Part shown: one piece after another, positions 1 to 64,000 of the stretch
Position numbering within the stretch: position 1 is the first letter of the stretch
Layout of the letters: each line of letters starts with the position of its first letter
Source of the DNA: Streptomyces halstedii
GTDB taxonomy: Bacteria > Actinomycetota > Actinomycetes > Streptomycetales > Streptomycetaceae
Direction: 5' to 3'
Length of the DNA: 64,000 bases
Assembly (NCBI GenBank): GCA_000720535.1
Contig: JOAZ01000011.1
Location: 1 to 64,000, forward strand
Notes under the pieces: generated by a model
Databases searched by the model: none
The model's input: the letters and a program-made list of their open reading frames with translations, nothing else
What the model was told of the DNA's origin: nothing
Translations under genes and position numbers: made by a program

Positions 1-654
1 GTCGTTGACACCTTCGCCTACATCCGGGCGTTGCAGGCCGACGACATCGACATGGCCTGCGCGGTCGCCAACGACACGGGCCCGGAGCTGCCCCAGCAGT
101 TCATGATCGACGTGGCGGGCGCCGTCGAAGTAGTGGTGCCGGCTGGCATAGGAGAAGACGAGGGCGCTGATGCCTTCCTCGATGGCGATAGCGCGGCCGC
201 CGTCTTCGGCTTCGTCCGTGCCGGGCCGGCTGCGGCGTTTGCGGCCGAGGAGGAAGCGGGTGACGGGTGACCAGCCCAGGACGGCTGCGTGGGCGAGGTG
301 GAAGGCGTCGTGGAAGCGGTAGTCGTCCTCGATGTGGCTCGCGCTGGTGAGGGGGTCGCCGGCGCGAGTGCCGTCCTCACGGGTGAGGACGATGACGGAA
401 CGGCCGTCGGGCTGGAGGGTGGGGGTGAACGTGACCTTGGCGCGGCGCGGCAGTTGTTCGTGGGCGGGGTAGTCGGCGTCGAAGCGGGGACGTTCGGTGC
501 CGGGGGTGGCGCGCCAGCGGTCCTTGGCCTTCTCCAGGCTGGCGGCGGCGATGGCTTCGAGGTCGAGCCCGAGGAGATGGGCGAGGGTGGCGGTGTACCA
601 CAGGACGTCGCCGAGCTCTTCGCGCAGTTGGGGTTGCCCGAGAAGGCCGTACCG
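1..654 (-). pseudogene. MazG-like NTP pyrophosphohydrolase fragment, 5' end lost, runs off the window
   Basis: On the complement a frame stays open from 654 to the window edge (218 codons) with typical coding bias. Near its beginning it reads REELGDVLWY followed by a leucine-rich helix and a KAKDRW stretch, which matches the second half of the MazG-type all-alpha pyrophosphohydrolase domain; such enzymes hydrolyse non-canonical NTPs with Mg2+. The first helix with its EExxE metal ligands is missing: the frame is closed by TGA at 655-657 and no ATG, GTG or TTG lies near. A longer C-terminal part rich in His (around HDAFHLAH and ASRHHYFDG) follows and continues beyond base 1. I read it as a 5'-truncated or frameshifted gene; an error in the sequence is the alternative. 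Confidence 0.6.
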
Positions 655-687
655 TCACTGTCGCCGGCATATTGGCGGAGCCTTGCC

Positions 688-2331
688 ATGGGAGCAGGGG
701 ATGTACAGCAGATGGTGACGGGGATGGGCGAGGCGTGGTCGGGCGCTGAGGGTGCGTGGCCTGACGGGAGGGAGACAGATCTTTCGGTGGTCTCGCTGCG
801 TGCGGCCACACGGGCGTTGCGATTTCATCTGGACACGCTGCCTGCGGTGTTCCACTTCGACGGCCCGGGTGACCAGTTCCTCGCCGAGTCGGCTTTTTTC
901 CCACGCCCGTTGGCGATATGCCTGTGCGGACTCACTGCTGGGGTCGGGGATGGGCGGAACGGTGGTGGGGGCGCTGGCCCGGAGTCTGTTCGATGACGGT
1001 CTGCTGTGGCAGTGGATTGCCCAATCCCTGGCGGAGCGGCGACGGGCACTGCTGGGCAGCATGCTCGAGGAGCGTGATCGGATACGCGGTTTCCTGGCCG
1101 AGCATGAGGTGAGCTGCCCCAACCTTGCCCGGTGGTTCGTTCCGCTGGACGGCATCACCGACCTCACGGGAGCGTCGCTGGAAGCGCTGTCGGCTCCGTC
1201 GCTGCCTGCCACGGAGGAGCTCCTCGACTTGTTTCTTGCTTCCCCTCCAGTTCAGCCGGTGCAGCCGGTGTTGGTGGGCGGGGGCATCGAGGAACTCCTC
1301 AAGGCTGCGCGGGGCATGCTGGCGATGTCCGGGCTTCGCGGAGCAGTGATGATCCTGGGGCATGCCGGGCACGGCAACTTGTTGGGTATGTGGAGCAGGC
1401 CGGCTTCCTCGGAACCCTGATGCGGCTGGCCGAAGAGGTGGTCGCTGCGGCCAGGGCAGTGCACGGACTCGGCGATCCGAAGCCTCCGGTCGCTGGCCCG
1501 CCAAAAGTCAGGGTCAAGGACCGGAGCAGGCGTCTGCGATCCGAAGCCGTCATCGCGAGGAGCGATCTGCTGCCTGACCTCAGCCACGCAGGCCCGGTCG
1601 TTTCGAAGGCCCGGAAGTACGACGACTTCGTCAGCAGCTGGGTCACGAGTCCCTGGGCCCATGGCATCCCCAAGCTGGCGAGCGTTCTGGCCTACACCAG
1701 CGCTCACTCCACGTTCGCGACCGTCATGAACGGTTTCGACAACCATGCAGCCGTCACATCGGTGTTCGCTGCACGGATGCTTCTGGAGGACGAAGAAGCC
1801 TTCGCCCAGCGGTCCACCCGGTACTTCGACGAGTTCCGGGCAAGGAAAAAGAAGACGATCGCGCTCTTCTCCAGCAACGGAGTGGCTCGTGCGGCCGCCG
1901 CGAAACTCTTCCAGCTGCCCGACAGCGTCCTTGAGGGCCCGGAGACCGTTTCCAAGGGCCTCCGGCCCCTACCGTCGATCGACGAAATGCTCATGCAGCT
2001 GGGGGCGCCCTACCCCGAGCCGGGCTGGCTGCCGGTGGCGTACTCACTGCTAAGCCAGGTCACGCACAGCACGCCCGTCGGTCTGGTGCATATGGCCCGC
2101 TACCGCGAGGGCATCTTGTCCGCCCATGACGTCTCCCCCGAGATGCTCGCTCTCACTCTGGATGTGGCATGCCTGGGCAGCGCCCGGCTCCTGGGCATGT
2201 CCGGTCTGATACTGACGCACGGAAGTGACGAAGCCCGGCAGTACGCCTTCGGCCTGGAGGAACGTGCTCTGGCGGTGCACGACGCAGCGCGCCTGGTGCA
2301 CTGGCTGGACTTGATTCGTCATGTGTCGTAG
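688..2331 (+). pseudogene. frameshifted unknown gene (about 545 codons in three frames)
   Basis: Coding-like sequence passes through three reading frames. From ATG 688 it reads sensibly to about 948 (RALRFHLDTLPAVFHFDG region), then continues in the next frame from about 951 (MGGTVVGALARSLFDDG) to about 1380, then shifts again and runs to TAG at 2329-2331, including a helical C-terminal part with the segment SLLSQVTHSTPVGLVHM. Joined, the three pieces form one plausible alpha-helical cytoplasmic protein. I do not recognise the family; the C-terminal His-containing helix faintly recalls DUF5677-like proteins, but that is only an impression. The 5' end abuts the broken 5' end of the MazG-like fragment on the other strand, as expected at a rearrangement breakpoint. 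A translation start near 951 for a shorter protein is possible. Confidence 0.5.
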
Positions 2332-2595
2332 CGGTGGCTTCGGACCGGGCTGGGGCCGTCCGCTCTCACTCGCCGCCGATCTTGACGATGAGATCGGCGA
2401 GCGGCTGCTTATTGAGACATGCAGGGCTGTATGTGGGTTGGTGGCGCTGTTGGCCACGCATTCGTCGTGGGCATCTGGGGCGAGGGCCGCCAGCCCGCTT
2501 GGGCGACGACGTCGCCGGCAGTGTGAAGGTTCAGCCATTCGATGCCCTCGAACAGTTCGAGAACGCTGTCTGGGCTCAGCGAGCGAGTTCCAACG

Positions 2596-2880
2596 TCATC
2601 GCTTGGTCGTTGGCTCCTCTGCCTGGCAGGGATCCGGGTGTTCCTCGACCAACTGCTCGATCTCCCAGGGGGTCTGGCGCAGCGCGTCCAGGACCAGTCC
2701 CCATGCCCGCTCTCGGAGGTCCTCGGGCACTTCGTCTTCGATCTTCTCCGCGAGCCTGTCGATCTCGAACCGAGCGTCATCCTCAGTGCCCGTGGTCGGC
2801 GCGGTTACCGCCTCCCACACCAGTCGGCCTATCCCGGCCGCCGCCCGGCCTATGCCGCCGAGAACCGAACCCACGTCCAT
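2596..2880 (-). CDS. small acidic hypothetical protein (94 aa)
   Basis: A 94-residue protein with an ATG start preceded by a good ribosome site (GAGG about 7 bases upstream, 2885-2892). The N-terminus is Gly/Ala-rich and hydrophobic (VGSVLGGIGRAAAGIGRLVW), followed by a strongly charged helical part rich in Glu, Asp and Arg (residues 35-80). No catalytic motif or metal-binding set is visible. The glycine-rich start could dip into a membrane or form an amphipathic helix. It stands alone between two decayed genes, transcribed away from the OLD-family relic. I do not recognise it; codon bias supports it being real. Confidence 0.55.
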   Translation of the reverse strand: MDVGSVLGGIGRAAAGIGRLVWEAVTAPTTGTEDDARFEIDRLAEKIEDEVPEDLRERAWGLVLDALRQTPWEIEQLVEEHPDPCQAEEPTTKR

Positions 2881-3050
2881 CTGTGTTCCTCTTCCGGTGG
2901 CGGTGTCCTGCTAGGCAGGAAGCAAAGTCCGCCCCAGTATGCGGGGCGGGCCACGGGCGGGAATGCGTTTCCGGGTGCAGACCCACGCAGGTCAGTCCCG
3001 GCTTGCGCTGGCGAGACCTAAGGGCTTGGCTACCACCGTTTCCGAAGGAA

Positions 3051-3066
3051 CTGCAGATATCTGCAG
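3051..3066. promoter_or_regulatory. 16-bp perfect palindrome CTGCAGATATCTGCAG
   Basis: A perfect 16-bp palindrome lies 78 bases upstream of the GTG start of the OLD-family relic and 170 bases upstream of the divergent 94-aa gene. It is AT-richer than its surroundings. A dimeric repressor site is possible; no regulator gene is adjacent. Confidence 0.25.
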
Positions 3067-3143
3067 ACGAACCGCACCATGTCGCGCCTACCATCATCTG
3101 ATCATCGCCTCGATAGGCGACGTATCGGTGCAGGGGGCGAGCG

Positions 3144-4050
3144 GTGTACGCGGCCGAAGTATTGGTGGAGCGCTTCCGGTCCTGCGAGCGGGTGCAGATT
3201 CCGCTGCGGCAGGAGGTGACGGTGCTGATCGGGGAGAACAACGCGGGCAAGTCCAGTGTGATCGACGCACAACGGCTACTCACGGATCCCCTGGACGGGC
3301 GCCGTATGCGATATTTCGAGGAAGCCGACGTGCTCACGGCTGCGGCTGGCGGGCCGTCCTTGCAGTTGGATGTTGCCGGCATCGGCCCGCAGTGCACCGG
3401 GGCGTATCTGGAAGCGCTGTTGCCCGACGGTGATCCCGGTAGTCGGACCGCGCGGTGGCAGGTGTCCTGGACGGCGCCGCAACCCGGCGGTCGCAGAGGG
3501 AGCACTGCCTGGTCGCAGGGCACGGGCCTTCCTCTGACCGGCGAACCTTCCGCGCGCGGGGGTGTTCGGCATGTCTATCTGCCCGCGCTGCGTGATGCGG
3601 AACGGGAGCTTGCGTCGGCGGGTGGGGACCGGGTGCGGATGATCCTGCGGGAGCTATTGGGGAGCGACGAGCAGGTTGATGCCTTCGTGGAGCAAATCGG
3701 CTCCGAGCTGAAGAAGGTGGCTGCGGACCCGGATGTGGCCAGGGTTAGCCAGAAGATCAACGAGCCGTTGCGGGATCCGGCCGTTGGTGCGCATCCTCAG
3801 GTGAGTGCACTGGCTCTGGCTGAGCCTTCGTTCGCGTCGATCGCCCGGTCCTCTGCGGGTGCTTTTGGGGAATGCAGCTGGCCAGCCGATCCCACTTGCG
3901 GCTTCGGGACTGGGTTACGCCAACACTCTGTTCATCGCAACGGTGATGGCGGAGCTCGATGCGGCGGCGGAGGCCGATCTGACCGTGCTGCTGGTCGAGG
4001 AGCCTGAGGCGCACCTGCATCCACAGTTGCAGACGTTGCTGCTGCGCTAG
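3144..4050 (+). pseudogene. OLD-family ATPase/nuclease relic, frameshifted and truncated
   Basis: Begins at GTG 3144 with a ribosome site (AGGGGG at 3132-3137). Residues about 28-37 read IGENNAGKSS, the Walker A motif of the OLD/RecF-type ATPase. The first frame is good to about 3850; the rest is found one frame over, with the signature region LAASGLGYANTL and the Walker B region LLVEEPEAHLHPQL. The frame then stops at 4048-4050, immediately after Walker B, so the C-terminal TOPRIM nuclease domain of OLD proteins is absent. OLD proteins act in phage defence (for example GajA of Gabija) or as lone nucleases. No UvrD-like partner follows, and the gene cannot make a working nuclease as read. Confidence 0.75.
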
Positions 4051-4149
4051 CGGTACGTCTCCTGACCCTACGGCTCTGGCACTCACGCTTCTGTTCAGAC
4101 GAACTCAGCGACGCACGGCGGCACGGTAAACGCAGTGCAGAACGGTTGA

Positions 4150-4911
4150 CTGACGGGTAATCAGTACTTTCACGCGGATCCCGGCGCGCCTAATCCGGGG
4201 CTCACACCGCAGGAAGCGTTCAACGATCCGCAGGCTGCCGCATACTTCAGCCATCATTGGGACCTGGTCGGACGATCCGATCTCGTCGAACAACTTCTCT
4301 CCTTCGCCTTGGCTGATGACGACACCGAGGGCAGGATCGGTGTCCTCGTGGGCGCGGCGGGCGGCGGCAAGAGCCGTGTGTGCTGCAGACGCTCGCGGCA
4401 GAGTTCGCCCGCCGCTCTGAAGGCGTGGTGCAAGTGCTCCTCGCCACCGAGGGCGTACATCAGCATGCTGTTGAGCAACTGCCTCAACACGACAGCCTGC
4501 TCGTCATCATCGAGGACGCCCACCAACGTCCCGACGAATTGGCGGCGATCATCCGGGCACTCCGCCGTGAACGGCCCGGGGCCGTCCTGGTCGTCTCCAC
4601 CCGACCGTCCGGCACGACAGTACTCAGGGGGAAGTTCAGGCAGTTGCGGGTGGACGACGCGCGGGTTTCTACGTGGAAACTCGGCGAACTCTCGACGCAA
4701 GATGCCTCCCGCCTCGCAGAACAGGCGCTCGGCGAGGCAAAGCGGCACCTGGCTCGCCGGCTTGCCGCGACCGTGGGTGATTCACCGTTCCTACTGGTGT
4801 TCAGCGCGCTGGAGATCGCACGCGGCAGGCGCCGCCTCGGCGGTGAAGGTCCGGCGGTCAGGGTGATACGTGACGGGCGTGATCTCGGAGACGTCGATAC
4901 GGCCGTCATCT
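4150..4911 (+). pseudogene. P-loop NTPase (STAND-like) fragment broken by a GT-repeat frameshift
   Basis: Open from 4150 (just after TGA 4147-4149) with the coding-like text PQEAFNDPQAAAYFSHHWDL, then VGRSDLVEQLL and a clear Walker A, GAAGGGKS (about 4348-4374). At 4376-4382 the DNA reads CGTGTGTGCTG; removing one GT restores the frame, after which coding continues (VLQTLAAEFARR) to a Walker B-like strand LLVIIEDAHQRPDE and an arginine-rich sensor region, STRPSG. Coding character fades after about 4905. The VGRxxL-then-P-loop arrangement is typical of large regulatory or defence STAND ATPases of actinomycetes, whose C-terminal repeats are missing here. It follows the OLD relic in the same direction, so the two may be remains of one defence island. 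Confidence 0.6.
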
Positions 4912-4912
4912 C

Positions 4913-5524
4913 TCAGACATCGATCAGGACCTGGACGGCGGGGTCGTCGAGGAAGTTGTCGAAGCAGTGCCGGCCACTGCGGACGGCGACGCGCCCGTGG
5001 ACGTGGCCGCCACCTCTGCCGCGCGGGCCACCTGCCCCGCGGAGCCTGCCAGGTGCACGGCATCCGGGGAGTCGGTGAAGTGGCCGTTGTGCCCATGGGT
5101 GGTGAGGGCTCGTGTACCAGGGGCCGTCCGGCTCCGAGCACCACCGGTCTCCTGGGAGCGTCGGTCCCGTCGTCCGGGTGGAGGCGGTGGTGGGGCCGCG
5201 GAGGAGCGCGGTGTCCCCGGAGAGCGCCGAGAGTTCCAGCAGCCTCCTGTGTGTGAGTCGCGCCAACGGGTCACCGGCTTTCCCGTCCGGCCCGAGGCCG
5301 GTCGCCGTACTGGCCGTCAGTGTCGGTGTCCTTGCCGGCAGGACGGTGGTGTCGCGCTGGTAGGGGCGGCACGCGACGGGCCGGAAGGGCGTGGTTCGAA
5401 CAGCGGCTCGACGGCCTGGTCGGCGTCCTGAGGGCGGTTCGAAGAGCGGGTCGAGACCGTCAGGGGTGCTGACAAAGACGTCATTAGCGCTTCTAAGGTC
5501 GAAGAAGTCAAGAGCCCAGAGCAT
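4913..5524 (-). other. doubtful, possibly broken open frame (203 codons); otherwise intergenic
   Basis: Between the NTPase relic and the ABC transporter a minus-strand frame runs from ATG 5524 (ribosome site GGGAAAG) to 4913. It begins MLWALDFFDLRSAND with relatively AT-rich codons, has high GC at third positions in its middle, but loses that bias near 5090, where a neighbouring frame (ALTTHGHNGHFTDSPD) looks more coding. This suggests a decayed gene with at least one frameshift. I recognise no family and would not trust the translation. Confidence 0.25.
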
Positions 5525-5624
5525 CTGGCTTTCCCTCGCCCTGCCCCGGAGCTGAGGCGGCCGGTCCGGGCTCGGGCCGGAAACCTTCCTGACCCGCCCC
5601 CATGAACCCCGTACGGGAGAACCC

Positions 5625-6614
5625 ATGATTCACACCCGCGGGCTCACCCGCAGCTTCCGCGCCAAAGGAGAGACCGTCGAGGCCGTGCGCGGCCTGGACC
5701 TCGACATCGAAGCCGGTTCCGTGGTCGCGTTCCTCGGTCCGAACGGCGCCGGGAAGACCACCAGTCTGCGGATGCTGACCACTCTGCTCCCGCCGACCTC
5801 GGGCAGCGCCGTCGTCGCCGGGTACGACGTGCTGACCGACCCGTCCGGGGTCCGCCACCGCATCGGCTACCTCGGCCAGGGCAACAGCGCCGGCAGCAAC
5901 TTCCGCGTCAGCGACGAGCTGATCACCCAGGGACGCGCGTACGGCCTGAGCCGTGCGGGGTCCCGCGCCCGGGCGGAGAGCCTGCTGGCCGCGCTCGAAC
6001 TGGAGGGCCTGGCTAAGCGGACCGTGGGCACGCTCTCGGGCGGCCAGCGCCGACGTCTGGACATCGCCCTGGCCCTGGTCCACGAGCCGGAACTCCTTTT
6101 CCTGGACGAGCCCACCACCGGACTGGATCCGCACAGCCGCGCCACCGTCTGGGAGCACGTGCTGCGGCTGCGCGAGGAGCTGGGTACCACGATCGTCTTC
6201 ACCACCCACTACCTGGAGGAGGCGGACCTGTGGGCCCGCCGGGTGATGGTGGTCGACCACGGTCGGGTGATCGCCGACGACTCCCCCGAGAAGCTCAAGG
6301 CAGGCCTGGCCGGCGACCGCATCATCCTGGGGACCGCCGACCGTGCCGACGCCGGGCGGGCCGTCGAGCTGGCCCGTGCCCTGCCCACCGTCCACGAGGT
6401 CACCGCCGACGGCACCGAGGTGCGGGTGCGCACCCCGCACGGGGACACCCAACTCCCGGTCCTGTTACGGAACCTGGAGGCGGCCGGGGTGCGGACGCTC
6501 ACCGCCCGGCTCACTCGCCCCACCCTCGACGACGTCTTCCTCGGCCTGACCGGGCGCACCCTGCGGGAGAGCGCCGGTGCCACCACTGCGACCGCCACAC
6601 ACGACGGAGCCTGA
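5625..6614 (+). CDS. DrrA-type ABC transporter ATP-binding protein
   Basis: A 329-residue ATPase subunit that would power export through the downstream permease. Visible motifs: Walker A GPNGAGKT (38-45), Q-loop around GYLGQ (81-85), signature LSGGQ (137-141), Walker B LLFLDEP (157-163), D-loop and the switch His in TTHYLEE. The C-terminal 100 residues match the DrrA-type tail found in daunorubicin-resistance exporters. The ATG has no strong ribosome site; the upstream context is degraded. Leu codon 281 is the rare TTA (6465-6467), so full expression may need the bldA tRNA. It is followed two bases later by the permease gene. Substrates of this family are hydrophobic drugs or aromatic polyketides; polyketide-gene relics nearby fit that, but the substrate is not shown. 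Confidence 0.93.
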   Translation: MIHTRGLTRSFRAKGETVEAVRGLDLDIEAGSVVAFLGPNGAGKTTSLRMLTTLLPPTSGSAVVAGYDVLTDPSGVRHRIGYLGQGNSAGSNFRVSDELITQGRAYGLSRAGSRARAESLLAALELEGLAKRTVGTLSGGQRRRLDIALALVHEPELLFLDEPTTGLDPHSRATVWEHVLRLREELGTTIVFTTHYLEEADLWARRVMVVDHGRVIADDSPEKLKAGLAGDRIILGTADRADAGRAVELARALPTVHEVTADGTEVRVRTPHGDTQLPVLLRNLEAAGVRTLTARLTRPTLDDVFLGLTGRTLRESAGATTATATHDGA

Positions 6615-6616
6615 CC

Positions 6617-7390
6617 ATGAAGGTGCTCAACGACACCCGCACCGCGTTCGCCCGCGAGCTGGGGCCCGAGCTGCGCCGGCCGGCCGGACTCCTGTTCACC
6701 ATGCTGCTGCCCTTCCTCCTCCTCGCTCTCTTCGCTCCCCTGCTCTCCGGCATGAGCCCCGTGGGCGGGAACACGGGCACGGGCTCCTCCTGGCAGTGGT
6801 TCGCGCCGGGCGTACTCGTCCTGCTGGCCCTCTCCGCCACCGCGGGGGCCGGGGCCTCGCTGCTCAACGAGATGTCCTCGGGGGCCTTCGAGCGCATGCT
6901 CGTGACCCCGCTCAACCGGGCCGCGATGCTGGTGGGGCGGGCCCTCAAGGAGGTCGTGATCCTGCTGGCACAGGCGGTGCTGATCCTGGTCCTGCTGCTG
7001 CCGACCAGCTTCCGGTTCCGGCCGCTCGGCGCTCTGGCGGGCCTGGGGCTGCTGACCGTCTTCGGGATCGGGATCGGCGCGCTCTCCTTCACCCTGGCGC
7101 TCCACTCCCGCAAGCAGCAGACCCTGTTCTACGGAGTGCAGCAGATGATCTTCTTCCCGCTGCTGCTGCTCTCCGGCGTCCTGCTGCCCATCACCCAGGC
7201 CTCGGCCCCCACCTGGCTCCACGTCCTGAGCCGGATCAACCCCGCGGCCTATGTGGTCGAGGCCGAACGAGCGCTGTTCGACGGCCGGTTCGCCGAGACG
7301 AGCGTGTTGTACGGGGGCCTCGCGGCGACGGCCGTCGCGGTGCTGGGGGTCGTCGCGGGCATCCGGGGCATGCGCAACGCCTCCGTGTGA
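6617..7390 (+). CDS. DrrB-type ABC-2 permease
   Basis: A 257-residue integral membrane protein starting two bases after the ATPase stop. It has about six hydrophobic segments (first at residues 25-45, LLFTMLLPFLLLALFAPLL; then around 75-90, 110-135, 140-165, 175-195 and 230-250) and the ABC-2 hallmark of an early GAFERML-type coupling region and a late NPAAYVVE segment. It would form the channel of a homodimeric exporter with the preceding ATPase. Close spacing implies one transcript. No regulator is encoded directly upstream; the MarR gene 1.4 kb downstream is the closest candidate. Confidence 0.92.
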   Translation: MKVLNDTRTAFARELGPELRRPAGLLFTMLLPFLLLALFAPLLSGMSPVGGNTGTGSSWQWFAPGVLVLLALSATAGAGASLLNEMSSGAFERMLVTPLNRAAMLVGRALKEVVILLAQAVLILVLLLPTSFRFRPLGALAGLGLLTVFGIGIGALSFTLALHSRKQQTLFYGVQQMIFFPLLLLSGVLLPITQASAPTWLHVLSRINPAAYVVEAERALFDGRFAETSVLYGGLAATAVAVLGVVAGIRGMRNASV

Positions 7391-7472
7391 CATGCCGGCC
7401 GCCGCACACGCCCGCCGCCGCCCCACCGCCGTACGACTCCGTACGACTCCGTACGTGAAGGAGCACCTCACC

Positions 7473-8162
7473 GTGACCGCCGAAGCCCTCCGGGCCGCCC
7501 CGCGTCCCGGACCTCACACCGTGGACGTCTGGTTCGACCCCGCCTGCCCGTACACCTGGCTGACCGCCCGCTGGCTGCGGGAGGCCGCCCGGGTCCGCCC
7601 GCTGGAGCCGCGCTGGCACCTGATGAGCCTGACCCTCCTCAACGAGGACCGGGACGATGATCCCGAGGGCGACCGTGAGGGGTACCTGATGGTGCCCGTG
7701 CGGATCGGCACCGCCGTCCGGCACCACCACGGGCAGGAGGCCCTGGGCCGCTTCCACGCCTCCTTGTGGGCCGATCTCGACTTCCCCGGCGGGGGCGGCG
7801 GGAACGCCAGGAAGTGGATCAACGATCCGGCCCTGGCGCTGGCCCACGCGGGCCTGCCGACAAAGCTGGCGGCGGCCGGCACGTCCACCGCCTACGACGA
7901 GGAGCTGCGGGCCTCGCACGCGGAGGCCGTACGGCTCCTCGGCCCCCAGACCGGGACGCCGGTGGTGGCGGTCGGGGATCCGGCGCAGCCGCACCGTCCC
8001 CCGTCGGCCTTCTTCGGGCCGGTCGTCTCCCGCGTACCGAAGGGGGAGGAGGCGGGGCGGCTGTGGGACGGGACGCTGCTGGTGGCCGGGACTCCTGGGT
8101 TTCACGAACTCAAGGGAAGGCCCGCCGGCCCGGGACCCGGACGTGACCCGGACCGGACGTGA
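7473..8162 (+). CDS. DsbA-fold mycothiol-dependent reductase-like protein (Rv2466c type)
   Basis: A 229-residue cytoplasmic thioredoxin-fold protein. Residues 17-32 read VDVWFDPACPYTWLTA, the active-site strand of the DsbA/FrnE group that includes mycobacterial Rv2466c, a mycothiol-dependent reductase. Here the motif is CPYT, so the nucleophilic Cys25 is present but the resolving Cys is a Thr; a monothiol mechanism with mycothiol would be needed. GTG 7473 is chosen because GAAGGAG lies at 7457-7463; an upstream ATG at 7392 has no such site. It lies 82 bases after the permease and probably shares its transcript. A role in activating or detoxifying quinone-like metabolites exported by the ABC pair is inference. 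Confidence 0.8.
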   Translation: MTAEALRAAPRPGPHTVDVWFDPACPYTWLTARWLREAARVRPLEPRWHLMSLTLLNEDRDDDPEGDREGYLMVPVRIGTAVRHHHGQEALGRFHASLWADLDFPGGGGGNARKWINDPALALAHAGLPTKLAAAGTSTAYDEELRASHAEAVRLLGPQTGTPVVAVGDPAQPHRPPSAFFGPVVSRVPKGEEAGRLWDGTLLVAGTPGFHELKGRPAGPGPGRDPDRT

Positions 8163-8187
8163 CCGGACCGGACGTCGACCCGGGACG

Positions 8188-8434
8188 TACGTCGACCGGG
8201 ACGTACCGGTTGGCGGCGGCGCGCACGAAGGGGTCCGTCTGCTCGGTGGAACGCACGCCGGAGCTCTGCCCGGCGGCGTCCACACCCTCCCCGTACAGGG
8301 GTTCGGCGGTTGCGGGCCACGGCGTCGGCGTCTCGCGCGCGGAGGGAGATCCGCGGCCCGTCCCCGCCGAGCGAGCGGGACACTGCGAGGCCGATCCCGC
8401 TGGTCGCCGCCCCGTGACGACTGTGGTCGGTCAT
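8188..8434 (-). pseudogene. relic of an aromatic-polyketide ketoreductase (SDR, ActIII-like)
   Basis: On the complement, the start of a short-chain dehydrogenase can be read: AATSGIGLAVSRSL (the TGxxxGIG cofactor motif with its first Gly changed), then a basic strand end RARDADAVA. After one frameshift near 8315 it continues GEGVDAAGQSSGVRSTEQ and VRAAANRYVPVDV, lining up with the second and third helices and the strand before the NNAG motif of type II polyketide ketoreductases. Nothing recognisable remains after 8188: the catalytic Tyr/Lys part is gone. It lies antisense just beyond the reductase-like gene. Confidence 0.6.
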
Positions 8435-8645
8435 GCGGTACGGGCCGTGATCCCCTCCCGGATCGTGTCATCGGATGTGCCCGCACGCCCTGAGAGGGCA
8501 ACGGGCGCTCGGCAAACGGCGCAAGGGCCGCGTTCATCGTGGTTGGAGCCGTCGGGAGAACGGCCCGGCAACATCGGCGGGCCCGGTCCCGGGCCTGTCG
8601 CGCGTGCGAAACGAACACGCCACTCAGGAAGAAGGAGGGAAGACG

Positions 8646-8734
8646 ATGACCGTTCTGGTGACGGGTTCCCGGGGAACGAGGGCCGGTACGTGGTGGCCGG
8701 GCTGCTGGAGGAGGCGGGGTGCGCTCCGTGACAC
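8646..8734 (+). pseudogene. 5' stub of an NmrA/NAD(P)-binding reductase gene
   Basis: An excellent ribosome site (GAAGGAGG at 8631-8638) precedes ATG 8646, which opens MTVLVTGSRG, the nucleotide-binding start of NmrA-type atypical SDRs. A one-base shift near 8675 gives GRYVVAGLLEEAG, the expected next helix, and a TGA follows within a few codons. All downstream parts are missing and the MarR gene begins 58 bases later, so this is a deletion remnant. Confidence 0.55.
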
Positions 8735-8791
8735 ATGGCATACGGTCGGGGCGAGAAGATCACGGGCTGCGACGGTTGAGGTGACACCGCC

Positions 8792-9229
8792 TTGAGGACA
8801 CACATCCCTTATCTCTTAGCCGTGGCGAGCACCGTCGCGGCGCGCCGGGTGAACGAGCGGCTGACGGCATACGGCCTGACGGTGCGCCAGTACGGTCTGC
8901 TCGCCCAGCTCTCGCTCGAACCCGAGCTGACCATGGCGGAGCTGGCCCGTCAGCTGGGCATCGCCCGGCAGTCGGTGCACCAGCTGGTCAACGAACTCGT
9001 CGGGGCCGGCCATGTGCGCCGCCGCCCGGGCGCCGACGACCGCTCGCGTCGGCTGGAGATCACCGACACCGCGCACTATCTGCTGACCCGGATCGACGGG
9101 CCGCTGGAGCGGGTGGAGGCGGAACTGCTCGGCGAGCTCGCCCCGGACGAGGCGGAGACCCTGCGCAGTCTCCTGCAGCGCGTTCTGGCCCATGCCACCG
9201 ACGACGAGGCCTGGCTGCCCGCCCGCTGA
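8792..9229 (+). CDS. MarR-family transcriptional regulator
   Basis: A 145-residue winged-helix protein. The core reads LTMAELARQLGIARQSVHQLVNEL (helix-turn-helix, about residues 47-70), followed by the wing with RRRPGADDRSRRLEIT, whose Asp-Arg pair is conserved in MarR proteins. The start is TTG 8792 (ribosome site GAGG at 8778-8781). Leu codon 9 is TTA (8816-8818), so translation may depend on bldA. It probably represses a nearby exporter or reductase and responds to an aromatic ligand; the DrrAB-type genes upstream are the natural candidates, but their 3' end, not their promoter, is close. Confidence 0.88.
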   Translation: MRTHIPYLLAVASTVAARRVNERLTAYGLTVRQYGLLAQLSLEPELTMAELARQLGIARQSVHQLVNELVGAGHVRRRPGADDRSRRLEITDTAHYLLTRIDGPLERVEAELLGELAPDEAETLRSLLQRVLAHATDDEAWLPAR

Positions 9230-9241
9230 CGACGGGCCCCC

Positions 9242-9309
9242 GCACGTCCGGGCACACGGCACGTACCGGCGTACGGCACGTCCGGGCGTACGGCACGTAC
9301 CGGCGTTCG
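9242..9309. repeat. four tandem 17-bp repeats
   Basis: Four perfectly abutting 17-bp units start at 9242, 9259, 9276 and 9293, with consensus GCACGT(C/A)C(G/C)GGC(G/A)(T/C)(A/T)CG. Units 1/3 and 2/4 resemble each other most, so the array may have grown by doubling a 34-bp pair. It begins 12 bases after the MarR stop and ends 132 bases before the next gene. Units contain GTAC-centred palindromes. Confidence 0.8.
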
Positions 9310-9441
9310 GTGGGCGGCGGTCTCCGGTGGGTGGCGCGTACGGTCGGATCGGTTGGCCGAGTCTTCGAATGTGCCTCCGCGCCCGGTGACGTACGTCATA
9401 CCGTTGCTGTCGCAACAGCAGTCCGGGGCAGGGGAGTTCCC

Positions 9442-11091
9442 ATGGCAGTGAACGGCACGGAGTACCGCATGTGGGTGCGGTTGGCGCAGCGTGAGGATTT
9501 ACCGGAGGCCGGACTCGCCGCGGTCGTCGACGGGCTGCTTCCCGGTGATGAGGGCTTCCTTCCGGGGTGGCAGGAGGACGTGTTCCAGGAAGCGTTGCCA
9601 GGGTTGTTCGGCCGGGTCGGTGACCAGGAGCTGCGAGACCGGCTGATCGTGGCGTCACCCCGGAGGACTCCGGAGCTCATTCGTCAGGGTCTGCTGCGCC
9701 CACTGGATGTTCCGGCAGTTCTGCGTTGCCGTCCCGTCGATGGCGAGCTGCTCGCCGCACTGGCCCAGCACGAGGCGCACCAGGACCTGGTGCTCGACCT
9801 CATCGAGTCCCTGCATCACCAGGATCTGATCGAGGTCGTTCTGGCGGCAGAGCGTCTGCGGCCGGGCAGCGATCTGAGCCGGCTTCCGGTGGCACCGGAG
9901 TGGCTGGTCGATGCGGTGCGGCACCGTGGTCTGGGCCTGATGGCCACGAAGCTGGATGCCTTCGCCTCGGTGAATTCCGGGGCGAGGACGAGGGGGCGCT
10001 ACTGGCAGCCGTCAGGGTGGCCCTCCTGGAATACGGTGGGCATGGTCCTGGAGCGGTGCCCGGACCGGTGGCTGGAGCTCACGCAGGACGAGACGCTCGG
10101 GCGGGTGGCCCAGCACATGCTCCTGGACTGTGTGAAGACCGAGAAAATCCCCGACGAGGTTCTGGCCGCGTGTGTGCCGGCCCTGGTCCTGCCGGAGTGG
10201 GCGCAACTCCCGATGCCCGGAAAGAGCCAGCGCCTGCGGCTGCAGAACATCGCCCGGCGAGTGAACCTGCACCCCCGGCTGCGGGAGCTGGCCACGGCCA
10301 CAGAACCCCTGCGCGAGGCGGCAGCCCACTGCGTCAAAGCAGGAGGTCTGCTCCACACCAGGAAACTACGGGATCTCCAGCCCTACGAGGTGGTGTCCCT
10401 CGCCCATGACCTCGCTCAGACCAGCAACGACGCCAAGGCCCTGGCGAAAGTCTGCGAGGTCGTCGCACAGTTGCCCCGGCCCACTGCCGTTGAACGCCCC
10501 TCCCCGTACGACGGGCCTGGAGCCCCCACACCGAAGGGACTCCTGAGCGACGACAACCGTGTCAGCGCCCTCGCCGCCCTGGCCCGCAACCCGCACCTCG
10601 ACCGTCACCTGGTCTCCGACCTGCTGGCCCACCTCCACCCTGCCGAGATCCAGTGGCTGCGTACCTACGACGACGCCGTGCCGGCATGGCTCAAGGACAC
10701 AGCCGCTCAGCACAAGGCCGGCCCCACCCAGCAGCAGGAAGTTCCCCATGTCCTGACGGATGAGGAACTCGACTCCCACGAGGACCCGGAAGCCGTGATG
10801 CAGTCCTGGCTCGATGCCGTCAAAGACCACCGAGGCTCCTTCTTCGACCAGGTCGAGTACGCGGTCATCAGGTCGCGTCACCGCACCGAGGCCCTGGTGC
10901 GCCAGGTACGTGCCCACATCGTGCTCAGCTACTACGAACAGCCCGTGGCAGCCGATGCTCTCGTGCGTCTGTGCGGAGAGAACCCCGCCCGCTGGCACGC
11001 TGTGGCCGAAGCCCTGGCCTCGCGGTCACCGGACAGGTTCGACGAAACCTTCGGACAATTCATCGACCGCATGACCGCCCAGCCCGCCTAA
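9442..11091 (+). CDS. helical-repeat hypothetical protein (549 aa)
   Basis: A 549-residue soluble protein. It is built almost entirely of short amphipathic helices (for example ELLAALAQHEAHQDLVLDLI and VSALAALARNPHLDRHLVSDLL), suggesting a HEAT/ARM-like solenoid. The central part has an unusual aromatic stretch, GRYWQPSGWPSWNTVGMV, about residues 185-202. No catalytic motif, signal peptide or membrane segment is seen. ATG 9442 has GGGGAG at 9431-9436. Leu codon 20 is TTA (9499-9501), a possible bldA control point. It stands alone. I recognise it only as a type often found in streptomycete accessory regions; a scaffold role is a guess. Confidence 0.8.
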   Translation: MAVNGTEYRMWVRLAQREDLPEAGLAAVVDGLLPGDEGFLPGWQEDVFQEALPGLFGRVGDQELRDRLIVASPRRTPELIRQGLLRPLDVPAVLRCRPVDGELLAALAQHEAHQDLVLDLIESLHHQDLIEVVLAAERLRPGSDLSRLPVAPEWLVDAVRHRGLGLMATKLDAFASVNSGARTRGRYWQPSGWPSWNTVGMVLERCPDRWLELTQDETLGRVAQHMLLDCVKTEKIPDEVLAACVPALVLPEWAQLPMPGKSQRLRLQNIARRVNLHPRLRELATATEPLREAAAHCVKAGGLLHTRKLRDLQPYEVVSLAHDLAQTSNDAKALAKVCEVVAQLPRPTAVERPSPYDGPGAPTPKGLLSDDNRVSALAALARNPHLDRHLVSDLLAHLHPAEIQWLRTYDDAVPAWLKDTAAQHKAGPTQQQEVPHVLTDEELDSHEDPEAVMQSWLDAVKDHRGSFFDQVEYAVIRSRHRTEALVRQVRAHIVLSYYEQPVAADALVRLCGENPARWHAVAEALASRSPDRFDETFGQFIDRMTAQPA

Positions 11092-11671
11092 CACCCCGGC
11101 CCACTGCAGGTTGGCCAAGTCCGCCCTGGTCAACCGGCAACGGCGCCTGTCCCCTGTCGCTTGAAGTGAGCGCCGCTCGCTACCCCGGGCAAGAACTACC
11201 GCGCGGCGGTAAAAGCTTCTATGAGGCGGTCCAAGGGCTGTCCCGTACTCCGTGGTGGATCCGCACGCGGCACCGGATGGTAGGGGCACCTCCCGCACCG
11301 TTCAGGCGGTAGGAGAACATCGCAACACGGAGGGGCATCCGCGTACCGGACGTGTTCGGGGCGTTCCGACAACGCGGCGAGGTGCCGTGGCTGTCGCCGT
11401 GCGCCCGCCAGAGATGACCGGGGCAGCCCTGAGCCGTATGCAGAGCCCCGCCCGCACCAGCCGGGCGCCAGTCCGGGCGGTGCCCTCCAACGGTGCGGGC
11501 AGGCCGGCGTCGGCTTCGCGCAGGGACAACTTCGGCCTGCCCGCGGCGTCCGGCGCAGCGGCGGCAGCTGTTCCGGGGAGCACGGCAGAATCACCGTGCC
11601 CAGCTGCCGGTGAGTGCGTGTTTCTCATCTGCTCAGGCTGCGGCACCACAAGGTGCCCGAAAGTACGAGGC
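11092..11671. other. 580-bp intergenic stretch holding a miniature repeat
   Basis: No frame here has convincing coding character. The recognisable content is the inverted-repeat element at 11234-11316. The remainder is GC-rich without clear promoter boxes. Confidence 0.5.
11234..11316. repeat. miniature inverted-repeat element, copy A (right end decayed)
   Basis: Starts with AGGGCTGTCCCGTACTCCG and contains the internal hairpin GGGGCACCTCCC and a TTCAGGC right arm. It matches base for base most of the 90-bp element at 42173-42262, to about 11309; there the right terminal repeat is lost. It is too short to code for anything. The end resembles terminal repeats of small streptomycete IS elements, so it is probably a non-autonomous (MITE-like) derivative. 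Confidence 0.6.
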
Positions 11672-12589
11672 GTGCTGTCCCCGCGTCCCGTACCATCGGC
11701 CGCCACCGACCCGTCGAATATCACCAAGGACCTCGTGGATCTCCCCGGTCTTCGCGCCAAGGCCCCCTCGCTCGCGGCCGGCATGGCCGCCGCCGATCAC
11801 AGCCCGGACAGCCAGCTGTCCCAGACTCGCCACCGTGCCGCGCTCGTGGGAACCTGGCACATCGCGCCAGGTTCAACCGTCCTCGAACTGGGCTGCGGCC
11901 AGGGCGACATGACTGCCGTCCTGGCAGAGGCGGCCGGTCCCGAAGGGCGCGTGGTGGCCGTCGACGTGGCCGAGCCCTCCTACGGGGCACCGGTGACGCT
12001 CGGGGAATCGGCAGCCCGGCTCGCGGCGGGCCCCCTCGGGCCGCGCATCGACTTCCGCTTCGGCACCGACGTCCTCGACCCCTCGGTGGACTTCCCCGAA
12101 AACACCTTTGACCACGTGGTACTCGCACATTGTTCCTGGTACTTCGAATCGCTCGGACAACTGCGAGACACACTGACCCGGGTACGGCCATGGGCGCGAC
12201 GGCTGTGGTTCACCGAGTGGGACTTGACACCTGCGTCCGGCGACCAGCTGGCGCACCTCCTCGCCGTGCTGATCCAGGGACAGACCGAGGCCGCAGGAGC
12301 CCATGGCCAGGGCAACGTCCGCACGCCTTTCTCCCGTGAGACGCTGCTACGGCTCCTGCCTGAGGCCGGCTGGACGGCCGACAGCAGCAGGTCGGTCGAC
12401 ACCGAAGAACTTCAGGACGGTGACTGGGAAATCGCCGCTAGCCTCGCCCTGGCCGGAACAGAGGAACGTCCGGCCACACTGCCCGAGCCGGTGCGACAGT
12501 TCGTCCTGAGCCAGATAGACGTACTCCGGGCCATCGCCAAGCCACGCGACAACCGTGCACTCGCCGCGTACGCAGTCACCGCACACTGA
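11672..12589 (+). CDS. class I SAM-dependent methyltransferase
   Basis: A protein of about 305 residues. Motif I VLELGCGQGDMTAVLA (around residues 72-87), an acidic strand end VVAVDVAEP and the later strand FDHVVLAHCSWYFES mark the Rossmann-fold methyltransferase core; the C-terminal half carries LWFTEWDL and a helical lid. The substrate cannot be told. GTG 11672 is taken because coding bias begins there, but its ribosome site is weak (GAGG only one base away), and a start further in, before the SQTRHRAALVG helix, cannot be excluded. It stands alone, with no biosynthetic partners next to it. Confidence 0.8.
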   Translation: MLSPRPVPSAATDPSNITKDLVDLPGLRAKAPSLAAGMAAADHSPDSQLSQTRHRAALVGTWHIAPGSTVLELGCGQGDMTAVLAEAAGPEGRVVAVDVAEPSYGAPVTLGESAARLAAGPLGPRIDFRFGTDVLDPSVDFPENTFDHVVLAHCSWYFESLGQLRDTLTRVRPWARRLWFTEWDLTPASGDQLAHLLAVLIQGQTEAAGAHGQGNVRTPFSRETLLRLLPEAGWTADSSRSVDTEELQDGDWEIAASLALAGTEERPATLPEPVRQFVLSQIDVLRAIAKPRDNRALAAYAVTAH

Positions 12590-12974
12590 CCTACACCGGC
12601 GCCTGTTCACCGCGGCCGGACGTCCCGCCACCACCGGCCGCCGACGGAACCTCCGCCTGGCCCGGCACCGGCCCCCGACCAGCCACATCACCACCGCACT
12701 GGACCGGCCCACACTCCTACCGAACCCCCGGCCGACCAGCAACCATCCCGCCCCCACAACAACAGCCCGACATCAGAACAGCGGAACCCGGCACCACCCC
12801 GAGACAGCACTCGGCCCCACAACCTGCCCACCCCAGCCCACCACACGAAAACAGTCCACCGGCTCCGCCGACGGACCATCACAAAACTCCGAAGCTGACG
12901 CCGTCCACTTCCCCGCACGGTAAAGCTGTCAGAAGCCCAGGCTAGGCTCGGGGGTTCGATGTGGAGGGGGTCAG
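12590..12974. other. 385-bp intergenic region with C-rich plus strand
   Basis: The plus strand is very rich in C and A and poor in G from about 12600 to 12890 (many CCACC and ACCAC runs). Open frames here have no coding bias. The last 20 bases hold the ribosome site of the next gene (GGAGGGGG, 12962-12969). Nothing else is recognised. Confidence 0.5.
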
Positions 12975-14783
12975 ATGACGTACGGTCGCTTGTCGCCGGA
13001 AGTGCCGCTGGGGCCTTTCGCGATGTCACGCATCACGGTCTGGTCGACAGCGGGTAGCAAGGCCAAGCTGCACGCCTCGGAACACTGTTCCCGCGTCCGG
13101 TCGGGCACCCTGACCGCTTCGGAGTTGCCGCTCAGCACGGTGGTTGAGCGGATGTGCCCACGGTGTGCCGAATTCGGCCCGTGGGCCCGGCCGGGTACGG
13201 GGCTGGGAATCTTCCTTGAAGCGCTGACCGGGCTGGGACTGCTGTACGAACTGGGCCGCTACACCGGGCCGGACGAGGACACGCGCACCGACGAGGACGT
13301 GCGGCAGACAGCAACCCTGCTGAACCGCCCCTCTCGGAACATGCCGGAGGATGATCTGGACGGGGCGGCCGAAGAGGATGAGGACGACTGGCGCGAGATA
13401 CGGGAGGCCCACGATGAGCGGGCCCTCATCTTCGGGCAATGGCGTGAGGCGGCGGCCAGTCTCCACCGGGCATTCGGGTTGCTGGCCCCTTTCCCGTGGC
13501 TGAAGCCCTGGGCCAGCCCGTTCCTGGGACAAAAAACTTCCTACAGCGCGTTGTTGCAGCAGCAAGCGAGGCAGTTGATCCGTCAGGACGCGCTGGTAGT
13601 GGCCGCGTGTGTGGAAGCCATGGACACTCCGGACCTGCTGCCGGAGGACCCGGCGCTCACCGCGCTCGGCCCTCCCGCCGAGGTGGCATCGGGCCTGGCC
13701 TCGCTGTGGCAACGATGGAGTGGCGGCGCCGCCGGCAGTTGGGAACATCCGCGGGAGCAAGGCTACGTTGCGCACTACCTCACAGACGGGATGCGGGGGC
13801 GACGCAAGGGCCGGGACGCTGTACTCGGACACGCAAAGCAGTTGGTGTCCGCGTGGACAGCCGAAGCCGAGGCTGCGGCGTCCGGCCACTGGGAAGAGCG
13901 GATCCTGGTCGCCCGTCTGCCTGAACGGTCCGCGCTGCGCCGGAGCGACCGTAACGAGTCATTCGGACATGAGCTCAGCGAGTGGGAGCTGGGGGTGCTC
14001 GTCTGCTGGGGCACGGAGGTGGACTGGGAGCGGCTGACGATCACGCTGCGGGTGCCCGAACCTGTCGCGAGTCGCCTTCTGTCGCCCGGTTCGAGCCTGT
14101 CCTGCCACACACCCGAGGAAGCCGCAGCCGAGCCCGTAGCGGTCCCGGAGCAGTTGGTGGAGTCGGGGGTGTTCGACGACGGGCCGGTCGGGGAGCGGCG
14201 GCCGGTCACCGTGGGGCACCTTCGGGCGTTGCGCACCATCGTACGGGAGGCCGATCAGCTCTACCTCGTGCTCTCCACCGCGAACGGACCGGAGGTCATC
14301 CCCCTGTCGGTGCTGGAACAGCGAGTGAACGCAGGGGGCCGGTACATCGTCGTCGCGGCTGCCGACGACCTGCCGGAAGGGATCCTGCCGGAGTGGCGCG
14401 AGAAGGCGGCGGAGACGGACTCCCCGGAAGGCGGCTCGGTCTGGCCGCCACGCATCCATGATTCCAAGGACCCCGGCTTCGCCCGCCACCTGGGTGCGGC
14501 AGAAGGGGAGCAGGTGGTGGCGCGGCTCATGCGCGGAAGCCGCTGGGAGGCCGGTGCGGCCCTGCGGTCGCTGTCCCTCGCTCGCGGGGTGACAGATCTG
14601 CGGGTGCTCGAAGGCACCTACGACGAACGCGGCCATCGTCGCGGCGTGTTCCCGTACGACGTGTGGCATGGCCTGCTGGCCATGGAGACATTGCGTCTGG
14701 CGCCTTTCAGGCCCGCTTCCCAGGAGCGGTCCCAAGGCGGGTCCGGTCTGCCGCTGGGGGTCCTGGCACGGGTACAGCTGTAA
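12975..14783 (+). CDS. hypothetical protein (602 aa)
   Basis: A 602-residue protein with a strong ribosome site 6 bases before ATG 12975. The N-terminal part contains a CPRC pair (about residues 60-63) and an earlier His/Cys (residues 36-38, EHCS), a possible zinc site. Residues about 120-140 are highly acidic (EDDLDGAAEEDEDDW), and the middle has many Trp and Arg residues, as in helical actinomycete proteins. No signal peptide or membrane segment. The next gene (14814) starts 30 bases downstream and also carries a CxxC pair, so the two may act together. I do not recognise a family and assign no function. Confidence 0.75.
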   Translation: MTYGRLSPEVPLGPFAMSRITVWSTAGSKAKLHASEHCSRVRSGTLTASELPLSTVVERMCPRCAEFGPWARPGTGLGIFLEALTGLGLLYELGRYTGPDEDTRTDEDVRQTATLLNRPSRNMPEDDLDGAAEEDEDDWREIREAHDERALIFGQWREAAASLHRAFGLLAPFPWLKPWASPFLGQKTSYSALLQQQARQLIRQDALVVAACVEAMDTPDLLPEDPALTALGPPAEVASGLASLWQRWSGGAAGSWEHPREQGYVAHYLTDGMRGRRKGRDAVLGHAKQLVSAWTAEAEAAASGHWEERILVARLPERSALRRSDRNESFGHELSEWELGVLVCWGTEVDWERLTITLRVPEPVASRLLSPGSSLSCHTPEEAAAEPVAVPEQLVESGVFDDGPVGERRPVTVGHLRALRTIVREADQLYLVLSTANGPEVIPLSVLEQRVNAGGRYIVVAAADDLPEGILPEWREKAAETDSPEGGSVWPPRIHDSKDPGFARHLGAAEGEQVVARLMRGSRWEAGAALRSLSLARGVTDLRVLEGTYDERGHRRGVFPYDVWHGLLAMETLRLAPFRPASQERSQGGSGLPLGVLARVQL

Positions 14784-14813
14784 ACGACGGACGCTGCCGG
14801 GCGGTATGAGGGC

Positions 14814-15194
14814 ATGGCCCACTCCCCCGGCTGTCAGCATCAGCGTGGCGACCGGGGTCTGACCTGGAACTACGACCTGGTGACCGTCGAAGAGATGGTG
14901 CGCGCCGAAGAGTTCGATCCGTGCAGCAAGTGCGGCGGGTACGCGACGCGCCGCCTGACCGAGGCGCAGGTCGCCTATTACCGTGCGGCGCACCGGGTGC
15001 ACGAGATCGCCGACCGCGTGCGGTGGGCCGCCGGCAACCGGGAACGGGCCGGGGACTGCACCGCGTTCGTGGCCGAGGTGAAGAAGTGGAGCCACAAGGA
15101 TGCGGTGGATGAATGGCTCGAAACAGAAGAACAGGCGACACGATGGCATCAGATGATGCGTGAGCTGTCCCGGACCGCGCAACAACTGCGGTAA
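14814..15194 (+). CDS. small CxxC protein (126 aa)
   Basis: A 126-residue protein starting at ATG 14814 with GAGG 4 bases upstream. An N-terminal cluster GCQHQ plus DPCSKCGGYATRRL (about residues 36-50) gives one Cys-His and one CxxC pair, compatible with a small zinc ribbon. The rest is a charged helical region with several Trp and Glu/Arg residues. It lies 30 bases after the 602-aa gene, probably in the same transcript. Function unknown. Confidence 0.65.
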   Translation: MAHSPGCQHQRGDRGLTWNYDLVTVEEMVRAEEFDPCSKCGGYATRRLTEAQVAYYRAAHRVHEIADRVRWAAGNRERAGDCTAFVAEVKKWSHKDAVDEWLETEEQATRWHQMMRELSRTAQQLR

Positions 15195-15424
15195 CCCGGC
15201 GGTCTCCAGGACAGGTACGGGCGGCCGCTGAGCGGGAACGGTCACCCCGCACCACGGCAAGACGGCCCTCTCAATTCCCGACAGCGGGGAAAATCCGACG
15301 ACAGGGGAAGATCCGACGGCCAACCGGGCGCGGGATGACGGGTGAATGCAGAAGGCTCCCCGCCAGCCCCCGGGACAAGGATCCGCACCCCGAGTCATCA
15401 AGTCACGCGACGGCATCCACAGGA

Positions 15425-15637
15425 ATGGACCATTACTCCGCGAAGTGGACCATGGCCTACTGGATGGCCCGCCAGATCGTGAACGGATCCCTCGATCTCG
15501 CCGCCGGCCCTCATCTGATCTGGGCCGATGTCGCCTATGACCTCGGCTATTACGACAACCCGCAGCCACTCGTAGCGCGGCAAGCACTCTGGAGGACCGG
15601 GACGAGAGGAAGCGGCTGCCGAGTTCGCAGACGCTGA
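15425..15637 (+). pseudogene. frameshifted small hypothetical gene
   Basis: From ATG 15425 the frame reads MDHYSAKWTMAYWMARQIV and then DLAAGPHLIWADVAYDLGYY, a convincing helical protein start. At about 15580-15590 coding character moves to the next frame, where LEDRDERKRLPSSQTLIRGA follows. As read, the protein ends at 15637 with an Arg/Gly-rich tail. A single-base deletion would explain this. Family not recognised; the acid-base-rich end suggests a small cytoplasmic protein. Confidence 0.4.
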
Positions 15638-15739
15638 TTCGCGGTGCCCGCACCGCTCGTGGACGTCGCGGAGCGTACGTCGTCCCGGTCACCGCCCTGT
15701 GCGGCATCGCCCCCGACCCGTGCGACGCGAGTCCTGCGG

Positions 15740-16393
15740 TCAGACCCCCAGCCCCGCGTCACGCGCCAACAACGCGGCCTGCACCCTGTTCTCGCATTCC
15801 AGCTTGGCGAGGATCCGGCTCACGTATGTCTTGACCGTGGCCTCGCTCATGTGGATGCGCCGGCCGGCGTCCGCGTTCGACAGGCCCTCACCCAGCAGAG
15901 CCAGCACCTCGCGCTCCCGGTCCGTCAGCTTCTCCAGTCGGCGGCGGGCCCGTTCCTCGCGGTGGGCCGTGCCGCCGGACGCCAGGGAGTCCACGACGTG
16001 CCGGGTGGCGCCGGGTGACAGGTATGCCTCACCGGCCGCTGCCGCCCGTACCGCGCGCAGGAGTTCCGCGGGTGCCGAGTCCTTCAGGATGAAGCCCGCG
16101 CTGCCGCCGCTCAGGGCGCGCAGCACGTTCTGCCGTTCACCGAACGTGGTCAGGATCAGCACGTGCACCCGTGGCGCCACCCGCCCGAGCTCGGCCAGGG
16201 CGGTCAGTCCGTCCATGACCGGCATCTGGATGTCGAGCAGCGCGACGTCGATGTGCCGGGTCCGGGCGAGTTCGACGGCCTCACGGCCGTTCCCCGCCTC
16301 GGCGACCACCTCGATGTCCTCCGCCGAGGAGAGGATCATCCGGATACCCGCCCGGATCAGCGGCTCGTCATCCGTCACCAGAACCCTGATCAC
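15740..16393 (-). CDS. NarL/FixJ-type response regulator
   Basis: A 217-residue DNA-binding response regulator. The receiver domain has the acidic pair D8/D9, phospho-acceptor Asp54 in LLDIQMPVMDG, and the Thr and Lys switch residues in LILTTF and FILKD. The C-terminal LuxR-type helix-turn-helix starts at KLTDREREVLALL and includes ATVKTYVSRILAKL. GTG 16393 is preferred over TTG 16408 because AGGAGAG lies just upstream of it. It follows the sensor kinase gene by 98 bases in the same direction and is its partner. Target genes are unknown. Confidence 0.95.
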   Translation of the reverse strand: MIRVLVTDDEPLIRAGIRMILSSAEDIEVVAEAGNGREAVELARTRHIDVALLDIQMPVMDGLTALAELGRVAPRVHVLILTTFGERQNVLRALSGGSAGFILKDSAPAELLRAVRAAAAGEAYLSPGATRHVVDSLASGGTAHREERARRRLEKLTDREREVLALLGEGLSNADAGRRIHMSEATVKTYVSRILAKLECENRVQAALLARDAGLGV

Positions 16394-16491
16394 GACTCTC
16401 CTGAACAAACCACGCAGCGCGTTCTACCTCCGAGCATCGGACCATCATCCCCGATCGGGCCGGTCTCCTCGACGCCAGGCACCGTTCGTCT

Positions 16492-18279
16492 TCAGCTCTC
16501 GACCTCGAAGGACTTCTTCTCCACCAGTTCGCCGTCCTTGAAGCAGAACCGGAACACCGGCTCCGTGTCCCAGCTGCTGCCGAACTCCGTGGAGAGCAGG
16601 GTGAGGCACTGGGCTCCCTCCGGTACGGGCGGGGCGCCCTTCTCCACGCCGCTGGTCAGGAAGGACTCCCCGGCGGGGAGTCGCCGCCGGACCTCCGCCT
16701 CGGACTGGCCGACCGTCACCGCGTCGTACTGCTTCGGTTCGATCATGGCCTCGTCGGCCTCGCGGAAGAGGAAGAAACCGCCGACGACGAACGCCGCCAC
16801 CAGCAGTACGGCGATCAGGGCCGCCACTCCGCAGCCGATGGCTATCCCGCTGCCCCTCTTGTTCCTGCTCATTGCCTTGGCCAGCTCCTTCGGAAGACCG
16901 TTCCCGTCGATGACAGGGTCAATCTCGCCGAAGGAGCCCGCGGGATTCTGCGTCCGGAAGTCGTCCGGGGCAGCGACGAACGTCGCGTGGGCGCGGGCCG
17001 GTGAGGTGTACGGCAGGACGCCCGCCAGGCGGAATCCGCCGTCGGCCGTGCGGCCCGCGTGCACCATGCCGCCGACGAGCCGGGCCCGCTCCTCCAGCCC
17101 GGTCAGCCCCTGGCCGCCGTTGGCCACACTGCCGGGCACCGGTTCCGCCGCCGGGCGGTTGGTGACCTCGACGACCAGGGAGTCCTCCTCGTACCGCAGA
17201 CCGACGGTGATCGAGGCGCCCGGGGCGTGCTTGTGGGCGTTGGTCAGGCCCTCCTGGACCACCCGGTACGCGGCGTGGTCCCCGGCCGGGGCGAGCGGGC
17301 GCACCTCGCCCGAACGCCGCAGCTCCACCGCCGTACCCGCCTTCCGGGAGGTCTCCACCAAGCTGTCGATGCCCGCCACGCCGCGTGACGGCGTGCCGGG
17401 GTCCTCGCCGTCCGTCTCCGGGGCCGGCTCCGCGCCACCGGGACCGGGCGCCTCGGTGCCGTCCCGCAACAGGCCCACCACGTCGCGCAGTTCGTGCATC
17501 GCGGCCACGGACGCCTGACGCAGCACCCCGACGGCCTCGCGCTGCCGTCCGGTCAGCTCCTGGTCGACTTCCAGCGCGCCCGTGTGGACCGCGATCAGCG
17601 CGAGCTGGTGGCCGAGGCTGTCGTGCATGTCCTGGGCGATGCGCTGACGCTCACGGATCCGGGCGTGCCCGGCTATCATCGCGCGTTCGCGGACGAGCTG
17701 GGCGTGGTACTCGTGGAGGGTGTCGGCCAGCGTCCGGCGCTGCGACCAGTAGCGTCCGGCGAGGCCGGGCACGATGAGCGAGACCAGCAGCCACAACCCG
17801 CTGAAGACCAGGAGCGACGGCGAGAGCAGCGGCCGTCCCCACGCCGCGGACAGTCCCAGGGTCAGCCCGTAGGCGAGGGCGAAGACACCGGCCGCCCTGC
17901 CGAGGCCGCCGATCCGCCGCCCGGCCGACCACGCGGCGATCAGTACGAGCGGGCCGGCACCCGGGAACACGACAGAACCGGCCGCGGTCACCAGCAGTAC
18001 GGTCGCGGGCAGCACCCGGCGCGACGGCGACAGCAGCCCGACCCCCAGCGCGACGCCTGCGGTCTCCGCCGCGCCCCTGTCGCCCAGCACTCCGAAACCG
18101 ACCGTCACCAGCATCAGCAGCAGGGACAGCGCCGATTCGCCCACGATGCGCCGGGCCGGCCACATTCCGGGGGCGGACAGGGCCCGCCACGGCGCGGCCG
18201 GCCGGAACACCCGGCGCGGCCTCACCGGTGGCGCCGGGTGAACGGATGCTGCGGGGGTCAGGGATTGCACACGAGTCAC
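16492..18279 (-). CDS. sensor histidine kinase with an extra membrane-anchored C-terminal domain
   Basis: A 595-residue protein. Residues 45-175 hold about five hydrophobic segments; the HisKA_3 dimerisation helix follows with phospho-acceptor His219 (AQDMHDSLGHQL); the ATPase domain shows an N-box (GLTNAHKHAPG) and a G-box (NGGQGLTGLEERARL) to about residue 425. Instead of ending there, it continues about 165 residues: a linker, a transmembrane segment (about 478-500, IAIGCGVAALIAVLLVAAFV) and a C-terminal domain with two Cys. An internal ATG at MSRNKRGSG would give a separate 125-residue membrane protein, but no stop intervenes. It autophosphorylates and passes phosphate to the downstream regulator. 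Confidence 0.9.
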   Translation of the reverse strand: MTRVQSLTPAASVHPAPPVRPRRVFRPAAPWRALSAPGMWPARRIVGESALSLLLMLVTVGFGVLGDRGAAETAGVALGVGLLSPSRRVLPATVLLVTAAGSVVFPGAGPLVLIAAWSAGRRIGGLGRAAGVFALAYGLTLGLSAAWGRPLLSPSLLVFSGLWLLVSLIVPGLAGRYWSQRRTLADTLHEYHAQLVRERAMIAGHARIRERQRIAQDMHDSLGHQLALIAVHTGALEVDQELTGRQREAVGVLRQASVAAMHELRDVVGLLRDGTEAPGPGGAEPAPETDGEDPGTPSRGVAGIDSLVETSRKAGTAVELRRSGEVRPLAPAGDHAAYRVVQEGLTNAHKHAPGASITVGLRYEEDSLVVEVTNRPAAEPVPGSVANGGQGLTGLEERARLVGGMVHAGRTADGGFRLAGVLPYTSPARAHATFVAAPDDFRTQNPAGSFGEIDPVIDGNGLPKELAKAMSRNKRGSGIAIGCGVAALIAVLLVAAFVVGGFFLFREADEAMIEPKQYDAVTVGQSEAEVRRRLPAGESFLTSGVEKGAPPVPEGAQCLTLLSTEFGSSWDTEPVFRFCFKDGELVEKKSFEVES

Positions 18280-18414
18280 ACGCCCACGCTAGGCCCCGCC
18301 GGCCAGCCGCCGCAGTGGCCCTTCGTCGTTGCGGCCCGCGACGAAAGTCGCGCGCGAACCCGTGCGAACCCGCGCGGCCGGCCCCGATGACGGCACGGCC
18401 CCGTCACTCACGGC

Positions 18415-18921
18415 CTACGCGCGGCTCCGGTGTCCCCAGCTGTACACGGGGTCGGTTCCGTCGCGTCGCGACGCGACCCAGTCGGGAGTCAGCCCGTCGG
18501 CCATGCGGACGACGCGCGACTCGTCGAACACGACGACCCGGTCGGCGATGCCCCAGGCACCGTCGCGCCGCTCGAACCGGTCGACGTACCGGCAGCGGAT
18601 GATCGCCAGGTCCTGCTCCCCGCCGGGTTCGGTGGGTGCCTGCCGCAGGAAGCACAGGCAGTACGACTCGACGTCGGCGCTGTGCTCCCCCGTGAACTCC
18701 ACCAGCACGTTGGAGATGAAGTGCTGGGAGGAGTCGATGGTGCGGTGCCGGGCGCGGATGTCCTCGACGAGCCCGGCGGCGTCCCCCGTGTACCCGCCGT
18801 GGACATCGACCGCGTCGTCGAAGTAGCAGGCCGCGATGGAGGCGTAGTCCAGTCGGTCCACCGCCCGTGCGTACCGGAACAGGACGTCCTGGATCGCGAA
18901 GCGGTCGTCTGCGCGGCTCAT
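18415..18921 (-). CDS. SnoaL-like (NTF2-fold) protein
   Basis: A 168-residue protein of the SnoaL_4-like, ketosteroid-isomerase-related fold: an N-terminal helix DRFAIQDVLFRYARAVDR, the conserved YFDDAVDVHGGYTG turn and C-terminal beta strands (DLAIIRCRYVDRFERRDG, then WGIADRVVVFDESR). Such proteins are isomerases, dehydratases, cyclases or small-subunit-like partners of oxygenases. Its ATG overlaps the flavoprotein stop by 4 bases (ATGA type), so it is the last gene of the minus-strand catabolic operon. With a KstD-like flavoprotein and two dehydrogenases, isomerisation or dehydration of a cyclic ketone is plausible, but unproven. Confidence 0.85.
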   Translation of the reverse strand: MSRADDRFAIQDVLFRYARAVDRLDYASIAACYFDDAVDVHGGYTGDAAGLVEDIRARHRTIDSSQHFISNVLVEFTGEHSADVESYCLCFLRQAPTEPGGEQDLAIIRCRYVDRFERRDGAWGIADRVVVFDESRVVRMADGLTPDWVASRRDGTDPVYSWGHRSRA

Positions 18922-20384
18922 GCGGGGTCCTCCTCGGTCCGGGATGTCGACGCGGCCGCGCGGGCGGCCGCCTCACGGCCGGCGACCCGGCCGAGTACCA
19001 GCGCGTGGGCGACGGAGTTGCCGCCGCCGACGTAGCGTTCGCCGAGGATTCCGCCGGCGGCCTCGCCCGCCGCGTACAGCCCTGGCAGGGCCCGGCCGTC
19101 GGTGCCCAGCACACGGGTCCGGGCGTCCACCTCAAGGCCGGTGTGCGTGCAGACCAGTTCGGCGGGGAGCATCCGCACGGCGAAGAACGGTCCGTTCGCG
19201 ATCGGGGCGAGGTGCGGGTCGGCGCCCTTGGCGGCGAGGGATTCGTGGCGCAGGTAGTCCTCGTCGGTGCCGTCGGCGAACAGGGCGTTGAAGCGGGTGA
19301 CGCTCGCGGTCAGGTGATCCGGGGGCACGTCCATCAGGCCCGCGAGTTCCTCAAGGGTGGGGGCGGACAGGACGGTGCCCTTGGCGACCTCTTCCAGGAT
19401 CCGGTCGGCGTCCCAGTCGGCGTAGCCGGGGGGCAGCGAGGTGCGGGCGTCGTCGTCGAACACGGACCAGACCCAGCCGCCGTGGTCCTTGAGGATGCCC
19501 GGACTGACGGCGTACGGGGCGTCCTCGTCCATGCAGCGTCGGCCGTCGAGGCCGACATGGATGCGGGAGGCGGGCGGGAATCCGCTCTGCCAGTGGTGGT
19601 ACCGCTGGAATTCGGCGGTCACCAGGAGCAGGCCCCAGCCCTGGCCGAACAGTGCGAGGCCGTGGCGCTCGGCGATGCCGACATGGTCGCCCCGTGAGCC
19701 GGGCGCGGCCACCACGAACAGCGCGTCCCCGGCGGTCTCGGCGTCGGGGAGGAACCGGCGGACCAGGTCGGCGTCGGCCGCGAGACCGCCGCTGGCGATG
19801 ACGACGGCCGGTGCGGTGGCCTCCTCACCGGCCAGGAGGACGCCGCGGACGGCGCCGTCCCGTACCACCAGGTCCTCCACCCGGCTGCCGAGAGCCAGGT
19901 CCACGTGGAGTCGTGCGCGGGCCTTGTCGAGCACCTGCACCAGTCCGTAGCCCTGGTCCTTGGGGACGTGGCCCCGCCAGACGTCCTCCACTCCGGCCCG
20001 GGTGAGTCCCGGCTCGTGGGCGCTGCGCGAGACCTGGGCGGGTATCTCGACGCCCAGTCCGAGCAACCACTCGACGGTGCCGCTGGACTCCTCGCAGAAC
20101 ATCCGGACGGGGCCGGGCCGGACCCGCCAGCCGTTCAGGTCCATGTAGTGCTGGAACATGCGGAGCGGCGAGTCGTCGACGCCGAGGCTGTCCTGGACGC
20201 TGGTGGCCGAGGCGGTCAGCAGCCCGGCGGAGAGCTGGGTGGATCCGCCGATCTCGTCCTCGGCCTCCAGCAGCAGCACGCGTGCGCCCGCCTCGGCGGC
20301 CGAGACCGAGGCCGCCAGGCCGGCACCGCCGGCGCCGACCACGATGACGTCGTAGTCGTACGCGGTGTCGTGGGGCTCAGACAT
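18918..20384 (-). CDS. FAD-dependent oxidoreductase, 3-ketosteroid-dehydrogenase/fumarate-reductase type
   Basis: A 488-residue flavoprotein. The FAD-binding start is DVIVVGAGGAGLAA with GxGxxG at 17-22 and the ribose-binding Glu at 40, followed by EIGGSTQLSAGLL as in the FRD/KstD family. The C-terminal FAD segment reads GLYAAGEAAGGILGERYVGGGNSVAHALVLGR. This family catalyses dehydrogenation or reduction next to a carbonyl (fumarate reductase, ketosteroid delta-dehydrogenases). It overlaps the upstream short-chain dehydrogenase by 8 bases and the SnoaL-like gene by 4. The context of steroid-dehydrogenase-like SDRs favours desaturation of an alicyclic ketone; the exact substrate is unknown. 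Confidence 0.88.
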   Translation of the reverse strand: MSEPHDTAYDYDVIVVGAGGAGLAASVSAAEAGARVLLLEAEDEIGGSTQLSAGLLTASATSVQDSLGVDDSPLRMFQHYMDLNGWRVRPGPVRMFCEESSGTVEWLLGLGVEIPAQVSRSAHEPGLTRAGVEDVWRGHVPKDQGYGLVQVLDKARARLHVDLALGSRVEDLVVRDGAVRGVLLAGEEATAPAVVIASGGLAADADLVRRFLPDAETAGDALFVVAAPGSRGDHVGIAERHGLALFGQGWGLLLVTAEFQRYHHWQSGFPPASRIHVGLDGRRCMDEDAPYAVSPGILKDHGGWVWSVFDDDARTSLPPGYADWDADRILEEVAKGTVLSAPTLEELAGLMDVPPDHLTASVTRFNALFADGTDEDYLRHESLAAKGADPHLAPIANGPFFAVRMLPAELVCTHTGLEVDARTRVLGTDGRALPGLYAAGEAAGGILGERYVGGGNSVAHALVLGRVAGREAAARAAASTSRTEEDPA

Positions 20385-21213
20385 GCTGCGAACCGCCGTC
20401 CACCGGGATGCTGATGCCGGTGATGTACCGGGCGCTGTCCGAGAGGAGGAAGTACAGGGCGGCGAAGACCTCCATGGGCGCGCCGATCCGGCGCAGCGGG
20501 ACCGTGGTGAGCGCCCGGTCCATCGCTGCCCGGTCCTCGCGGATCCAGCGGGTCATCTCGGTGTCGATGTAGCCCGGGGCGATGGAGTTGACGCGGATGT
20601 TGTCGGGGCCGAGTTCGACGGCCATGCAGGTGGTGAGGTGCCGCACGGCGGCCTTCGAGGAGTTGTACGAGGCACGGGTCGGCCGTGCGCGGACGGCGGC
20701 GACCGAGGACATGTTGACGATCGCGCCGCCCCCGACGGTGCGGAAGTGGCGGGCGGCCGCCTGCCCGCCGTACACGACGCCGTTGACGTTGACGCCGTAG
20801 GTGAGCGCGAGCTGCTCGGGTGTGATGTCGGTGAACTCGGCCTGCGGGAAGACGCCGGCGTTGTTGACCCACAGGTCGAGCCGGCCGAACTCGCGCAGGG
20901 CGGTGGCCACCAGTTCGTCGCCGGCGGCCGGGTCGGTGACGTCGGCGCCGACGCCGACCACGCGGCCGGCGCCGCTGGTGCCGGCGAGGCGGGCATTGAT
21001 CTTTTCGGCGACGGAAATCATCTCCTCCTGGTCGAGGTCGCCGCCGACGCCGTTGACGCCTCGGCGTGCCAGCTCCTCCAGGAAAAGGGCGCCCATGCCT
21101 CGGCCGGCGCCGGTCACGACGACGGTGCGGCCGACCAGTTCGGGGTTGATCGCGGGGAGGGCGTCGTAGTTGACACGGCCGGGGTTGTCGTCGGATGCCT
21201 GGGTGGTGGTCAT
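20377..21213 (-). CDS. short-chain dehydrogenase/reductase (first of two)
   Basis: A 278-residue classical SDR with a 30-residue N-terminal extension. It has TGAGRGMG (34-41), an Asp-containing second strand (GGDLDQ, pointing to NAD preference), NNAG (117-120) and the catalytic Ser170, Tyr183 and Lys187 (YNSSK). The C-terminus ends in a typical YITGISIPVDGGS. It oxidises a secondary alcohol or reduces a ketone. It overlaps the flavoprotein gene downstream; a 106-base gap containing a G/T-rich run and a hairpin separates it from the upstream SDR, so it may have its own start site. Confidence 0.9.
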   Translation of the reverse strand: MTTTQASDDNPGRVNYDALPAINPELVGRTVVVTGAGRGMGALFLEELARRGVNGVGGDLDQEEMISVAEKINARLAGTSGAGRVVGVGADVTDPAAGDELVATALREFGRLDLWVNNAGVFPQAEFTDITPEQLALTYGVNVNGVVYGGQAAARHFRTVGGGAIVNMSSVAAVRARPTRASYNSSKAAVRHLTTCMAVELGPDNIRVNSIAPGYIDTEMTRWIREDRAAMDRALTTVPLRRIGAPMEVFAALYFLLSDSARYITGISIPVDGGSQHV

Positions 21214-21319
21214 GAGGGTTCCTTCAGGTGGGGGTGTGGGGGTGTGGGTGGTTGCGGACCGGCGCCGACGCGCGTCGGTCGTCGGCGCGCCGGCCTCAGG
21301 CCGGTCTCGGTGGGGCGGT

Positions 21320-22135
21320 TCACGGTTTTTCGGCCAGTCCCGCGAGGATGCGGTGGTAGAGCCCGCCGGACGTCAGTCCGCCGTCGACGACGACTTCCTC
21401 GCCCGTGATGTACGTGGCGTCGTCGGACAGCAGGAACGCGACCACGCCCGCGATCTCCTGGGGAGTCGCGAGCCGGCCCGCCGGGACCGACCTGAGGCTC
21501 TCGTCCACGAAGGTGGTGTCGGGGGCCTGGTGGAGCAGGGGTGTGGAGGTGAGGCCCGGGTGCAGCGAGTTCACGCGGATGTTGTGGGCGGCGAGTTCGA
21601 GCGCGCCGACCTTCGACAGCCCGCGGACGCCCCATTTGCTGGTGCCGTACGTGGCGGAGAAGTAGCCGACCATCCCGGCGATGGAGGAGACGTTCACGAC
21701 CGCGGCGCCGCCGTCCTCGGCCCCTCGCGCGAGTGCGGGGGTGAGCGTCTTGAGGCCGTAGAAGACGCTGGAGAGGTTGATGTCCATGACGCGCTGCCAC
21801 TGTTCGACGGTGGTGTCGGCGATGCCCGCGCGCAGGCTGACGCCGGCGTTGTTGACCAGGCCGTGGAGCGGCCCGGCGGCGTCCACCTCTTCGGCCAGCG
21901 CGCTCCACGAGGCGGCGTCGGCGACGTCCAGGCGGACGGCCCGCCCCGACCCGCCGGCCGCCACGATCTCGGGGACGAGCGCCTCGGCGGCGGCCACGTC
22001 GATGTCGGCGGCCCAGATGTGCGCCCCCTCGGAGGCCAGTGCCAGGCAGTCGGCCCGGCCCAGGCCTCCGGCGGCGCCGGTGACCACGACCGCGGAGCCT
22101 TCGAACCTGCGTCGGCCGGTCGGTGTGCGGCTCAC
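21320..22135 (-). CDS. short-chain dehydrogenase similar to 3alpha/20beta-hydroxysteroid dehydrogenases
   Basis: A 271-residue SDR: TGAAGGLG (19-26), second-strand acid AADID (NAD type), NNAG (95-98) and catalytic Tyr163/Lys167 in YGTSKWGVRGLSK. That stretch, with IRVNSLHPGLTSTPL after it, closely recalls the Streptomyces 3alpha,20beta-hydroxysteroid dehydrogenase. GTG 22135 is chosen for the AAAGGAG 6-7 bases upstream; it overlaps the transporter stop (GTGA). As part of the transporter-dehydrogenase-flavoprotein operon it probably oxidises a hydroxyl of an imported cyclic substrate. Confidence 0.9.
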   Translation of the reverse strand: MSRTPTGRRRFEGSAVVVTGAAGGLGRADCLALASEGAHIWAADIDVAAAEALVPEIVAAGGSGRAVRLDVADAASWSALAEEVDAAGPLHGLVNNAGVSLRAGIADTTVEQWQRVMDINLSSVFYGLKTLTPALARGAEDGGAAVVNVSSIAGMVGYFSATYGTSKWGVRGLSKVGALELAAHNIRVNSLHPGLTSTPLLHQAPDTTFVDESLRSVPAGRLATPQEIAGVVAFLLSDDATYITGEEVVVDGGLTSGGLYHRILAGLAEKP

Positions 22136-23475
22136 AGTTGCAGCTCCTTTCCGCGGGTCTCCTTGAGGAAGAAGGTGGCGACGAAGGTCATGAGCGCGGT
22201 GGCGATGAGGTAGCCGGCCGGCGCCAGGTTGTTGTCGGTGGTGCTGATCAGGAGCGTGGCGATGAAGGGCGCTGTGCCTCCCAGCGCCATGTTGGTGACG
22301 TTGTTGCTCATCGCGATGCCGCTGTAGCGGTAGCGCGCCCGGAAGATCTCGGCGTAGGCGGCGAAGGAGACGCCGTTGACCAGGCCGATGAAGAAGGTCA
22401 GTGAGCACTGGGCGAGGACGGCGGCCACCGGGCTGCCGTCGCGCATCACCATGAAGGCCGGGAGGGAGATGAGGGCGGTGACGCCGCTTCCGAAGAAGAA
22501 CACGGGCCGGCGGCCGACGCGGTCGCCGACGTATCCGGCGATGGGCAGGCTGATCACGGCGGCGACCATGGCGATGCACGTGGAGGTGAACGCGAAGTCG
22601 GCCGAGCGTCCGCCTTCCGTCTGGAGGTAGCTGGCGGCGTACACGCCGGCCACGTAGTAGCCGCCGACGATCAGCGCCCCGAGGAAGATGACCAGCACGA
22701 TCTGGCGCCACGCGTGGGTGAACACGTCGGCGATGGGGTACTTCGCCACCTCGACCGAGTCGCTCTCCTGGACGGCCTCGAACTGCTCGGTCTCGGGCAG
22801 CTGGCGGCGGATGTAGAGGCCGATCAGGCCGATCACCGCGCTGAGGAGGAAGGGGATGCGCCAGGCCCAGTCGTGCAGGGTTTCCTCGCTGACGGCTGAG
22901 GTCAGCAGCAGGGCGACCAGTGAGGCGACCAGCGAGCCGAGGTAGGTGCCGGTGTTGACGAACGAGGTGTGGAACGCGCGCCGGTGTGCCGGGGCGTGTT
23001 CGGACACGAAGGCGTTCGCGCCGCCGAGTTCGCCGCCGGCCGCGAAGCCCTGGAGGCAGCGGCACAGCACCAGGAGGCAGGTCGCCCAGATGCCGAGCGT
23101 GGCGTACGAGGGGATCAGCCCGATGCCGGTGGTGGCGACGGCCATCAGCAGGATGGTCCAGGTGAGCGCCTTCTTGCGGCCGTACTTGTCGCCCATGTGG
23201 CCGAAGAGGATGCCTCCGGGCGCCCGGAGGAAGAAGGCGACCGCGAACGCGGCGAAGGTGGAGAGCAGTGCCGAGTTCGGGTCGCTCTCGACGAAGAAGT
23301 GCGCCGCGAGAAGGGTGGCCATGTAGCCGTAGATGCCGAAGTCGTAGTACTCGACGACGGTCCCGAGGATCGCCGCTCGGATGACTTTCAGTGTGGCGGC
23401 GGGGTTCGCGCCGTCCTTGGACGACGCCTCCCCCGACCGGTTCGTCGGCGTCGGGTCGGCTGCCAGTTCTGCCAT
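22132..23475 (-). CDS. MFS transporter, metabolite:H+ symporter (MHS) type
   Basis: A 447-residue membrane protein with 12 predicted helices. It starts at ATG 23475 (MAELAADPTPTNRSG) with about 30 soluble residues, then helix 1 VVEYYDFGIYGYMAT. The helix 2-3 loop GHMGDKYGRKKAL is the major-facilitator signature, and VVEYYDFGIYG is typical of the MHS group that includes KgtP, ProP and ShiA. Members import carboxylates, shikimate or betaine with protons. The C-terminus ends in ETRGKEL, usual in this family. It overlaps the downstream SDR by 4 bases and lies 248 bases after the first SnoaL-like gene. It is the likely uptake system of this catabolic module. Confidence 0.92.
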   Translation of the reverse strand: MAELAADPTPTNRSGEASSKDGANPAATLKVIRAAILGTVVEYYDFGIYGYMATLLAAHFFVESDPNSALLSTFAAFAVAFFLRAPGGILFGHMGDKYGRKKALTWTILLMAVATTGIGLIPSYATLGIWATCLLVLCRCLQGFAAGGELGGANAFVSEHAPAHRRAFHTSFVNTGTYLGSLVASLVALLLTSAVSEETLHDWAWRIPFLLSAVIGLIGLYIRRQLPETEQFEAVQESDSVEVAKYPIADVFTHAWRQIVLVIFLGALIVGGYYVAGVYAASYLQTEGGRSADFAFTSTCIAMVAAVISLPIAGYVGDRVGRRPVFFFGSGVTALISLPAFMVMRDGSPVAAVLAQCSLTFFIGLVNGVSFAAYAEIFRARYRYSGIAMSNNVTNMALGGTAPFIATLLISTTDNNLAPAGYLIATALMTFVATFFLKETRGKELQL

Positions 23476-23723
23476 GGATCGGTCCTTAGAACGCGCGAAA
23501 GCTTGAGTGGAGCACTGAAGGTCATGGGCGGCCGTCGGAACGCGGTCGCTGTCACATGTCTCAGGCAGTGCGGGGCGGGTGCCGGTGCCCTCAGCCAGAG
23601 GGGGTGCCGGTCGTCGTCCGCGCCCCTCGCCGGCGCTCCGGGGCGCTCGGGCTGGAAGGCGTCGCCCCGGCCGGATGTCGCCGTGGACGTGCCGTGATGT
23701 GTGCGGGCACGCGGGCCGGGGTG

Positions 23724-24179
23724 TCAGGCCTGGGGGCCGGCGGGGGTGCCGTCGCGGCGTACGACGCGGGCGGCGATCCGCCAGCCGCTGCCGTCGTGGA
23801 CGAGCCGGTCGGTGAGCGTGGTGAACCGCTCGGTGTGCGGTGTACCGCCGCCGGGTGTCGCGACGATCTGCAGGTACGCCTCCACCCGCACGGTTCCAGC
23901 TCCGTCGTCGCCGGTCAAGGCCACGTTGCTGACCACGTGCCGGCGCACCACGCCGTCGGCGGCGCAGTCGGCGGCGAACCGTTCCGCGAACGCGGTCAGC
24001 GCGGCGGTGCCGGTCACCGGGGCGGGATAGGTGGGTGAGGTGAAGCTGCCGTCCGCCGTGAAGGTCGCTGCCCATTCCGCGGCGCGGCCACCATCGATGA
24101 GGTGGCTCTGGAGGTGGTACAGCTGGTGGATTTCGGCCATCCGGGCACTGGCGGCAGGCGCGGGCGCGTTGGGGTTCAT
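23724..24179 (-). CDS. SnoaL-like (NTF2-fold) protein, first gene of the catabolic operon
   Basis: A 151-residue NTF2-fold protein: helix MAEIHQLYHLQSHLIDGGRA, conserved AATFTADGSFTSPTY turn, then alternating strands to SGWRIAARVVRR. It belongs to the SnoaL_4/bile-acid 7alpha-dehydratase-like group in the widest sense, but shares little with the second SnoaL-like gene at 18415 beyond the fold. Its promoter region (24180-24335) carries the IclR-type operator and is shared divergently with the IclR gene. A 248-base gap to the transporter gene could hold a second promoter. Confidence 0.82.
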   Translation of the reverse strand: MNPNAPAPAASARMAEIHQLYHLQSHLIDGGRAAEWAATFTADGSFTSPTYPAPVTGTAALTAFAERFAADCAADGVVRRHVVSNVALTGDDGAGTVRVEAYLQIVATPGGGTPHTERFTTLTDRLVHDGSGWRIAARVVRRDGTPAGPQA

Positions 24180-24260
24180 ACGGAGATCCGTTCGGCTCGT
24201 GTCCTACTCCGGCAGTCGTCCGAGCCGCTGAAGAGGAGAGCTTGCGACACACCGAGATCG

Positions 24261-24286
24261 TGTGCGATATTCGCACCACCTGTGCG
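24261..24286. promoter_or_regulatory. IclR-type operator, three half-sites
   Basis: A perfect inverted repeat GTGCG-ATATT-CGCAC (24262-24276) followed by another TGTGCG (24281-24286). On the minus strand it reads CGCACA-N4-GTGCG-N5-CGCACA, pointing toward the SnoaL-like gene 82 bases away; the divergent iclR start is 50 bases away. The same arrangement with one extra spacer base occurs at 26141-26167 upstream of hmgA. Confidence 0.65.
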
Positions 24287-24335
24287 AATACAGGGAGCAT
24301 AGGTAGCTGGCTGAAACCCGTCAAGGGATGAATTC

Positions 24336-25046
24336 GTGACTTCACCTTCGCCGACCAGGTCGGCACCCGAACTCGATGCGGGTATGTCCAAGACGCTCCA
24401 CCACGGACTGCTGCTGCTCAGAGTTCTCTCGGAGCAGCCGCAGGGCTTGACCGTCATCGAACTGGCGGAGGCCATCTCGGTGCACCGCACGGTCGCGCAC
24501 CGCCTGGTGCGGACCCTGGAGGCACACCAGCTGTGCCGCCGCGACCACCAGCGCCGGATCGTCCTGGGCACGGGCCTGGTGTCGCTGGCCGAACCCGTAC
24601 AGCAGGACCTGCGCGCGCTGGCCCGCCCGGTCCTGGACGAGCTGGCGGAGAGCACCGGGGCCACCGCACATCTGCTGGTCCGGGAGGACGACACCCAGAT
24701 GCGCGCGCTCATGGTGGTGGAACCGCGCGGCGCCCTGGTCCACGTGTCCTTCCGGCCCGGTCAGACCCATTCCATCGAGCAGGGTTCCGGGGGCGTCGCC
24801 GTACTCGCCCACGGCCCGTACCGGGAGGGTGAGCGCGCGGAGGTCACCGAGGCCCGCGCCAAGGGGTACGCGGTCACGACGGGCGAGGTCATCCCCGCCG
24901 TGACCGGCATCTCCGCCGCCGTCCCGTCGGGCAACGGAACGGCGTCGGCCAGCATCGGCGTCTCGGTCTTCGAGTACACCGACCTCGACCAGCTCGGCAC
25001 CCTGGTCTCCCGTGCCGCGAGGAGCCTGGGCGACATGCTCGACTGA
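24336..25046 (+). CDS. IclR-family regulator of the SDR/flavoprotein operon
   Basis: A 236-residue regulator starting at GTG 24336. The N-terminal winged helix has LTVIELAEAISVHRTVAHRLVRTLEAHQLC (about residues 38-66); the C-terminal IclR effector domain includes GATAHLLVRED and a late GTASASIGVSVFEY. It is divergent from the SnoaL-like gene with the palindromic site between them, so it most likely controls the minus-strand operon and itself, released by a pathway metabolite. It converges on the second iclR gene across a strong hairpin. Confidence 0.93.
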   Translation: MTSPSPTRSAPELDAGMSKTLHHGLLLLRVLSEQPQGLTVIELAEAISVHRTVAHRLVRTLEAHQLCRRDHQRRIVLGTGLVSLAEPVQQDLRALARPVLDELAESTGATAHLLVREDDTQMRALMVVEPRGALVHVSFRPGQTHSIEQGSGGVAVLAHGPYREGERAEVTEARAKGYAVTTGEVIPAVTGISAAVPSGNGTASASIGVSVFEYTDLDQLGTLVSRAARSLGDMLD

Positions 25047-25183
25047 GGGTCCTGGCCGGCCGCGCCGGTGGGCGCTGTCCCGCTCGGTGTCCGCGGCGTC
25101 GCCCGTCGGACGTCCGAGGCGCCGGGCGGCACCGGGCGTCCGGCGCCCGCCCGCGGGTCACCTGAAGGAGCACCGCTCACCCG

Positions 25184-25222
25184 CGCCGCGAACGCGGGCC
25201 CCGGGGCGCGGCGTTCGCGGCG
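25184..25222. terminator. bidirectional hairpin between the convergent iclR genes
   Basis: A 12-bp perfect stem CGCCGCGAACGC (25184-25195) pairs with GCGTTCGCGGCG (25211-25222) around a GC-rich loop. It sits near the end of the second iclR gene and 140 bases after the first. There is no U-tract, as is usual for high-GC actinomycetes. Confidence 0.65.
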
Positions 25223-25237
25223 TGGGTGAGGCGGGGT

Positions 25238-25909
25238 TCAGGCGCGGCTGAGCCGCGCGAGCCGGGCGGCCGCCCCCTTCACCAGCTCCCCGAGACGCTC
25301 GACGTCGACCTCCCCCATGGCGACCGTGCCGACGGACGCGCCGAGCAGGTGCGGCACCTCGAAGCCCGCGGCCACCCCGACGGCTCCGTGCTGAAGCTCC
25401 CCGGCGGTGACGCTGTACCCGGCCTCCCGCGCCTGTCCGACGGCTTCGGAGTCGTTCTCCGCCGCCGGCTGGAGCGCCAGGATGGCGATGCCGTTGGCCC
25501 CCTTGTCCAGCGGATGGCCGGCCCCGATGCGGTAGCTGACCTGGAAGATCGTCTGCCGGGCGGGCTCCGCCGACAGCACGGGGACACATGCGTCGTCCCC
25601 CTGGGCCAAGGAGAGGAACGCGGCCACCCCGGCGGCGTCGGCGAGTTCCTGGAGGACCGGTCCGGCCGCGCGGACCAGCTGGGGCTGGAAGCGGCTCGCG
25701 AAGACGACGGCGCCGGCCCCGAGCCTGATCCTCTTTCCCACGCCCCGGGTCACCAGCGCGTGCTGTTCGAGCGTGTCGACGATGCGGTACGCGGTCGCCC
25801 GGTCGGTGCCGAGCCGCGTCGCGATCTCGGCGACCGTGAGCCCCTCTGGGGCGAGGGAGACGAGGTCCAGGGCACGCAGGCCACGGTCCAGACTCTGCAA
25901 GGTGGCCAC
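25238..25909 (-). CDS. IclR-family regulator next to the homogentisate operon
   Basis: A 223-residue regulator. GTG 25909 is chosen because AGGAGG lies 7-8 bases upstream; a frame extension to 25999 is possible but unlikely. Residues about 8-65 form the winged helix (LTVAEIATRLGTDRATAYRIVDTLEQHALV), and the effector domain contains GVAAFLSLAQGDDACVPVLSAE. It is divergent from hmgA across a region with a three-part operator identical in pattern to that of the neighbouring iclR, so the two proteins may recognise each other's sites. The ligand may be homogentisate or a precursor. Confidence 0.93.
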   Translation of the reverse strand: MATLQSLDRGLRALDLVSLAPEGLTVAEIATRLGTDRATAYRIVDTLEQHALVTRGVGKRIRLGAGAVVFASRFQPQLVRAAGPVLQELADAAGVAAFLSLAQGDDACVPVLSAEPARQTIFQVSYRIGAGHPLDKGANGIAILALQPAAENDSEAVGQAREAGYSVTAGELQHGAVGVAAGFEVPHLLGASVGTVAMGEVDVERLGELVKGAAARLARLSRA

Positions 25910-26140
25910 GTGGGCTTCCTCCTGTGTTCGCTCCGCGGGTCGTAGCGCGCCGCGGCTCCGGGCACGGAGTGCGGGCACTGGAAGGGTAATCACCCCCACC
26001 GCCCGGCCTGCCGACGGCTCCCCCGTGTTCGTCGGCGCCCCGGCCGCGCGTACACGGCTTCCCGCCTCGGCGGATCAGCGGCACAGCGGCTCTTGACCGC
26101 ACCCGGGACGCGAACTATGTTGCATCCAGGTTGCGGACAA

Positions 26141-26167
26141 CGCACACACATGTGCGCCAGGCGCACA
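26141..26167. promoter_or_regulatory. IclR-type operator upstream of hmgA, three half-sites
   Basis: CGCACA (26141-26146), then the 17-bp palindrome TGTGCGCC-A-GGCGCACA (26151-26167). It reads CGCACA-N5-GTGCG-N5-CGCACA toward hmgA, about 190 bases upstream of its ATG and 230 bases from the second iclR start. The order and spacing match the site at 24261-24286 read on its own operon strand. Confidence 0.65.
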
Positions 26168-26357
26168 ATCGGTCCGAGGGGTGGCGACACCTCCAGGACG
26201 ACGTCGCCGGGCACGTCCTCAGGCCGCGAAGCCCGCGCGCACCGCCCGGCGCGGCTCGCGGCCCTTCCCTGCACGGACACCCGCCCGGCTCCGCCGGCGT
26301 CCGCCGCTCCGGGTGTCCACGGCCGCAGGGCGAACCGCCGACAGGAGAGGGACAGGC

Positions 26358-27560
26358 ATGCCGTACTACCGCACAGCGGGGAGCGTCCCGCCCAAGCGCC
26401 ACACTCAGCACCGTGCTCCCGACGGGTCGCTGTACTTCGAGGAGCTGATGGGAGAGGAGGGCTTCTCCTCCGACTCCTCGCTGCTCTACCACGTGAACAT
26501 CCCGTCCGCGATCACGGCGTACCGGAGCTGGGAGCTGCCGGACCAGTCGCTCGTCCCGAATCATCCGCTGACGCCACGCCACCTCTCCACGCACGGCCTC
26601 TTCGGCGAGGGCGCTTCGGGGGCCGACGCGGTGACCGGCCGGAGGCTGCTGCTGGGCAACGGGGACGTCCGGCTCTCCTACGTCGTCGCCGACACGACCA
26701 GCCCGTACTACCGCAACGCGATCGGCGACGAGTGCCTCTACGTCGAGGCCGGAGCGGCCCGCGTCGAGACCGTCTTCGGAGATCTGCCGGTGCGCGACGG
26801 CCACTACGTCGTCATCCCCCGCGCGACGACGTACCGGGTCGTCCCGGACGGCCCGGTCCGGCTGTACGCCGTCGAGGCCAACTCCCACATCTCCCCCGCC
26901 AAGCGCTATCTCTCCCGTTACGGGCAGTTTCTGGAGCACGCCCCGTTCTGCGAGAGGGACCTCCGCGGTCCCGAGGACCTGAGGGTCGTGGCGGAGCGGG
27001 ACGTCGAGGTGTACATCAAGCACCGCGGCAACGGCCCGGGGGGAATCGCGGGCACGGTGCACACGCTGCCGCACCATCCCTTCGACGTCGTCGGCTGGGA
27101 CGGCTGCCTCTACCCGTACGTCTTCGACATCCGCGACTTCGAGCCCCTCACCGGCCGGGTCCACCAGCCGCCGCCGGCCCACCAGGTGTTCGAGGGCGAC
27201 AACTTCGTCATCTGCAACTTCGTGCCGCGCAAGGTCGACTACCACCCCCTCGCCATCCCGGTGCCGTACTACCACTCGAACGTGGACTCGGACGAGGTGA
27301 TGTTCTACTGCGGCGGCGACTACGAGGCACGCAAGGGGTCCGGGATCGGGCAGGGCTCGATCAGTCTGCACCCCGGCGGCCACCCGCACGGGCCGCAGCC
27401 CGGCGCCTACGAGCGTGCCATCGGAGCGGAGTCCTTCGACGAGCTGGCGGTCATGGTGGACACCTTCCGGCCGCTGGAACTCGGTGAGGCGGCACGTGCC
27501 TGCGACGACGGCGTCTACGCCTACTCCTGGGCCCAGCGCGGCAAGGAGGCCGGGAAGTGA
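26358..27560 (+). CDS. hmgA: homogentisate 1,2-dioxygenase
   Basis: A 400-residue cupin-type Fe(II) enzyme that opens the ring of homogentisate to maleylacetoacetate in tyrosine/phenylalanine breakdown. Likely metal ligands lie in PVPYYHSNVDSDEVMFY (His306 and Glu313) and in HPGGHPHGP (His344); the loop with GIGQGSISLHP is conserved in bacterial HmgA. The frame continues upstream, but ATG 26358 with GGAGAGGGACAGG just before it fits the family start (MPYYRTAGSVP). The downstream gene begins at GTG 27557, overlapping by 4 bases. Expression is probably controlled by the divergent IclR protein. Confidence 0.95.
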   Translation: MPYYRTAGSVPPKRHTQHRAPDGSLYFEELMGEEGFSSDSSLLYHVNIPSAITAYRSWELPDQSLVPNHPLTPRHLSTHGLFGEGASGADAVTGRRLLLGNGDVRLSYVVADTTSPYYRNAIGDECLYVEAGAARVETVFGDLPVRDGHYVVIPRATTYRVVPDGPVRLYAVEANSHISPAKRYLSRYGQFLEHAPFCERDLRGPEDLRVVAERDVEVYIKHRGNGPGGIAGTVHTLPHHPFDVVGWDGCLYPYVFDIRDFEPLTGRVHQPPPAHQVFEGDNFVICNFVPRKVDYHPLAIPVPYYHSNVDSDEVMFYCGGDYEARKGSGIGQGSISLHPGGHPHGPQPGAYERAIGAESFDELAVMVDTFRPLELGEAARACDDGVYAYSWAQRGKEAGK

Positions 27561-28444
27561 CGGGCAGTCCTCGCGGCGCCGGGGCGGTCCCGCCGGAGCT
27601 GTTCGCCTCGTTCTGCGACGACGCCGCGGTGTTTCCGCCCGGTGAGATGCCACTGGCCGAGGCGGTGCCCGCGCACCTCCGGCACGTCACCGCCGCCCAC
27701 GCGCCCCTCGTGGGGCCTCTCGTGGTGCCGCGGGCACGGCTGGCCGAGCTGGCGGAGCTGACGACGGGCTACGACGCGGGGTCCGTGGAGCTCTCGGTCA
27801 CGGTGCCCTCGCCCGAGGAGACGGCGAAGGCACTGGCGTCGGCCGGCGCCCTGCGGGCGGCCCGGCCGCGGTTCCTTGAGGTCGCCGTTCCCGACGGCAT
27901 GCCCGCCGCGGAGATCGTGCCCCGGCTGTCCACCGCCCTGTCGCACGCGGATGACCACGCCCGGGTGACCGTGTACGTGGAGGTGCCGCGCGACGGACGC
28001 CGGGCCGAGCTGATCGCCTCGCTGGCGGACTCCCCGTACCTGGCGAAGTTCCGCACCGGCGGGGTGCGGGCCGAGCTGTATCCCGACGAGCGGGAACTCG
28101 CGCGCGCCGTGCGCCTCGCGGTACGCGCCAAGGTCCCGTTCAAGGCGACGGCGGGGCTGCATCACGCGGTGCGCAACACCGATCCGCGGACCCTTTTCGA
28201 GCAGCACGGTCACCTCAACCTGCTCGCCGCCACCGGCGCGGCGCTCGACGGCGCCGACGAAGCGGAGCTCGTCGCGGTCCTGGCCGAACGCGACGCCGCC
28301 ACGGTCGCCGGGCTCGTCGGCGCCCTGTCCCCGGAAGTCCGTGCGGCCTTCCGCTCTTTCGGCACCTGTTCCCTCGCCGAGCCCGTCGGTGAGCTCGCGG
28401 CTCTCGGCCTCCTCGGCCCTGACCTGACCAAGGACCTCCTGTGA
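27557..28444 (+). CDS. unknown protein inside the homogentisate operon
   Basis: A 295-residue protein, GTG start overlapping hmgA and stop overlapping fahA, so it is coupled to both. It is Ala/Leu/Glu-rich and soluble; strands such as LVGPLVVPR, RFLEVAVP, RVTVYVEVPRDGR and AKFRTGGVRAELYP alternate with helices, and the conserved-looking KATAGLHHAVRN and FEQHGHLNLLAA segments could bear catalytic Lys/His residues; a TIM-barrel-like fold is possible. No glutathione-S-transferase or DinB signature is seen. The operon lacks a gene for the step between HmgA and FahA (maleylacetoacetate isomerase), so this protein is a candidate, or it may be an accessory protein. Function is not established. Confidence 0.85.
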   Translation: MTGSPRGAGAVPPELFASFCDDAAVFPPGEMPLAEAVPAHLRHVTAAHAPLVGPLVVPRARLAELAELTTGYDAGSVELSVTVPSPEETAKALASAGALRAARPRFLEVAVPDGMPAAEIVPRLSTALSHADDHARVTVYVEVPRDGRRAELIASLADSPYLAKFRTGGVRAELYPDERELARAVRLAVRAKVPFKATAGLHHAVRNTDPRTLFEQHGHLNLLAATGAALDGADEAELVAVLAERDAATVAGLVGALSPEVRAAFRSFGTCSLAEPVGELAALGLLGPDLTKDLL

Positions 28445-29646
28445 CCGCATCCACCACCGTCCGCCTCGACGTGCCCCGGGACGACCTGTTCGGTGTCCAC
28501 AACCTGCCCTACGGGGTGTACTCGCTGCCCGGCCGCGACCCCCGCGTCGGCACCCGCTACGGCGAGCACGTCGTCGACCTCGCGACGCTCCTGGGCGACG
28601 ACGTGTTCGCGGGCCCGTCGCTCAATCCGTTCATGGCCCAGGGCTACGACCGCTGGGTCCAGGTGCGGTCCGCCGTCGCCGCCGCGCTGAGCGAGGACGT
28701 ACCCCGGGAAGCGGTGCACCCCGCCGCCGACGTGACCCTCCATCTGCCGTTCGAGGTGGCCGACTACGTCGACTTCTACGCCTCGGAGCACCACGCCGCC
28801 AACCTCGGACGGCTGTTCCGCCCGGACAACCCCGAGCCGCTCATGCCGAACTGGAAGCACCTCCCGGTCGGCTACCACGGCCGGGCCGCCTCCGTCGTCG
28901 TCTCCGGGACCGACGTCATCCGCCCCGCCGGACAGCGCAAGGGCCCGAACGACCCGGCACCGGTCTTCGGACCGTCGGTACGCCTCGACATCGAGGCCGA
29001 ACTCGGCTTCGTGGTGGGCACCGGCAGCGCGCTCGGTGAACCCGTCGCGGCCGGGCGGGCGGAGAAGCACCTCTTCGGCGTCGTCCTCTTCAACGACTGG
29101 TCCGCCCGGGACATCCAGGCGTGGGAGTACGTGCCGCTCGGGCCCAACCTGGGCAAGTCGTTCGCCTCGACGGTCTCCCCCTGGGTCGTGCCGCTGCTGG
29201 CCCTGGAGGAGGCCAGGGTGCGCACCCCGGTCCAGGAACCGGAGGTCCTGCCCTACCTCGCGCTCGACGAGCCCTGGGGCCTGGACATCGACCTGGAGGT
29301 CGAGTGGAACGGCCAGGTGGTCTCCCGGCCGCCGTACGCCGCCATGTACTGGTCGCCCGCGCAGATGCTGGCCCATCTCACGGTCAACGGGGCGCCCACC
29401 CGCACCGGCGACCTGTTCGCCTCGGGCACCGTCTCGGGGCCCGCCAAGGAGCAGCGCGGTGCCTTCATCGAGCTGACCTGGGGCGGGGCGGAGCCGGTGA
29501 CGGTCGCCGGGCAGCAGCGGACGTTCCTGGAGGACGGTGACGAGGTGGTGCTGCGCGCCACCGCCCCCGGAGCGGGCGGCACCCGTATCGGCTTCGGTGA
29601 GGCGCGTGGTCGCGTCGTCGCCGCGCGACACGGCCGGGAGGTCTGA
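28441..29646 (+). CDS. fahA: fumarylacetoacetase
   Basis: A 401-residue enzyme that hydrolyses fumarylacetoacetate to fumarate and acetoacetate. The active-site signature is complete: DYVDFYASEHHAANLG (catalytic Asp/His), YHGRA, the Ca/Mg ligands in IEAELGFVVG, FNDWSARDIQAWE and LGKSFASTVSPW with the key Lys. The N-terminal SH3-like domain (about residues 1-110) is of normal size. It overlaps the unknown gene upstream by 4 bases, and its last base is shared with the scoA start (TGATGG), showing tight translational coupling. Confidence 0.96.
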   Translation: MTASTTVRLDVPRDDLFGVHNLPYGVYSLPGRDPRVGTRYGEHVVDLATLLGDDVFAGPSLNPFMAQGYDRWVQVRSAVAAALSEDVPREAVHPAADVTLHLPFEVADYVDFYASEHHAANLGRLFRPDNPEPLMPNWKHLPVGYHGRAASVVVSGTDVIRPAGQRKGPNDPAPVFGPSVRLDIEAELGFVVGTGSALGEPVAAGRAEKHLFGVVLFNDWSARDIQAWEYVPLGPNLGKSFASTVSPWVVPLLALEEARVRTPVQEPEVLPYLALDEPWGLDIDLEVEWNGQVVSRPPYAAMYWSPAQMLAHLTVNGAPTRTGDLFASGTVSGPAKEQRGAFIELTWGGAEPVTVAGQQRTFLEDGDEVVLRATAPGAGGTRIGFGEARGRVVAARHGREV

Positions 29647-30398
29647 TGGACAAGGTGGTCGCCTCCGCCGCCGAGGCGGTCGAGGACATAGGCTCCGGAG
29701 CGACGCTGGCGGTGGGCGGCTTCGGGCTGTGCGGCATTCCCGCCGTGCTGATCGACGCCGTTCTCCGGTCAGGCGCCGACCGGCTCCAGGTCGTCTCCAA
29801 CAACGCCGGTGTCGACGACTGGGGACTCGGTCTCCTGCTCGCCGCGGGCCGCGTCCGCCGCATCGTCGCCTCCTACGTGGGAGAGAACAAGGAGTTCGCC
29901 CGGCAGTATCTCGCCGGTGAACTGGAGGTCGAGCTCACACCCCAGGGAACGCTGGCCGAACGGCTGCGGGCCGGCGGCTCCGGCATTCCCGCGTTCTTCA
30001 CCGCCACCGGTGTCGGCACGCAGGTGGCCGAGGGCGGCCTGCCCTGGAAGTACGACAGCGCGGGCGGCGTCGAGATCGCCTCACCGGTCAAGCAGACCCA
30101 GGAGTTCGACGGGCGCACCTACGTGCTGGAGCACGCCGTCGTGGCGGACGCCGCTCTGGTGCGGGCCGCGCGTGGAGACCGGCACGGCAACCTGGTCTTC
30201 GACAAGGCCGCCCGCAATTTCAACCCCCTGGCCGCCATGGCGGGCCGGATCTGCGTCGCGGAGGTCGAGGAACTGGTCGAGCCCGGCGACATCGACCCCG
30301 ACCAGGTGCACCTGCCCGGCGTCTACGTACACCGTGTCGTCGCGCTGTCGCCCGAACAGGCCGCCGACAAGCGGATCGAGAGGAGGACGGTGCGATGA
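29646..30398 (+). CDS. scoA: 3-oxoacid CoA-transferase subunit A
   Basis: A 250-residue class I CoA-transferase A subunit. The start has [19 protein letters not shown] with the GGFGxxGxP coenzyme-A loop, followed by VVSNNAG and the ending [12 protein letters not shown], both typical of ScoA/AtoD proteins. With subunit B it moves CoA from succinyl-CoA to the acetoacetate released by FahA, feeding it to acetyl-CoA. It is translationally coupled on both sides: it starts within the fahA stop, and its stop overlaps the scoB ATG (ATGA). Confidence 0.95.
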
Positions 30399-31027
30399 GC
30401 TGGACCCGTGAGCAGATGGCGGCCCGTGCCGCGGCGGAACTGTCCGACGGCGACTACGTCAACCTCGGCATCGGTCTGCCGACGCTGGTGCCCAACCACA
30501 TCCCGGCGGACGTGGAAGTGGTGCTCCAGTCCGAGAACGGCATCCTCGGCACCGGTCCGTATCCGGCCGAGGACGCGGTCGATCCCGACCTGATCAACGC
30601 GGGCAAGGAGACCGTCACCGTCCGCGCCGGTGCCTCGTTCTTCGACTCCGCGACCAGCTTCGGCATGATCCGGGGCGGCAAGATCGACGCCGCGGTCCTG
30701 GGAGCCATGCAGGTGTCGGCGGAGGGGGACATCGCGAACTGGATGATCCCCGGAAAGATGGTCAAGGGGATGGGCGGGGCGATGGACCTGGTGCACGGTG
30801 CCAGGCGAGTCGTCGTCCTGATGGAACACGTGGCCCGGGACGGGAGCTTCAAGATCGTCGAGGAGTGTTCCCTGCCCCTCACCGGACAGAGGGTCGTCCA
30901 GCGCATCATCACCGACCTGTGCGTCCTGGACATCACTGCCGGGGGCCTGCGCCTGGTCGAACTGGCGCCGGACGTCTCCGTCGAGGACGTCAGGGCCAGG
31001 ACCGAGCCGGAGATCAGCTGCGGGTAG
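30395..31027 (+). CDS. scoB: 3-oxoacid CoA-transferase subunit B
   Basis: A 210-residue class I CoA-transferase B subunit. The catalytic glutamate is in QSENGILG (about residues 49-56), which forms the glutamyl-CoA intermediate, preceded by [25 protein letters not shown] and the C-terminal strand region are conserved. It is the last gene of the operon. A 21-bp perfect stem terminator follows 25 bases after the stop. Confidence 0.95.
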
Positions 31028-31051
31028 CGAGACCCGTGCGACCGGGCGGGG

Positions 31052-31103
31052 CCGGGCAGGGCCCACACACCGGCCTGTACGGCGGTGTGTGGGCCCTGCC
31101 CGG
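31052..31103 (+). terminator. 21-bp perfect stem terminator after scoB
   Basis: The stem starts CCGGGCAGGGCCC at 31052 and spans 31052-31072; it pairs without mismatch with 31083-31103, around a 10-base loop. It lies just downstream of scoB and ends the homogentisate operon. There is no T-tract, which is common in Streptomyces. Confidence 0.85.
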
Positions 31104-31463
31104 AAGGGGTGACCGCGGGCCCGGGTGGGGCCTACGGTTCCGTGGTCGGACTCGGCGGCCGCCGGGCGGGAGGAATGCCTGCGGTTCCACCTCCGGCCGG
31201 CGGGGCCACGCCTGTGGTTGTCCGGTGGCATGGGTCAAGACGCCGGCAGGCGTGTCGCGGACAGTGCGTGGTGCCGGCCCCACGTCCTCCCCTTCATGAC
31301 GCACGCCGTCCGACAAGACCGTCAGAGACTTGCGAAGAGTGCCGACACCCCGGTGACGTGCGCATGCGGAGGCCCTCTCGGACACGCGTGTACGGCCGCG
31401 CGTGCGGTACGGCGCGCGGTCTGCGCTCCCGGTGCTTCCGCCCCCCGCGCGTCATCCGGCCGG
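31104..31463. other. intergenic region without recognised features
   Basis: Between the scoB terminator and the end of the Usp gene, no frame shows coding bias, and no promoter or repeat stands out. Confidence 0.5.
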
Positions 31464-32351
31464 TCAGCGATGAGGAACGAGGACGACCGGACACGGCGCG
31501 TGGTGCAGGACGGCGTGTGTCACGCCGCCGAGCGGCGAGCCGATGGAGTGGGGGCGCCGCCGGGCTCCGATGACGATCATGTCCGCGCCCGAGCTCGCCG
31601 TCACCAGGGCCTCGGCCACGGAACCGACGCGGGCGACACGCTCGGTGACGGTCAGACCGGGGAAGTCCTGGCGGAGCTCCGCGACGAGTCGCGCGGTCGC
31701 GGCGGCCTGGTCCGAAGCGATCCGGTCCAGTTCCGCTCCGGAGAACACGGTCGCCATGCTGCCGACGTTCTGGAGCAGGACCCACGCGCTCAGTACCTCC
31801 AGGCGCGCGCCTCGCCGCTCGGCCAGGCGGGCCGCCGCGCGCAACGGTGCTTCGTCACGCGAGTCCCTCGCCGCGACCATGACGACACCCGTCGGTCGCC
31901 GGTCGGTACCGCCCGGCACGACAGTGACCGGGACGGGAGAGGACGCGGCCACCTTGAGCGAGTCCGAACCGACCAGCAAGGACGCGAACCCGCCCCGTCC
32001 ACGGGAGCCGACGACGATCATGGCGCCGGAACCGGCTTCATCCAGCAGACATTCCGCTGTGCCCCTTTCACACACGTGTGCCGTCACCCGGAGTTCGGGA
32101 GCGAGTCCGTGTACGAGCGCCGCCGCTTCGTCCAGGACGTCCGCCGCCATGCTGTCGATCGCCCGGACGTCCTTCGGCGAGAGGTAGACCGCTCCGTGTG
32201 TGGCCGTGGCGTAGACCATCCGCAGGACCTGGCCCCTGGCGACCGCCTCTCCCACGGCCCACCGCACGGCGCGCGTCGCGTGGTCCGAGCCGTCGGTGCC
32301 GACCACCACCGGCCCGTTCGTCATGGGGTCGGATCGAGTTGTCTCCGCCAT
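31464..32351 (-). CDS. tandem universal stress protein (two UspA domains)
   Basis: A 295-residue cytoplasmic protein made of two Usp domains (about 15-150 and 160-295). Each starts with a beta strand and an acidic residue (VVVGTDGSDHATRAVRW; VVMVAARDSRDEAPL) and ends with an ATP-binding G-x2-G-x9-GS/T-like motif (VVGSRGRGGFASLLVGSDS; VIGARRRPHSIGSPLGGVT). ATG 32351 has AGGAGAAGG directly upstream. Such proteins bind ATP and rise in stress, hypoxia or dormancy. The neighbouring HTH-flavin-domain gene and PPDK relic resemble the hypoxia-linked gene set known from S. coelicolor. Confidence 0.92.
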   Translation of the reverse strand: MAETTRSDPMTNGPVVVGTDGSDHATRAVRWAVGEAVARGQVLRMVYATATHGAVYLSPKDVRAIDSMAADVLDEAAALVHGLAPELRVTAHVCERGTAECLLDEAGSGAMIVVGSRGRGGFASLLVGSDSLKVAASSPVPVTVVPGGTDRRPTGVVMVAARDSRDEAPLRAAARLAERRGARLEVLSAWVLLQNVGSMATVFSGAELDRIASDQAAATARLVAELRQDFPGLTVTERVARVGSVAEALVTASSGADMIVIGARRRPHSIGSPLGGVTHAVLHHAPCPVVLVPHR

Positions 32352-32507
32352 CCTTCTCCTCCTCGTCGTGAACAGCGGGCGGTCTTCGCCGCCTCGGACG
32401 ACACGGCGGGGCCCGCCCCGCTCCGCCGGCACGCCGCGGTGCGTCGCGGAGGGCTGCGTGTACGTACCCTTTTGCGGGCCTCAGGGCACACATCCGAGCT
32501 GAACGGG

Positions 32508-33197
32508 TCAACGGTCGTGAACCACGATGCGGCGCCCGGTCACCCTGCGGGGTGTCACCGCGATCCACCTGTCGCGCCGCCCACCGGCCCACGCCATCGA
32601 GGAGCCGCCCGCGGCTTCGAACCGCTCGACGGACGCGGGATCGGTGACCGAACGGGCCTCACCCACCACCAGGACGCTCCACCCCCGGCTGAACGCGTCG
32701 TCGATGTGGTCCACCTCGAAGGCGGTCTCGTGACCGGCTGCCCGCGCGGGGCCGGAGTCCGGTGAGGTCCGGTAGGCGATCTCTCCGTCGAGGGTGAGGT
32801 AGTTGACCGGAAGGACAGCGGGTCCTTCGTCGTCGGCCGTGACCACGCGCCCCACGCCGTGACCGCCGAGCAGGTTCCAGCACTCCTCCTCGCCGATCTC
32901 CACCAGATCGGGGTGGTAGGCGGCACGGCCCGCACCGGGCGGCAGATCGACCGTGGCGCCGGTGAGTTCGCCCACCGACGTCCCGAGCGCGTCGGCCAGA
33001 CGCAGCATGAAGCTCATCCCATGGACACCGGGCCGGGTCTCGACGTACTCGATGTATCCCGGCGCGGAATGGGTACGCAGCGCGAGTTCCTCCCTGGACA
33101 GCCCCAGGTACTCCCGCCGCGCCGCGACGCGCCTGCCGACATCGCCGACCGCGTCGAGGCCGCTCCGGTCGGGATCTTGCTCTGATCGATCGGTCAT
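32508..33197 (-). CDS. XRE helix-turn-helix fused to a pyridoxamine-5'-phosphate-oxidase-like domain
   Basis: A 229-residue two-domain protein. Residues about 18-80 form a cro/cI-type helix-turn-helix (VAARREYLGLSREELALRTHSAPGYI); residues about 95-225 form a split-barrel flavin-binding domain (ECWNLLGGHGVGRVVTADD, VLPVNYLTLDGEIAYRT, AFEVDHIDDAFSRGWSVLVVGEA). Many actinomycete members of the latter domain bind F420, FMN or heme. The fusion suggests a regulator sensing a flavin-type ligand or redox state. It lies 156 bases upstream of the Usp gene in the same direction. Confidence 0.88.
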   Translation of the reverse strand: MTDRSEQDPDRSGLDAVGDVGRRVAARREYLGLSREELALRTHSAPGYIEYVETRPGVHGMSFMLRLADALGTSVGELTGATVDLPPGAGRAAYHPDLVEIGEEECWNLLGGHGVGRVVTADDEGPAVLPVNYLTLDGEIAYRTSPDSGPARAAGHETAFEVDHIDDAFSRGWSVLVVGEARSVTDPASVERFEAAGGSSMAWAGGRRDRWIAVTPRRVTGRRIVVHDR

Positions 33198-33296
33198 CGC
33201 TTCACTCCTGCTTCCGGTGGTGGTGCGGGAGACGGCGTCCCGGAGGAACGCCTCGGCCGTCCTCGGCGTTCGGGACTCGGCGGGGCCGCCCGGCGC

Positions 33297-33460
33297 GGCC
33301 GCCGGTGAGCACGGCCCTCGGCGGTTCGATCATCGTGCCGACCGGCAGGTGGCGCTCGTGACGTGCACGGGAGCACCTTGCTTCTCACCCGTTCCACCTC
33401 CTCGCGCGTGAGCGAGTCCTCGGCGGCACCGCTGAACGGAACCATGATCCCGTCACGACG
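33297..33460 (-). pseudogene. relic of pyruvate phosphate dikinase, C-terminal domain
   Basis: On the complement, GIMVPFSGAAEDSLTREEVERVRSKV in one frame and, after a shift, HLPVGTMIEPPRAVLTGG in another together match the PEP-binding C-terminal domain of pyruvate phosphate dikinase (pattern: P-x-I-M-x-P ... G-T-M-I-E-x-P-R-A-x-L-T). Everything upstream and downstream is gone. In S. coelicolor a PPDK gene sits near usp genes in a hypoxia-related region, which fits this location. Confidence 0.5.
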
Positions 33461-33557
33461 GCCCGGCACACGGGGCCGGGCTCGTCCGTCCGGGTGACGG
33501 CTGTCGGCGGGAAGCCGGCCGGTCCCTGGCTGCCCCGGCCCCCGGGATCCATTTCAC

Positions 33558-34343
33558 CTACGACGTCCGGGGCCTGCTCCCGGGGCTCGGGTGGTGTGCG
33601 GCGAAGCGGGACGGGGGTGTGCCGAAGGTGCGGGTGAAGGCGGCCGTGAACGCGGCGGGCGAGCTGTAGCCGAGGCGGCTGCCGACCTCGCTGACCGATG
33701 CGGTGCGCAGGAGCGGTACCGCGGCGAGCAGGCGGGCGCGGGCGCGCCAGACGGCTGGGCTGTCGCCTGTCTCGGAGCGGAAGCGCCGGCTGAAGGCACG
33801 TTCGCTCATGCGGGTCCGCGTGGCCCAGTGGGTGTTGGTGACACCGGCGTCCGGTGCGGCCAGGTATCCGCGGCAGACCGCCGCCAGGTCGGCCGAGGTG
33901 GGGATCGCCACGTGGAACGGGAGCGGGGACTGCTCCGCGATCTCGTGCAGGAGGAGCGCGGTGATGTGTCCCTCACGTCCGGACAGGGCGTAGTCGGCGT
34001 CGAACTCCACCGCGGTCAGGAGCAGTTCGCGTAGCAGCGGCGGGACGTCCACGACCGTGCAGGTGCCGGGCCACCAGGGGACGGCTTCCGGCTCGATGTA
34101 GAGGCTACGTGTGCTGACACCCAGCATGCGGACGTGGTGGCGGGTGGTGGGCGGGATCAGTACGGCGCGCTCCGGCGGTACGGTCCAGCTGCCGTCGGCG
34201 GTGTCGACGACCATGACGCCGGTGGCACCGTAGAGGAACTGCGCGCGCCGGTGCTGGTGCCAGTCCAGTACGTGGCCGGGCGGGTAGTCGGTGCCGATCG
34301 GCAGGACGGCTCGGTCCACCTGGTCGACCTCGTCCAGGGACAT
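33558..34343 (-). CDS. AraC-family transcriptional regulator
   Basis: A protein of about 261 residues. The N-terminal cupin (DWHQHRRAQFLYGATGVMVV) would bind a ligand; the C-terminal half holds two helix-turn-helices ending in the family signature VGSRLGYSSPAAFTAAFTRTFGTPPSRF. ATG 34343 is favoured by an AGGTGA-like ribosome site; GTG 34352 is 3 codons further out. It is divergent from the TauE/SafE gene, with 93 bases between the starts, and is its likely regulator. Confidence 0.92.
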   Translation of the reverse strand: MSLDEVDQVDRAVLPIGTDYPPGHVLDWHQHRRAQFLYGATGVMVVDTADGSWTVPPERAVLIPPTTRHHVRMLGVSTRSLYIEPEAVPWWPGTCTVVDVPPLLRELLLTAVEFDADYALSGREGHITALLLHEIAEQSPLPFHVAIPTSADLAAVCRGYLAAPDAGVTNTHWATRTRMSERAFSRRFRSETGDSPAVWRARARLLAAVPLLRTASVSEVGSRLGYSSPAAFTAAFTRTFGTPPSRFAAHHPSPGSRPRTS

Positions 34344-34436
34344 GTTCTTCACCTGCCCACCCTACTGGCCGACACGCGAAAGAAGTGTGCCGACCATCGC
34401 ATGCGGGGAGGGTGCGGGAGCTGCTGAAGTGGATCC

Positions 34437-35240
34437 ATGGACGTGGTGATACTGATCGGGGTCGGGCTCCTCACCGGGGCGACGACGGTGCTGTTCGGGT
34501 TCGGTGGCGGATTCGTCGCGGTCCCGGTCGTGGTGTGGGCGGACGCCGCACTCGGGCCGGACGCGATGAGGGTGGCGACGGCCACCTCGGCCCTGGTGAT
34601 GGTGGTGAACGCGGGGTTCGCCACAGCCGTCACGCCCGCTCGGGTACTGGCCGCGCTCCGTGGCAGCGGGATGCTGCTGTTCCTGCTGGCACTCGGGGGC
34701 TGGGCCGGTGCGGTCGCCACGCGTCTCGCTCCGGCCGATCTGGCCCGTTGGGCGTTCATCGGGTACGTCACGGTCACCATCGGTGACGTACTGCTACGGC
34801 CCGGTTTCCTGCGTCCCCGGGTCCTTCACGAGGCGGACCCGGCCACCGCGCGTCCGCTGCCGGCCGTGGTCGGGGCGCCCGTGGGCGCGATCGCGGCCTT
34901 CCTGGGGGTGGGAGGCAGTGTCATGACGGTCCCCGCGATGCGGCGGGCCGGACACACCATGCACACGGCCACCGCGCTCGCCAACCCCCTCACCCTCGCC
35001 ATCGCGCTCCCGGCCACCGTGGTGGCCTTGAGCGGCGCGGCGCTCCCGGTGGCCGCGGACGTGCCCGTCCGTCTGGTGGGCCTGATCGATCTCCGTGCCG
35101 CCTCGGCGCTGCTGCTGGGAGCATTGCCGGTGATCGCGGTGCTGCGGCGGCGCCCGCCACGCATCCCGGACCGCACCTATGCCTGGGCGTACGTCGGGCT
35201 GCTGGCCACGGTGAGCGTCGCGATGGTGTGCGCGTCCTAG
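34437..35240 (+). CDS. TauE/SafE-family membrane transporter
   Basis: A 267-residue protein with about eight hydrophobic helices. It shows the two-repeat pattern of sulfite-exporter/permease proteins: GATTVLFGFGGGFVAVPVVV near the start and GAIAAFLGVGGSVMTVPAMR about residues 142-161, each with the GxGGG-x-PxL-like core. Members export sulfite, sulfoacetate or other small organic anions. The divergent AraC gene suggests substrate-inducible export. No sulfur-metabolism gene is near, so the substrate is open. Confidence 0.9.
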   Translation: MDVVILIGVGLLTGATTVLFGFGGGFVAVPVVVWADAALGPDAMRVATATSALVMVVNAGFATAVTPARVLAALRGSGMLLFLLALGGWAGAVATRLAPADLARWAFIGYVTVTIGDVLLRPGFLRPRVLHEADPATARPLPAVVGAPVGAIAAFLGVGGSVMTVPAMRRAGHTMHTATALANPLTLAIALPATVVALSGAALPVAADVPVRLVGLIDLRAASALLLGALPVIAVLRRRPPRIPDRTYAWAYVGLLATVSVAMVCAS

Positions 35241-35341
35241 ACCACGGCCTGGCGGGGCGGCTGCCCTGACCGGTTGGGTGGCTCAGCGGCTGGTGTCGGG
35301 AACAGGGACGGTCGGGGCCGGACCAGCGACCGCGCAGGGTT

Positions 35342-36157
35342 TCAGGCATCCTCGGACCGGGCGGCGACCCCGTCCAGGCCGGTGCAGTAGGTGATCGTCG
35401 CATCGTCCGCCTCCACCCCGTGGTACGCCTCCGCCTGCCGGACACGCCGGATGATCTCGGCCGGTCCGCACGAAGCCAGAAGGGCCAGGACCTCCGGCCA
35501 GTCGGCGAGCCGGAACCGGTCCACGACACGGCCGGCTCCGTTGCTGAGCAGGACGGCACCGGTCACCCCGAGGACCGGACAGCTTCCGGTGACCGCCTCG
35601 TCCGCCGCTCTCGGATCGTCCCTGGCCACCCAGAAGCCGCCCGGCTGGTTCCGGTTGGCGCGCAGGTCTCCGAGAAGTCGGTGGTATTCCTCGCTGTCCG
35701 GGGCGACCCCCTCAAGCGCGGACCGGTACGGCTCGCTGATGACCACCTCCCGGGGATCCGAGACCACGAGCGGCGCGCCGTCCGCTCGTTCGAGGACGAG
35801 GACCGCGTCGCCGAGCACCAGGTATTCGACGACGCCGTCGCAGAGGCGCAGGACGGCCACCGCCGCGGACGGGCTGAGGGGGTCGGCGATGTCGCAGGTG
35901 TCCCGGTGTTCGTCCGTCACCCGCTCGACGGCCTCGGCGAGCAGGGTGGAAAGACCGTGGTCCGGCGCGAGCGACAGGCGGCTGAGCAAGGAGGTTCCGA
36001 GGCGGCCGGCGTACCAGGCCACCCCGTGCCGGCACATCGATTCGGTGCCGGGGACACCGGCGCCGTCGACCAGTACCGCCGCGGCCGGTACCACGCCGGT
36101 GAAGTCCTCGTTGGTGTGACCGGCACGCGCCGCCGTGGTCGTCATCGTCACCCGCAT
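35342..36157 (-). CDS. PP2C-like phosphatase-domain protein
   Basis: A 271-residue protein: GHTNEDFTGVVPAAAVLVDGAG (about 14-35) is the metal-binding start of a PP2C-type fold, and SPSAAVAVLRL and VLSNGAGRVVD follow at the expected places. The ligands are only partly canonical (NED in place of NED/NQD, and DGAG in place of DGxG), so activity is uncertain. ATG 36157 or ATG 36145 may be used; neither has a perfect ribosome site. It converges on the TauE gene. A role in Ser/Thr dephosphorylation is inferred from the fold. Confidence 0.75.
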   Translation of the reverse strand: MRVTMTTTAARAGHTNEDFTGVVPAAAVLVDGAGVPGTESMCRHGVAWYAGRLGTSLLSRLSLAPDHGLSTLLAEAVERVTDEHRDTCDIADPLSPSAAVAVLRLCDGVVEYLVLGDAVLVLERADGAPLVVSDPREVVISEPYRSALEGVAPDSEEYHRLLGDLRANRNQPGGFWVARDDPRAADEAVTGSCPVLGVTGAVLLSNGAGRVVDRFRLADWPEVLALLASCGPAEIIRRVRQAEAYHGVEADDATITYCTGLDGVAARSEDA

Positions 36158-36423
36158 CTCCCGCCGCCGCCCTTCCGCTGGTTTGCCGGTATCCGGATAC
36201 GAGGGTCGCAGAAGATCTACCGCCGACACGCTTCCGTACACCGGTCGGGCAGCGGACCGGCCGGATCTCGCGCAGACCTGTGCGGCGGCCGGTCGACGAA
36301 CCGGTCGCTGTACAGGGCGGCACGGCTGCCGGGGACGGGCCGGGCCGCGCCGGTTCCCGTACCGCCTGTGCCGGGGTGTCCGGACCGGTCGCGGCAGCCG
36401 GGCCGTACGCGATCGGCCGGCCG

Positions 36424-38607
36424 TCACGGGTCCGCGATGTCCAGGGTGACCTTCGACCGTGGGCAGCCCATGCACGTCAGTACGTAGCCGTCGGCCTTCT
36501 GTTGCGGGGTGAGGCAGTTCGGCTCGTTCTGTGTGACCTCTCCGCTGCGGAGCCGCACCATGCAGTCGCCGCAGTTCCCGACCGTGCACGAATGCGGCAT
36601 CGGCAGCCCCGCGGCGAGACCCGCGTCCAGCAGCGTCTGGCCGGGCTCGACCACCACCGTACCGACCCGGCGCCCGTCCTCCTCCACGGTCATCTCCTGA
36701 GGCGCCGTCACCACGGTCCCGGTGTCCGCCGCGCTGGTGTAGCTCTCGTGGTGCACCAGTCCGTCCGGGACTCCCAGCCCGGTCAGGACGCCCTGGACGA
36801 CGTCCATCAGCGGGGCGGGGCCGCAGACGTAGTAGTGGGCGTCCTCGGCCGGGACGAGACCGGTGACCCAACGACGGACGCCGTCCGCGTCGAGCCGCCC
36901 GTCCTGATCGGTCAGGACGTGGGTGACCGACAGCCGGTCGGGGTCGTCCTTCGCCAGCCGGGTCAGCTCGTCGGCGAAAATGACCTCGCCCGCACTGCTG
37001 TTGCTGTAGAGCAGTGTGGTCCGGCCGTGGCCCGGCCGGGCGGCGAGCTGTGCGCGGATCATGCTCATCATCGGCGTCACACCGCTGCCCGCCGCGATGA
37101 GCACGGTCTCGTCCGGCGGGTGCGGCTCGGCGTGGAAGGACCCCGACGGGCCGCGCACCGCGAGGCGGTCCCCGGGACGCAGGCTCCGGTGCGCGTGGGT
37201 GGAGAACCGGCCGCCCTCGACGTGCTTGACGGTGACCTCCAGCCGGGACGAACCGGGCGCCGACGATGCCGAGTAGGCCCGTCGCACCGGGCGCCCGTCG
37301 ATGTCGGCGACGAGCGTGAAGAACTGGCCGGGCCGGAAGTCGAACGTCCCCGGGTTCCCGCCGGCGTCCTCCAGGACCAGCGTGACGGCGCTCGGTGTCT
37401 CCCTGCGCACCTCGGTGACGCGCACCTCCCGCAGAGGGTGGGCCGCTCCGCCGCCGCCGGCGGAATGCCGGCGAGGGACGCCACGGCGCCGGCCGCCCGC
37501 GCCCGGTTCGACGTCTTCGTACCCCTCCCTCCGCAGCCCGGAACGGTACGCACGGTTCATCACCAGCCGCAGCAACCGGGTCATCCCCGGGACCGCGCCG
37601 ACGGCCTTCAGCAGGAACGCGCGTGAACCCCCGCCGTTCTCGGCCGAGTTGGCGGCGAGGTGTCCTCCCGCCAGTGCCATCAGGTCCGGCACCGCGCCTT
37701 TGTCGAGGTGCGCGCCGGGGCTCCAGAGCCGCGAGCGCGCCACGGCGTCGTTCCCGGCCGCCTCGGCGTGCTCGACGTCGATGAGCAGCGCCAGTTGCGG
37801 GGACATCCCGCGCAGCGCCATCGTCTCCAGCAGCGCCGCGTCGTCGGTGATCGTGCCGCGGCCGCGGACGTGCAGCACTCCGCCGCGTCCCGGAACGAGC
37901 GCGGCGAACGAAAGCCGGTCGTCCCGCAGCAGGTTGTGGAGTGTGTCGGCGCGTTTGTTGCCCTTCCGGTCCGGGATGACGAGCGTGCGGCTGTCCAGGA
38001 TCCGGGCCACCGCCCGCCGGTCCCCGCGCGGGCTCGTGTCACTCCCGCCGGACGCGTCCCACGTGGACAGCGCGAGGAACGGGGCCGCCGCCAGGAACTC
38101 GGCTACGCCGGGCCGGCTCAGGGGCCCGTCGCCGGAGATCGCGGCGGCCGGCTCGGCCGGGCCGGGTGGCTGCCACAGGCGGGACCGGAGGACGGCCTGC
38201 GCGCAGTGCACGTACGCCTCCTCGATGTCGACGGCCGTCTCCGCGCCCCTGCGCGCGGCCACCGAACCGTTGACGCGCAGGGTCTCCCCCACGCCGGGCA
38301 GGAGGAAGAAGACCGAGACCGGACCGTGCGGGTCGCCGGACTCGGGCAGGGCGAACGAGATCCGCGTGGGTGAGTGGACGCGCGCGAATCCCGGCGCGCC
38401 GCCGACGAAGGTCGTCCTGCTGGTGCCGTCGGCGTCCCGGTAGCCGAGGGCCGCGATCGGGCACCGGGCGAGTACGGCCCTGCACCCCTCGTCGAGGGCG
38501 CTGATCTGCTTGAGCATGATCATCGGCGCCGGACGGCCGATGATCGTCTCGACCTCGTCCACCGTCGTCAGCCGACGCGGGGTGCTCAAACGCTTTGCCT
38601 GCCGCAC
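36424..38607 (-). CDS. PPOX-like flavin domain fused to ferredoxin reductase and [2Fe-2S] ferredoxin
   Basis: A 727-residue three-part protein. Residues about 25-330 contain a tandem pyridoxamine-phosphate-oxidase-like split barrel (CPIAALGYRDADGTSRTTFVG; then PFLALSTWDASGGSDTSPRG and a repeat). Residues about 415-640 are a ferredoxin:NAD(P)+ reductase (RPGQFFTLVAD, RRAYSASSAP, VLIAAGSGVTPMMSMI, YYVCGPAPLMDVV). The C-terminus is a plant-type ferredoxin with HSCTVGNCGDC and a fourth Cys in LTCMGC. GTG 38607 has AGAGG 8-9 bases upstream. It would pass electrons from NAD(P)H through FAD and the cluster to the flavin domain or an external acceptor. A divergent TetR gene is the likely regulator. 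Confidence 0.9.
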   Translation of the reverse strand: MRQAKRLSTPRRLTTVDEVETIIGRPAPMIMLKQISALDEGCRAVLARCPIAALGYRDADGTSRTTFVGGAPGFARVHSPTRISFALPESGDPHGPVSVFFLLPGVGETLRVNGSVAARRGAETAVDIEEAYVHCAQAVLRSRLWQPPGPAEPAAAISGDGPLSRPGVAEFLAAAPFLALSTWDASGGSDTSPRGDRRAVARILDSRTLVIPDRKGNKRADTLHNLLRDDRLSFAALVPGRGGVLHVRGRGTITDDAALLETMALRGMSPQLALLIDVEHAEAAGNDAVARSRLWSPGAHLDKGAVPDLMALAGGHLAANSAENGGGSRAFLLKAVGAVPGMTRLLRLVMNRAYRSGLRREGYEDVEPGAGGRRRGVPRRHSAGGGGAAHPLREVRVTEVRRETPSAVTLVLEDAGGNPGTFDFRPGQFFTLVADIDGRPVRRAYSASSAPGSSRLEVTVKHVEGGRFSTHAHRSLRPGDRLAVRGPSGSFHAEPHPPDETVLIAAGSGVTPMMSMIRAQLAARPGHGRTTLLYSNSSAGEVIFADELTRLAKDDPDRLSVTHVLTDQDGRLDADGVRRWVTGLVPAEDAHYYVCGPAPLMDVVQGVLTGLGVPDGLVHHESYTSAADTGTVVTAPQEMTVEEDGRRVGTVVVEPGQTLLDAGLAAGLPMPHSCTVGNCGDCMVRLRSGEVTQNEPNCLTPQQKADGYVLTCMGCPRSKVTLDIADP

Positions 38608-38776
38608 GGGGATTCCTCTTGTCTGGAAACAGAACGGGTCGGGACGGGGCGCCGGTGGCCGGCGGACGAGACGTCCCGCCCGCGCACGACACGGCTCGGG
38701 CAGGTGCGCGCGAGGGCTCACGACCCGCCACCCTCCTCGGCAGGCGCCTTGTTTCCGCAGTTCATGGCACTATTGT

Positions 38777-38804
38777 GAGTAATAGCTCAGCTCTTTGGCT
38801 ACTC
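38777..38804. promoter_or_regulatory. imperfect palindrome between the reductase fusion and tetR
   Basis: GAGTA (38777-38781) and TACTC (38800-38804) bracket an AGC...GCT core in an AT-rich patch, 28 bases before the tetR ATG and 170 bases from the reductase start. Size and place fit a TetR operator. Confidence 0.4.
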
Positions 38805-38832
38805 GCTTTTCACGCCTTGAGAGGGACCTCGG

Positions 38833-39453
38833 ATGCCGTCCGACGACCGTCGTCTTCAGCCACGTCGCAAGCCCCGCCAGGTGCGTGCCGAGCTCACCCG
38901 CGAGCGCATCCTCACCGCCGCTGCTCACGTTTTCGCCGAGTACGGCTACGCCGCCGGCACCACCAACCGCATCGCCGAGCGCGCACGCGTCTCCATCGGC
39001 TCGCTGTACCAGTACTTCCCGAACAAGGACGCCGTCCTCGCCGAACTGCTGGTGCGGCACATCGACCGTGGCGCGTGGACGTGGGCCGACCAGCTCGATC
39101 TGTCTGCCGGGAGCCTGGAGGCGACGGTGCGGGCGCTGGTCCGTGACGCGATCGACCACCACAGCGACGATCCGCAACTCCTGCGGATCATGATCGAAGA
39201 GGCGTCCTTCTCGCAGGCGTTGCTCGACACGATCGACCGGCACGGAAGGAACCGCGTCGGTCAGGTGCGCGATGTTCTCGCCCGGCACCCGGACGTCCAT
39301 GTGCGCGACCTGGACACGGCGGCCGAACTGATCGTGTTCACCGTGGAGTTGAACACGCACAAGGTCATGGCCGACCCACGGAGCATCCCGGCCGAGACCC
39401 TTGAGAACGAACTGGTGGACATGGTCACCCGCTATCTGCGCGGCGAGCGGTAG
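38833..39453 (+). CDS. TetR-family regulator divergent from the reductase fusion
   Basis: A 206-residue repressor-type protein. The helix-turn-helix is ILTAAAHVFAEYGYAAGTTNRIAERARVSIGSLYQYFPNK region (about 26-65). The C-terminal ligand domain ends normally (MVTRYLRGER). It is divergent from the PPOX-reductase gene, with the palindrome between them, suggesting local control of that redox protein by a small lipophilic or quinone-like ligand. Confidence 0.92.
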   Translation: MPSDDRRLQPRRKPRQVRAELTRERILTAAAHVFAEYGYAAGTTNRIAERARVSIGSLYQYFPNKDAVLAELLVRHIDRGAWTWADQLDLSAGSLEATVRALVRDAIDHHSDDPQLLRIMIEEASFSQALLDTIDRHGRNRVGQVRDVLARHPDVHVRDLDTAAELIVFTVELNTHKVMADPRSIPAETLENELVDMVTRYLRGER

Positions 39454-39646
39454 CCGCCCGCCGACCCGGATCGCGGTGGGGGCGGGACGTGCGGAAGCGT
39501 CTTCCCCGTGGGGAGTACGGGCAGTCGGAGTGTTCCGGACAGGATGCGGGCACGCGCCGGGCCGTTGTTCCCGCCGTCGACGGTGCGACCGCGGGGCGAC
39601 GGGGCGCGGGACCCGCCTGAGGAGACGTGCTGTCCGCCTCGACCGT

Positions 39647-40219
39647 CTACGCCCTGGTCAGCGGATGCGCCTGGCGGGCGTCGCCGCCTTCCGGCTCACC
39701 TGCTGCCGCGGGCTCGGCCGCCGCGGGGCATGGCGTGGAAGCGGTGCGGAGGCACGGCGTGGGGCACGGTGCGGGGCACCGCCGGGCTTCCACCGACGCT
39801 GGGGGCCTCGCCAGGAACGCCCAGGAGCGGGAGCCAACCCTCGTCGGCGTGCGTGTCCGCCTGGCGGCCGCCAGGAGCGTGGTGACGGTCGCGGGCTCGG
39901 CACCGGTCACTGTGGCGATCTGGTCGACGCTCAGCCGCAGCTTGTCGTGGAAGAGGGACGCGTCCTCGGCGGCGGTGAGCGTACGGCCGCTCCGGCGGGC
40001 GACGACCCGTGTGTGCTGCCGCCAGGCCCAAGCCGAGGGGCACCGCTCGGAGACGACGGTGGTCCAGTTGCCCGCCACGAGGTCGAAGAGGTGGGAGACC
40101 GCGATACGGGCTTCCTCCGGAGCGAGGAGGGCCGAGGCGTAGGAATGGTAGGCGGGGCGGTGCAGGTCGTAGAACGCGTAGAAGGAGTTCGTGAGGACGG
40201 CGGGCCGGGCGGGCTTCAT
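39647..40219 (-). CDS. sigma-factor-like small HTH protein
   Basis: A protein of about 190 residues beginning at ATG 40219 (AGGAG 7 bases upstream). The first 125 residues read like the C-terminal part of a sigma-70 protein: NSFYAFYDLHRPAYHSYASALL, then a helical region and SVDQIATVTGAEPATVTTLLAAARRTR, which resembles region 4. The remaining 60 residues are Pro/Ala/Arg-rich and may be disordered or the result of a lost stop. It lies 23 bases after the XRE gene and belongs with it. A full sigma region 2 is not evident, so a true sigma function is doubtful. Confidence 0.65.
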   Translation of the reverse strand: MKPARPAVLTNSFYAFYDLHRPAYHSYASALLAPEEARIAVSHLFDLVAGNWTTVVSERCPSAWAWRQHTRVVARRSGRTLTAAEDASLFHDKLRLSVDQIATVTGAEPATVTTLLAAARRTRTPTRVGSRSWAFLARPPASVEARRCPAPCPTPCLRTASTPCPAAAEPAAAGEPEGGDARQAHPLTRA

Positions 40220-40242
40220 GGTCATTCTCCTCCCGGTCGTGG

Positions 40243-41181
40243 TCAGCCGAAGGCGTCGGCGGGGAAGGTGCGGCCGACCGCCTCGACACTGCTCCGGGCC
40301 TTGCGCCAGAGCGGGCGGGTGATGTCGGGCAGGCTCTGGAAGGCGGTGGTGAGCTGGTGGATGACCGGCCACGCCGGGATGCCGGGGCCTTCGAACGCCT
40401 GGTGCAACTCGGCCTCGGTGACGGTGTTCTGGACGGAGGCGAGGATCCTCTCGTCGCTGGGGGACCCGGCGGCGTAGCGCAGGGCCCGCAGGTAGGAGCG
40501 CAGGGTGCGCACCGGGTCGCTCCCACCGTCCTGCACGCCGGTGGCGACGTCCCATAACGGCTTGACGAGGTCCGGGTTGCCGCCGCACGTGTCGGCGATC
40601 ATCTTCACGTGCTGCAGGGAGACGTCCCGCTCGCCGGAGAGCATGCGTGAGACGTAGGACGGGTCGATGGTCATGTGCTCGGCGAGTACGCGCTGGGAGA
40701 TACCGGAGTGCTTCCACATGAGGGTGAGCGCGCAGGCCAGGCGCTGGCGGGGCCGGCGCAGCGAGTTCTTCGCGGTCGGTGGGTCGTCGGGCTGCGGGGA
40801 GGCCGAGGCCGTACGCATCGGGCGGCGGCGGGCAGCCAGGTTCCGGTCGACCGTCCGGGGGTCGTACTTCTTGCGCAGCCGGTCCTCGGTGAGGTTCAGC
40901 ATGGGCGCGAGGTCGGCGAGCGGTTCGCCCTGGGACCTCTGGCGGACGACGAGGGCCGCGGTCGCCTCCTCGACGAGGCCCTGGGCCATGACGACGAAAC
41001 CGAGCAGTTCGGAGGCCGACGCCGCGCCGTCGGAGGCGCGGTTGATGAACGCGTCACCGACCACGACGACGTCCTCGGCGATGTCGCGTACGGCTTCGGT
41101 GCAGCGCGTGGCCCGGTCGGCGTCGACGGCGGGACCGTTCCGGGCCGGCCGCTCCGGTCCGGAGTGTGGACGGTTGGGCAT
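40243..41181 (-). CDS. XRE-family helix-turn-helix regulator (long form)
   Basis: A 312-residue protein. After an N-terminal helical region (EAVRDIAEDVVVVGDAFINRAS; EATAALVVRQRSQGEPLADLAP) the cro/cI helix-turn-helix lies at about 165-225 (SGISQRVLAEHMTIDPSYVSRMLSGERDV). The C-terminal 70 residues are helical (TEAELHQAFEGPGIPAWPVI), probably ligand or partner binding. ATG 41181 has AGAGG upstream. It is followed by the sigma-like gene. This type of paired XRE/sigma-like locus is common in Streptomyces, with unknown targets. Confidence 0.85.
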   Translation of the reverse strand: MPNRPHSGPERPARNGPAVDADRATRCTEAVRDIAEDVVVVGDAFINRASDGAASASELLGFVVMAQGLVEEATAALVVRQRSQGEPLADLAPMLNLTEDRLRKKYDPRTVDRNLAARRRPMRTASASPQPDDPPTAKNSLRRPRQRLACALTLMWKHSGISQRVLAEHMTIDPSYVSRMLSGERDVSLQHVKMIADTCGGNPDLVKPLWDVATGVQDGGSDPVRTLRSYLRALRYAAGSPSDERILASVQNTVTEAELHQAFEGPGIPAWPVIHQLTTAFQSLPDITRPLWRKARSSVEAVGRTFPADAFG

Positions 41182-41635
41182 GGGAGACCTCTTTCGGGGG
41201 TGCGGGGGCGGGTATCTGTGCCCACCCGCCCGGTTGACACGGTGAGGGGACCGAGGCACGGCCGGAGACGGGAGTCGCGCTCTCGCCGTATGTCCGGGTC
41301 AGGCCCGCGACAACGGGCCCACCGGCCGACCAGCGACTATCCATGAGGGCCCGTCAGGAAAGGGCCAGGAGGGGCGGCGTCCCGGACGCCGGAAATCCCG
41401 GGATCACGGGCAGTGGCCGAAAAGGCGGCGCGCTGAGCCGGATTCCACTCACCATGACAGCCATGACATCCCCGTGCGGCGTTCGAACCACGGGCGGGGC
41501 AGGGATGATACGTTCACGACTCGGTCTCCGTGCAATCGCAGACGCACATGCAGGGAGACGGTTCGACGTCGGAGAAGAGACACGAAGGGGTTCCTTTCTT
41601 CCCGGGTTTCGGAGCTGACGTTGAGGAGTGACAAG

Positions 41636-41674
41636 AGACCCCGGCGTGAGGCGACCAACCAGTAGCCGGGGTCT
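41636..41674. terminator. hairpin AGACCCCGGC / GCCGGGGTCT
   Basis: A 10-bp perfect stem with a 19-base loop; on the plus strand it runs straight into TTTGCC. It could stop transcription in either direction across this nearly empty region. Confidence 0.55.
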
Positions 41675-42172
41675 TTGCCTGCCCGGCGAAGGCCGGGAGT
41701 CGGAATGTACTACCTTCCGCACGCGCCCGATGCCACAACGTAGGGCCGTGGGTATGGGTACCCGCCACCCCTGTGTTAATCAAGAAATCAACCATCCACA
41801 CAAAAACATCAATCAATTGATCAGACTTGATCACCGGAAACGGGCAACAGCCGCGAAGACCGCGAATTCGTCGAGCCTGAAATGCGCCCGCGCGAACCTC
41901 CGCCACGCTCGCGCCATGCCCGCGCTCCCCTTCTCGCTGTCCGTCGACGTGGGGAAACTTGTCAACGAATCCATCCGTACTCGGGGCCCTGTTAACTCGA
42001 ACGGGTGATATTCCGCATCGGTGGACAGTGACCTCGACGGCCGCGTCCTGTCTCCGCTCTGTCCGCAGCGTGTGCGCACGATCCGCGTCGGCGGGCGTCC
42101 GGGCGCGCTGGTGCGGGGAATTCGCGACGCCCGGAGCGGTGTGCGCCGCCCTGCCGCGTCGCCGGTGTGCCA

Positions 42173-42262
42173 AGGGCTCTCCCGTACTCCGTGACGGATC
42201 GGCGCGCGGCGTCGGACGGTTGGGGGCACCTCCCACGCCGTTCAGGCTGACGGGACAGCCCT
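42173..42262. repeat. 90-bp miniature inverted-repeat element, copy B (complete)
   Basis: Both ends are present: AGGGCTCTCCCGT (42173-42185) and ACGGGACAGCCCT (42250-42262) are inverted repeats with one mismatch over 13 bp. The interior, with GGGGGCACCTCCC and CCGTTCAGGC, matches the element at 11234-11316. There is no coding capacity. It is probably mobilised in trans by an IS with similar ends; none is present in the window. Confidence 0.7.
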
Positions 42263-42985
42263 GAGGGGTCCCTGTGGCGAGGTGGCCCGGCGCTGGTACC
42301 CGGTCAGTCGGCCCGGGTGAACCCCTGGGACATGTCGAGCAGCAAGGGGCGCGCGGACTCCCCGGGTGTCCGGCCTCGGGCGCGAGACGTGCGGATCGTG
42401 GCGGCCGCCGTCGCGTCCAGCACCGGCCGGGCGGGAATGCCGAGCCAGTTGCCCGGATGAGGCCGGCCGGTGGTGACCACCAGGACCGTGCCTGGCGTCT
42501 CGGGCTGTTCGACGGCGTAGGTCAGCGGACTCCGGACCAGCGCTTGGTCATACGTCGGTCGCCTTCCGGCTCTCCACCGACAGGTGACGCCGTCGCGGTG
42601 ATACGGCGTGAGCCCTTCCTGACCAGTGCCATGCCCTCCTCTTTTCTGGCGGAAGAACAAGCATCCGGCGGTACCCGCCGGTTCGCGTGGTGTCCCGATG
42701 GCGCGACGCGAACTCCCCGCCGCCGTCCGGGCCGCGTCGCCCGCACAGCCGGTGGCCGGACGCGGTGGCATTCGGACAGCCCGCCGGCCGCCGAGCGGCC
42801 CCGGATACCTGACCGGTAACGGAGATCGCACATGTCCCCCGCCTTGATCATTTACGGTGGGGGCAACCTCGTAGCTCACCGAATGAACACCCGCATCTCG
42901 TAGGCCCGTTCGAGTGCGTTGTCCACGGTGCGCTCACCCGTACACGGGGCGGGCTTCCGCGTTCCGTCCCCCCGAAAGGATGCAC

Positions 42986-44017
42986 ATGCCCCAGGACGTC
43001 CGGTTCGACCTCCCCTTCACCACACCCGTCAGCCCGCATCTCGCGTACGCGAGGGACCGCCATCTGCTCTGGGTGCGGGAAAGAGGGCTGGTGCGCAGTC
43101 GGGCCGGTTTCGAGGAGTACCGGTCCTGGGACCTCGCCCAGGCCGCGGCCCGCACCTATCCGCACGCCTCGGCGGACGATCTGACCGTCCTGATGAACTG
43201 GTTCTCCCTCGCCTTCCTCTTCGACGACCAGTTCGACTCCGCTCGGCCCGACCGGGCGGACCGGATAGCGGAGGTGGCGCGGGAGCTGATCGCCACGCCG
43301 CTGCGTCCGGCCGGTACCGCGCCTCGGGTGGTCTGCCCCATCACCCTGGCCTGGACGGAGGTCTGGGGGCATCTCTCTAGTGGCATGTCCCTGACCTGGC
43401 AGACGCGGTTCGCCGCGTCCTGGGGGCGCTTCCTGGTGGCCCACTGCGAGGAAGTGGACCTCGCGGCCCAGGATTTGGCCGGGAAGCTGGACCTGGGCGC
43501 CTACGTCGGCTTCCGGCGCCGTACGGTCGGGATCCACCACAGCATCGACATGGGCGAGCGCAGCCGCGGCTTCGAGGTCCCGCCGGCCGCGATGGCCCAT
43601 CCTCTGATGGAGCGGATGCGGGACCTGGCCGCGGACACGATCGGGTTCATGAACGACATCCACTCCTTCGAGCGGGAGCGACGCCGGGGTGACGGCCACA
43701 ACCTCATCGCCGTACTGCGCCAGGAACGGGACTGCTCGTGGGAGGAGGCCATCGGCGAGGCGTACCGGATGACGACCGGCTGCCTCGACGAGTACGTCGG
43801 CCTGGAGGCCCGTGTCCCGCACATGTGCGACGAGTTGGGCCTCGGTGACGAGGAGCGGGCCCGGGTGTGGATGGGCGTGGAGGCCGTCCGGCACTGGATC
43901 AACGGCAACTACGAGTGGGCGCTGACCACCGGCCGCTACGCGGCGGACAAGGACGGCCCGGTGGCCACGGCCGAACTGTCCGGGCGGGGCTCGGTGGACG
44001 ACCTGCTGACGATGTGA
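42986..44017 (+). CDS. class I terpene synthase (sesquiterpene-cyclase type)
   Basis: A 343-residue enzyme that ionises a prenyl diphosphate and cyclises it. The aspartate-rich motif DDQFD is at 80-84; the NSE triad is N223-D-x-x-S227-x-x-x-E231 (NDIHSFERE); a pyrophosphate-sensing Arg sits near 177-179 (RRRT), and the C-terminal RY pair is at 317-318. The N-terminus MPQDVRFDLPF resembles pentalenene-synthase-like proteins. ATG 42986 has AAAGG 6 bases upstream; ATG 42980 is too close to it. The length suits a farnesyl-diphosphate cyclase; the product cannot be deduced. It converges on the conservon P450, which may or may not modify the product. Confidence 0.93.
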   Translation: MPQDVRFDLPFTTPVSPHLAYARDRHLLWVRERGLVRSRAGFEEYRSWDLAQAAARTYPHASADDLTVLMNWFSLAFLFDDQFDSARPDRADRIAEVARELIATPLRPAGTAPRVVCPITLAWTEVWGHLSSGMSLTWQTRFAASWGRFLVAHCEEVDLAAQDLAGKLDLGAYVGFRRRTVGIHHSIDMGERSRGFEVPPAAMAHPLMERMRDLAADTIGFMNDIHSFERERRRGDGHNLIAVLRQERDCSWEEAIGEAYRMTTGCLDEYVGLEARVPHMCDELGLGDEERARVWMGVEAVRHWINGNYEWALTTGRYAADKDGPVATAELSGRGSVDDLLTM

Positions 44018-44025
44018 CACGGGCG

Positions 44026-44057
44026 CACGGCCCGGCCGGACGACCGGCCGGGCCGTG
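44026..44057 (+). terminator. terminator of the terpene synthase gene
   Basis: A 14-bp perfect stem, CACGGCCCGGCCGG (44026-44039) with its complement at 44044-44057, and an ACGA loop, 9 bases after the stop codon. Confidence 0.85.
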
Positions 44058-44085
44058 GCGGCGCACAGGCCGGGACGTCGGTACG

Positions 44086-44199
44086 TGACACGTCGTCAGG
44101 CGGCTCCCGGCGAACGACATGACATGACGTCAGGCCCTCCGAAACAGACATGACGCCGCGTCAGGCTGTAAAAACAGCGGACATGACACGGCGTCAGGC
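44086..44199. repeat. four spaced repeats TGAC-N5-GTCAGGC
   Basis: Sixteen-base units start at 44086, 44120, 44151 and 44184, each TGAC-N5-GTCA-GGC (N5 = ACGTC, ATGAC, GCCGC, ACGGC). Units 1-3 are preceded by ACA or GACA. The spacing of 31-34 bases is close to three helical turns. The array fills the space between the terpene synthase terminator and the end of the P450 gene. Confidence 0.8.
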
Positions 44200-44209
44200 G
44201 TCCGGGACG

Positions 44210-45454
44210 TCAGACGGCGAACTCGACCGGCAGGCTGTCGAGCCTCGACTCCCAGGTGGAGGCGGTGGAGGTGAGTTCGTCCGGCGCCACCGCCAGGCGC
44301 AGTCCGGGCAGCCGGTGCAGCAGGACGTCGACCGCCGTCTCGATGATGGCCTGGCCGATGTTCTGCGCGGGGCACTCGTGCGGGCCGCCGCTGAAGGCGA
44401 GGTGCGAGGCGTTCCCCCTGACCGAGACGTCGGCGTCGGGGCGGATCCCGGGGTCGTGGTTGCCTGCCGCGAGGCCGAGGACGAGCAGGTCGCCCTGCTT
44501 GACCGGACAGCCGCCGAGCTCCAGGTCTGCGGTGGCGAAGCGCCCCGGCAGCACGGCGAGCGGCGGGGTGTTCCACATCACCTCCTCCACGACCGTGGAC
44601 ATGTTCACCTGCCCGCTCACCAGGTCGGACAGCCAGGTGGTGTCGGTGAGGACGAGTTGCAGGGTCCGCGCCAGCAGGTTGCTGGTCGTGGTGTGGGCCG
44701 TGATCAGCACGAGGCGCAGGTGGTTGACGACCTCGTCCTCGTCGAGCGCCGCGTGGTGCTCGATGAGGCCGGAGGCGAAGTCGGATCCGGGTTCGGCGCG
44801 TTTGCGGGCGGCGAGCTCTCCCAATATGCCCATGATGCGCTCGTTGTGTGTGAGGGCGTCCGCACCGCCCTTGATGACGTGCTTGCTCGACTCGGCGAGG
44901 GTGCGCCCCTCCTTCGCGGCGAGTCCGAAGACGCGGGTGAGGACCAGCATCGGCAGGTACTCGGAGAAGTCGGCGACCAGGTCGGCCCGGCCCGTGTCGG
45001 CGAACGCGTCGATCTGCTGGTTCGCGAAGTGCGTGACATGACGACGGATGCCCCGTCCGGCCACGGCGTACAGGTTGTCGGTCACCGCGCCGCGCAGCCG
45101 GCGGTGAGGTTCGCCGTCCTGGGAGACGCAGTCGGGGCGCCAGCCCACCATCTGCATCAGCGGGGAGGCGGTGTCGACCCGGCCTTCCTTGAAGTCCCGC
45201 CAGATGCGGGAGTCCCGGCTGAACTGCAGAGGGTTGTCGAGCACCCGCCGGTTCTCCCGGTAGCCGAGCACGAGCCAGGCGGGGATGTCACCCTCCAGCA
45301 GCACGGGGGCGACGCCGCCGTGCCGCGTGCGCAGTTGCCCGTAGACGGCGTGGGAGAAGTCCTCCACCCCGGAACCGTAGAGCCGGGTGGTGTCCTCGCC
45401 GTGGGCGACCGGGCAGCCGCCCTCGGTGGCTCTGGGCGGGGTCTGTTCGCTCAT
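44210..45454 (-). CDS. cvnE: conservon cytochrome P450 (CvnE type) lacking the ExxR arginine
   Basis: A 414-residue soluble P450. The heme-ligand loop is complete (FSGGPHECPAQ, Cys361). The K-helix, which should contain ExxR, reads VVEEVMWNTPP with Trp294 in the Arg position; the I-helix is TAHTTTSN, without the usual acidic residue before the Thr pair. CYP157 proteins of conservons are known to lack the ExxR Arg, so this is probably one. Its ATG overlaps the GTPase stop by 4 bases. The family partners are the kinase-roadblock-DUF742-GTPase set upstream. Normal oxygenase activity is doubtful; a structural or sensing role is possible. Confidence 0.93.
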   Translation of the reverse strand: MSEQTPPRATEGGCPVAHGEDTTRLYGSGVEDFSHAVYGQLRTRHGGVAPVLLEGDIPAWLVLGYRENRRVLDNPLQFSRDSRIWRDFKEGRVDTASPLMQMVGWRPDCVSQDGEPHRRLRGAVTDNLYAVAGRGIRRHVTHFANQQIDAFADTGRADLVADFSEYLPMLVLTRVFGLAAKEGRTLAESSKHVIKGGADALTHNERIMGILGELAARKRAEPGSDFASGLIEHHAALDEDEVVNHLRLVLITAHTTTSNLLARTLQLVLTDTTWLSDLVSGQVNMSTVVEEVMWNTPPLAVLPGRFATADLELGGCPVKQGDLLVLGLAAGNHDPGIRPDADVSVRGNASHLAFSGGPHECPAQNIGQAIIETAVDVLLHRLPGLRLAVAPDELTSTASTWESRLDSLPVEFAV

Positions 45455-46056
45455 CGGGGCTCCAGGGCAGCGGCCGAACGGTCTTTCAGGTGCCGGATCA
45501 GAGTGACGAGCACGTCACGGCTGGCACTCCGGCTGCGGGCGTCGAAGGACACGACCGGCGTGTGTGACGGGATGTCCAGGGCGTCGCGGATCTCGTCGAC
45601 CGGGTAGTCCTGTGAGTCCGGGAAGATGTTGAGCGCGATGACGAAGGGGACCTTCTGCCGCTCCATCTCCTCGATCGCCCGGAAGCTGGAGGCCAGTCGG
45701 CGGGTGTCCACGAGGACGACGGCGCCGAGCGCGCCTTTGAACAGGCCGTTCCACAGGAACCAGAACCGTTCCTGGCCGGGGGTGCCGAACAGGTACAGCA
45801 TGAGTGTGTCGTTCAGGCTGATCTTGCCGAAGTCCAGGCTGACGGTGGTCTGCGCCTTGTCGGTGACACCGATGAGGTGGTCGTCCCCGGCGCTGGCCTG
45901 GGTCAGGGTCTCCTCGGTCGTCAGGGGCTTGATGTCGCTCACCGAGCGGACCATGGTGGTCTTCCCCGTGCCGAAGCCCCCGGCGATCATCACCTTCACC
46001 GAGCGTGTGTCCCCGGCCGCCGTGCTCCCGGGTTGGTCAAAGCCTTTGAAGTCCAC
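45451..46056 (-). CDS. cvnD: conservon small GTPase (CvnD)
   Basis: A 201-residue Ras-like/MglA-like GTPase. Walker A GGFGTGKTT lies at 26-34; the switch II strand reads YLFGTPGQERFWFLW, so the DxxG aspartate is replaced; the guanine-recognition region is ALNIFPDSQDY in place of NKxD. These changes are typical of conservon GTPases. GTG 46056 has GAGGAGG 7-8 bases upstream; the gene overlaps DUF742 by 20 bases and the P450 gene by 4. It is thought to signal at the membrane together with CvnA-C. Confidence 0.95.
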   Translation of the reverse strand: MDFKGFDQPGSTAAGDTRSVKVMIAGGFGTGKTTMVRSVSDIKPLTTEETLTQASAGDDHLIGVTDKAQTTVSLDFGKISLNDTLMLYLFGTPGQERFWFLWNGLFKGALGAVVLVDTRRLASSFRAIEEMERQKVPFVIALNIFPDSQDYPVDEIRDALDIPSHTPVVSFDARSRSASRDVLVTLIRHLKDRSAAALEPR

Positions 46057-46408
46057 TGAGTACCTCCTCAAGGAGCGCGATGTCGGGCCCACGGCCGACG
46101 TCATGTGCCGGGACGGGATCACGGGCGTCGACGCGGCCTGCCTCAAGCAGGTCGGACAGCAGCACCGCGAGGATGTTGAAGGGCAGCCGGAGGTGGGCGC
46201 CGAGTTCGGCCACCGACAGCGGTTCACGGCAGCGCCGGAGGATCTCCTCGTACTCGTGCTGCATGCCCGATGTGGGGACGTCCCGCGCGATGACGAGGGT
46301 CGCCACGTCCAGGGTCGACGCCGAACCGCCCGGTCCGCTGCGCCCTTTGGTGAGAACGTAGTAGCGCTCAAGGCCGGACGGGTCGGTCGGCCGACGGGGA
46401 GCACTCAT
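46037..46408 (-). CDS. cvnC: conservon DUF742 protein (CvnC)
   Basis: A 123-residue winged-helix-like protein. RYYVLTKGRSGP near the start and EEILRRCREPLSVAELGAHLRLPFNILAVLLSDLLEAGRV are the hallmark of DUF742. It overlaps both cvnB (4 bases) and cvnD (20 bases). In conservons it binds the GTPase or the roadblock protein. Confidence 0.95.
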   Translation of the reverse strand: MSAPRRPTDPSGLERYYVLTKGRSGPGGSASTLDVATLVIARDVPTSGMQHEYEEILRRCREPLSVAELGAHLRLPFNILAVLLSDLLEAGRVDARDPVPAHDVGRGPDIALLEEVLSGLQRL

Positions 46409-46815
46409 CCAGAGTGCCCCTCCAGCCGCGGCGAGGTGCCGAGGAGCTCGCCCATACGGCGGGCCAGATCCCTCATCTGATGGCCGAGCAGGCCTTGGTC
46501 GAGGCCCTCGCGGGCGAGTACGCCGAGGTACGTCTCCACCCCCGCGCGGACGACGAAGAGGTGCCCGCCGTCCACCTCGATCATCGCGAGCCGCAGCTGC
46601 CCGGCGTGCTGCGGGAACTGCTCGGCGACCGGCTGGGCCAGTGCCTGGAGTCCGGCCACCACGGCGGCGAAGCGGTCCACGTCGTCGGGGTCTTCGGCGC
46701 CGAAGGAGGTGATCGCCTTCCCGTCGCTGGAGGCCACGAGGGCGAAGCTGATCTCCTGGATGCTCTCCACGAGGTCGCGCAGCGCCCAGCTCATGTCGGT
46801 TCCCTGGTACGTCAT
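46405..46815 (-). CDS. cvnB: conservon roadblock/LC7 protein (CvnB)
   Basis: A 136-residue roadblock/LC7-domain protein: ALRDLVESIQEISFALVASSDG, the DVDRFAAVVAGLQALA helix and HLFVVRAGVETYLGVLA strand, as in MglB. It likely acts as activator or partner of the GTPase. ATG 46815 is used here; ATG 46794 (MSWALRDL) has the better ribosome site. It follows cvnA by only 4 bases. Confidence 0.94.
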   Translation of the reverse strand: MTYQGTDMSWALRDLVESIQEISFALVASSDGKAITSFGAEDPDDVDRFAAVVAGLQALAQPVAEQFPQHAGQLRLAMIEVDGGHLFVVRAGVETYLGVLAREGLDQGLLGHQMRDLARRMGELLGTSPRLEGHSG

Positions 46816-46819
46816 GGGA

Positions 46820-48508
46820 CTAGTCGCTCTCTTCAGTGCGGTGCTCGGTCGGTGCGCCACCGGCGGCCGTGCCGTGGTCGTCGGCGGCTGCGGTCGGGGA
46901 CCCGTCCGTCGCCGTGCCGGTGTCGCGTCCGGCGTCGGCGAAGGCCGCGAGGCCCGCGAAGGATGCCTCCGGCGGGACGGCCGGGAAGGCGGGGACGGTG
47001 CTCGGGCCGCCCTGGGGGGTTTCGACGGCCGTCTCGCCGCGCCGGCTCCGCCTCCGGGGCAGGCCACCGGGGGTGGTCTCCACCATGTCCTCGTTCTCGA
47101 AGACCGTGACCGGGGCCGGTTCGGGCTGCGGGGCGGCGGGCGCGGTGCCGTGCGGCGCGGCGGGCTCCGTCGAGATCGGCGGTGCGGTGGCCGGGGCGAG
47201 GGCGGGGAGCGGCCGGAAGTACTTGTGCGGTACGACGACCACGACGGACGTGCCCAGCCACGGCGAGTCCGCGAAGGTGACACGGATGTCGTACCGGCGG
47301 GCGAGGAGGCCGACGACGCGAAGGCCGATGTTGGCGTCCTCCGAGATGCCGCCGAGGCCCGCGCCGGGCGAGGTGCCCGCGAGGGCGTGTTCGGCCTCGC
47401 GCTTCTTCTCCTCGCTCAGGCCCTTGCCGGAGTCCTGGATCTCGATGCCGACGCCGTTGGGGACCTCCTTGCCGGAGACGATCACCGGCTCGGTGGGCGG
47501 CGAGTACCGCGCGGCGTTGTCGAGCAGGTGCGCGAAGATCAGCGTGAGGTGGTCCACCAGACCTCCGTCGACGCCGAGTTCGGGCAGGTGGCGCAGTTGG
47601 ACGCGGTGGAAGTCCTTGATCCGGCCGATGCCGCCGCGCACCACGCTCAGCAGGCGTTGCGGTTCCTGCCACTGCCGGCCCGGCCGGTCGGAGCCGCCGA
47701 GTACCACGATGCTGGCGGCGAGGCAGTCGGCGGGGCCGATGGCCTGGTCCAGTTCCATCAGGCACTGGGCGACGGCGGGCTGACGGCCGTGCTCGCCCTG
47801 CATCTCGTGCAGTCGGCCGCGGAGCTTGCTGGTCAGGACGTGAATGCGGTTGCCGACGCCGATGACGGCCTGTTCGGCGGAGGTCGAGCGGTCCAGCTCG
47901 GCCTCGATGCCCCTCAGCGCGGTCCTGAGGACCTTGCCCAGTCCGGCCTGGAGTTCGTCGCCGGCCTTCATGCGCTGCTCGGCGGTCGGGACGATGTCGT
48001 CGATGGCGTCGCCCGCCTTCAACTGTGCGACAGCGGCCGGGAGTTGCTGGTCGCCGAGGAGGGCGATCGCGGCGAGTTGGTGGTCGAGCCGCTCCTGCCA
48101 GACTCCGGCTCGCTCGCTGGACCGGCTCTCGTAGGCCGCGGTCTGCCGGGACAGCCGCTCCTCGTACACCCGGGAGCTCTCCGCCAGCAGCTCCTCGTGC
48201 GCCCGCGCCTGCTCGGCGAGCTGGGTCTTCTGGGCCGCGCGCTCGGTGGCGGACTGCCTGGCGTGTTCGGTCCGGGTGGTGCGGTGGGCCTCCTCGGCCA
48301 GGCGCAGCCGCGTACGGGTGCGCAGGAGGAGAAGTACGCACACGGTGCTGCCGACCGTCGCCGCGAGACCGAGGACGGCCGCGGGTATCCGGTCCGAACT
48401 GATGAATGTCGCGGCCGCTGTCCCGCCACCCAGGCCCAGTGGCATCAGCCACCAGAGGTGCCGGGTGGCAGGGGCCCGCGCCGCCGGAGGCGGAGTGGCG
48501 AGTTCCAT
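46820..48508 (-). CDS. cvnA: conservon sensor-kinase-like protein (CvnA)
   Basis: A 562-residue membrane protein. Two hydrophobic segments (about 18-55) form an N-terminal anchor, followed by a long charged coiled-coil region (about 60-130), a dimerisation part, and a histidine-kinase-type ATPase domain with N-box HLLDNAARYSPP and G-box regions (DSGKGL; GLRVVGLLARRYD). A canonical His box is not evident. The last 150 residues are Pro/Ala-rich and presumably disordered. ATG 48508 is preferred (AAAGGA 5-6 bases upstream), ATG 48514 being the alternative. It heads the conservon, one transcript of five genes to cvnE. Confidence 0.92.
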   Translation of the reverse strand: MELATPPPAARAPATRHLWWLMPLGLGGGTAAATFISSDRIPAAVLGLAATVGSTVCVLLLLRTRTRLRLAEEAHRTTRTEHARQSATERAAQKTQLAEQARAHEELLAESSRVYEERLSRQTAAYESRSSERAGVWQERLDHQLAAIALLGDQQLPAAVAQLKAGDAIDDIVPTAEQRMKAGDELQAGLGKVLRTALRGIEAELDRSTSAEQAVIGVGNRIHVLTSKLRGRLHEMQGEHGRQPAVAQCLMELDQAIGPADCLAASIVVLGGSDRPGRQWQEPQRLLSVVRGGIGRIKDFHRVQLRHLPELGVDGGLVDHLTLIFAHLLDNAARYSPPTEPVIVSGKEVPNGVGIEIQDSGKGLSEEKKREAEHALAGTSPGAGLGGISEDANIGLRVVGLLARRYDIRVTFADSPWLGTSVVVVVPHKYFRPLPALAPATAPPISTEPAAPHGTAPAAPQPEPAPVTVFENEDMVETTPGGLPRRRSRRGETAVETPQGGPSTVPAFPAVPPEASFAGLAAFADAGRDTGTATDGSPTAAADDHGTAAGGAPTEHRTEESD

Positions 48509-49303
48509 CTGCATCCTTTGAAGCAAAAATGATCGAACAGGGGGTGTGCGAGGTGACCGCACCGTTGAGTACGCACGCACCATGAGACGACCGGTCACGA
48601 TCGCGTCAACTCGCTGCGCCGGGAGGGAGCTTATCGGTTGTGAACCCGAAAAGATCAATTCGGCGGTACCGCGAGAGTGAGGATCCCGCCACTCAGAGCC
48701 ATGGGCGGCGCGGCCGGCGCGTATCCCGGGCCGGCGGCCGTTGTCCGACACGTCCTCACGTGGTGGGCAGACGGGGACATCTGCCGCGACGAGCCCCGCG
48801 CTCTCCCGGACGGGGGCAGCGAGCCGCTTCGCCGTAGCCCGGTCACCTGGGCGTTTCCGCCAGGCCGTGCCGAAGGCGCGGAGCGGCGGCCGTGGCGCGA
48901 GGGAGTGGCGGAGCCCGGGGGCGCGGCGGCCGGACCGCCGGACGGACCATGACGCGCGGGGGCGACGGGGTGCCGTTCCGGGGTGTTCCGGGAGGTGTCG
49001 GCCCGGCCCCCACCTCGCGCACACCCCCGCGACGTACATACGTGCGAACTCCGCGGTGTTTGCATCGCGGAAGCGACGTCGCGGCCGCCCGCGGTGGTGC
49101 CAGCACGGTGGATCGCGGTGAGAAGCGCATGTTTTCAGCCGAACCGAGCGGCGTCGGTGACCGCGCCCGGAGGCACGCCCCGCCTCCGGGCGCGGGTGCG
49201 CGGCCGGAGGCGGGAAGGCCGGGCGCGAGAGCTCCGAAAGCCGTTGTCAGTGGCTCCTCATAGAGTTCCGCTCACTTGTTCACAGCGGTGCGGGGAGGCA
49301 CGC
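48509..49303. other. divergent intergenic region between the conservon and the MoxR/VWA operon
   Basis: About 795 bases that must hold the promoters of both large operons. Several frames are open but without coding bias. An AT-richer patch at about 48625-48660 is the likely cvn promoter area. The last 20 bases include GGGAGG (49293-49298), the ribosome site of the DUF4132 gene. No clear -35/-10 pair could be fixed by eye. Confidence 0.45.
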
Positions 49304-50158
49304 ATGGGGTGGGTGAAGGCGGGCGGTTACGAGATCGCCCTCGACGACGGCAAGGTGGTGTGCCGCAACGCGGCGGGACGGCGGCTGAAGTCCGTTCCGG
49401 CCGGAATCGCGGACGATCCGGCGGTCGTGGGCCTGCGCGGTCTCGCCGAGTGGCTGGAGCGGCACGAGCGGCGGTGCCTGGCCGACGTGGAGCGGTGGAT
49501 GGTGCGTTCACTGCCGGTTCCGGCGGCCGTGGTGACCCGTGTGTGGCCGGATCCCGCCTGGCAGGCCGCCCTGCGCGACCTCGTCGTCACGGGACCCGAC
49601 GGAGAGGTCGCGGGATTCCTCCGGGACGCGGACCCCGAGCGGGGGCTCGGCCTGGTGGACCTGGACGGCGACACCGTGCGGATCGCCCCGGACGTCGTGT
49701 GCCTTCCTCATCCCGTGCTCCTCGACGACCTCGACGAGCTGCGGGAGTTCGCCGTCGAGCTCGGCATCGACCAGCGGGCCCAGCAGCTCTTCCGTGAGGT
49801 GTGGCGCCGCCCGGCGGCCGTGGACGCGGCGAGCACACAGGTCGAGGAGTACGCGGGCGGCTCGTTCAAGGAGCTCCGCTTCCTGCACGGCAGGGCGGCC
49901 CAGCTGGGTTACCGGGTGCGGGGCGGGCACGCCCTGTGCTCCGTGCTGGAGGAGGGCCGCACCGCCGAGGCCCGTGTGTGGATCGGCGACTACGACGGCT
50001 ACGAGGAGACCGAGACCGGTCCGCTGACGTGGAGCGGACCCACCGGGGGCACGCTGAGGCTCGGTCAGGTGGGGCCGGTCTCCTGGTCGGAGGGGATGCG
50101 GATGGCGGCCGCTCTGTACGCCGGGCGGGACATCGAGGACGAGGAGCGGGCGGCATGA
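49304..50158 (+). CDS. DUF4132-domain protein, first gene of the MoxR/VWA operon
   Basis: A 284-residue protein that looks like a stand-alone C-terminal part of DUF4132 proteins (E. coli YehI type): WVKAGGYEIALDDGKVVCRN at the start, LAEWLERHERRCLADVERWM, PDGEVAGFLRDADPERGLGLVD, and the final PVSWSEGMRMAAALYAG. ATG 49304 has GGGAGG 6 bases upstream. Its stop overlaps the ATG of the 1662-residue gene (ATGA), so the two are made together. The function of DUF4132 is unknown; it accompanies MoxR ATPases and VWA proteins across bacteria. Confidence 0.88.
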   Translation: MGWVKAGGYEIALDDGKVVCRNAAGRRLKSVPAGIADDPAVVGLRGLAEWLERHERRCLADVERWMVRSLPVPAAVVTRVWPDPAWQAALRDLVVTGPDGEVAGFLRDADPERGLGLVDLDGDTVRIAPDVVCLPHPVLLDDLDELREFAVELGIDQRAQQLFREVWRRPAAVDAASTQVEEYAGGSFKELRFLHGRAAQLGYRVRGGHALCSVLEEGRTAEARVWIGDYDGYEETETGPLTWSGPTGGTLRLGQVGPVSWSEGMRMAAALYAGRDIEDEERAA

Positions 50159-53100
50159 GCGCGACGTACGACGACACCACGACGGGCACGCTGCTGGAGG
50201 CGGGCGCCGTGCTGCTTCCCGGCACGACCGCGCGGGAGGACGCCGACACCCTGACCGTGCGGTCCTACACGCATCCGGCCCTGGACGGCCGGCGCGTGGT
50301 CCGGCTGGTGCCCGGCACGCTCGGGGAGGCGGAGGACCTCGCGCTGGAGTTCCTGGGCCTGGCCCGCGAGCCGGAGGCCCCCGAGGTCGGGCAGGTGCGC
50401 CGGGAGACGCTCGGCTTCCCGGCCTGGGCGCTGGTCAACGACCCGGCCAACGGGCACCACGCGCTGGCCCTGGTCAAGGACGTCGAGCGGCTCGCCCGCC
50501 AGGCCAAGTCCCGCCCGGGGAACGCGAAGGCGGGCTTCGAGGCGCTCGGTGTCCGGCTCGGCCGGGCCGTCCCGCACTTCCTGCCCACGTTCTACGAGCA
50601 GGCGGCCCGGGTCTTCCTCCAGCACGAGAACACGACGTACGCCGCCGCCTTCTTCGGCAAGGCGCGCGAGGCGGAGCGTGTGCACGCGCTCGCGGTCGAC
50701 GAGGAGCGGCAGCGCGCGGTCTTCCTGGAGTTCGCGTTCGCCGGTGCGCTGACGGTCAAGGCGCTGAAGGAACACGTGCGGGACCTGTCCCGGCGGCTCG
50801 ACCCCGCCGAGGCGTGGGCGCAGTTCCGGCAGTTGACCGTGGAGCGCTGCGCGGCGGGAATGCCGCCGTACGCCTCGCTGCCGCAGGACGCCCGCGGTCT
50901 GGTCAGGGCCGCCGGTCTCGACCGGGTCGCCGAGGAGTGCGCGCTCGTCGCCGACCTGCTGGCCTCCCCGGCCGCCGTGCGGGCCCCGGCCTCCTTCTGG
51001 ACCGCCTACCGGGCCACGCTCCCGGTTCTCACCGGGCGCCGGCCGGAGGTGCGGACGCGGCTGCTGGAGATCATGCCCACCGGGCTGGGCCGCGGTGTCG
51101 AGGACGACGAGCTCTGGCTGACGCTGCTGGCGGAGAGCGGCGCGGAGGCGCTGCTGACCTCGGAGCCCGGCGACGGGCAGGCGGTGGACGCCGCGGACTG
51201 GCTGAGCCGCTGGTCGCTGCACCGCAAGCACGGCGCGTCCTGGTCGCGGAGCTCCCCGGCCACCCTGGCGCTCGTCGGGCGGATGGCGCCGCGGCTGCGG
51301 GCGGCCGGACGGCCCGTCGATCTGTTCAGCGGCCGCTGGCACGCGGGCGCGGACCTCGATCTGCTGGATCTGTGCGTGGCCGAGAACATTCCGCTCACGT
51401 TGCCCGCCGCCGGCGTGAACGTGCATCTGGCGCTGGATCAATGGCTGCCCGGCGCCACCGGGCCGTCCGTCCGGCGGGACCTGGTCGCCACCGGCGCCGA
51501 TCCGCGGTTCCGGGCTCTGCTGCACCGGGCGGTGGGCGCTCTGGGCAGCGGCCACCGGGCGCGCCGCGAGGTCCTGGCCGCCCTCGCCGCCCACCCCGTG
51601 CTGCGTGAGGTGGCGCGCGAGTGGCTGGAGGAGGCGGCCGGGGAGTACACCGGCGCGGTGGGTCTGCCCGGGGCCGGCACGGCGCTCGACCGTCTGCGCG
51701 CCTTCCGGGCGGTGGCCGCCGATGTCGCGCCCGGCGCCGTCGCCAGGACCGCCGGGCACGCGCTCGCGCCGCTGCTCGGCCGTACCCTGCGCGCCGGCAT
51801 CCTCGACGAACTGGGCTGGCCCGCCCTGGAGAAGGCGTTGCGGAAGCTCGACGCCGAGGTGCGCAAGGGCGAGGACAACACCCTGGCCGTGCACGAGGCC
51901 TGGCCCGCCCTGGTGCTGGTCCGTGGCCGCAGGGCGGTCGTCGTCGGGCCCGAGAAGGTGCTGCTCGAACACGACCTGTGCCTTCCGGACGAGATCGACC
52001 ACTGGCAGCGCCCCCGGTTCCGTTACGTGGACGGGGAACTGCTCGTGATGTGGCGGCAGGGCGGCAAGCAGTCGGCGTACTGGTCCGCCCGCCCGTCCGA
52101 CGTGTTCACGCTGGGCGGCGAACAGTTGGCCCAGTGGTGGTCGGGGCACGACGCCGAGACCGTGTCGATTCCGCTGCCGGGCGGCGGACGGGCCACCGGC
52201 GGCCGCGTGCTGCACGCGGGCGACACCGACCTGCCGCCCCGCCGCGCCGTCATCGGTGACGGAACCACCTGCTGGCGTCAGGGCAGGCAGGGCCGGCGGA
52301 CGCTGTGGCTGGAGTACGACCCGGCCACCGGCGCCCACGGGCGTGCGTCGCTGCCCGCCCTGCTGCGTTCCGGTGTCCTGGAGGGTGCTTCCCTGCTCAC
52401 GGACGCCTGCGAGGTGCTGCCCGTGCAACCGGGCCTGGAGGAGAGCCCGTTCGGCACGGACGGCACGGTGCTCGGCCGGTGGGTACGCGAGCAGGGCGAG
52501 GGGGCCGAGGCCCGGATGACGGCCGGGACGCCGGACGGCCGGACGGTCACCCTGCGCGCGGACGGCGACGGCCGCATCCCGGGGGTCCCGCTGGGCGCGC
52601 TGCGGCTGCCCGGCCGGGCCGCACCGTTCGCCGTGCGGACGCGTGCGGACATCTCCCTGTTCGCCGGGGCCGGGAGTTCCGGTGCGGGACCGCTCGGCCG
52701 GGTCACGCCGTGCGAGCGGGGCGGCGAGTTCGCCGCCGGTACCCGGCTCGTGCCGCCGGTCGCCTTCTGGCACGCGCTGCGCCCTCGCGACGAGCGGGGC
52801 TCGGCCGTGCTGCGCGCGCTGACCGACGAGCGGGCCGGCGAGCTGATGCGGGCCGCCGCGGAGGCGTTGGCCCAGCGGCAGGAAGCACTGACCCAGGCCC
52901 GGTCGGACGATGCCGCCAAGGCCGCCGTACCGTCCGCGGACGAGGCCGTCCTGCGTGCCGTGACCCGGCTCCTGCCGCGGCTCACCGCGCAGCCGCTGCT
53001 GATCGGTGTCGCCGCGCTCGTCCGTTCGGCACTGCGCCTCGCCGACTCCGCGGCCACGTTCACGGCACCGCCCGTGGAGCAGCCGCCGTCCCGGCGGAAA

Positions 53101-55143
53101 CAGGGGATGTTCGCGGACTACGCGCCCGAGCACGGCGAGGACCATCTGATGCGGAACGCGACCTCCCGCGTCGCGAACCTGCACGGAGGGTGGGGCGGTG
53201 AGCGGTTCGGCGTGCTGCGTCAGATCCGGGCGGTGAACCATGTGCTGTCCGGGAAACCCGCGGACGGCAAGCCGCTGCCCGACCCCGAGCGGCTCACCGC
53301 TCTGGGCGACGGCTGGCGCAGTGAGGAGTTCACCGTCCCCGGCATCGGCACGGTGTGGACGGATGCCCTGGCCGTGCTGCGGCCGCTGGCGTACCGGGCC
53401 GCCACCCCCGCCTTGGGCGCCGACGAACGCGAGGCGCTGCTCCTGCTGTTCGGGGCGGTCCTCGAAGGTCCGCTGGCCACGCCGGGCGACACGCTCCGCG
53501 AGGTCGTGCTGAGCGAGCCGCACGACAAGCGGCAGCGCACGGGGCAGGTACTGCGCCGTGACGGCCGCACCGTGGTCGTGCTCGGCTGCCAGAACGCCGA
53601 CGCGGGGCAGAACCGGGTGGACTGGCTCGCGCTGGACCACGACCCGTCGGGTGCCTTCGGGGCGGTGGCCCACTTCACGCTGGAGCGGGAGACCCGGCAC
53701 GCCTCGACGATCACCGCCGAACACCTGGCCGAGGTCGTCCGCCTGGTCCGGGACAAGGGAGCCGCGCCCTGGCTGCCCGAGGCTCCCGAGGCGTTCGCGT
53801 CCGCCGCGCGCGACGGGCTCGGTCCGCTCCAGGCCGGTGTGCTGCTGGCCGCCGAACCGTCCCCGTGGGAGGCGGCGGCGCTCGCCGCCGTCGGCCTGAA
53901 GCGGCGGCAGGTGCAGGCCGGTGAGGACCTGCTGGCCCCGGTCGGCCACGCGGACCGGGTGGCACTCGTCGGTGCGCTGCTCCCCCGGGACCCCGCCGAT
54001 CTGTGGGTGTCCGGCCCGGACACGGCGGCGGCGGGCCGGATGTGGGTGGAGCGGCTGGGCCATCTGGTCCGCCTGCCGGAGCACATCGCGGGGGAACTGG
54101 CGGGGGCGCCCGTCGCCTCGGTGGAGGCGGTGCTGAACCCCCGGCAGACCCCCTGGCTCAGCCGGAGCACGGTTCAGCGGCCGGACAAGGACGGCAACCT
54201 GGTCGCCGCGGATCCCTCGGCCGTACCCGCACGGCACACCGTCCAGCACGCCGTCGGCGCCCTGGCCTCCCTCGCCTACGTCCTGCCGTACGGGCACCCG
54301 CTGCGCGCGGCCCTGCCGGACGGTCTGGCCGCGCTGCGCCGCCGCTTCACCGACCCGGAGCTGCTGCTCGACCTCGACATCGAGTGGACGGAACAGGGGC
54401 GTTCCACCGCCCGGGAGCTCCGCACGGCGTACGGGCTCCCCGCCTCCGGGCAGGCCGACGCGCAGGGGTTCACCCGGGTCGGTGAGGCGATCGTCCTGCG
54501 GCCCTGGTTCCAGGACACCGAGACCGTTCTGGTCCGGCCGGCCGGACTCACCGGCTGCGACGACCCCGTGTTCGGGCTCGTCGAGGGACTGGTCCACGCC
54601 GGACGCTCCGGGGGGATGCGGGCTCTGCGCACCGTCCTGGGCGACGACCTCCTCCGTGCTGTCACCGCGGGCGCCGGGCGACCCGCGGGATACGCCCAGG
54701 ACCCCCTGGTCAGCGTGCCCGGTCTCGTCGCGGAGGTGGCGTCGGCGCACGGTCTGGGCGAGGACGCGGCCGCTCTCTACCTCCAGTTGCTGGCACTGCC
54801 GGACCCCACGGACCGCAATCGCGCCCGGTGGACCGGCTGGAAGCCGGCGCGGGCCAAGAGGGCCCGCGCCGAACTGGCCGCGACGGACCTGGTGGTCGAG
54901 GCCAAGCGCCCGCGGGCCGGACGCACGCTCTTCCTGCCCGGTGGCTGGCTCGACCTCAAGTCCCCCGCGCTGCCGGTGGAGGCCTGGAAGGAAGGGCTCT
55001 ACGCCGTGGACGCACACGCGCGGTCCGTCCCGCCGGTTCCGGTGGACGAGCTGTTCCACCGCGCCTGGGAGCGGGTTCGCACCGAGGACGCCCCGGCGTA
55101 CGAGCAGCTCACCACCCGTGCCACCCGCAAGGGGCGCCGATGA
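50155..55143 (+). CDS. very large unknown protein (1662 aa) of the MoxR/VWA operon
   Basis: A 1662-residue soluble protein, coupled to the DUF4132 gene by a 4-base overlap and followed by the MoxR gene after 88 bases. The first 500 residues are helical with repeat-like units (FYEQAARVFLQHENTTYAAAFFGKAREAERVH; LTLLAESGAEALL), recalling TPR/HEAT solenoids; the middle (about 590-760) is beta-rich with many Trp, Gly and Arg (RRAVVVGPEKVLL, FRYVDGELLVMWRQGG); later parts repeat both themes. No catalytic motif, signal peptide or membrane span was found. By position and size it is the likely substrate-recognition or scaffold component handled by the MoxR-VWA pair. Family not recognised. Confidence 0.85.
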   Translation: MSATYDDTTTGTLLEAGAVLLPGTTAREDADTLTVRSYTHPALDGRRVVRLVPGTLGEAEDLALEFLGLAREPEAPEVGQVRRETLGFPAWALVNDPANGHHALALVKDVERLARQAKSRPGNAKAGFEALGVRLGRAVPHFLPTFYEQAARVFLQHENTTYAAAFFGKAREAERVHALAVDEERQRAVFLEFAFAGALTVKALKEHVRDLSRRLDPAEAWAQFRQLTVERCAAGMPPYASLPQDARGLVRAAGLDRVAEECALVADLLASPAAVRAPASFWTAYRATLPVLTGRRPEVRTRLLEIMPTGLGRGVEDDELWLTLLAESGAEALLTSEPGDGQAVDAADWLSRWSLHRKHGASWSRSSPATLALVGRMAPRLRAAGRPVDLFSGRWHAGADLDLLDLCVAENIPLTLPAAGVNVHLALDQWLPGATGPSVRRDLVATGADPRFRALLHRAVGALGSGHRARREVLAALAAHPVLREVAREWLEEAAGEYTGAVGLPGAGTALDRLRAFRAVAADVAPGAVARTAGHALAPLLGRTLRAGILDELGWPALEKALRKLDAEVRKGEDNTLAVHEAWPALVLVRGRRAVVVGPEKVLLEHDLCLPDEIDHWQRPRFRYVDGELLVMWRQGGKQSAYWSARPSDVFTLGGEQLAQWWSGHDAETVSIPLPGGGRATGGRVLHAGDTDLPPRRAVIGDGTTCWRQGRQGRRTLWLEYDPATGAHGRASLPALLRSGVLEGASLLTDACEVLPVQPGLEESPFGTDGTVLGRWVREQGEGAEARMTAGTPDGRTVTLRADGDGRIPGVPLGALRLPGRAAPFAVRTRADISLFAGAGSSGAGPLGRVTPCERGGEFAAGTRLVPPVAFWHALRPRDERGSAVLRALTDERAGELMRAAAEALAQRQEALTQARSDDAAKAAVPSADEAVLRAVTRLLPRLTAQPLLIGVAALVRSALRLADSAATFTAPPVEQPPSRRKQGMFADYAPEHGEDHLMRNATSRVANLHGGWGGERFGVLRQIRAVNHVLSGKPADGKPLPDPERLTALGDGWRSEEFTVPGIGTVWTDALAVLRPLAYRAATPALGADEREALLLLFGAVLEGPLATPGDTLREVVLSEPHDKRQRTGQVLRRDGRTVVVLGCQNADAGQNRVDWLALDHDPSGAFGAVAHFTLERETRHASTITAEHLAEVVRLVRDKGAAPWLPEAPEAFASAARDGLGPLQAGVLLAAEPSPWEAAALAAVGLKRRQVQAGEDLLAPVGHADRVALVGALLPRDPADLWVSGPDTAAAGRMWVERLGHLVRLPEHIAGELAGAPVASVEAVLNPRQTPWLSRSTVQRPDKDGNLVAADPSAVPARHTVQHAVGALASLAYVLPYGHPLRAALPDGLAALRRRFTDPELLLDLDIEWTEQGRSTARELRTAYGLPASGQADAQGFTRVGEAIVLRPWFQDTETVLVRPAGLTGCDDPVFGLVEGLVHAGRSGGMRALRTVLGDDLLRAVTAGAGRPAGYAQDPLVSVPGLVAEVASAHGLGEDAAALYLQLLALPDPTDRNRARWTGWKPARAKRARAELAATDLVVEAKRPRAGRTLFLPGGWLDLKSPALPVEAWKEGLYAVDAHARSVPPVPVDELFHRAWERVRTEDAPAYEQLTTRATRKGRR

Positions 55144-55231
55144 GGTGCGCCCGGCCGCTCGTCCCCGGAAGTGGCGGGCCACGCCCGGCCACCGCAACCA
55201 CCATCCGTACCACCCCGAAGGGCCCCAGCCG

Positions 55232-56401
55232 ATGACCACCGCCCTCGCTGCCGGAGCGACCCGCCAGATCGTTCCGCCGGAGGACCGCCACTCCACCGAA
55301 CTGGCCTTCCTCGCCGCGTACGACACGGGGCCGCGCCCACCGGCCTGGCGCCTCACCCCTCGTGCCGTCGTCACGTTCGTCATGGGCAGTGACGGCCGTG
55401 CGCTCAGGCTGCCCGACGAGGCGGAGGCGCCTGCCGGAGTGCCGCGCCGCCTCACGGTGCGGGGCAAGTTCGTCGGTGACCGCGCCCTGGTGGAACGGTG
55501 TGTCGTCACCCTCGCCGGTGAGCGCGGGCTGCTGCTCGTCGGCGAGCCCGGCACCGCCAAGTCGATGCTCTCCGAGCTGCTGTCCGCCGCGGTGTGCGGT
55601 ACCAGCGGGCTGGTGGTGCAGGGCACCGCCGGGACGACCGAGGACCAGCTCAAGTACGGCTGGAACTACGCCCTGTTGCTGGCACAGGGGCCGAGCCCGC
55701 AGGCGCTGGTGCCCTCGCCGGTGCTCACCGCGATGACCCGGGGCGCCGTCGCCCGGGTCGAGGAGGTCACCCGCTGTCTGCCCGAGGTGCAGGACTCCCT
55801 GGTGTCGCTGCTGTCCGAGCGCCGCATCGCCGTCCCCGAGCTGGCGGGCACGGACGACGCGCTGGCCCACGCCGCGCCCGGTTTCAGCCTCATCGCCACG
55901 GCCAACCTGCGCGACAAGGGTGTGTCCGAGATGTCCGCCGCGCTCAAGCGCCGCTTCAACTTCGAGACGGTGGGCCCCATCGCGGACCTGGAAGCCGAGA
56001 CGGCGCTGGTGCGTGCGCAGGCCCGTGCCTCCGTGGAACGGGCCCGAGCGCCCTTCCAGGTCGACGACACCGTCCTGGAGGCGCTGGTCACGGCCTTCCG
56101 CGATCTGCGGGAAGGACGGTCGGCCGAGGGCTGGGAGGTGGAGCGGCCGTCCACGGTGATGAGCACGGCCGAAGCCGTGTCCGTGGCCGGTGCGCTGGCG
56201 CTGTCGGCGGCGTACTTCCCCGGTGACCGTGACGTGCTGGACCTGCTGCCGGGCCACCTGCTGGGTGTCGTGCGCAAGGACGACCCGGCCGACGCCGCCC
56301 GGCTGCGCGGCTACTGGGACGGCCCGGTGCGGCGCCGTGCCGAGCAGGGGGCCGCCACCTGGCGCACCTTGTGGGACCTGCGCACGGTCCTGGAAGGCTG
56401 A
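55232..56401 (+). CDS. MoxR-type AAA+ ATPase
   Basis: A 389-residue AAA+ ATPase of the MoxR/YehL kind. Walker A GEPGTAKS is at 104-111, the Walker B strand reads GAVARVEEVTR (about 171-181; Glu where Asp-Glu is usual), sensor 1 is in FSLIATANLRDKG, and the arginine finger is in AALKRRFNFETV. MoxR proteins form hexamers that remodel target proteins together with VWA-domain partners; a VWA protein is encoded next. ATG 55232 follows the 1662-residue gene by 88 bases, and the VWA gene starts 4 bases after its stop. Confidence 0.95.
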   Translation: MTTALAAGATRQIVPPEDRHSTELAFLAAYDTGPRPPAWRLTPRAVVTFVMGSDGRALRLPDEAEAPAGVPRRLTVRGKFVGDRALVERCVVTLAGERGLLLVGEPGTAKSMLSELLSAAVCGTSGLVVQGTAGTTEDQLKYGWNYALLLAQGPSPQALVPSPVLTAMTRGAVARVEEVTRCLPEVQDSLVSLLSERRIAVPELAGTDDALAHAAPGFSLIATANLRDKGVSEMSAALKRRFNFETVGPIADLEAETALVRAQARASVERARAPFQVDDTVLEALVTAFRDLREGRSAEGWEVERPSTVMSTAEAVSVAGALALSAAYFPGDRDVLDLLPGHLLGVVRKDDPADAARLRGYWDGPVRRRAEQGAATWRTLWDLRTVLEG

Positions 56402-56405
56402 TCCC

Positions 56406-59400
56406 GTGTCTCTCGCTCCCCTCTCCCCCGAGGCGGCCGTCGCCGCCCTGACCGGCCCGGCGGGGCCGTACCTCATCGGTGTACGGCACCACGCGCCGTC
56501 GCTGGCCGCGGTGGTGCCCGCGCTCCTCGACGAGGCGCGGCCCGACGTGCTGCTCGTCGAGCTCCCCGCCGAGGCGCAGGACTGGCTGCCCTGGCTGGCG
56601 CACGAGGAGACGCGTGCCCCGGTCGCTCTGGCCGCTGTCCCCGGCGACGGACGGGGCGGCCCCGCCTTCTATCCCTTCGCCGACTTCTCACCCGAGCTGG
56701 CGGCGATCCGCTGGGCCGCGCGGCACGGGGTCCCGGTGGTCGCCTGCGATCTCCCGCTGGCCGACCGCCTCCTCGGCGAGACCCGGTCTGGGCAAGGGGA
56801 GCCGGGAGAAGGGGAGCCGGAACCGGAGGCCGGGGCCCGGGAGCGGGAGCCCGCCGCCGGTCTGGCCGCCGCACTGCGCGACGGTCTCACCGGCCGCCCC
56901 GGCGACGACCTGTGGGACCGGCTGGTGGAGGCCATGGCGCCGGGCTCGACGCCGGAGGCCCTGCGCAGGGCCGCCCTGGTGACCGGGTGGGCGCTGAGGC
57001 AGGACGCCGCCGCCTCCGGTGGGCTCGACGCGCTGGATCTCCGGCGCGAGTGGTGGATGCGTTCCCGCCTGGCCGAGGCCACCGCCGACGGTGCGCGCGC
57101 CGCCATGGTGGTGGGCGCCTTCCACGCTCCGGCACTCGTGGACTCCGCCCGGTCGGGGGCCGGGGCCGACCCCGCCATGACCGGCCCGCTTCCGGCCGGT
57201 ACGGCTCCCGGTGGGCGGACTCCGCCCGGGGAGGCCGCCGGACCGTTGCGGGGGCCGCGTCCCTCCGAGCCGTGCCGGCCGGACGGCCGGGCCTCCCGGA
57301 CGCCACCCGTACCGTGCCCGTCCAAGGGCGGGCCGGGGTGGACGACCTCTCTCATCCCCTACACCTACGCGCTCCTCGACGAACGTTCCGGCTACCCGGC
57401 GGGCATCCGTGACCCGGAGTGGCAGCACATGGTCCTGGGCGCGGCGGGCGATCCCGCCGCGCTGGAGGAGGCGCTGACCCGTGCGGCCGTGCGGATCTGC
57501 GCGGAACTGCGCGCGCTGGGCCATCCGTCGGGCCCCGCCGACGCGCGGGAGATCGTCCGGCTCGCGGGGGACCTGGCCCGGTTGCGGGGGCTGCCCGCGG
57601 CCGGGCGGGGTGAGCTGGTGGAGGCGGTCCAGACGGTGCTGGCGCAGGGCGAGCCCTACGGCCGGGGCCGGGCCGTGGCACGGGCGATGGAGAGGGTGCT
57701 GGTCGGCACCCGCGCCGGGCGCCCCACACCGCGCTCGCCGCGCAGCGGTCTCGGCCCGGCCGTGGAGGCGGAGCTGGCCGCGCTGGGACTCCCCGGCCCC
57801 AAGGAGTCGGGGCCGGGTTCGGCGCGTGACCTCCGGCTGGACCCGCTCCGGTCCGGCCTGGACCGGCGCCGGGAGCTGCTGCTGCGCCGGCTCGCGGTGT
57901 GCGGTGTGCCGTACGCCGAGGCCAAGGAGGTCGTCGGCGCGGGCGGCGCGGATGCTCTCACCTCGCGGTGGGAGGTGCGCTGGACACCTGCCACCGCCGC
58001 CATGCTGACCGCCGCCGGTGTCCGGGGTGTCACCGCGGCGCAGGCCGCCGAGGGCGTGCTGCGTGAGAGGCGCCATGCCGAGCGGGAGGAGGGCGGCCCC
58101 ACCGCCGCGCAGACCTCGGACGGACTGGAGCAGGCGGCGCGGTGCGGTCTGTCCACGCTCACCGACGAGCGGCTCGCCGACACCGCCGCCGTGTTGCCGC
58201 ACTCGGCCACCCTTCCTGAGCTCCTCTCCGCGCTGGCGCTGCTGGACCGGCTGCGGGCCGGTCATGTCCCGGGGCTCGAAGCCGACGAGGGCCGCTCCCG
58301 CCGGGCGGCCGCCGTGACCGAGTCGCTCATGGCCGCCGCGGTGCGTCAGCTGGACGGCCTGACCGGCGCGGAGGACCCGGACGACGCCCGCGCCCTGGTC
58401 GAACTCGCCCACCGCGCGGACCTCGTGGGCGGCACACGGCTCACCGCGGCCGTCGCCCGGCTGGCCGCCGACGGCTCACCGCTGATGCGCGGCGCCGCCG
58501 GTGCCGTCCGGGTGCTGCTGGGCCACGAGGTACCCGGCGAGCTGGGCCGCCGGGTGGCCTCCTGGCTCGACACGGCGGGCGATCCGGAGTCCCGCTCGGC
58601 CCTCGCCGCCCGGCTCACGGGGCTGCTCAGCGCGGCGGGCCCGCTGCTGGAATCAGCGGCGCCCGCGTTGGAGCCGCTGCTCGACCGGGTGTCGGAGCTG
58701 TCCGACCGGGACTTCCTCGACCGGCTTCCCGCGCTGCGGGGCGGCTTCGACACGCTGAGTCCCGCGGCCCGCGAACGCCTGCTCGACACCGTCGAAGAGC
58801 GTCTGGAGGACACCCACCTGGGCGACACCGGGCACGTCGACCCGGTCACCCTGGCCCTGTGGACCGCCGCGGACCTGGCGGCCCGCGAGACGCTGGCCGC
58901 GCAGGGCCTCCTCCTGCCGCCCCCGCGTCCGACAGCCCTGGCCCCCACCGCCGACACGGCCACCGGGGAGGGTCACGGTGCCGGCGGCCACGGCCACGCC
59001 CCCCGTACGGGACGGCGCATCGCGCCCGCCGACCGCTGGAGGCTGGTCCTGGGCCGCCGTACCGACAGGCTCCCCGAGTCGGCCCGCCCCCTGGCCACCG
59101 CGTTGGACGAGCTGTACGGCAGCGGACGCGGCGAGGGCAGCAGGGGCGGCCTCACCGGCACGGGACGGGGCGGCGGCCGCGAGGCGCCCTATCCCGGGGT
59201 GCGGGAGTGGTCCGAGGAACTGGCGGCCCTGTTCGGGCCGGGCATCCGGGAGGAGGTGCTGGCCGCGGCCGCCGCGGCGGGCCGGCACGACACGCTTGCC
59301 GAACTGGATCCACACGGCGTACGGCCGTCCGTCGATCTGCTGCGCTCCGTGCTCCGGCACGCGGGAGGGCTGCCCGAGAGCCGGCTCGCCGCGCTGCGCC

Positions 59401-60122
59401 CGCTCGTCCGGCGGCTGGTGGAGGCACTGACCCGGCAGTTGGCCACGCGACTGCGTCCCGCGCTGCACGGCACGGTGCTGCCGCGCCCGAGCAGACGGCC
59501 CGGGGGCGGCCTCGACCTGCCCCGGACACTCCGGGCCAACCTGGCGACGGCACGGCGCGGACCGGACGGCGTGGTGCGGGTGATTCCGGAGCACCCGGTC
59601 TTCCGCACGCGCGCCCGGCGCACGGCGGACTGGCGGCTGATCCTGGTCACCGACGTGTCGGGGTCCATGGAGCCGTCCACGATCTGGGCCGCGCTCACGG
59701 CCTCGGTACTGGCCGGGGTGCCCGCGATCTCCACGCACTTCCTGGCCTTCTCCACCGAGGTCATCGACCTCACCGACCACGTGGACGATCCGCTGTCCCT
59801 GCTGCTGGAGGTCAGCGTGGGCGGTGGCACCCACATCGCGGCGGGTCTCCGTCACGCCCGGGAGCTGGTCGCGGTGCCGTCCCGGACCCTCGTCGTGGTC
59901 ATCAGCGACTTCGAGGAGGGCTATCCGGTCGGTGGGCTGCTCACCGAGGTCCGCGCCCTGGCCGGTGCCGGATGCCACGTCCTGGGCTGTGCGAGTCTCG
60001 ACGACTCGGGGCGGCCCCGCTACTCCACCGGGATCGCGGCGCAGGTGGTCGCGGCCGGGATGCCGGTGGCCGCTCTCAGTCCGCTCGAACTCGCCCGCTG
60101 GGTTGGGGAGAAGATCGCATGA
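56406..60122 (+). CDS. DUF5682 - VWA fusion protein (1238 aa)
   Basis: A 1238-residue protein starting at GTG 56406. Residues about 1-300 and beyond match DUF5682: YLIGVRHHAPSLAAVVPALL, RPDVLLVELPAEAQDW, VPVVACDLPLAD, AMVVGAFHAPALV. A low-complexity Pro/Gly/Arg linker is found around 260-310. The last 250 residues hold a von Willebrand A domain with the MIDAS motif DVSGS (VTDVSGSMEPS), the threonine in GGGTHI and the acid in VVISDFEEG, so metal-dependent partner binding is intact. In E. coli the corresponding parts seem to be two proteins (YehM and YehP). The stop overlaps the next ATG (ATGA). Confidence 0.92.
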   Translation: MSLAPLSPEAAVAALTGPAGPYLIGVRHHAPSLAAVVPALLDEARPDVLLVELPAEAQDWLPWLAHEETRAPVALAAVPGDGRGGPAFYPFADFSPELAAIRWAARHGVPVVACDLPLADRLLGETRSGQGEPGEGEPEPEAGAREREPAAGLAAALRDGLTGRPGDDLWDRLVEAMAPGSTPEALRRAALVTGWALRQDAAASGGLDALDLRREWWMRSRLAEATADGARAAMVVGAFHAPALVDSARSGAGADPAMTGPLPAGTAPGGRTPPGEAAGPLRGPRPSEPCRPDGRASRTPPVPCPSKGGPGWTTSLIPYTYALLDERSGYPAGIRDPEWQHMVLGAAGDPAALEEALTRAAVRICAELRALGHPSGPADAREIVRLAGDLARLRGLPAAGRGELVEAVQTVLAQGEPYGRGRAVARAMERVLVGTRAGRPTPRSPRSGLGPAVEAELAALGLPGPKESGPGSARDLRLDPLRSGLDRRRELLLRRLAVCGVPYAEAKEVVGAGGADALTSRWEVRWTPATAAMLTAAGVRGVTAAQAAEGVLRERRHAEREEGGPTAAQTSDGLEQAARCGLSTLTDERLADTAAVLPHSATLPELLSALALLDRLRAGHVPGLEADEGRSRRAAAVTESLMAAAVRQLDGLTGAEDPDDARALVELAHRADLVGGTRLTAAVARLAADGSPLMRGAAGAVRVLLGHEVPGELGRRVASWLDTAGDPESRSALAARLTGLLSAAGPLLESAAPALEPLLDRVSELSDRDFLDRLPALRGGFDTLSPAARERLLDTVEERLEDTHLGDTGHVDPVTLALWTAADLAARETLAAQGLLLPPPRPTALAPTADTATGEGHGAGGHGHAPRTGRRIAPADRWRLVLGRRTDRLPESARPLATALDELYGSGRGEGSRGGLTGTGRGGGREAPYPGVREWSEELAALFGPGIREEVLAAAAAAGRHDTLAELDPHGVRPSVDLLRSVLRHAGGLPESRLAALRPLVRRLVEALTRQLATRLRPALHGTVLPRPSRRPGGGLDLPRTLRANLATARRGPDGVVRVIPEHPVFRTRARRTADWRLILVTDVSGSMEPSTIWAALTASVLAGVPAISTHFLAFSTEVIDLTDHVDDPLSLLLEVSVGGGTHIAAGLRHARELVAVPSRTLVVVISDFEEGYPVGGLLTEVRALAGAGCHVLGCASLDDSGRPRYSTGIAAQVVAAGMPVAALSPLELARWVGEKIA

Positions 60123-62068
60123 GCCAGTCCCTTCCGCCGGTCGCCCCGTCGGTGACCGCCGAGCTGATCGCGGCGCTGTCGCCCCGGCTGAGCAAGCGCC
60201 TGGACGGGGGCGTCGGCAAGCTGGCCGGCCTGCCCGTCGTCCGGGACGGCGACACAGCGCGTATCGCGCTCGACGACACCACCGCGGTCGAACTCCACGC
60301 GCCGGGCGGCGTGGTGCGCAGCGCCGACGCGATCCGCTGCGGCTGCCTGCTGGCCCCCGCCTGTCTGCACCGCGCCGCCGCGGCATCGGCCGCGCCGATC
60401 GCCGCGCCCGGTCCCGGCACCGATGCCGTGGACCCGCACGCCGACCTCCCGTCGCCGCCCGTGGCCTCCGCACCCACCGACTCCGGAACCGGCCCGCCGG
60501 GCCCCGCACCCGCGCCGGTACAGGCGCGGCCGACTCCTCCCGCGCAACGGGACCCGGGCGTTCGGCCGGACACGGCAGGGCGACCCGGCACCGGGGTACC
60601 GCCGGCCGCGGCGACGGCGGACGGACCGGCGGCGGAGGTCTCCGACAGCGCCACACCGAACCAGCGCACGGCCGCCCGTGCGCTGTACGACGCCGCGGCC
60701 GCCGTGCTGGAGGCGGGCACCGACGGGTCCGGTGCCGTGCTCCAGGCCGAGTTGCTGCGTGCCGCGCACACCGCCCGGACGGCGGGGCTCCCCCGGCCCG
60801 CCGCCGCGGCGGTCTCCGTGGTCAACGCGGTGCGCGCGGCCCGTGGCGCCGACCCGGCGTACCGCCTCACCGACCTGGTGTCCGCGCTCCGCGACACGCT
60901 GGCCGCGTCCCACCGGATACCGGCGGCGACCGGCGGGGAACTGACCGCGCTGCGGGGCACCTCGCGGCAGCCGTACGTACCGGACGGCTCGCTGCGCCTG
61001 TACGGCCTCTTCTGCGAGCCGGTGCTGACCGCGACCGGATACGCGGGGGCCGTGACGTGGACCGCGGACTCTGGGGGGCGCCTCTACACGGTGTCCGATG
61101 TGGCGCCGGGGGGAGTCGGCCGGGCGGTGGGCGCGGCGGACCGCGCGGTACGTATCGGTGACACGGCACTGACACACCGCGAGTTGTCCCGCGCTGGCCT
61201 CGCGGTGTCCGGCGCCACCGTCTCTCCGACCGGGCGGCTCGGCGCGGGTGCGAGGGTCCGGGCGGTGCGGGCCTCCGGTGCCGACTGGAACGGGCCGCCC
61301 CTCGACCACCTGTGGGCCGTACCCGTCGCCGAGCAGGTCTCTCGCGCGCTGGACGGCGACGGGCACGGTCTGCTCTTCCTCGACATCGTGATCCTGGGCA
61401 CGGTGCATGAGGCGGCAGGCGACGTCCTGCTCGCCGACTGCGACGGGCTGCCGGTCCGGCTGGCCGTCGCCCACGACGATCCGGGGCTCCCCCACCGCGA
61501 CAACTTCCGGCACCTGGCGGCCGCCCGGGGTGCTCGGCTGCGCGCCGTCGCCCGGCTCAGCCCGGCACCGCACGCACGCGCCCTGCTCCTCGCGACGGGC
61601 CACCCCACGGATCCGGGCGCCCGGGTGGACCTGGGCCTGGACCGGCTCCAGCACGCCGACCTGCCGGCCCTCCCACCGCCCTCACCCACGGCGGCGCCGC
61701 CCGGAGCCGACGAGGCTCCGCTGCACCTGCTGAGCCGTCGCGTCCACCAGGCCGCTTCCGGCGGCCGCCGGGTACTGGCGTTCCCTGGCGCCGGGTCGGC
61801 AGACGGCAACCGCCTGCGCGGATGCGGTCTCGCCACCGCGGCGGAGCTGCTGGACGCCTTGCGGACAGCCGCCGCAGAGCGCGCCCGTGATCCGTTCGGC
61901 CGTCTCCTGCCCGCCGACACGGGCCTGTTCGCCCGCGCCTGGCTCGCCGCGGCCCGGTACACGCAAGAGATCGACCGCGCATGGTGTGCCGCCGCCTGGA
62001 ACGCCGTGCGGGCCACCGCCCCCGCACCGGCGCCCCGTAGGAACCGCCCGCACGACCCCGGCCGGTGA
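60119..62068 (+). CDS. SWIM zinc-finger protein, last gene of the MoxR/VWA operon
   Basis: A 649-residue protein. Near residues 74-85 it has CGCLLAPACLHR, a CxC-x6-CxH SWIM zinc finger, after LIAALSPRLSKRLDGG. A Pro/Ala-rich linker (about 90-180) is followed by helical and beta parts with no recognised catalytic motif (VLQAELLRAAHTARTAGL; LFLDIVILGTVHEAAGDVLLADCDG). SWIM fingers bind DNA or protein. It overlaps the VWA gene by 4 bases. E. coli YehQ, at the end of the yeh locus, also has a SWIM finger. Confidence 0.9.
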   Translation: MSQSLPPVAPSVTAELIAALSPRLSKRLDGGVGKLAGLPVVRDGDTARIALDDTTAVELHAPGGVVRSADAIRCGCLLAPACLHRAAAASAAPIAAPGPGTDAVDPHADLPSPPVASAPTDSGTGPPGPAPAPVQARPTPPAQRDPGVRPDTAGRPGTGVPPAAATADGPAAEVSDSATPNQRTAARALYDAAAAVLEAGTDGSGAVLQAELLRAAHTARTAGLPRPAAAAVSVVNAVRAARGADPAYRLTDLVSALRDTLAASHRIPAATGGELTALRGTSRQPYVPDGSLRLYGLFCEPVLTATGYAGAVTWTADSGGRLYTVSDVAPGGVGRAVGAADRAVRIGDTALTHRELSRAGLAVSGATVSPTGRLGAGARVRAVRASGADWNGPPLDHLWAVPVAEQVSRALDGDGHGLLFLDIVILGTVHEAAGDVLLADCDGLPVRLAVAHDDPGLPHRDNFRHLAAARGARLRAVARLSPAPHARALLLATGHPTDPGARVDLGLDRLQHADLPALPPPSPTAAPPGADEAPLHLLSRRVHQAASGGRRVLAFPGAGSADGNRLRGCGLATAAELLDALRTAAAERARDPFGRLLPADTGLFARAWLAAARYTQEIDRAWCAAAWNAVRATAPAPAPRRNRPHDPGR

Positions 62069-62458
62069 CGTCGCATTCCTCGCGTCCGCTCCGGCCGCCC
62101 GGCCCTCGATACGGGCTCGCGTGGGCGCCCGTACCGGCTTCGGACATGAGGTGGGGAGCCGTCCGTACGTGACGAACCGAGGAGATGGCGGGGGCGGTCG
62201 TCCGGCCGCTCCCGGACGGCACCTCCTACGCCACCGGCACGGTGACGACGATCGCGGGCGGGATGTGAGCACGGGCGTTTACGCCGCCTCGGGGCACGGG
62301 CCTCGGGCACGCTCGGATCAGCCTCCCGGCCCGCGTCCCGCCACTGCGGACCTCGCCCTCCGTCGCATCCCCCGGACCCTGAACCGGAGCGTCGCGGCGC
62401 TCGCGGACGCGAAGCCCGCCCGAGCGCCTTGTGCGTGTACCCGGCCGCCCGAAGGCGG
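62069..62458. other. intergenic region downstream of the MoxR/VWA operon
   Basis: About 390 bases without a coding frame that I trust. No strong hairpin was seen immediately after the SWIM gene. Confidence 0.4.
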
Positions 62459-62599
62459 TCAGCGCCTCGGATCCGTGCCGCGTTGCCCCGTACTGGCGTC
62501 GATCCGGGCGATCTCCACCCGGGCCCGCGCGATGACCGCGGCCAATCCGACGACACACACGCCGAGAAGTACCATCACGAACGCGGTAGTACCGGCCAT
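62459..62599 (-). CDS. 46-residue single-span membrane peptide
   Basis: A short gene: ATG at 62599 with GGAGGGCGGGC just upstream, stop TGA at 62459-62461. The protein starts MAGTTAFVMVLLGVCVVGLA, a single transmembrane helix of about 22 residues, followed by a positively charged tail (IARARVEIARIDAST, ending RGTDPRR), so the C-terminus should face the cytoplasm. A TTGACA lies just upstream of the ribosome site. Its size and topology are those of small membrane regulators; the function is unknown. Confidence 0.55.
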   Translation of the reverse strand: MAGTTAFVMVLLGVCVVGLAAVIARARVEIARIDASTGQRGTDPRR

Positions 62600-63117
62600 G
62601 CCCGCCCTCCATCCCCGTCACAGCAAGTGTCAAGTGCACTACAACGAGCATGCCCACCCGGGGCCACCCCGGAACCGCCCCGTTCGAGCTACCACCAGCA
62701 CATATGACTGTATGTCACTGGACCGTGATCTCTGCGAGCATGAGGCTGCGTCACCCTACGCACTCCACACGTCCCGGCCCTCGCCGGCACCTGCCCTTGC
62801 GCTGACGCCTCCGGGCCCGCCTCGCCCCAGCCCCTCAGCTCGACCAACTCGACTTTCACGCAGCACCATTTCTCCCCCTTGCCCACCCCGCACGGAGGGG
62901 CCCAGGGGCGACGGCGACCTGTCCCACCGTGCGCGGTGACCGGCACCCGTCCAGGCCGGCCGCGAGCCTGCCGGGCCGGATCGCGTGGTCGGGTTCGTCG
63001 AGCTGAGGGGCGGCACCCGAGCACGCGCCCACGCCGCCAGGATCCCGCGAACGGCTGTTCCATCCACGGACGCACATCACCTGACGCGACCGGCTGGACG
63101 CGCGCGTTCCGCGCCGA
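62600..63117. other. 518-bp region without recognised genes
   Basis: Rich in C on the plus strand, with no frame of good coding bias. It contains the likely promoter of the small membrane peptide on the minus strand and ends at the 51-bp inverted repeat. Confidence 0.45.
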
Positions 63118-63168
63118 CTAGGTGTATTGATCACCAGCGTTAACAACGCTCGTGATCAATACACCTAG
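63118..63168. terminator. 51-bp AT-rich inverted repeat at the end of tetR
   Basis: Arms of 24 bases: CTAGGTGTATTGATCAC (63118-63134), one mismatched base, AGCGTT, a 3-base AAC turn, then the full complement ending in CTAG at 63168. The tetR stop codon (TAG on the minus strand, 63165-63167) lies inside the arm. The arms are much AT-richer than the surroundings. It probably terminates tetR, but its length is unusual. Confidence 0.7.
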
Positions 63169-63797
63169 CGGGACGCCGGGTCCGCGGGCAGGGCCCGGCC
63201 ACGGACCAGCGGCAGGAAGACCTCGTCGACGATCTCGGTCAGGACCGCATCCGGCACCGCCGGTGCGCCCCGCACGACGTACTCGTTGCGCAGCAGTGCC
63301 GTCGGCGCGGACGTGACGCGCGGGTGCAGTGCCTCGGGTTCGGCCTCCCCCCGGGCGACGGCCCGGCCGATGACGGTCAGCCAGGCCGCCTCGATCGCGC
63401 TGCCGCCGGCCTCGCCGCGCAGCTCGGACAGCAGTTCCGGGGCACCGTCGGCCGCGGCGAACAGGCCGCGCAGGATCTCACCCAACGGCGAGGACCAGGT
63501 GCTGTTCGCGCCGCGCAGCAGCGCGAGGGCGTCACCTCGCAGCGAGCCGGTGTCCGGCACCGCCGTCCGCTCCGCGGCCAGGCGGCGGTAGGCGGCCACC
63601 GCGAGGGCGAGGCGGTGCGGCCAGCGCCGGTAGAGCGCGTTCTTGTTCGTCCCGGCTCTTCGGGCGACCTTGTCCATGGTCAGACCTGCCACGCCGTCCT
63701 CGGCGAGCACCTCGGCCGCCGCGGTGAGGATGGCCTCTTCCAGTTCGGCACCGCGCCGCCGTGTCACCGCGGTGGCCTGCCGTTCGACCGGCTCCAC
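63165..63797 (-). CDS. TetR-family regulator
   Basis: A 210-residue regulator starting at GTG 63797. The helix-turn-helix is AILTAAAEVLAEDGVAGLTMDKVARRAGTNKNALYRRWPHR region (about 22-62), with the TetR_C-type ligand domain after it. It is divergent from the gene starting at 63921; the 123-base space holds two inverted repeats, so it likely represses that gene and itself. A strong hairpin overlaps its stop. Confidence 0.93.
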   Translation of the reverse strand: MEPVERQATAVTRRRGAELEEAILTAAAEVLAEDGVAGLTMDKVARRAGTNKNALYRRWPHRLALAVAAYRRLAAERTAVPDTGSLRGDALALLRGANSTWSSPLGEILRGLFAAADGAPELLSELRGEAGGSAIEAAWLTVIGRAVARGEAEPEALHPRVTSAPTALLRNEYVVRGAPAVPDAVLTEIVDEVFLPLVRGRALPADPASR

Positions 63798-63831
63798 AGA
63801 CCGCCCTCCACTCCTGCGCCCCGTCCATACG

Positions 63832-63899
63832 GTACGGATCGTACGCCATGTGGTGCCGCAGAGCGTACTCTGCTACACCTATACGGTACTTCAAGTACC
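63832..63899. promoter_or_regulatory. two inverted repeats between tetR and the divergent gene
   Basis: GTACG-GAT-CGTAC (63832-63844) and GGTACTT-C-AAGTACC (63885-63899), the second next to a CTATAC box resembling a -10 element and 21 bases before the ATG at 63921. Both fit TetR operators; the second would block the divergent promoter. Confidence 0.6.
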
Positions 63900-63920
63900 C
63901 TAGCTTCGGGAGAAGCCTCC

Positions 63921-64000
63921 ATGCGCGCCCTCGGGATCAACTACGACACCGGCTTCACCTCGGCCGGGACCACCACCCACGAGCCGTTCGACCCTGCCGC
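63921..64000 (+). CDS. N-terminus of an uncharacterised protein, cut by the window end
   Basis: Only 26 complete codons are visible: MRALGINYDTGFTSAGTTTH, continuing to a Pro-Ala. A GGGAGAAG ribosome site precedes ATG 63921. The opening strand followed by NYDTGF recalls a family of TIM-barrel-like actinomycete proteins sometimes named abortive-infection proteins, but the piece is too short to be sure. It is divergent from and probably controlled by the TetR protein. Confidence 0.6.
   Translation, partial: MRALGINYDTGFTSAGTTTHEPFDPA

Follow-up and report, generated by a model that had tools for sequence, protein, structure and literature searches.

The window, a stretch of 64,000 nucleotides from contig JOAZ01000011.1 of Streptomyces halstedii, contains five genes that follow one another on the forward strand. 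The first encodes a stand-alone DUF4132 protein of 284 aa (49304-50158; Pfam PF13569, 5e-28) and shares an ATGA overlap with the gene of a giant protein of 1662 aa (50155-55143). After a gap of 88 bp there is a MoxR-type AAA+ ATPase of the YehL class (389 aa, 55232-56401; AAA_5, 1e-36), followed 4 bp downstream by a DUF5682::VWA_CoxE fusion of 1238 aa (56406-60122; DUF5682, 1e-217), whose gene overlaps through another ATGA with that of a SWIM zinc-finger-type protein of 649 aa (60119-62068). The five same-strand reading frames with ATGA overlaps or gaps of 4-88 bp, as described in the first-pass annotation, were all found at their positions.

The order DUF4132, giant, MoxR, DUF5682::VWA and SWIM is kept in 27 of 30 compared loci, where genes were called with a simple GC-codon scorer and giant fragments from short contigs (including G017, G039, G050 and G051) were left out. 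The other three correspond to a contig end (L040), to DUF4132 and the giant alone (L048) and to a degraded copy (L087). Because this order recurs in 27 of the 30 loci, the set is not a product of chance and, judging from the sequences compared, the five genes are a conserved, co-inherited unit. The parts align along their length in the rows compared, with no variable effector domain. A sixth partner gene was also sought among the neighbours, and rejected: the largest clusters were due to MoxR and its antisense frame, which had been left unmasked, and the next clusters, a response-regulator and a sensor-like family, reached no more than 6 of 71 loci, while among the 29 giant-type loci the maximum beyond MoxR was 4. 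Between positions 40000 and 64000 there was no Rfam match to an RNA element, and a consensus scan gave neither a sigma-70-type promoter nor a terminator.

Protein components

The MoxR protein carries a Walker A (GEPGTAKS), a Walker B (VEE) and a sensor-1 motif (IATAN); a pattern scan for the arginine finger gave zero matches. It is 46% identical to E. coli YehL, and the best sequence match of its profile in the PDB is midasin (Rea1; E-value 5e-18), with NorQ among the distant relatives. In a MoxR tree that took in 9 of the 30 giant-type sequences, these nine form a single clade (100/100), separate from the YehI-type actinobacterial ones. The VWA domain (59439..60104; VWA_CoxE, 8.5e-66), which stops 5 residues short of the C-terminus of the fusion, keeps a complete MIDAS (DVSGS, GGGT and SDFEEG) with residues conserved among relatives. 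It matches YehP at 3e-58, and DUF5682 matches YehM at 2.9e-20. The SWIM protein fell below the threshold of the Pfam SWIM model and was missed by all Pfam models; its motif CGCLLAPACLH (60338..60370) follows the CxCx5CxH pattern, which occurs in all 28 loci examined for this gene (the stretch is absent from L040 and L048), and the family aligns with YehQ-type proteins (hhalign probability 98.7, E-value 1.5e-16).

The N-terminal part of DUF5682 (56448..57443) is a predicted alpha/beta domain with a TraB/TIKI-like signature (GVRHH, E, REWWM and GAFH) in an alignment of 28 relatives. The hallmark of the TraB/TIKI/ChaN superfamily is two GxxH motifs together with a conserved Glu and Arg. In our alignment, the second GxxH, the Glu and the Arg are invariant (28/28), while the position before xRH in the first motif is occupied by G in 15 sequences and by P in the other 13. 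Pfam matches among the 28 were insignificant in each case (TraB in 4, DUF5694 in 3 and ChaN in 3; best E-values 0.02-0.04), no significant PDB match was obtained by fold or by sequence, and YbaP aligned at the second GxxH only. The TraB family occurs in 0 of 61 genomes of the genus, and so was unusable as a comparison set. The domain could contribute a metal-dependent step, either hydrolysis or ligand binding. A literature search covering 5.39 million papers found no mention of DUF5682.

The DUF4132 protein aligns with the C-terminal end only of YehI-type proteins (hhalign probability 96.5, E-value 9.4e-10) and, on this alignment, is the equivalent of that end of YehI/MolR. A large DUF4132 protein of the YehI/MolR type is absent here, and the idea that the giant supplies the rest of YehI was discarded, since hhalign gave a probability of 0.2 against YehI alone and 0.7 against 60 YehI-type reading frames. 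Searches with Pfam, PADLOC and NCBIfam left the giant without any match; strong relatives occur in 13 of 36 genomes of the same genus. Residues ~578-850 (51886..52704) are predicted by AlphaFold2 as an all-beta, propeller-like region (mean pLDDT 80, pTM 0.62), whose model weakly matches the Nup133 propeller in Foldseek (E-value 1.7e-3, probability 1.00, TM 0.15/0.32). Sequence searches of the PDB gave no convincing relatives of the giant, DUF4132 or DUF5682. A role of the giant as a scaffold, as suggested in the first-pass annotation, is plausible from the predicted model.

Relatives in other genomes

The proposed kinship with E. coli yehI-yehQ holds in most of its parts. The yehI-yehL-yehM-yehP-yehQ genes (molR region) encode homologues of the MoxR (YehL), DUF5682 (YehM), VWA (YehP) and SWIM (YehQ) components in the same order; the correspondence of DUF4132 is restricted to the end of a 1210-aa protein, whereas here it is a separate one, and no E. 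coli relative of the giant was detected. DUF5682 and VWA are fused in the operon, unlike yehM and yehP, and the putative promoter is of the PafBC type instead of the LexA type. By sequence comparison, the operon is a variant of a known, uncharacterised kind of gene set. This shared homology, together with the conserved gene order, bears out the earlier proposal of a single co-inherited set. The contrary case, with homologues mostly apart, is contradicted by the YehL-like loci: among the 80 top-ranked of 579 confirmed ones, each spanning 21 kb or less, DUF5682 is present in 71, VWA in 67, SWIM in 66 and DUF4132 in 62 cases, and partner families were undetected in 9.

Among actinobacteria, YehI-type systems (Streptomyces, Lentzea, Micromonospora and others) share with the operon the partner families and the upstream element described below, but have large DUF4132 proteins, some with WGR, lack the giant and belong to a separate MoxR clade. 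The same genome also holds a second MoxR-DUF5682-VWA locus, overlooked in the first-pass annotation and found in 27 of 30 genomes of the genus. This core locus adjoins sucCD and has a divergent DUF5691 gene and a separate VWA gene, without DUF4132 or giant; its MoxR is a deep separate branch.

A further comparison is offered by the MoxR-vWA beta-propeller ternary systems, which, in the portion of PMC7159879 consulted, share with the operon the GXXXTAKS P-loop, a VWA partner and a large component with a propeller, predicted in the case of the giant, but whose VWA protein itself bears the propeller, unlike the one here. DUF4132, DUF5682 and SWIM are absent from the main text of that paper, and the bpMoxR model scored 19 bits against a cut-off of 27.

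The upstream promoter element

At 49244-49266 on the forward strand, 37 bp upstream of the first start codon, there is an element TTGTCAGTGGC-N6-TAGAGT, overlooked in the first-pass annotation, which we take to be a DNA-damage promoter of the RecA-NDp/PafBC type. Its strict form precedes 25 of 30 orthologous operons. Among 241 other upstream regions it turned up in 4: one belongs to a second DUF4132 gene and another to an operon whose own start had been called too far downstream. It appeared in 0.1% of block-shuffled copies and never when reversed. A narrow form has 8 sites in the 7.7-Mb genome (0 for the backwards pattern), also before recA (identified by eye) and before ung and xth (NCBIfam), one of the others lying before a probable ABC permease and two being without an identified target. 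The genome encodes PafA (2e-186), and behind pafA there are two tandem WYL genes, for which NCBIfam models at 1e-5 give no match and which we presume to be PafB and PafC.

The element is also found in 19 of 26 YehI-type actinobacterial loci, whose 511 kb contain 22 hits on the operon strand versus 1 on the opposite strand. In the core second locus it lies on the divergent arm: 25 of 30 loci have it directed away from MoxR, and none towards it; the genes behind it were identified in the S. halstedii genome only. In 54 non-actinobacterial loci there were 13 forward and 11 reverse hits, with 0 near a DUF4132 start, and no copy of the element goes with the giant-like genes that stand alone (L027-L031). 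LexA control in Streptomyces was rejected, as the upstream sequence (as much as 500 bp) contains no GAAC-N4-GTTC box, either in the window or in 19 relatives, a selection from the better giant matches. Outside Actinobacteria, four LexA patterns revealed a clear box ahead of the first gene in E. coli (9 bp before yehF) and Klebsiella only, other hits being scattered (e.g., 248 bp before MoxR in L149).

Published expression data come from other bacteria. In the part of PMC11002266 consulted, yehF rises by 0.8-1.1 log2 after 25-120 min of ciprofloxacin, a change for which that text gives no significance, and in Deinococcus radiodurans the level of DRA0166 (DUF4132) is raised by mitomycin C, but not in an irrE mutant, according to a section of PMC8533742. 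A plasmid copy in D. taeanensis was discarded as evidence of DdrO control, since it is of the DUF5691 type without DUF4132. In a Mycobacterium smegmatis pafBC mutant, a von Willebrand protein is listed as lower together with MoxR1 and MoxR2 (an excerpt of PMC5656591), proteins that may or may not belong to this class.

A candidate DNA-damage-response machine

The on-switch of the operon resembles the element before recA and other DNA-repair genes, and therefore the encoded machine probably belongs to the DNA damage response. Induction of the operon by DNA damage is strongly predicted from its upstream sequence, and we favour, as the probable explanation, a YehL-class MoxR-VWA remodelling machine switched on by such damage. 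Single-stranded DNA arising from damage would activate PafBC, which would start the operon, and MoxR would form a ring. In midasin and NorQD, a MIDAS-bearing VWA domain docks the client, and the VWA domain on DUF5682 may do likewise, while the giant, with its propeller-like and helical parts, and the DUF4132 protein would choose this client, which is probably a protein assembly trapped on damaged DNA or close to it. Contacts with DNA or protein would fall to the SWIM protein, the TraB/TIKI-like domain would contribute its possible step, and the ring would dismantle the client or strip it from the DNA, with repair, checkpoint or programmed death as possible outcomes. Midasin, which also combines an AAA ring with a MIDAS domain, does so in one very long eukaryotic chain that acts on pre-ribosomes.

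Of the functions put forward in the first-pass annotation, conflict or defence is not supported. An anti-phage or damage-triggered suicide system, where the machine would kill or arrest the cell when its DNA is attacked, is an unlikely reading, which would fit the patchy presence of the giant in the genus, the existence of plasmid copies, the flanks that vary between loci, and a MoxR P-loop (GXXXTAKS) of the form seen in two MoxR-vWA conflict-system classes (portions of PMC7159879). However, the uniform alignment of the parts, with no variable effector domain, speaks against it, and so does a single, unannotated match among 50,697 phage records; neighbours are not recurrent, and a known defence system was rejected, as the sole PADLOC hit of the operon proteins was a weak one, that of MoxR to REase_II (E-value 0.014). 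Metal insertion fares no better. We consider somewhat less probable still a chaperone for metals or cofactors like NorQD/CoxDE, incidentally induced by damage, where MoxR and VWA would open a target enzyme for its metal: the CoxE-type VWA, the distant kinship of MoxR with NorQ and the possibility that DUF5682 is a metal or haem domain of the TraB/ChaN type agree with it, but the neighbour families that could supply a client are as rare as the sixth-gene candidates above, and NorQD and CoxDE systems, to our knowledge, lack DUF4132, DUF5682 and SWIM. In the least probable of these readings, the element would be a vegetative promoter of the general kind, and the machine would be a housekeeping chaperone with no link to damage. 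The permease and the two sites without target would suit it, as would the near-universal second locus; against this, the element is rare and is kept before three lineages of the MoxR-VWA class, in common with recA, ung and xth.

Beyond the damage-switched machine proposed for this operon, we tentatively extend the idea, with rather less confidence, to an unrecognised DNA-damage-response pathway on a MoxR-VWA motor in bacteria of several phyla. Three lineages of Actinomycetota (the giant type, the YehI type and, in Streptomyces, the core locus of the DUF5691 type) would be under a PafBC-type promoter, enterobacteria under LexA, and the DUF4132 part of Deinococcus under DdrO. Such a pathway might clear or process protein complexes at damaged DNA, as a counterpart of midasin-type extraction, and the giant type could be an old separate branch, where a propeller protein replaced the WGR-bearing part of YehI.

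As far as our literature searches go, the E. coli yeh/molR genes are still unexplained, and the promoter would give the whole YehL class its first testable function. According to passages of PMC9380542, the M. smegmatis PafBC motif is apparently not conserved in S. venezuelae by an initial search, and a LexA-independent damage response in Streptomyces is still to be shown. The element described here bears on this statement, and suggests that a LexA-independent damage regulon of Streptomyces may take in a large AAA+ machine as well as repair enzymes.

A conserved operon behind a damage-type promoter

The five genes of the operon (forward strand, window 49304-62068) were checked on the window sequence, which covers the opening 64 kb of contig C11 in a genome of 7.7 Mb in 105 contigs, and their positions, overlaps and gaps are exactly those of the first-pass annotation. 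Judged by size, G+C content and gene content, the genome would belong to Streptomyces or a very close genus. Among their products, Pfam matches were obtained for DUF4132, AAA_5, DUF5682 and VWA_CoxE; no Pfam model was reached by the SWIM protein or by the giant protein of 1662 residues, which also had no match in PADLOC or NCBIfam. The MoxR protein shows a Walker A motif (GEPGTAKS), a Walker B motif (VEE) and a sensor-1 (IATAN), the MIDAS residues of the VWA domain are intact, and all 28 loci inspected for the SWIM signature CxCx5CxH carry it. In the MoxR gene (window 55232-56401) Walker B is thus VEE instead of DE, and neither acidic residue varies across an alignment of 11 MoxR rows that contains E. 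coli YehL.

A search for the giant gave a match in 29 of 61 genomes (own genome and weak matches counted), and strong relatives in 13 of 36 same-genus genomes. A phylum-wide DUF4132 search matched 14 of 396 genomes. Nineteen loci from the giant search, ten from the phylum-wide one and the window make up a set of 30 giant-type loci, 27 of which hold all five genes in identical order; of the other three, L040 is cut by a contig end, L048 has DUF4132 and giant only, and L087 is degraded. Because few flanking genes are common to the loci compared, and an apparently complete set with its promoter is present on a Streptomyces plasmid, the five genes probably move as a cassette.

Several loci hold further giant-related sequences. 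An additional copy of the giant's N-terminal half, with no Pfam match, lies between giant and MoxR in L050 (8523-11447), and an ORF fusing DUF4132 to the giant N-terminus, with its own promoter element, stands upstream of the operon in L047 (17306-19342, minus strand). Solo giant-related genes of 1531-1640 aa occur in L028 (6753-11420), L029 (7606-12201), L030 (5998-10857) and L031 (6202-11124), where the 19 kb of DNA retrieved gave no match to any gene of the MoxR operon; the promoter element described below was absent from the solo genes of L027-L031. In the window itself, a run of histidine-kinase-like, Roadblock/LC7, ATP-binding and weak P450 genes (44210-48343, minus strand) looks like a Streptomyces conservon, and positions 42980-44017 hold a terpene synthase gene.

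By sequence pattern, a promoter element, TTGTCAGTGGCTCCTCATAGAGT (49244-49266), is found upstream of the DUF4132 gene, 37 bp before its ATG, and it matches the form of RecA-NDp, whose consensus is presumably close to TTGTCAGTGGC-N6-TAGGGT. RecA-NDp is a LexA-independent damage promoter of Actinobacteria. According to published work, PafBC acts through it (PMC8223512, PMC6789036), it is not limited to mycobacteria (PMC8223512), it precedes recA and the UV-inducible SCO6735 in S. coelicolor (PMC5087735), and it is tied to mitomycin induction in M. tuberculosis (PMC2897130). A PafBC-specific -26 motif has been described (PMC11804915); if TAGAGT were the -10 box, the TGTC of the window element would by our reckoning fall near -26.

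The strict form of this element, [TC]TGTC-N12-TA-N3-T, was sought within 250 bp upstream of the operon and found in 25 of the 30 giant-type operons; L045 and L082 (relaxed scan) and L044 and L046 (read by eye) are one base off, and the fifth operon without it is the degraded L087. It occurred in 4 of 241 other upstream regions, two of these matches belonging to the second DUF4132 gene of L047 and to an operon whose own start was called too far downstream (L085), in 0.1% of block-shuffled copies and in no reversed one. A narrow form, TTGTCAGTG-N8-TAG-N2-T, has eight sites in the whole 7.7-Mb genome, against none for the pattern read backwards. Besides the operon, these sites precede recA (by eye), ung and xth (NCBIfam) and a probable ABC permease gene (by eye), with no target gene identified at two (L053, L058). 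Another stands in L056, upstream of a probable ECF sigma factor gene (466-1455, minus strand; by eye). The genome also holds pafA followed by two tandem WYL genes. At the level of sequence, we regard as established that there is a conserved operon with these motifs and a damage-type promoter.

Relation to the yeh genes

E. coli K-12 carries, in this order, yehI (DUF4132), yehL (MoxR), yehM (DUF5682), yehP (VWA) and yehQ (SWIM). The window MoxR is 46% identical to YehL, and homology links the window's DUF5682 to YehM (2.9e-20), its VWA to YehP (3e-58) and its SWIM protein to YehQ-type proteins (probability 98.7, E 1.5e-16). The YehL subfamily of MoxR proteins was already known (PMC3893208). A search for YehL-type MoxR proteins gave 579 confirmed loci from many phyla, and among the best 80 of these we found DUF5682 in 71, VWA in 67, SWIM in 66 and DUF4132 in 62; none of the 80 showed the giant. 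All four partner families occur together in 58 of the best 80, and 43 show the order DUF4132-MoxR-DUF5682-VWA-SWIM, DUF4132 standing behind or between elsewhere. In these YehL-like loci the protein that contains DUF4132 is usually longer than 1000 residues and sometimes has a WGR domain; the 284-aa DUF4132 protein of the window corresponds to the C-terminal end of these large YehI-type proteins (hhalign probability 96.5, E 9.4e-10), and the giant did not align with them (probability 0.7).

A 92-row MoxR tree, midpoint-rooted for drawing only, unites the nine giant-type rows in a single clade (100/100) with a long branch. The actinobacterial YehI-type rows stand elsewhere, together with proteobacterial YehL rows; the MoxR of a second locus of the own genome is a further deep branch. 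Because of this topology, the giant-type operon looks like an old separate branch rather than a recent change of the local YehI-type. Nine YehL-like MoxR loci (L135-L137, L139, L140, L144, L145, L147, L150) showed no DUF4132, DUF5682, VWA or SWIM partner, and eight of them form one clade. On a conjugative E. coli plasmid (NZ_CP103756.1, locus L183), yehI and MoxR, DUF5682, VWA and SWIM genes lie between IS26 copies, with resistance genes nearby.

Damage-type elements in other lineages

The 26 actinobacterial YehI-type loci (511 kb) contain 22 strict elements on the operon strand against a single one on the opposite strand, and 19 of the 26 loci carry the element. Twenty of the 22 matches lie at most 400 bp ahead of the point where a DUF4132-sized gene or the MoxR gene was called to start; those of L106 and L124 are near the start of a DUF4132 ORF. 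Of the seven loci that lack the element, five come from Glycomyces, and in these the retrieved DNA ends on the left inside the operon. The 54 non-actinobacterial loci among the best 80 of 579 gave 13 forward against 11 reverse matches, none near the DUF4132 start.

The second locus (contig C13, L025:7392-15947) has MoxR, DUF5682 and VWA genes adjoining sucCD and a divergent DUF5691 gene. Its element, TTGTCAGTGGTGCCTTCTACCGT (L025:10663-10685, minus strand), faces away from MoxR, towards presumed SWIM and DUF5691 genes; a search of part of the presumed SWIM ORF (L025:9384-10754, minus strand) found no CxCxnCxH, and the ORF may be broken. Relatives of this MoxR at 85-92% identity exist in 27 of 30 same-genus genomes. 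Across 30 such loci (own, 27 same-genus and two same-order), a strict element faces away from MoxR in 25 and towards it in none; both same-order and three same-genus loci lack it.

Beyond Actinobacteria, CTGGATAAAATTACAG lies 9 bp before the yehF start in E. coli, presumably the published molR LexA box, and CTGGATAAAAACACAG lies 8 bp before a WGR-DUF4132 gene in Klebsiella grimontii. Published sources list molR as LexA-regulated (PMC11039860) and among SOS genes (PMC3978071), give yehF at +0.8 to +1.1 log2 from 25 to 120 min after ciprofloxacin, with no significance marks in the text (PMC11002266), and describe DRA0166, a DUF4132 protein of D. radiodurans, as induced by mitomycin C except in an irrE mutant (PMC8533742). 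Four LexA patterns scanned outside Actinobacteria gave no clear first-gene box beyond E. coli and Klebsiella, a scarcity that counts against the generality of damage control; among the scattered matches, one in a Lachnospiraceae locus (L149) lies 248 bp before MoxR, and a GAAC-N4-GTTC match precedes the SWIM gene of a Paenibacillus locus (L157). Four actinobacterial YehI-type loci (L104, L106, L121, L125) also have GAAC-N4-GTTC close to genes.

A proposed machine and its parts

We propose that PafBC would drive induction of the operon, that the MoxR ring would work with the MIDAS of the VWA domain, and that the giant and the DUF4132 protein might select a client located at damaged DNA. An extraction-type action is favoured because, by sequence, the MoxR profile matches Midasin better than any other PDB entry (E 5e-18). 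Among the matches listed in a literature search, with subscription papers mostly outside its scope, none describes a DUF4132-giant-MoxR-DUF5682::VWA-SWIM system or a PafBC link; the yeh-type kind is known but uncharacterised, and the function proposed for the giant-type operon is new and testable.

An AlphaFold2 model of giant residues 560-1662 (mean pLDDT 80, pTM 0.62) contains an all-beta part at about 578-850 that fits beta-propellers in Foldseek. The first match is a nuclear-pore chain (E 6e-4, although the rmsd is 51 A); the second is the N-terminal propeller of Nup133 (E 1.7e-3, probability 1.00, TM 0.15/0.32), with more propellers behind. The predicted likeness is weak but points one way. 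The DUF5682 model (983 residues, pLDDT 77) combines an N-terminal alpha/beta domain with a helical-repeat body; its fold search gave no PDB match at 1e-3, helical repeats being mainly on top. Across 28 diverse sequences the N-terminal domain always keeps RH, a Glu, RE..M and GxxH, the residue before xRH being G in 15 and P in 13. TraB/TIKI/ChaN proteins have two GxxH motifs plus Glu and Arg. Besides DUF5682, the Pfam families matched by more than one of the 28 are TraB (four), DUF5694 (three), ChaN (three) and YAcAr (two), the first three, which we take to be one superfamily, at best E-values of 0.02-0.04. E. coli YbaP aligned with the domain at the second GxxH only, and a TraB/TIKI/ChaN-like nature of this domain is a lead.
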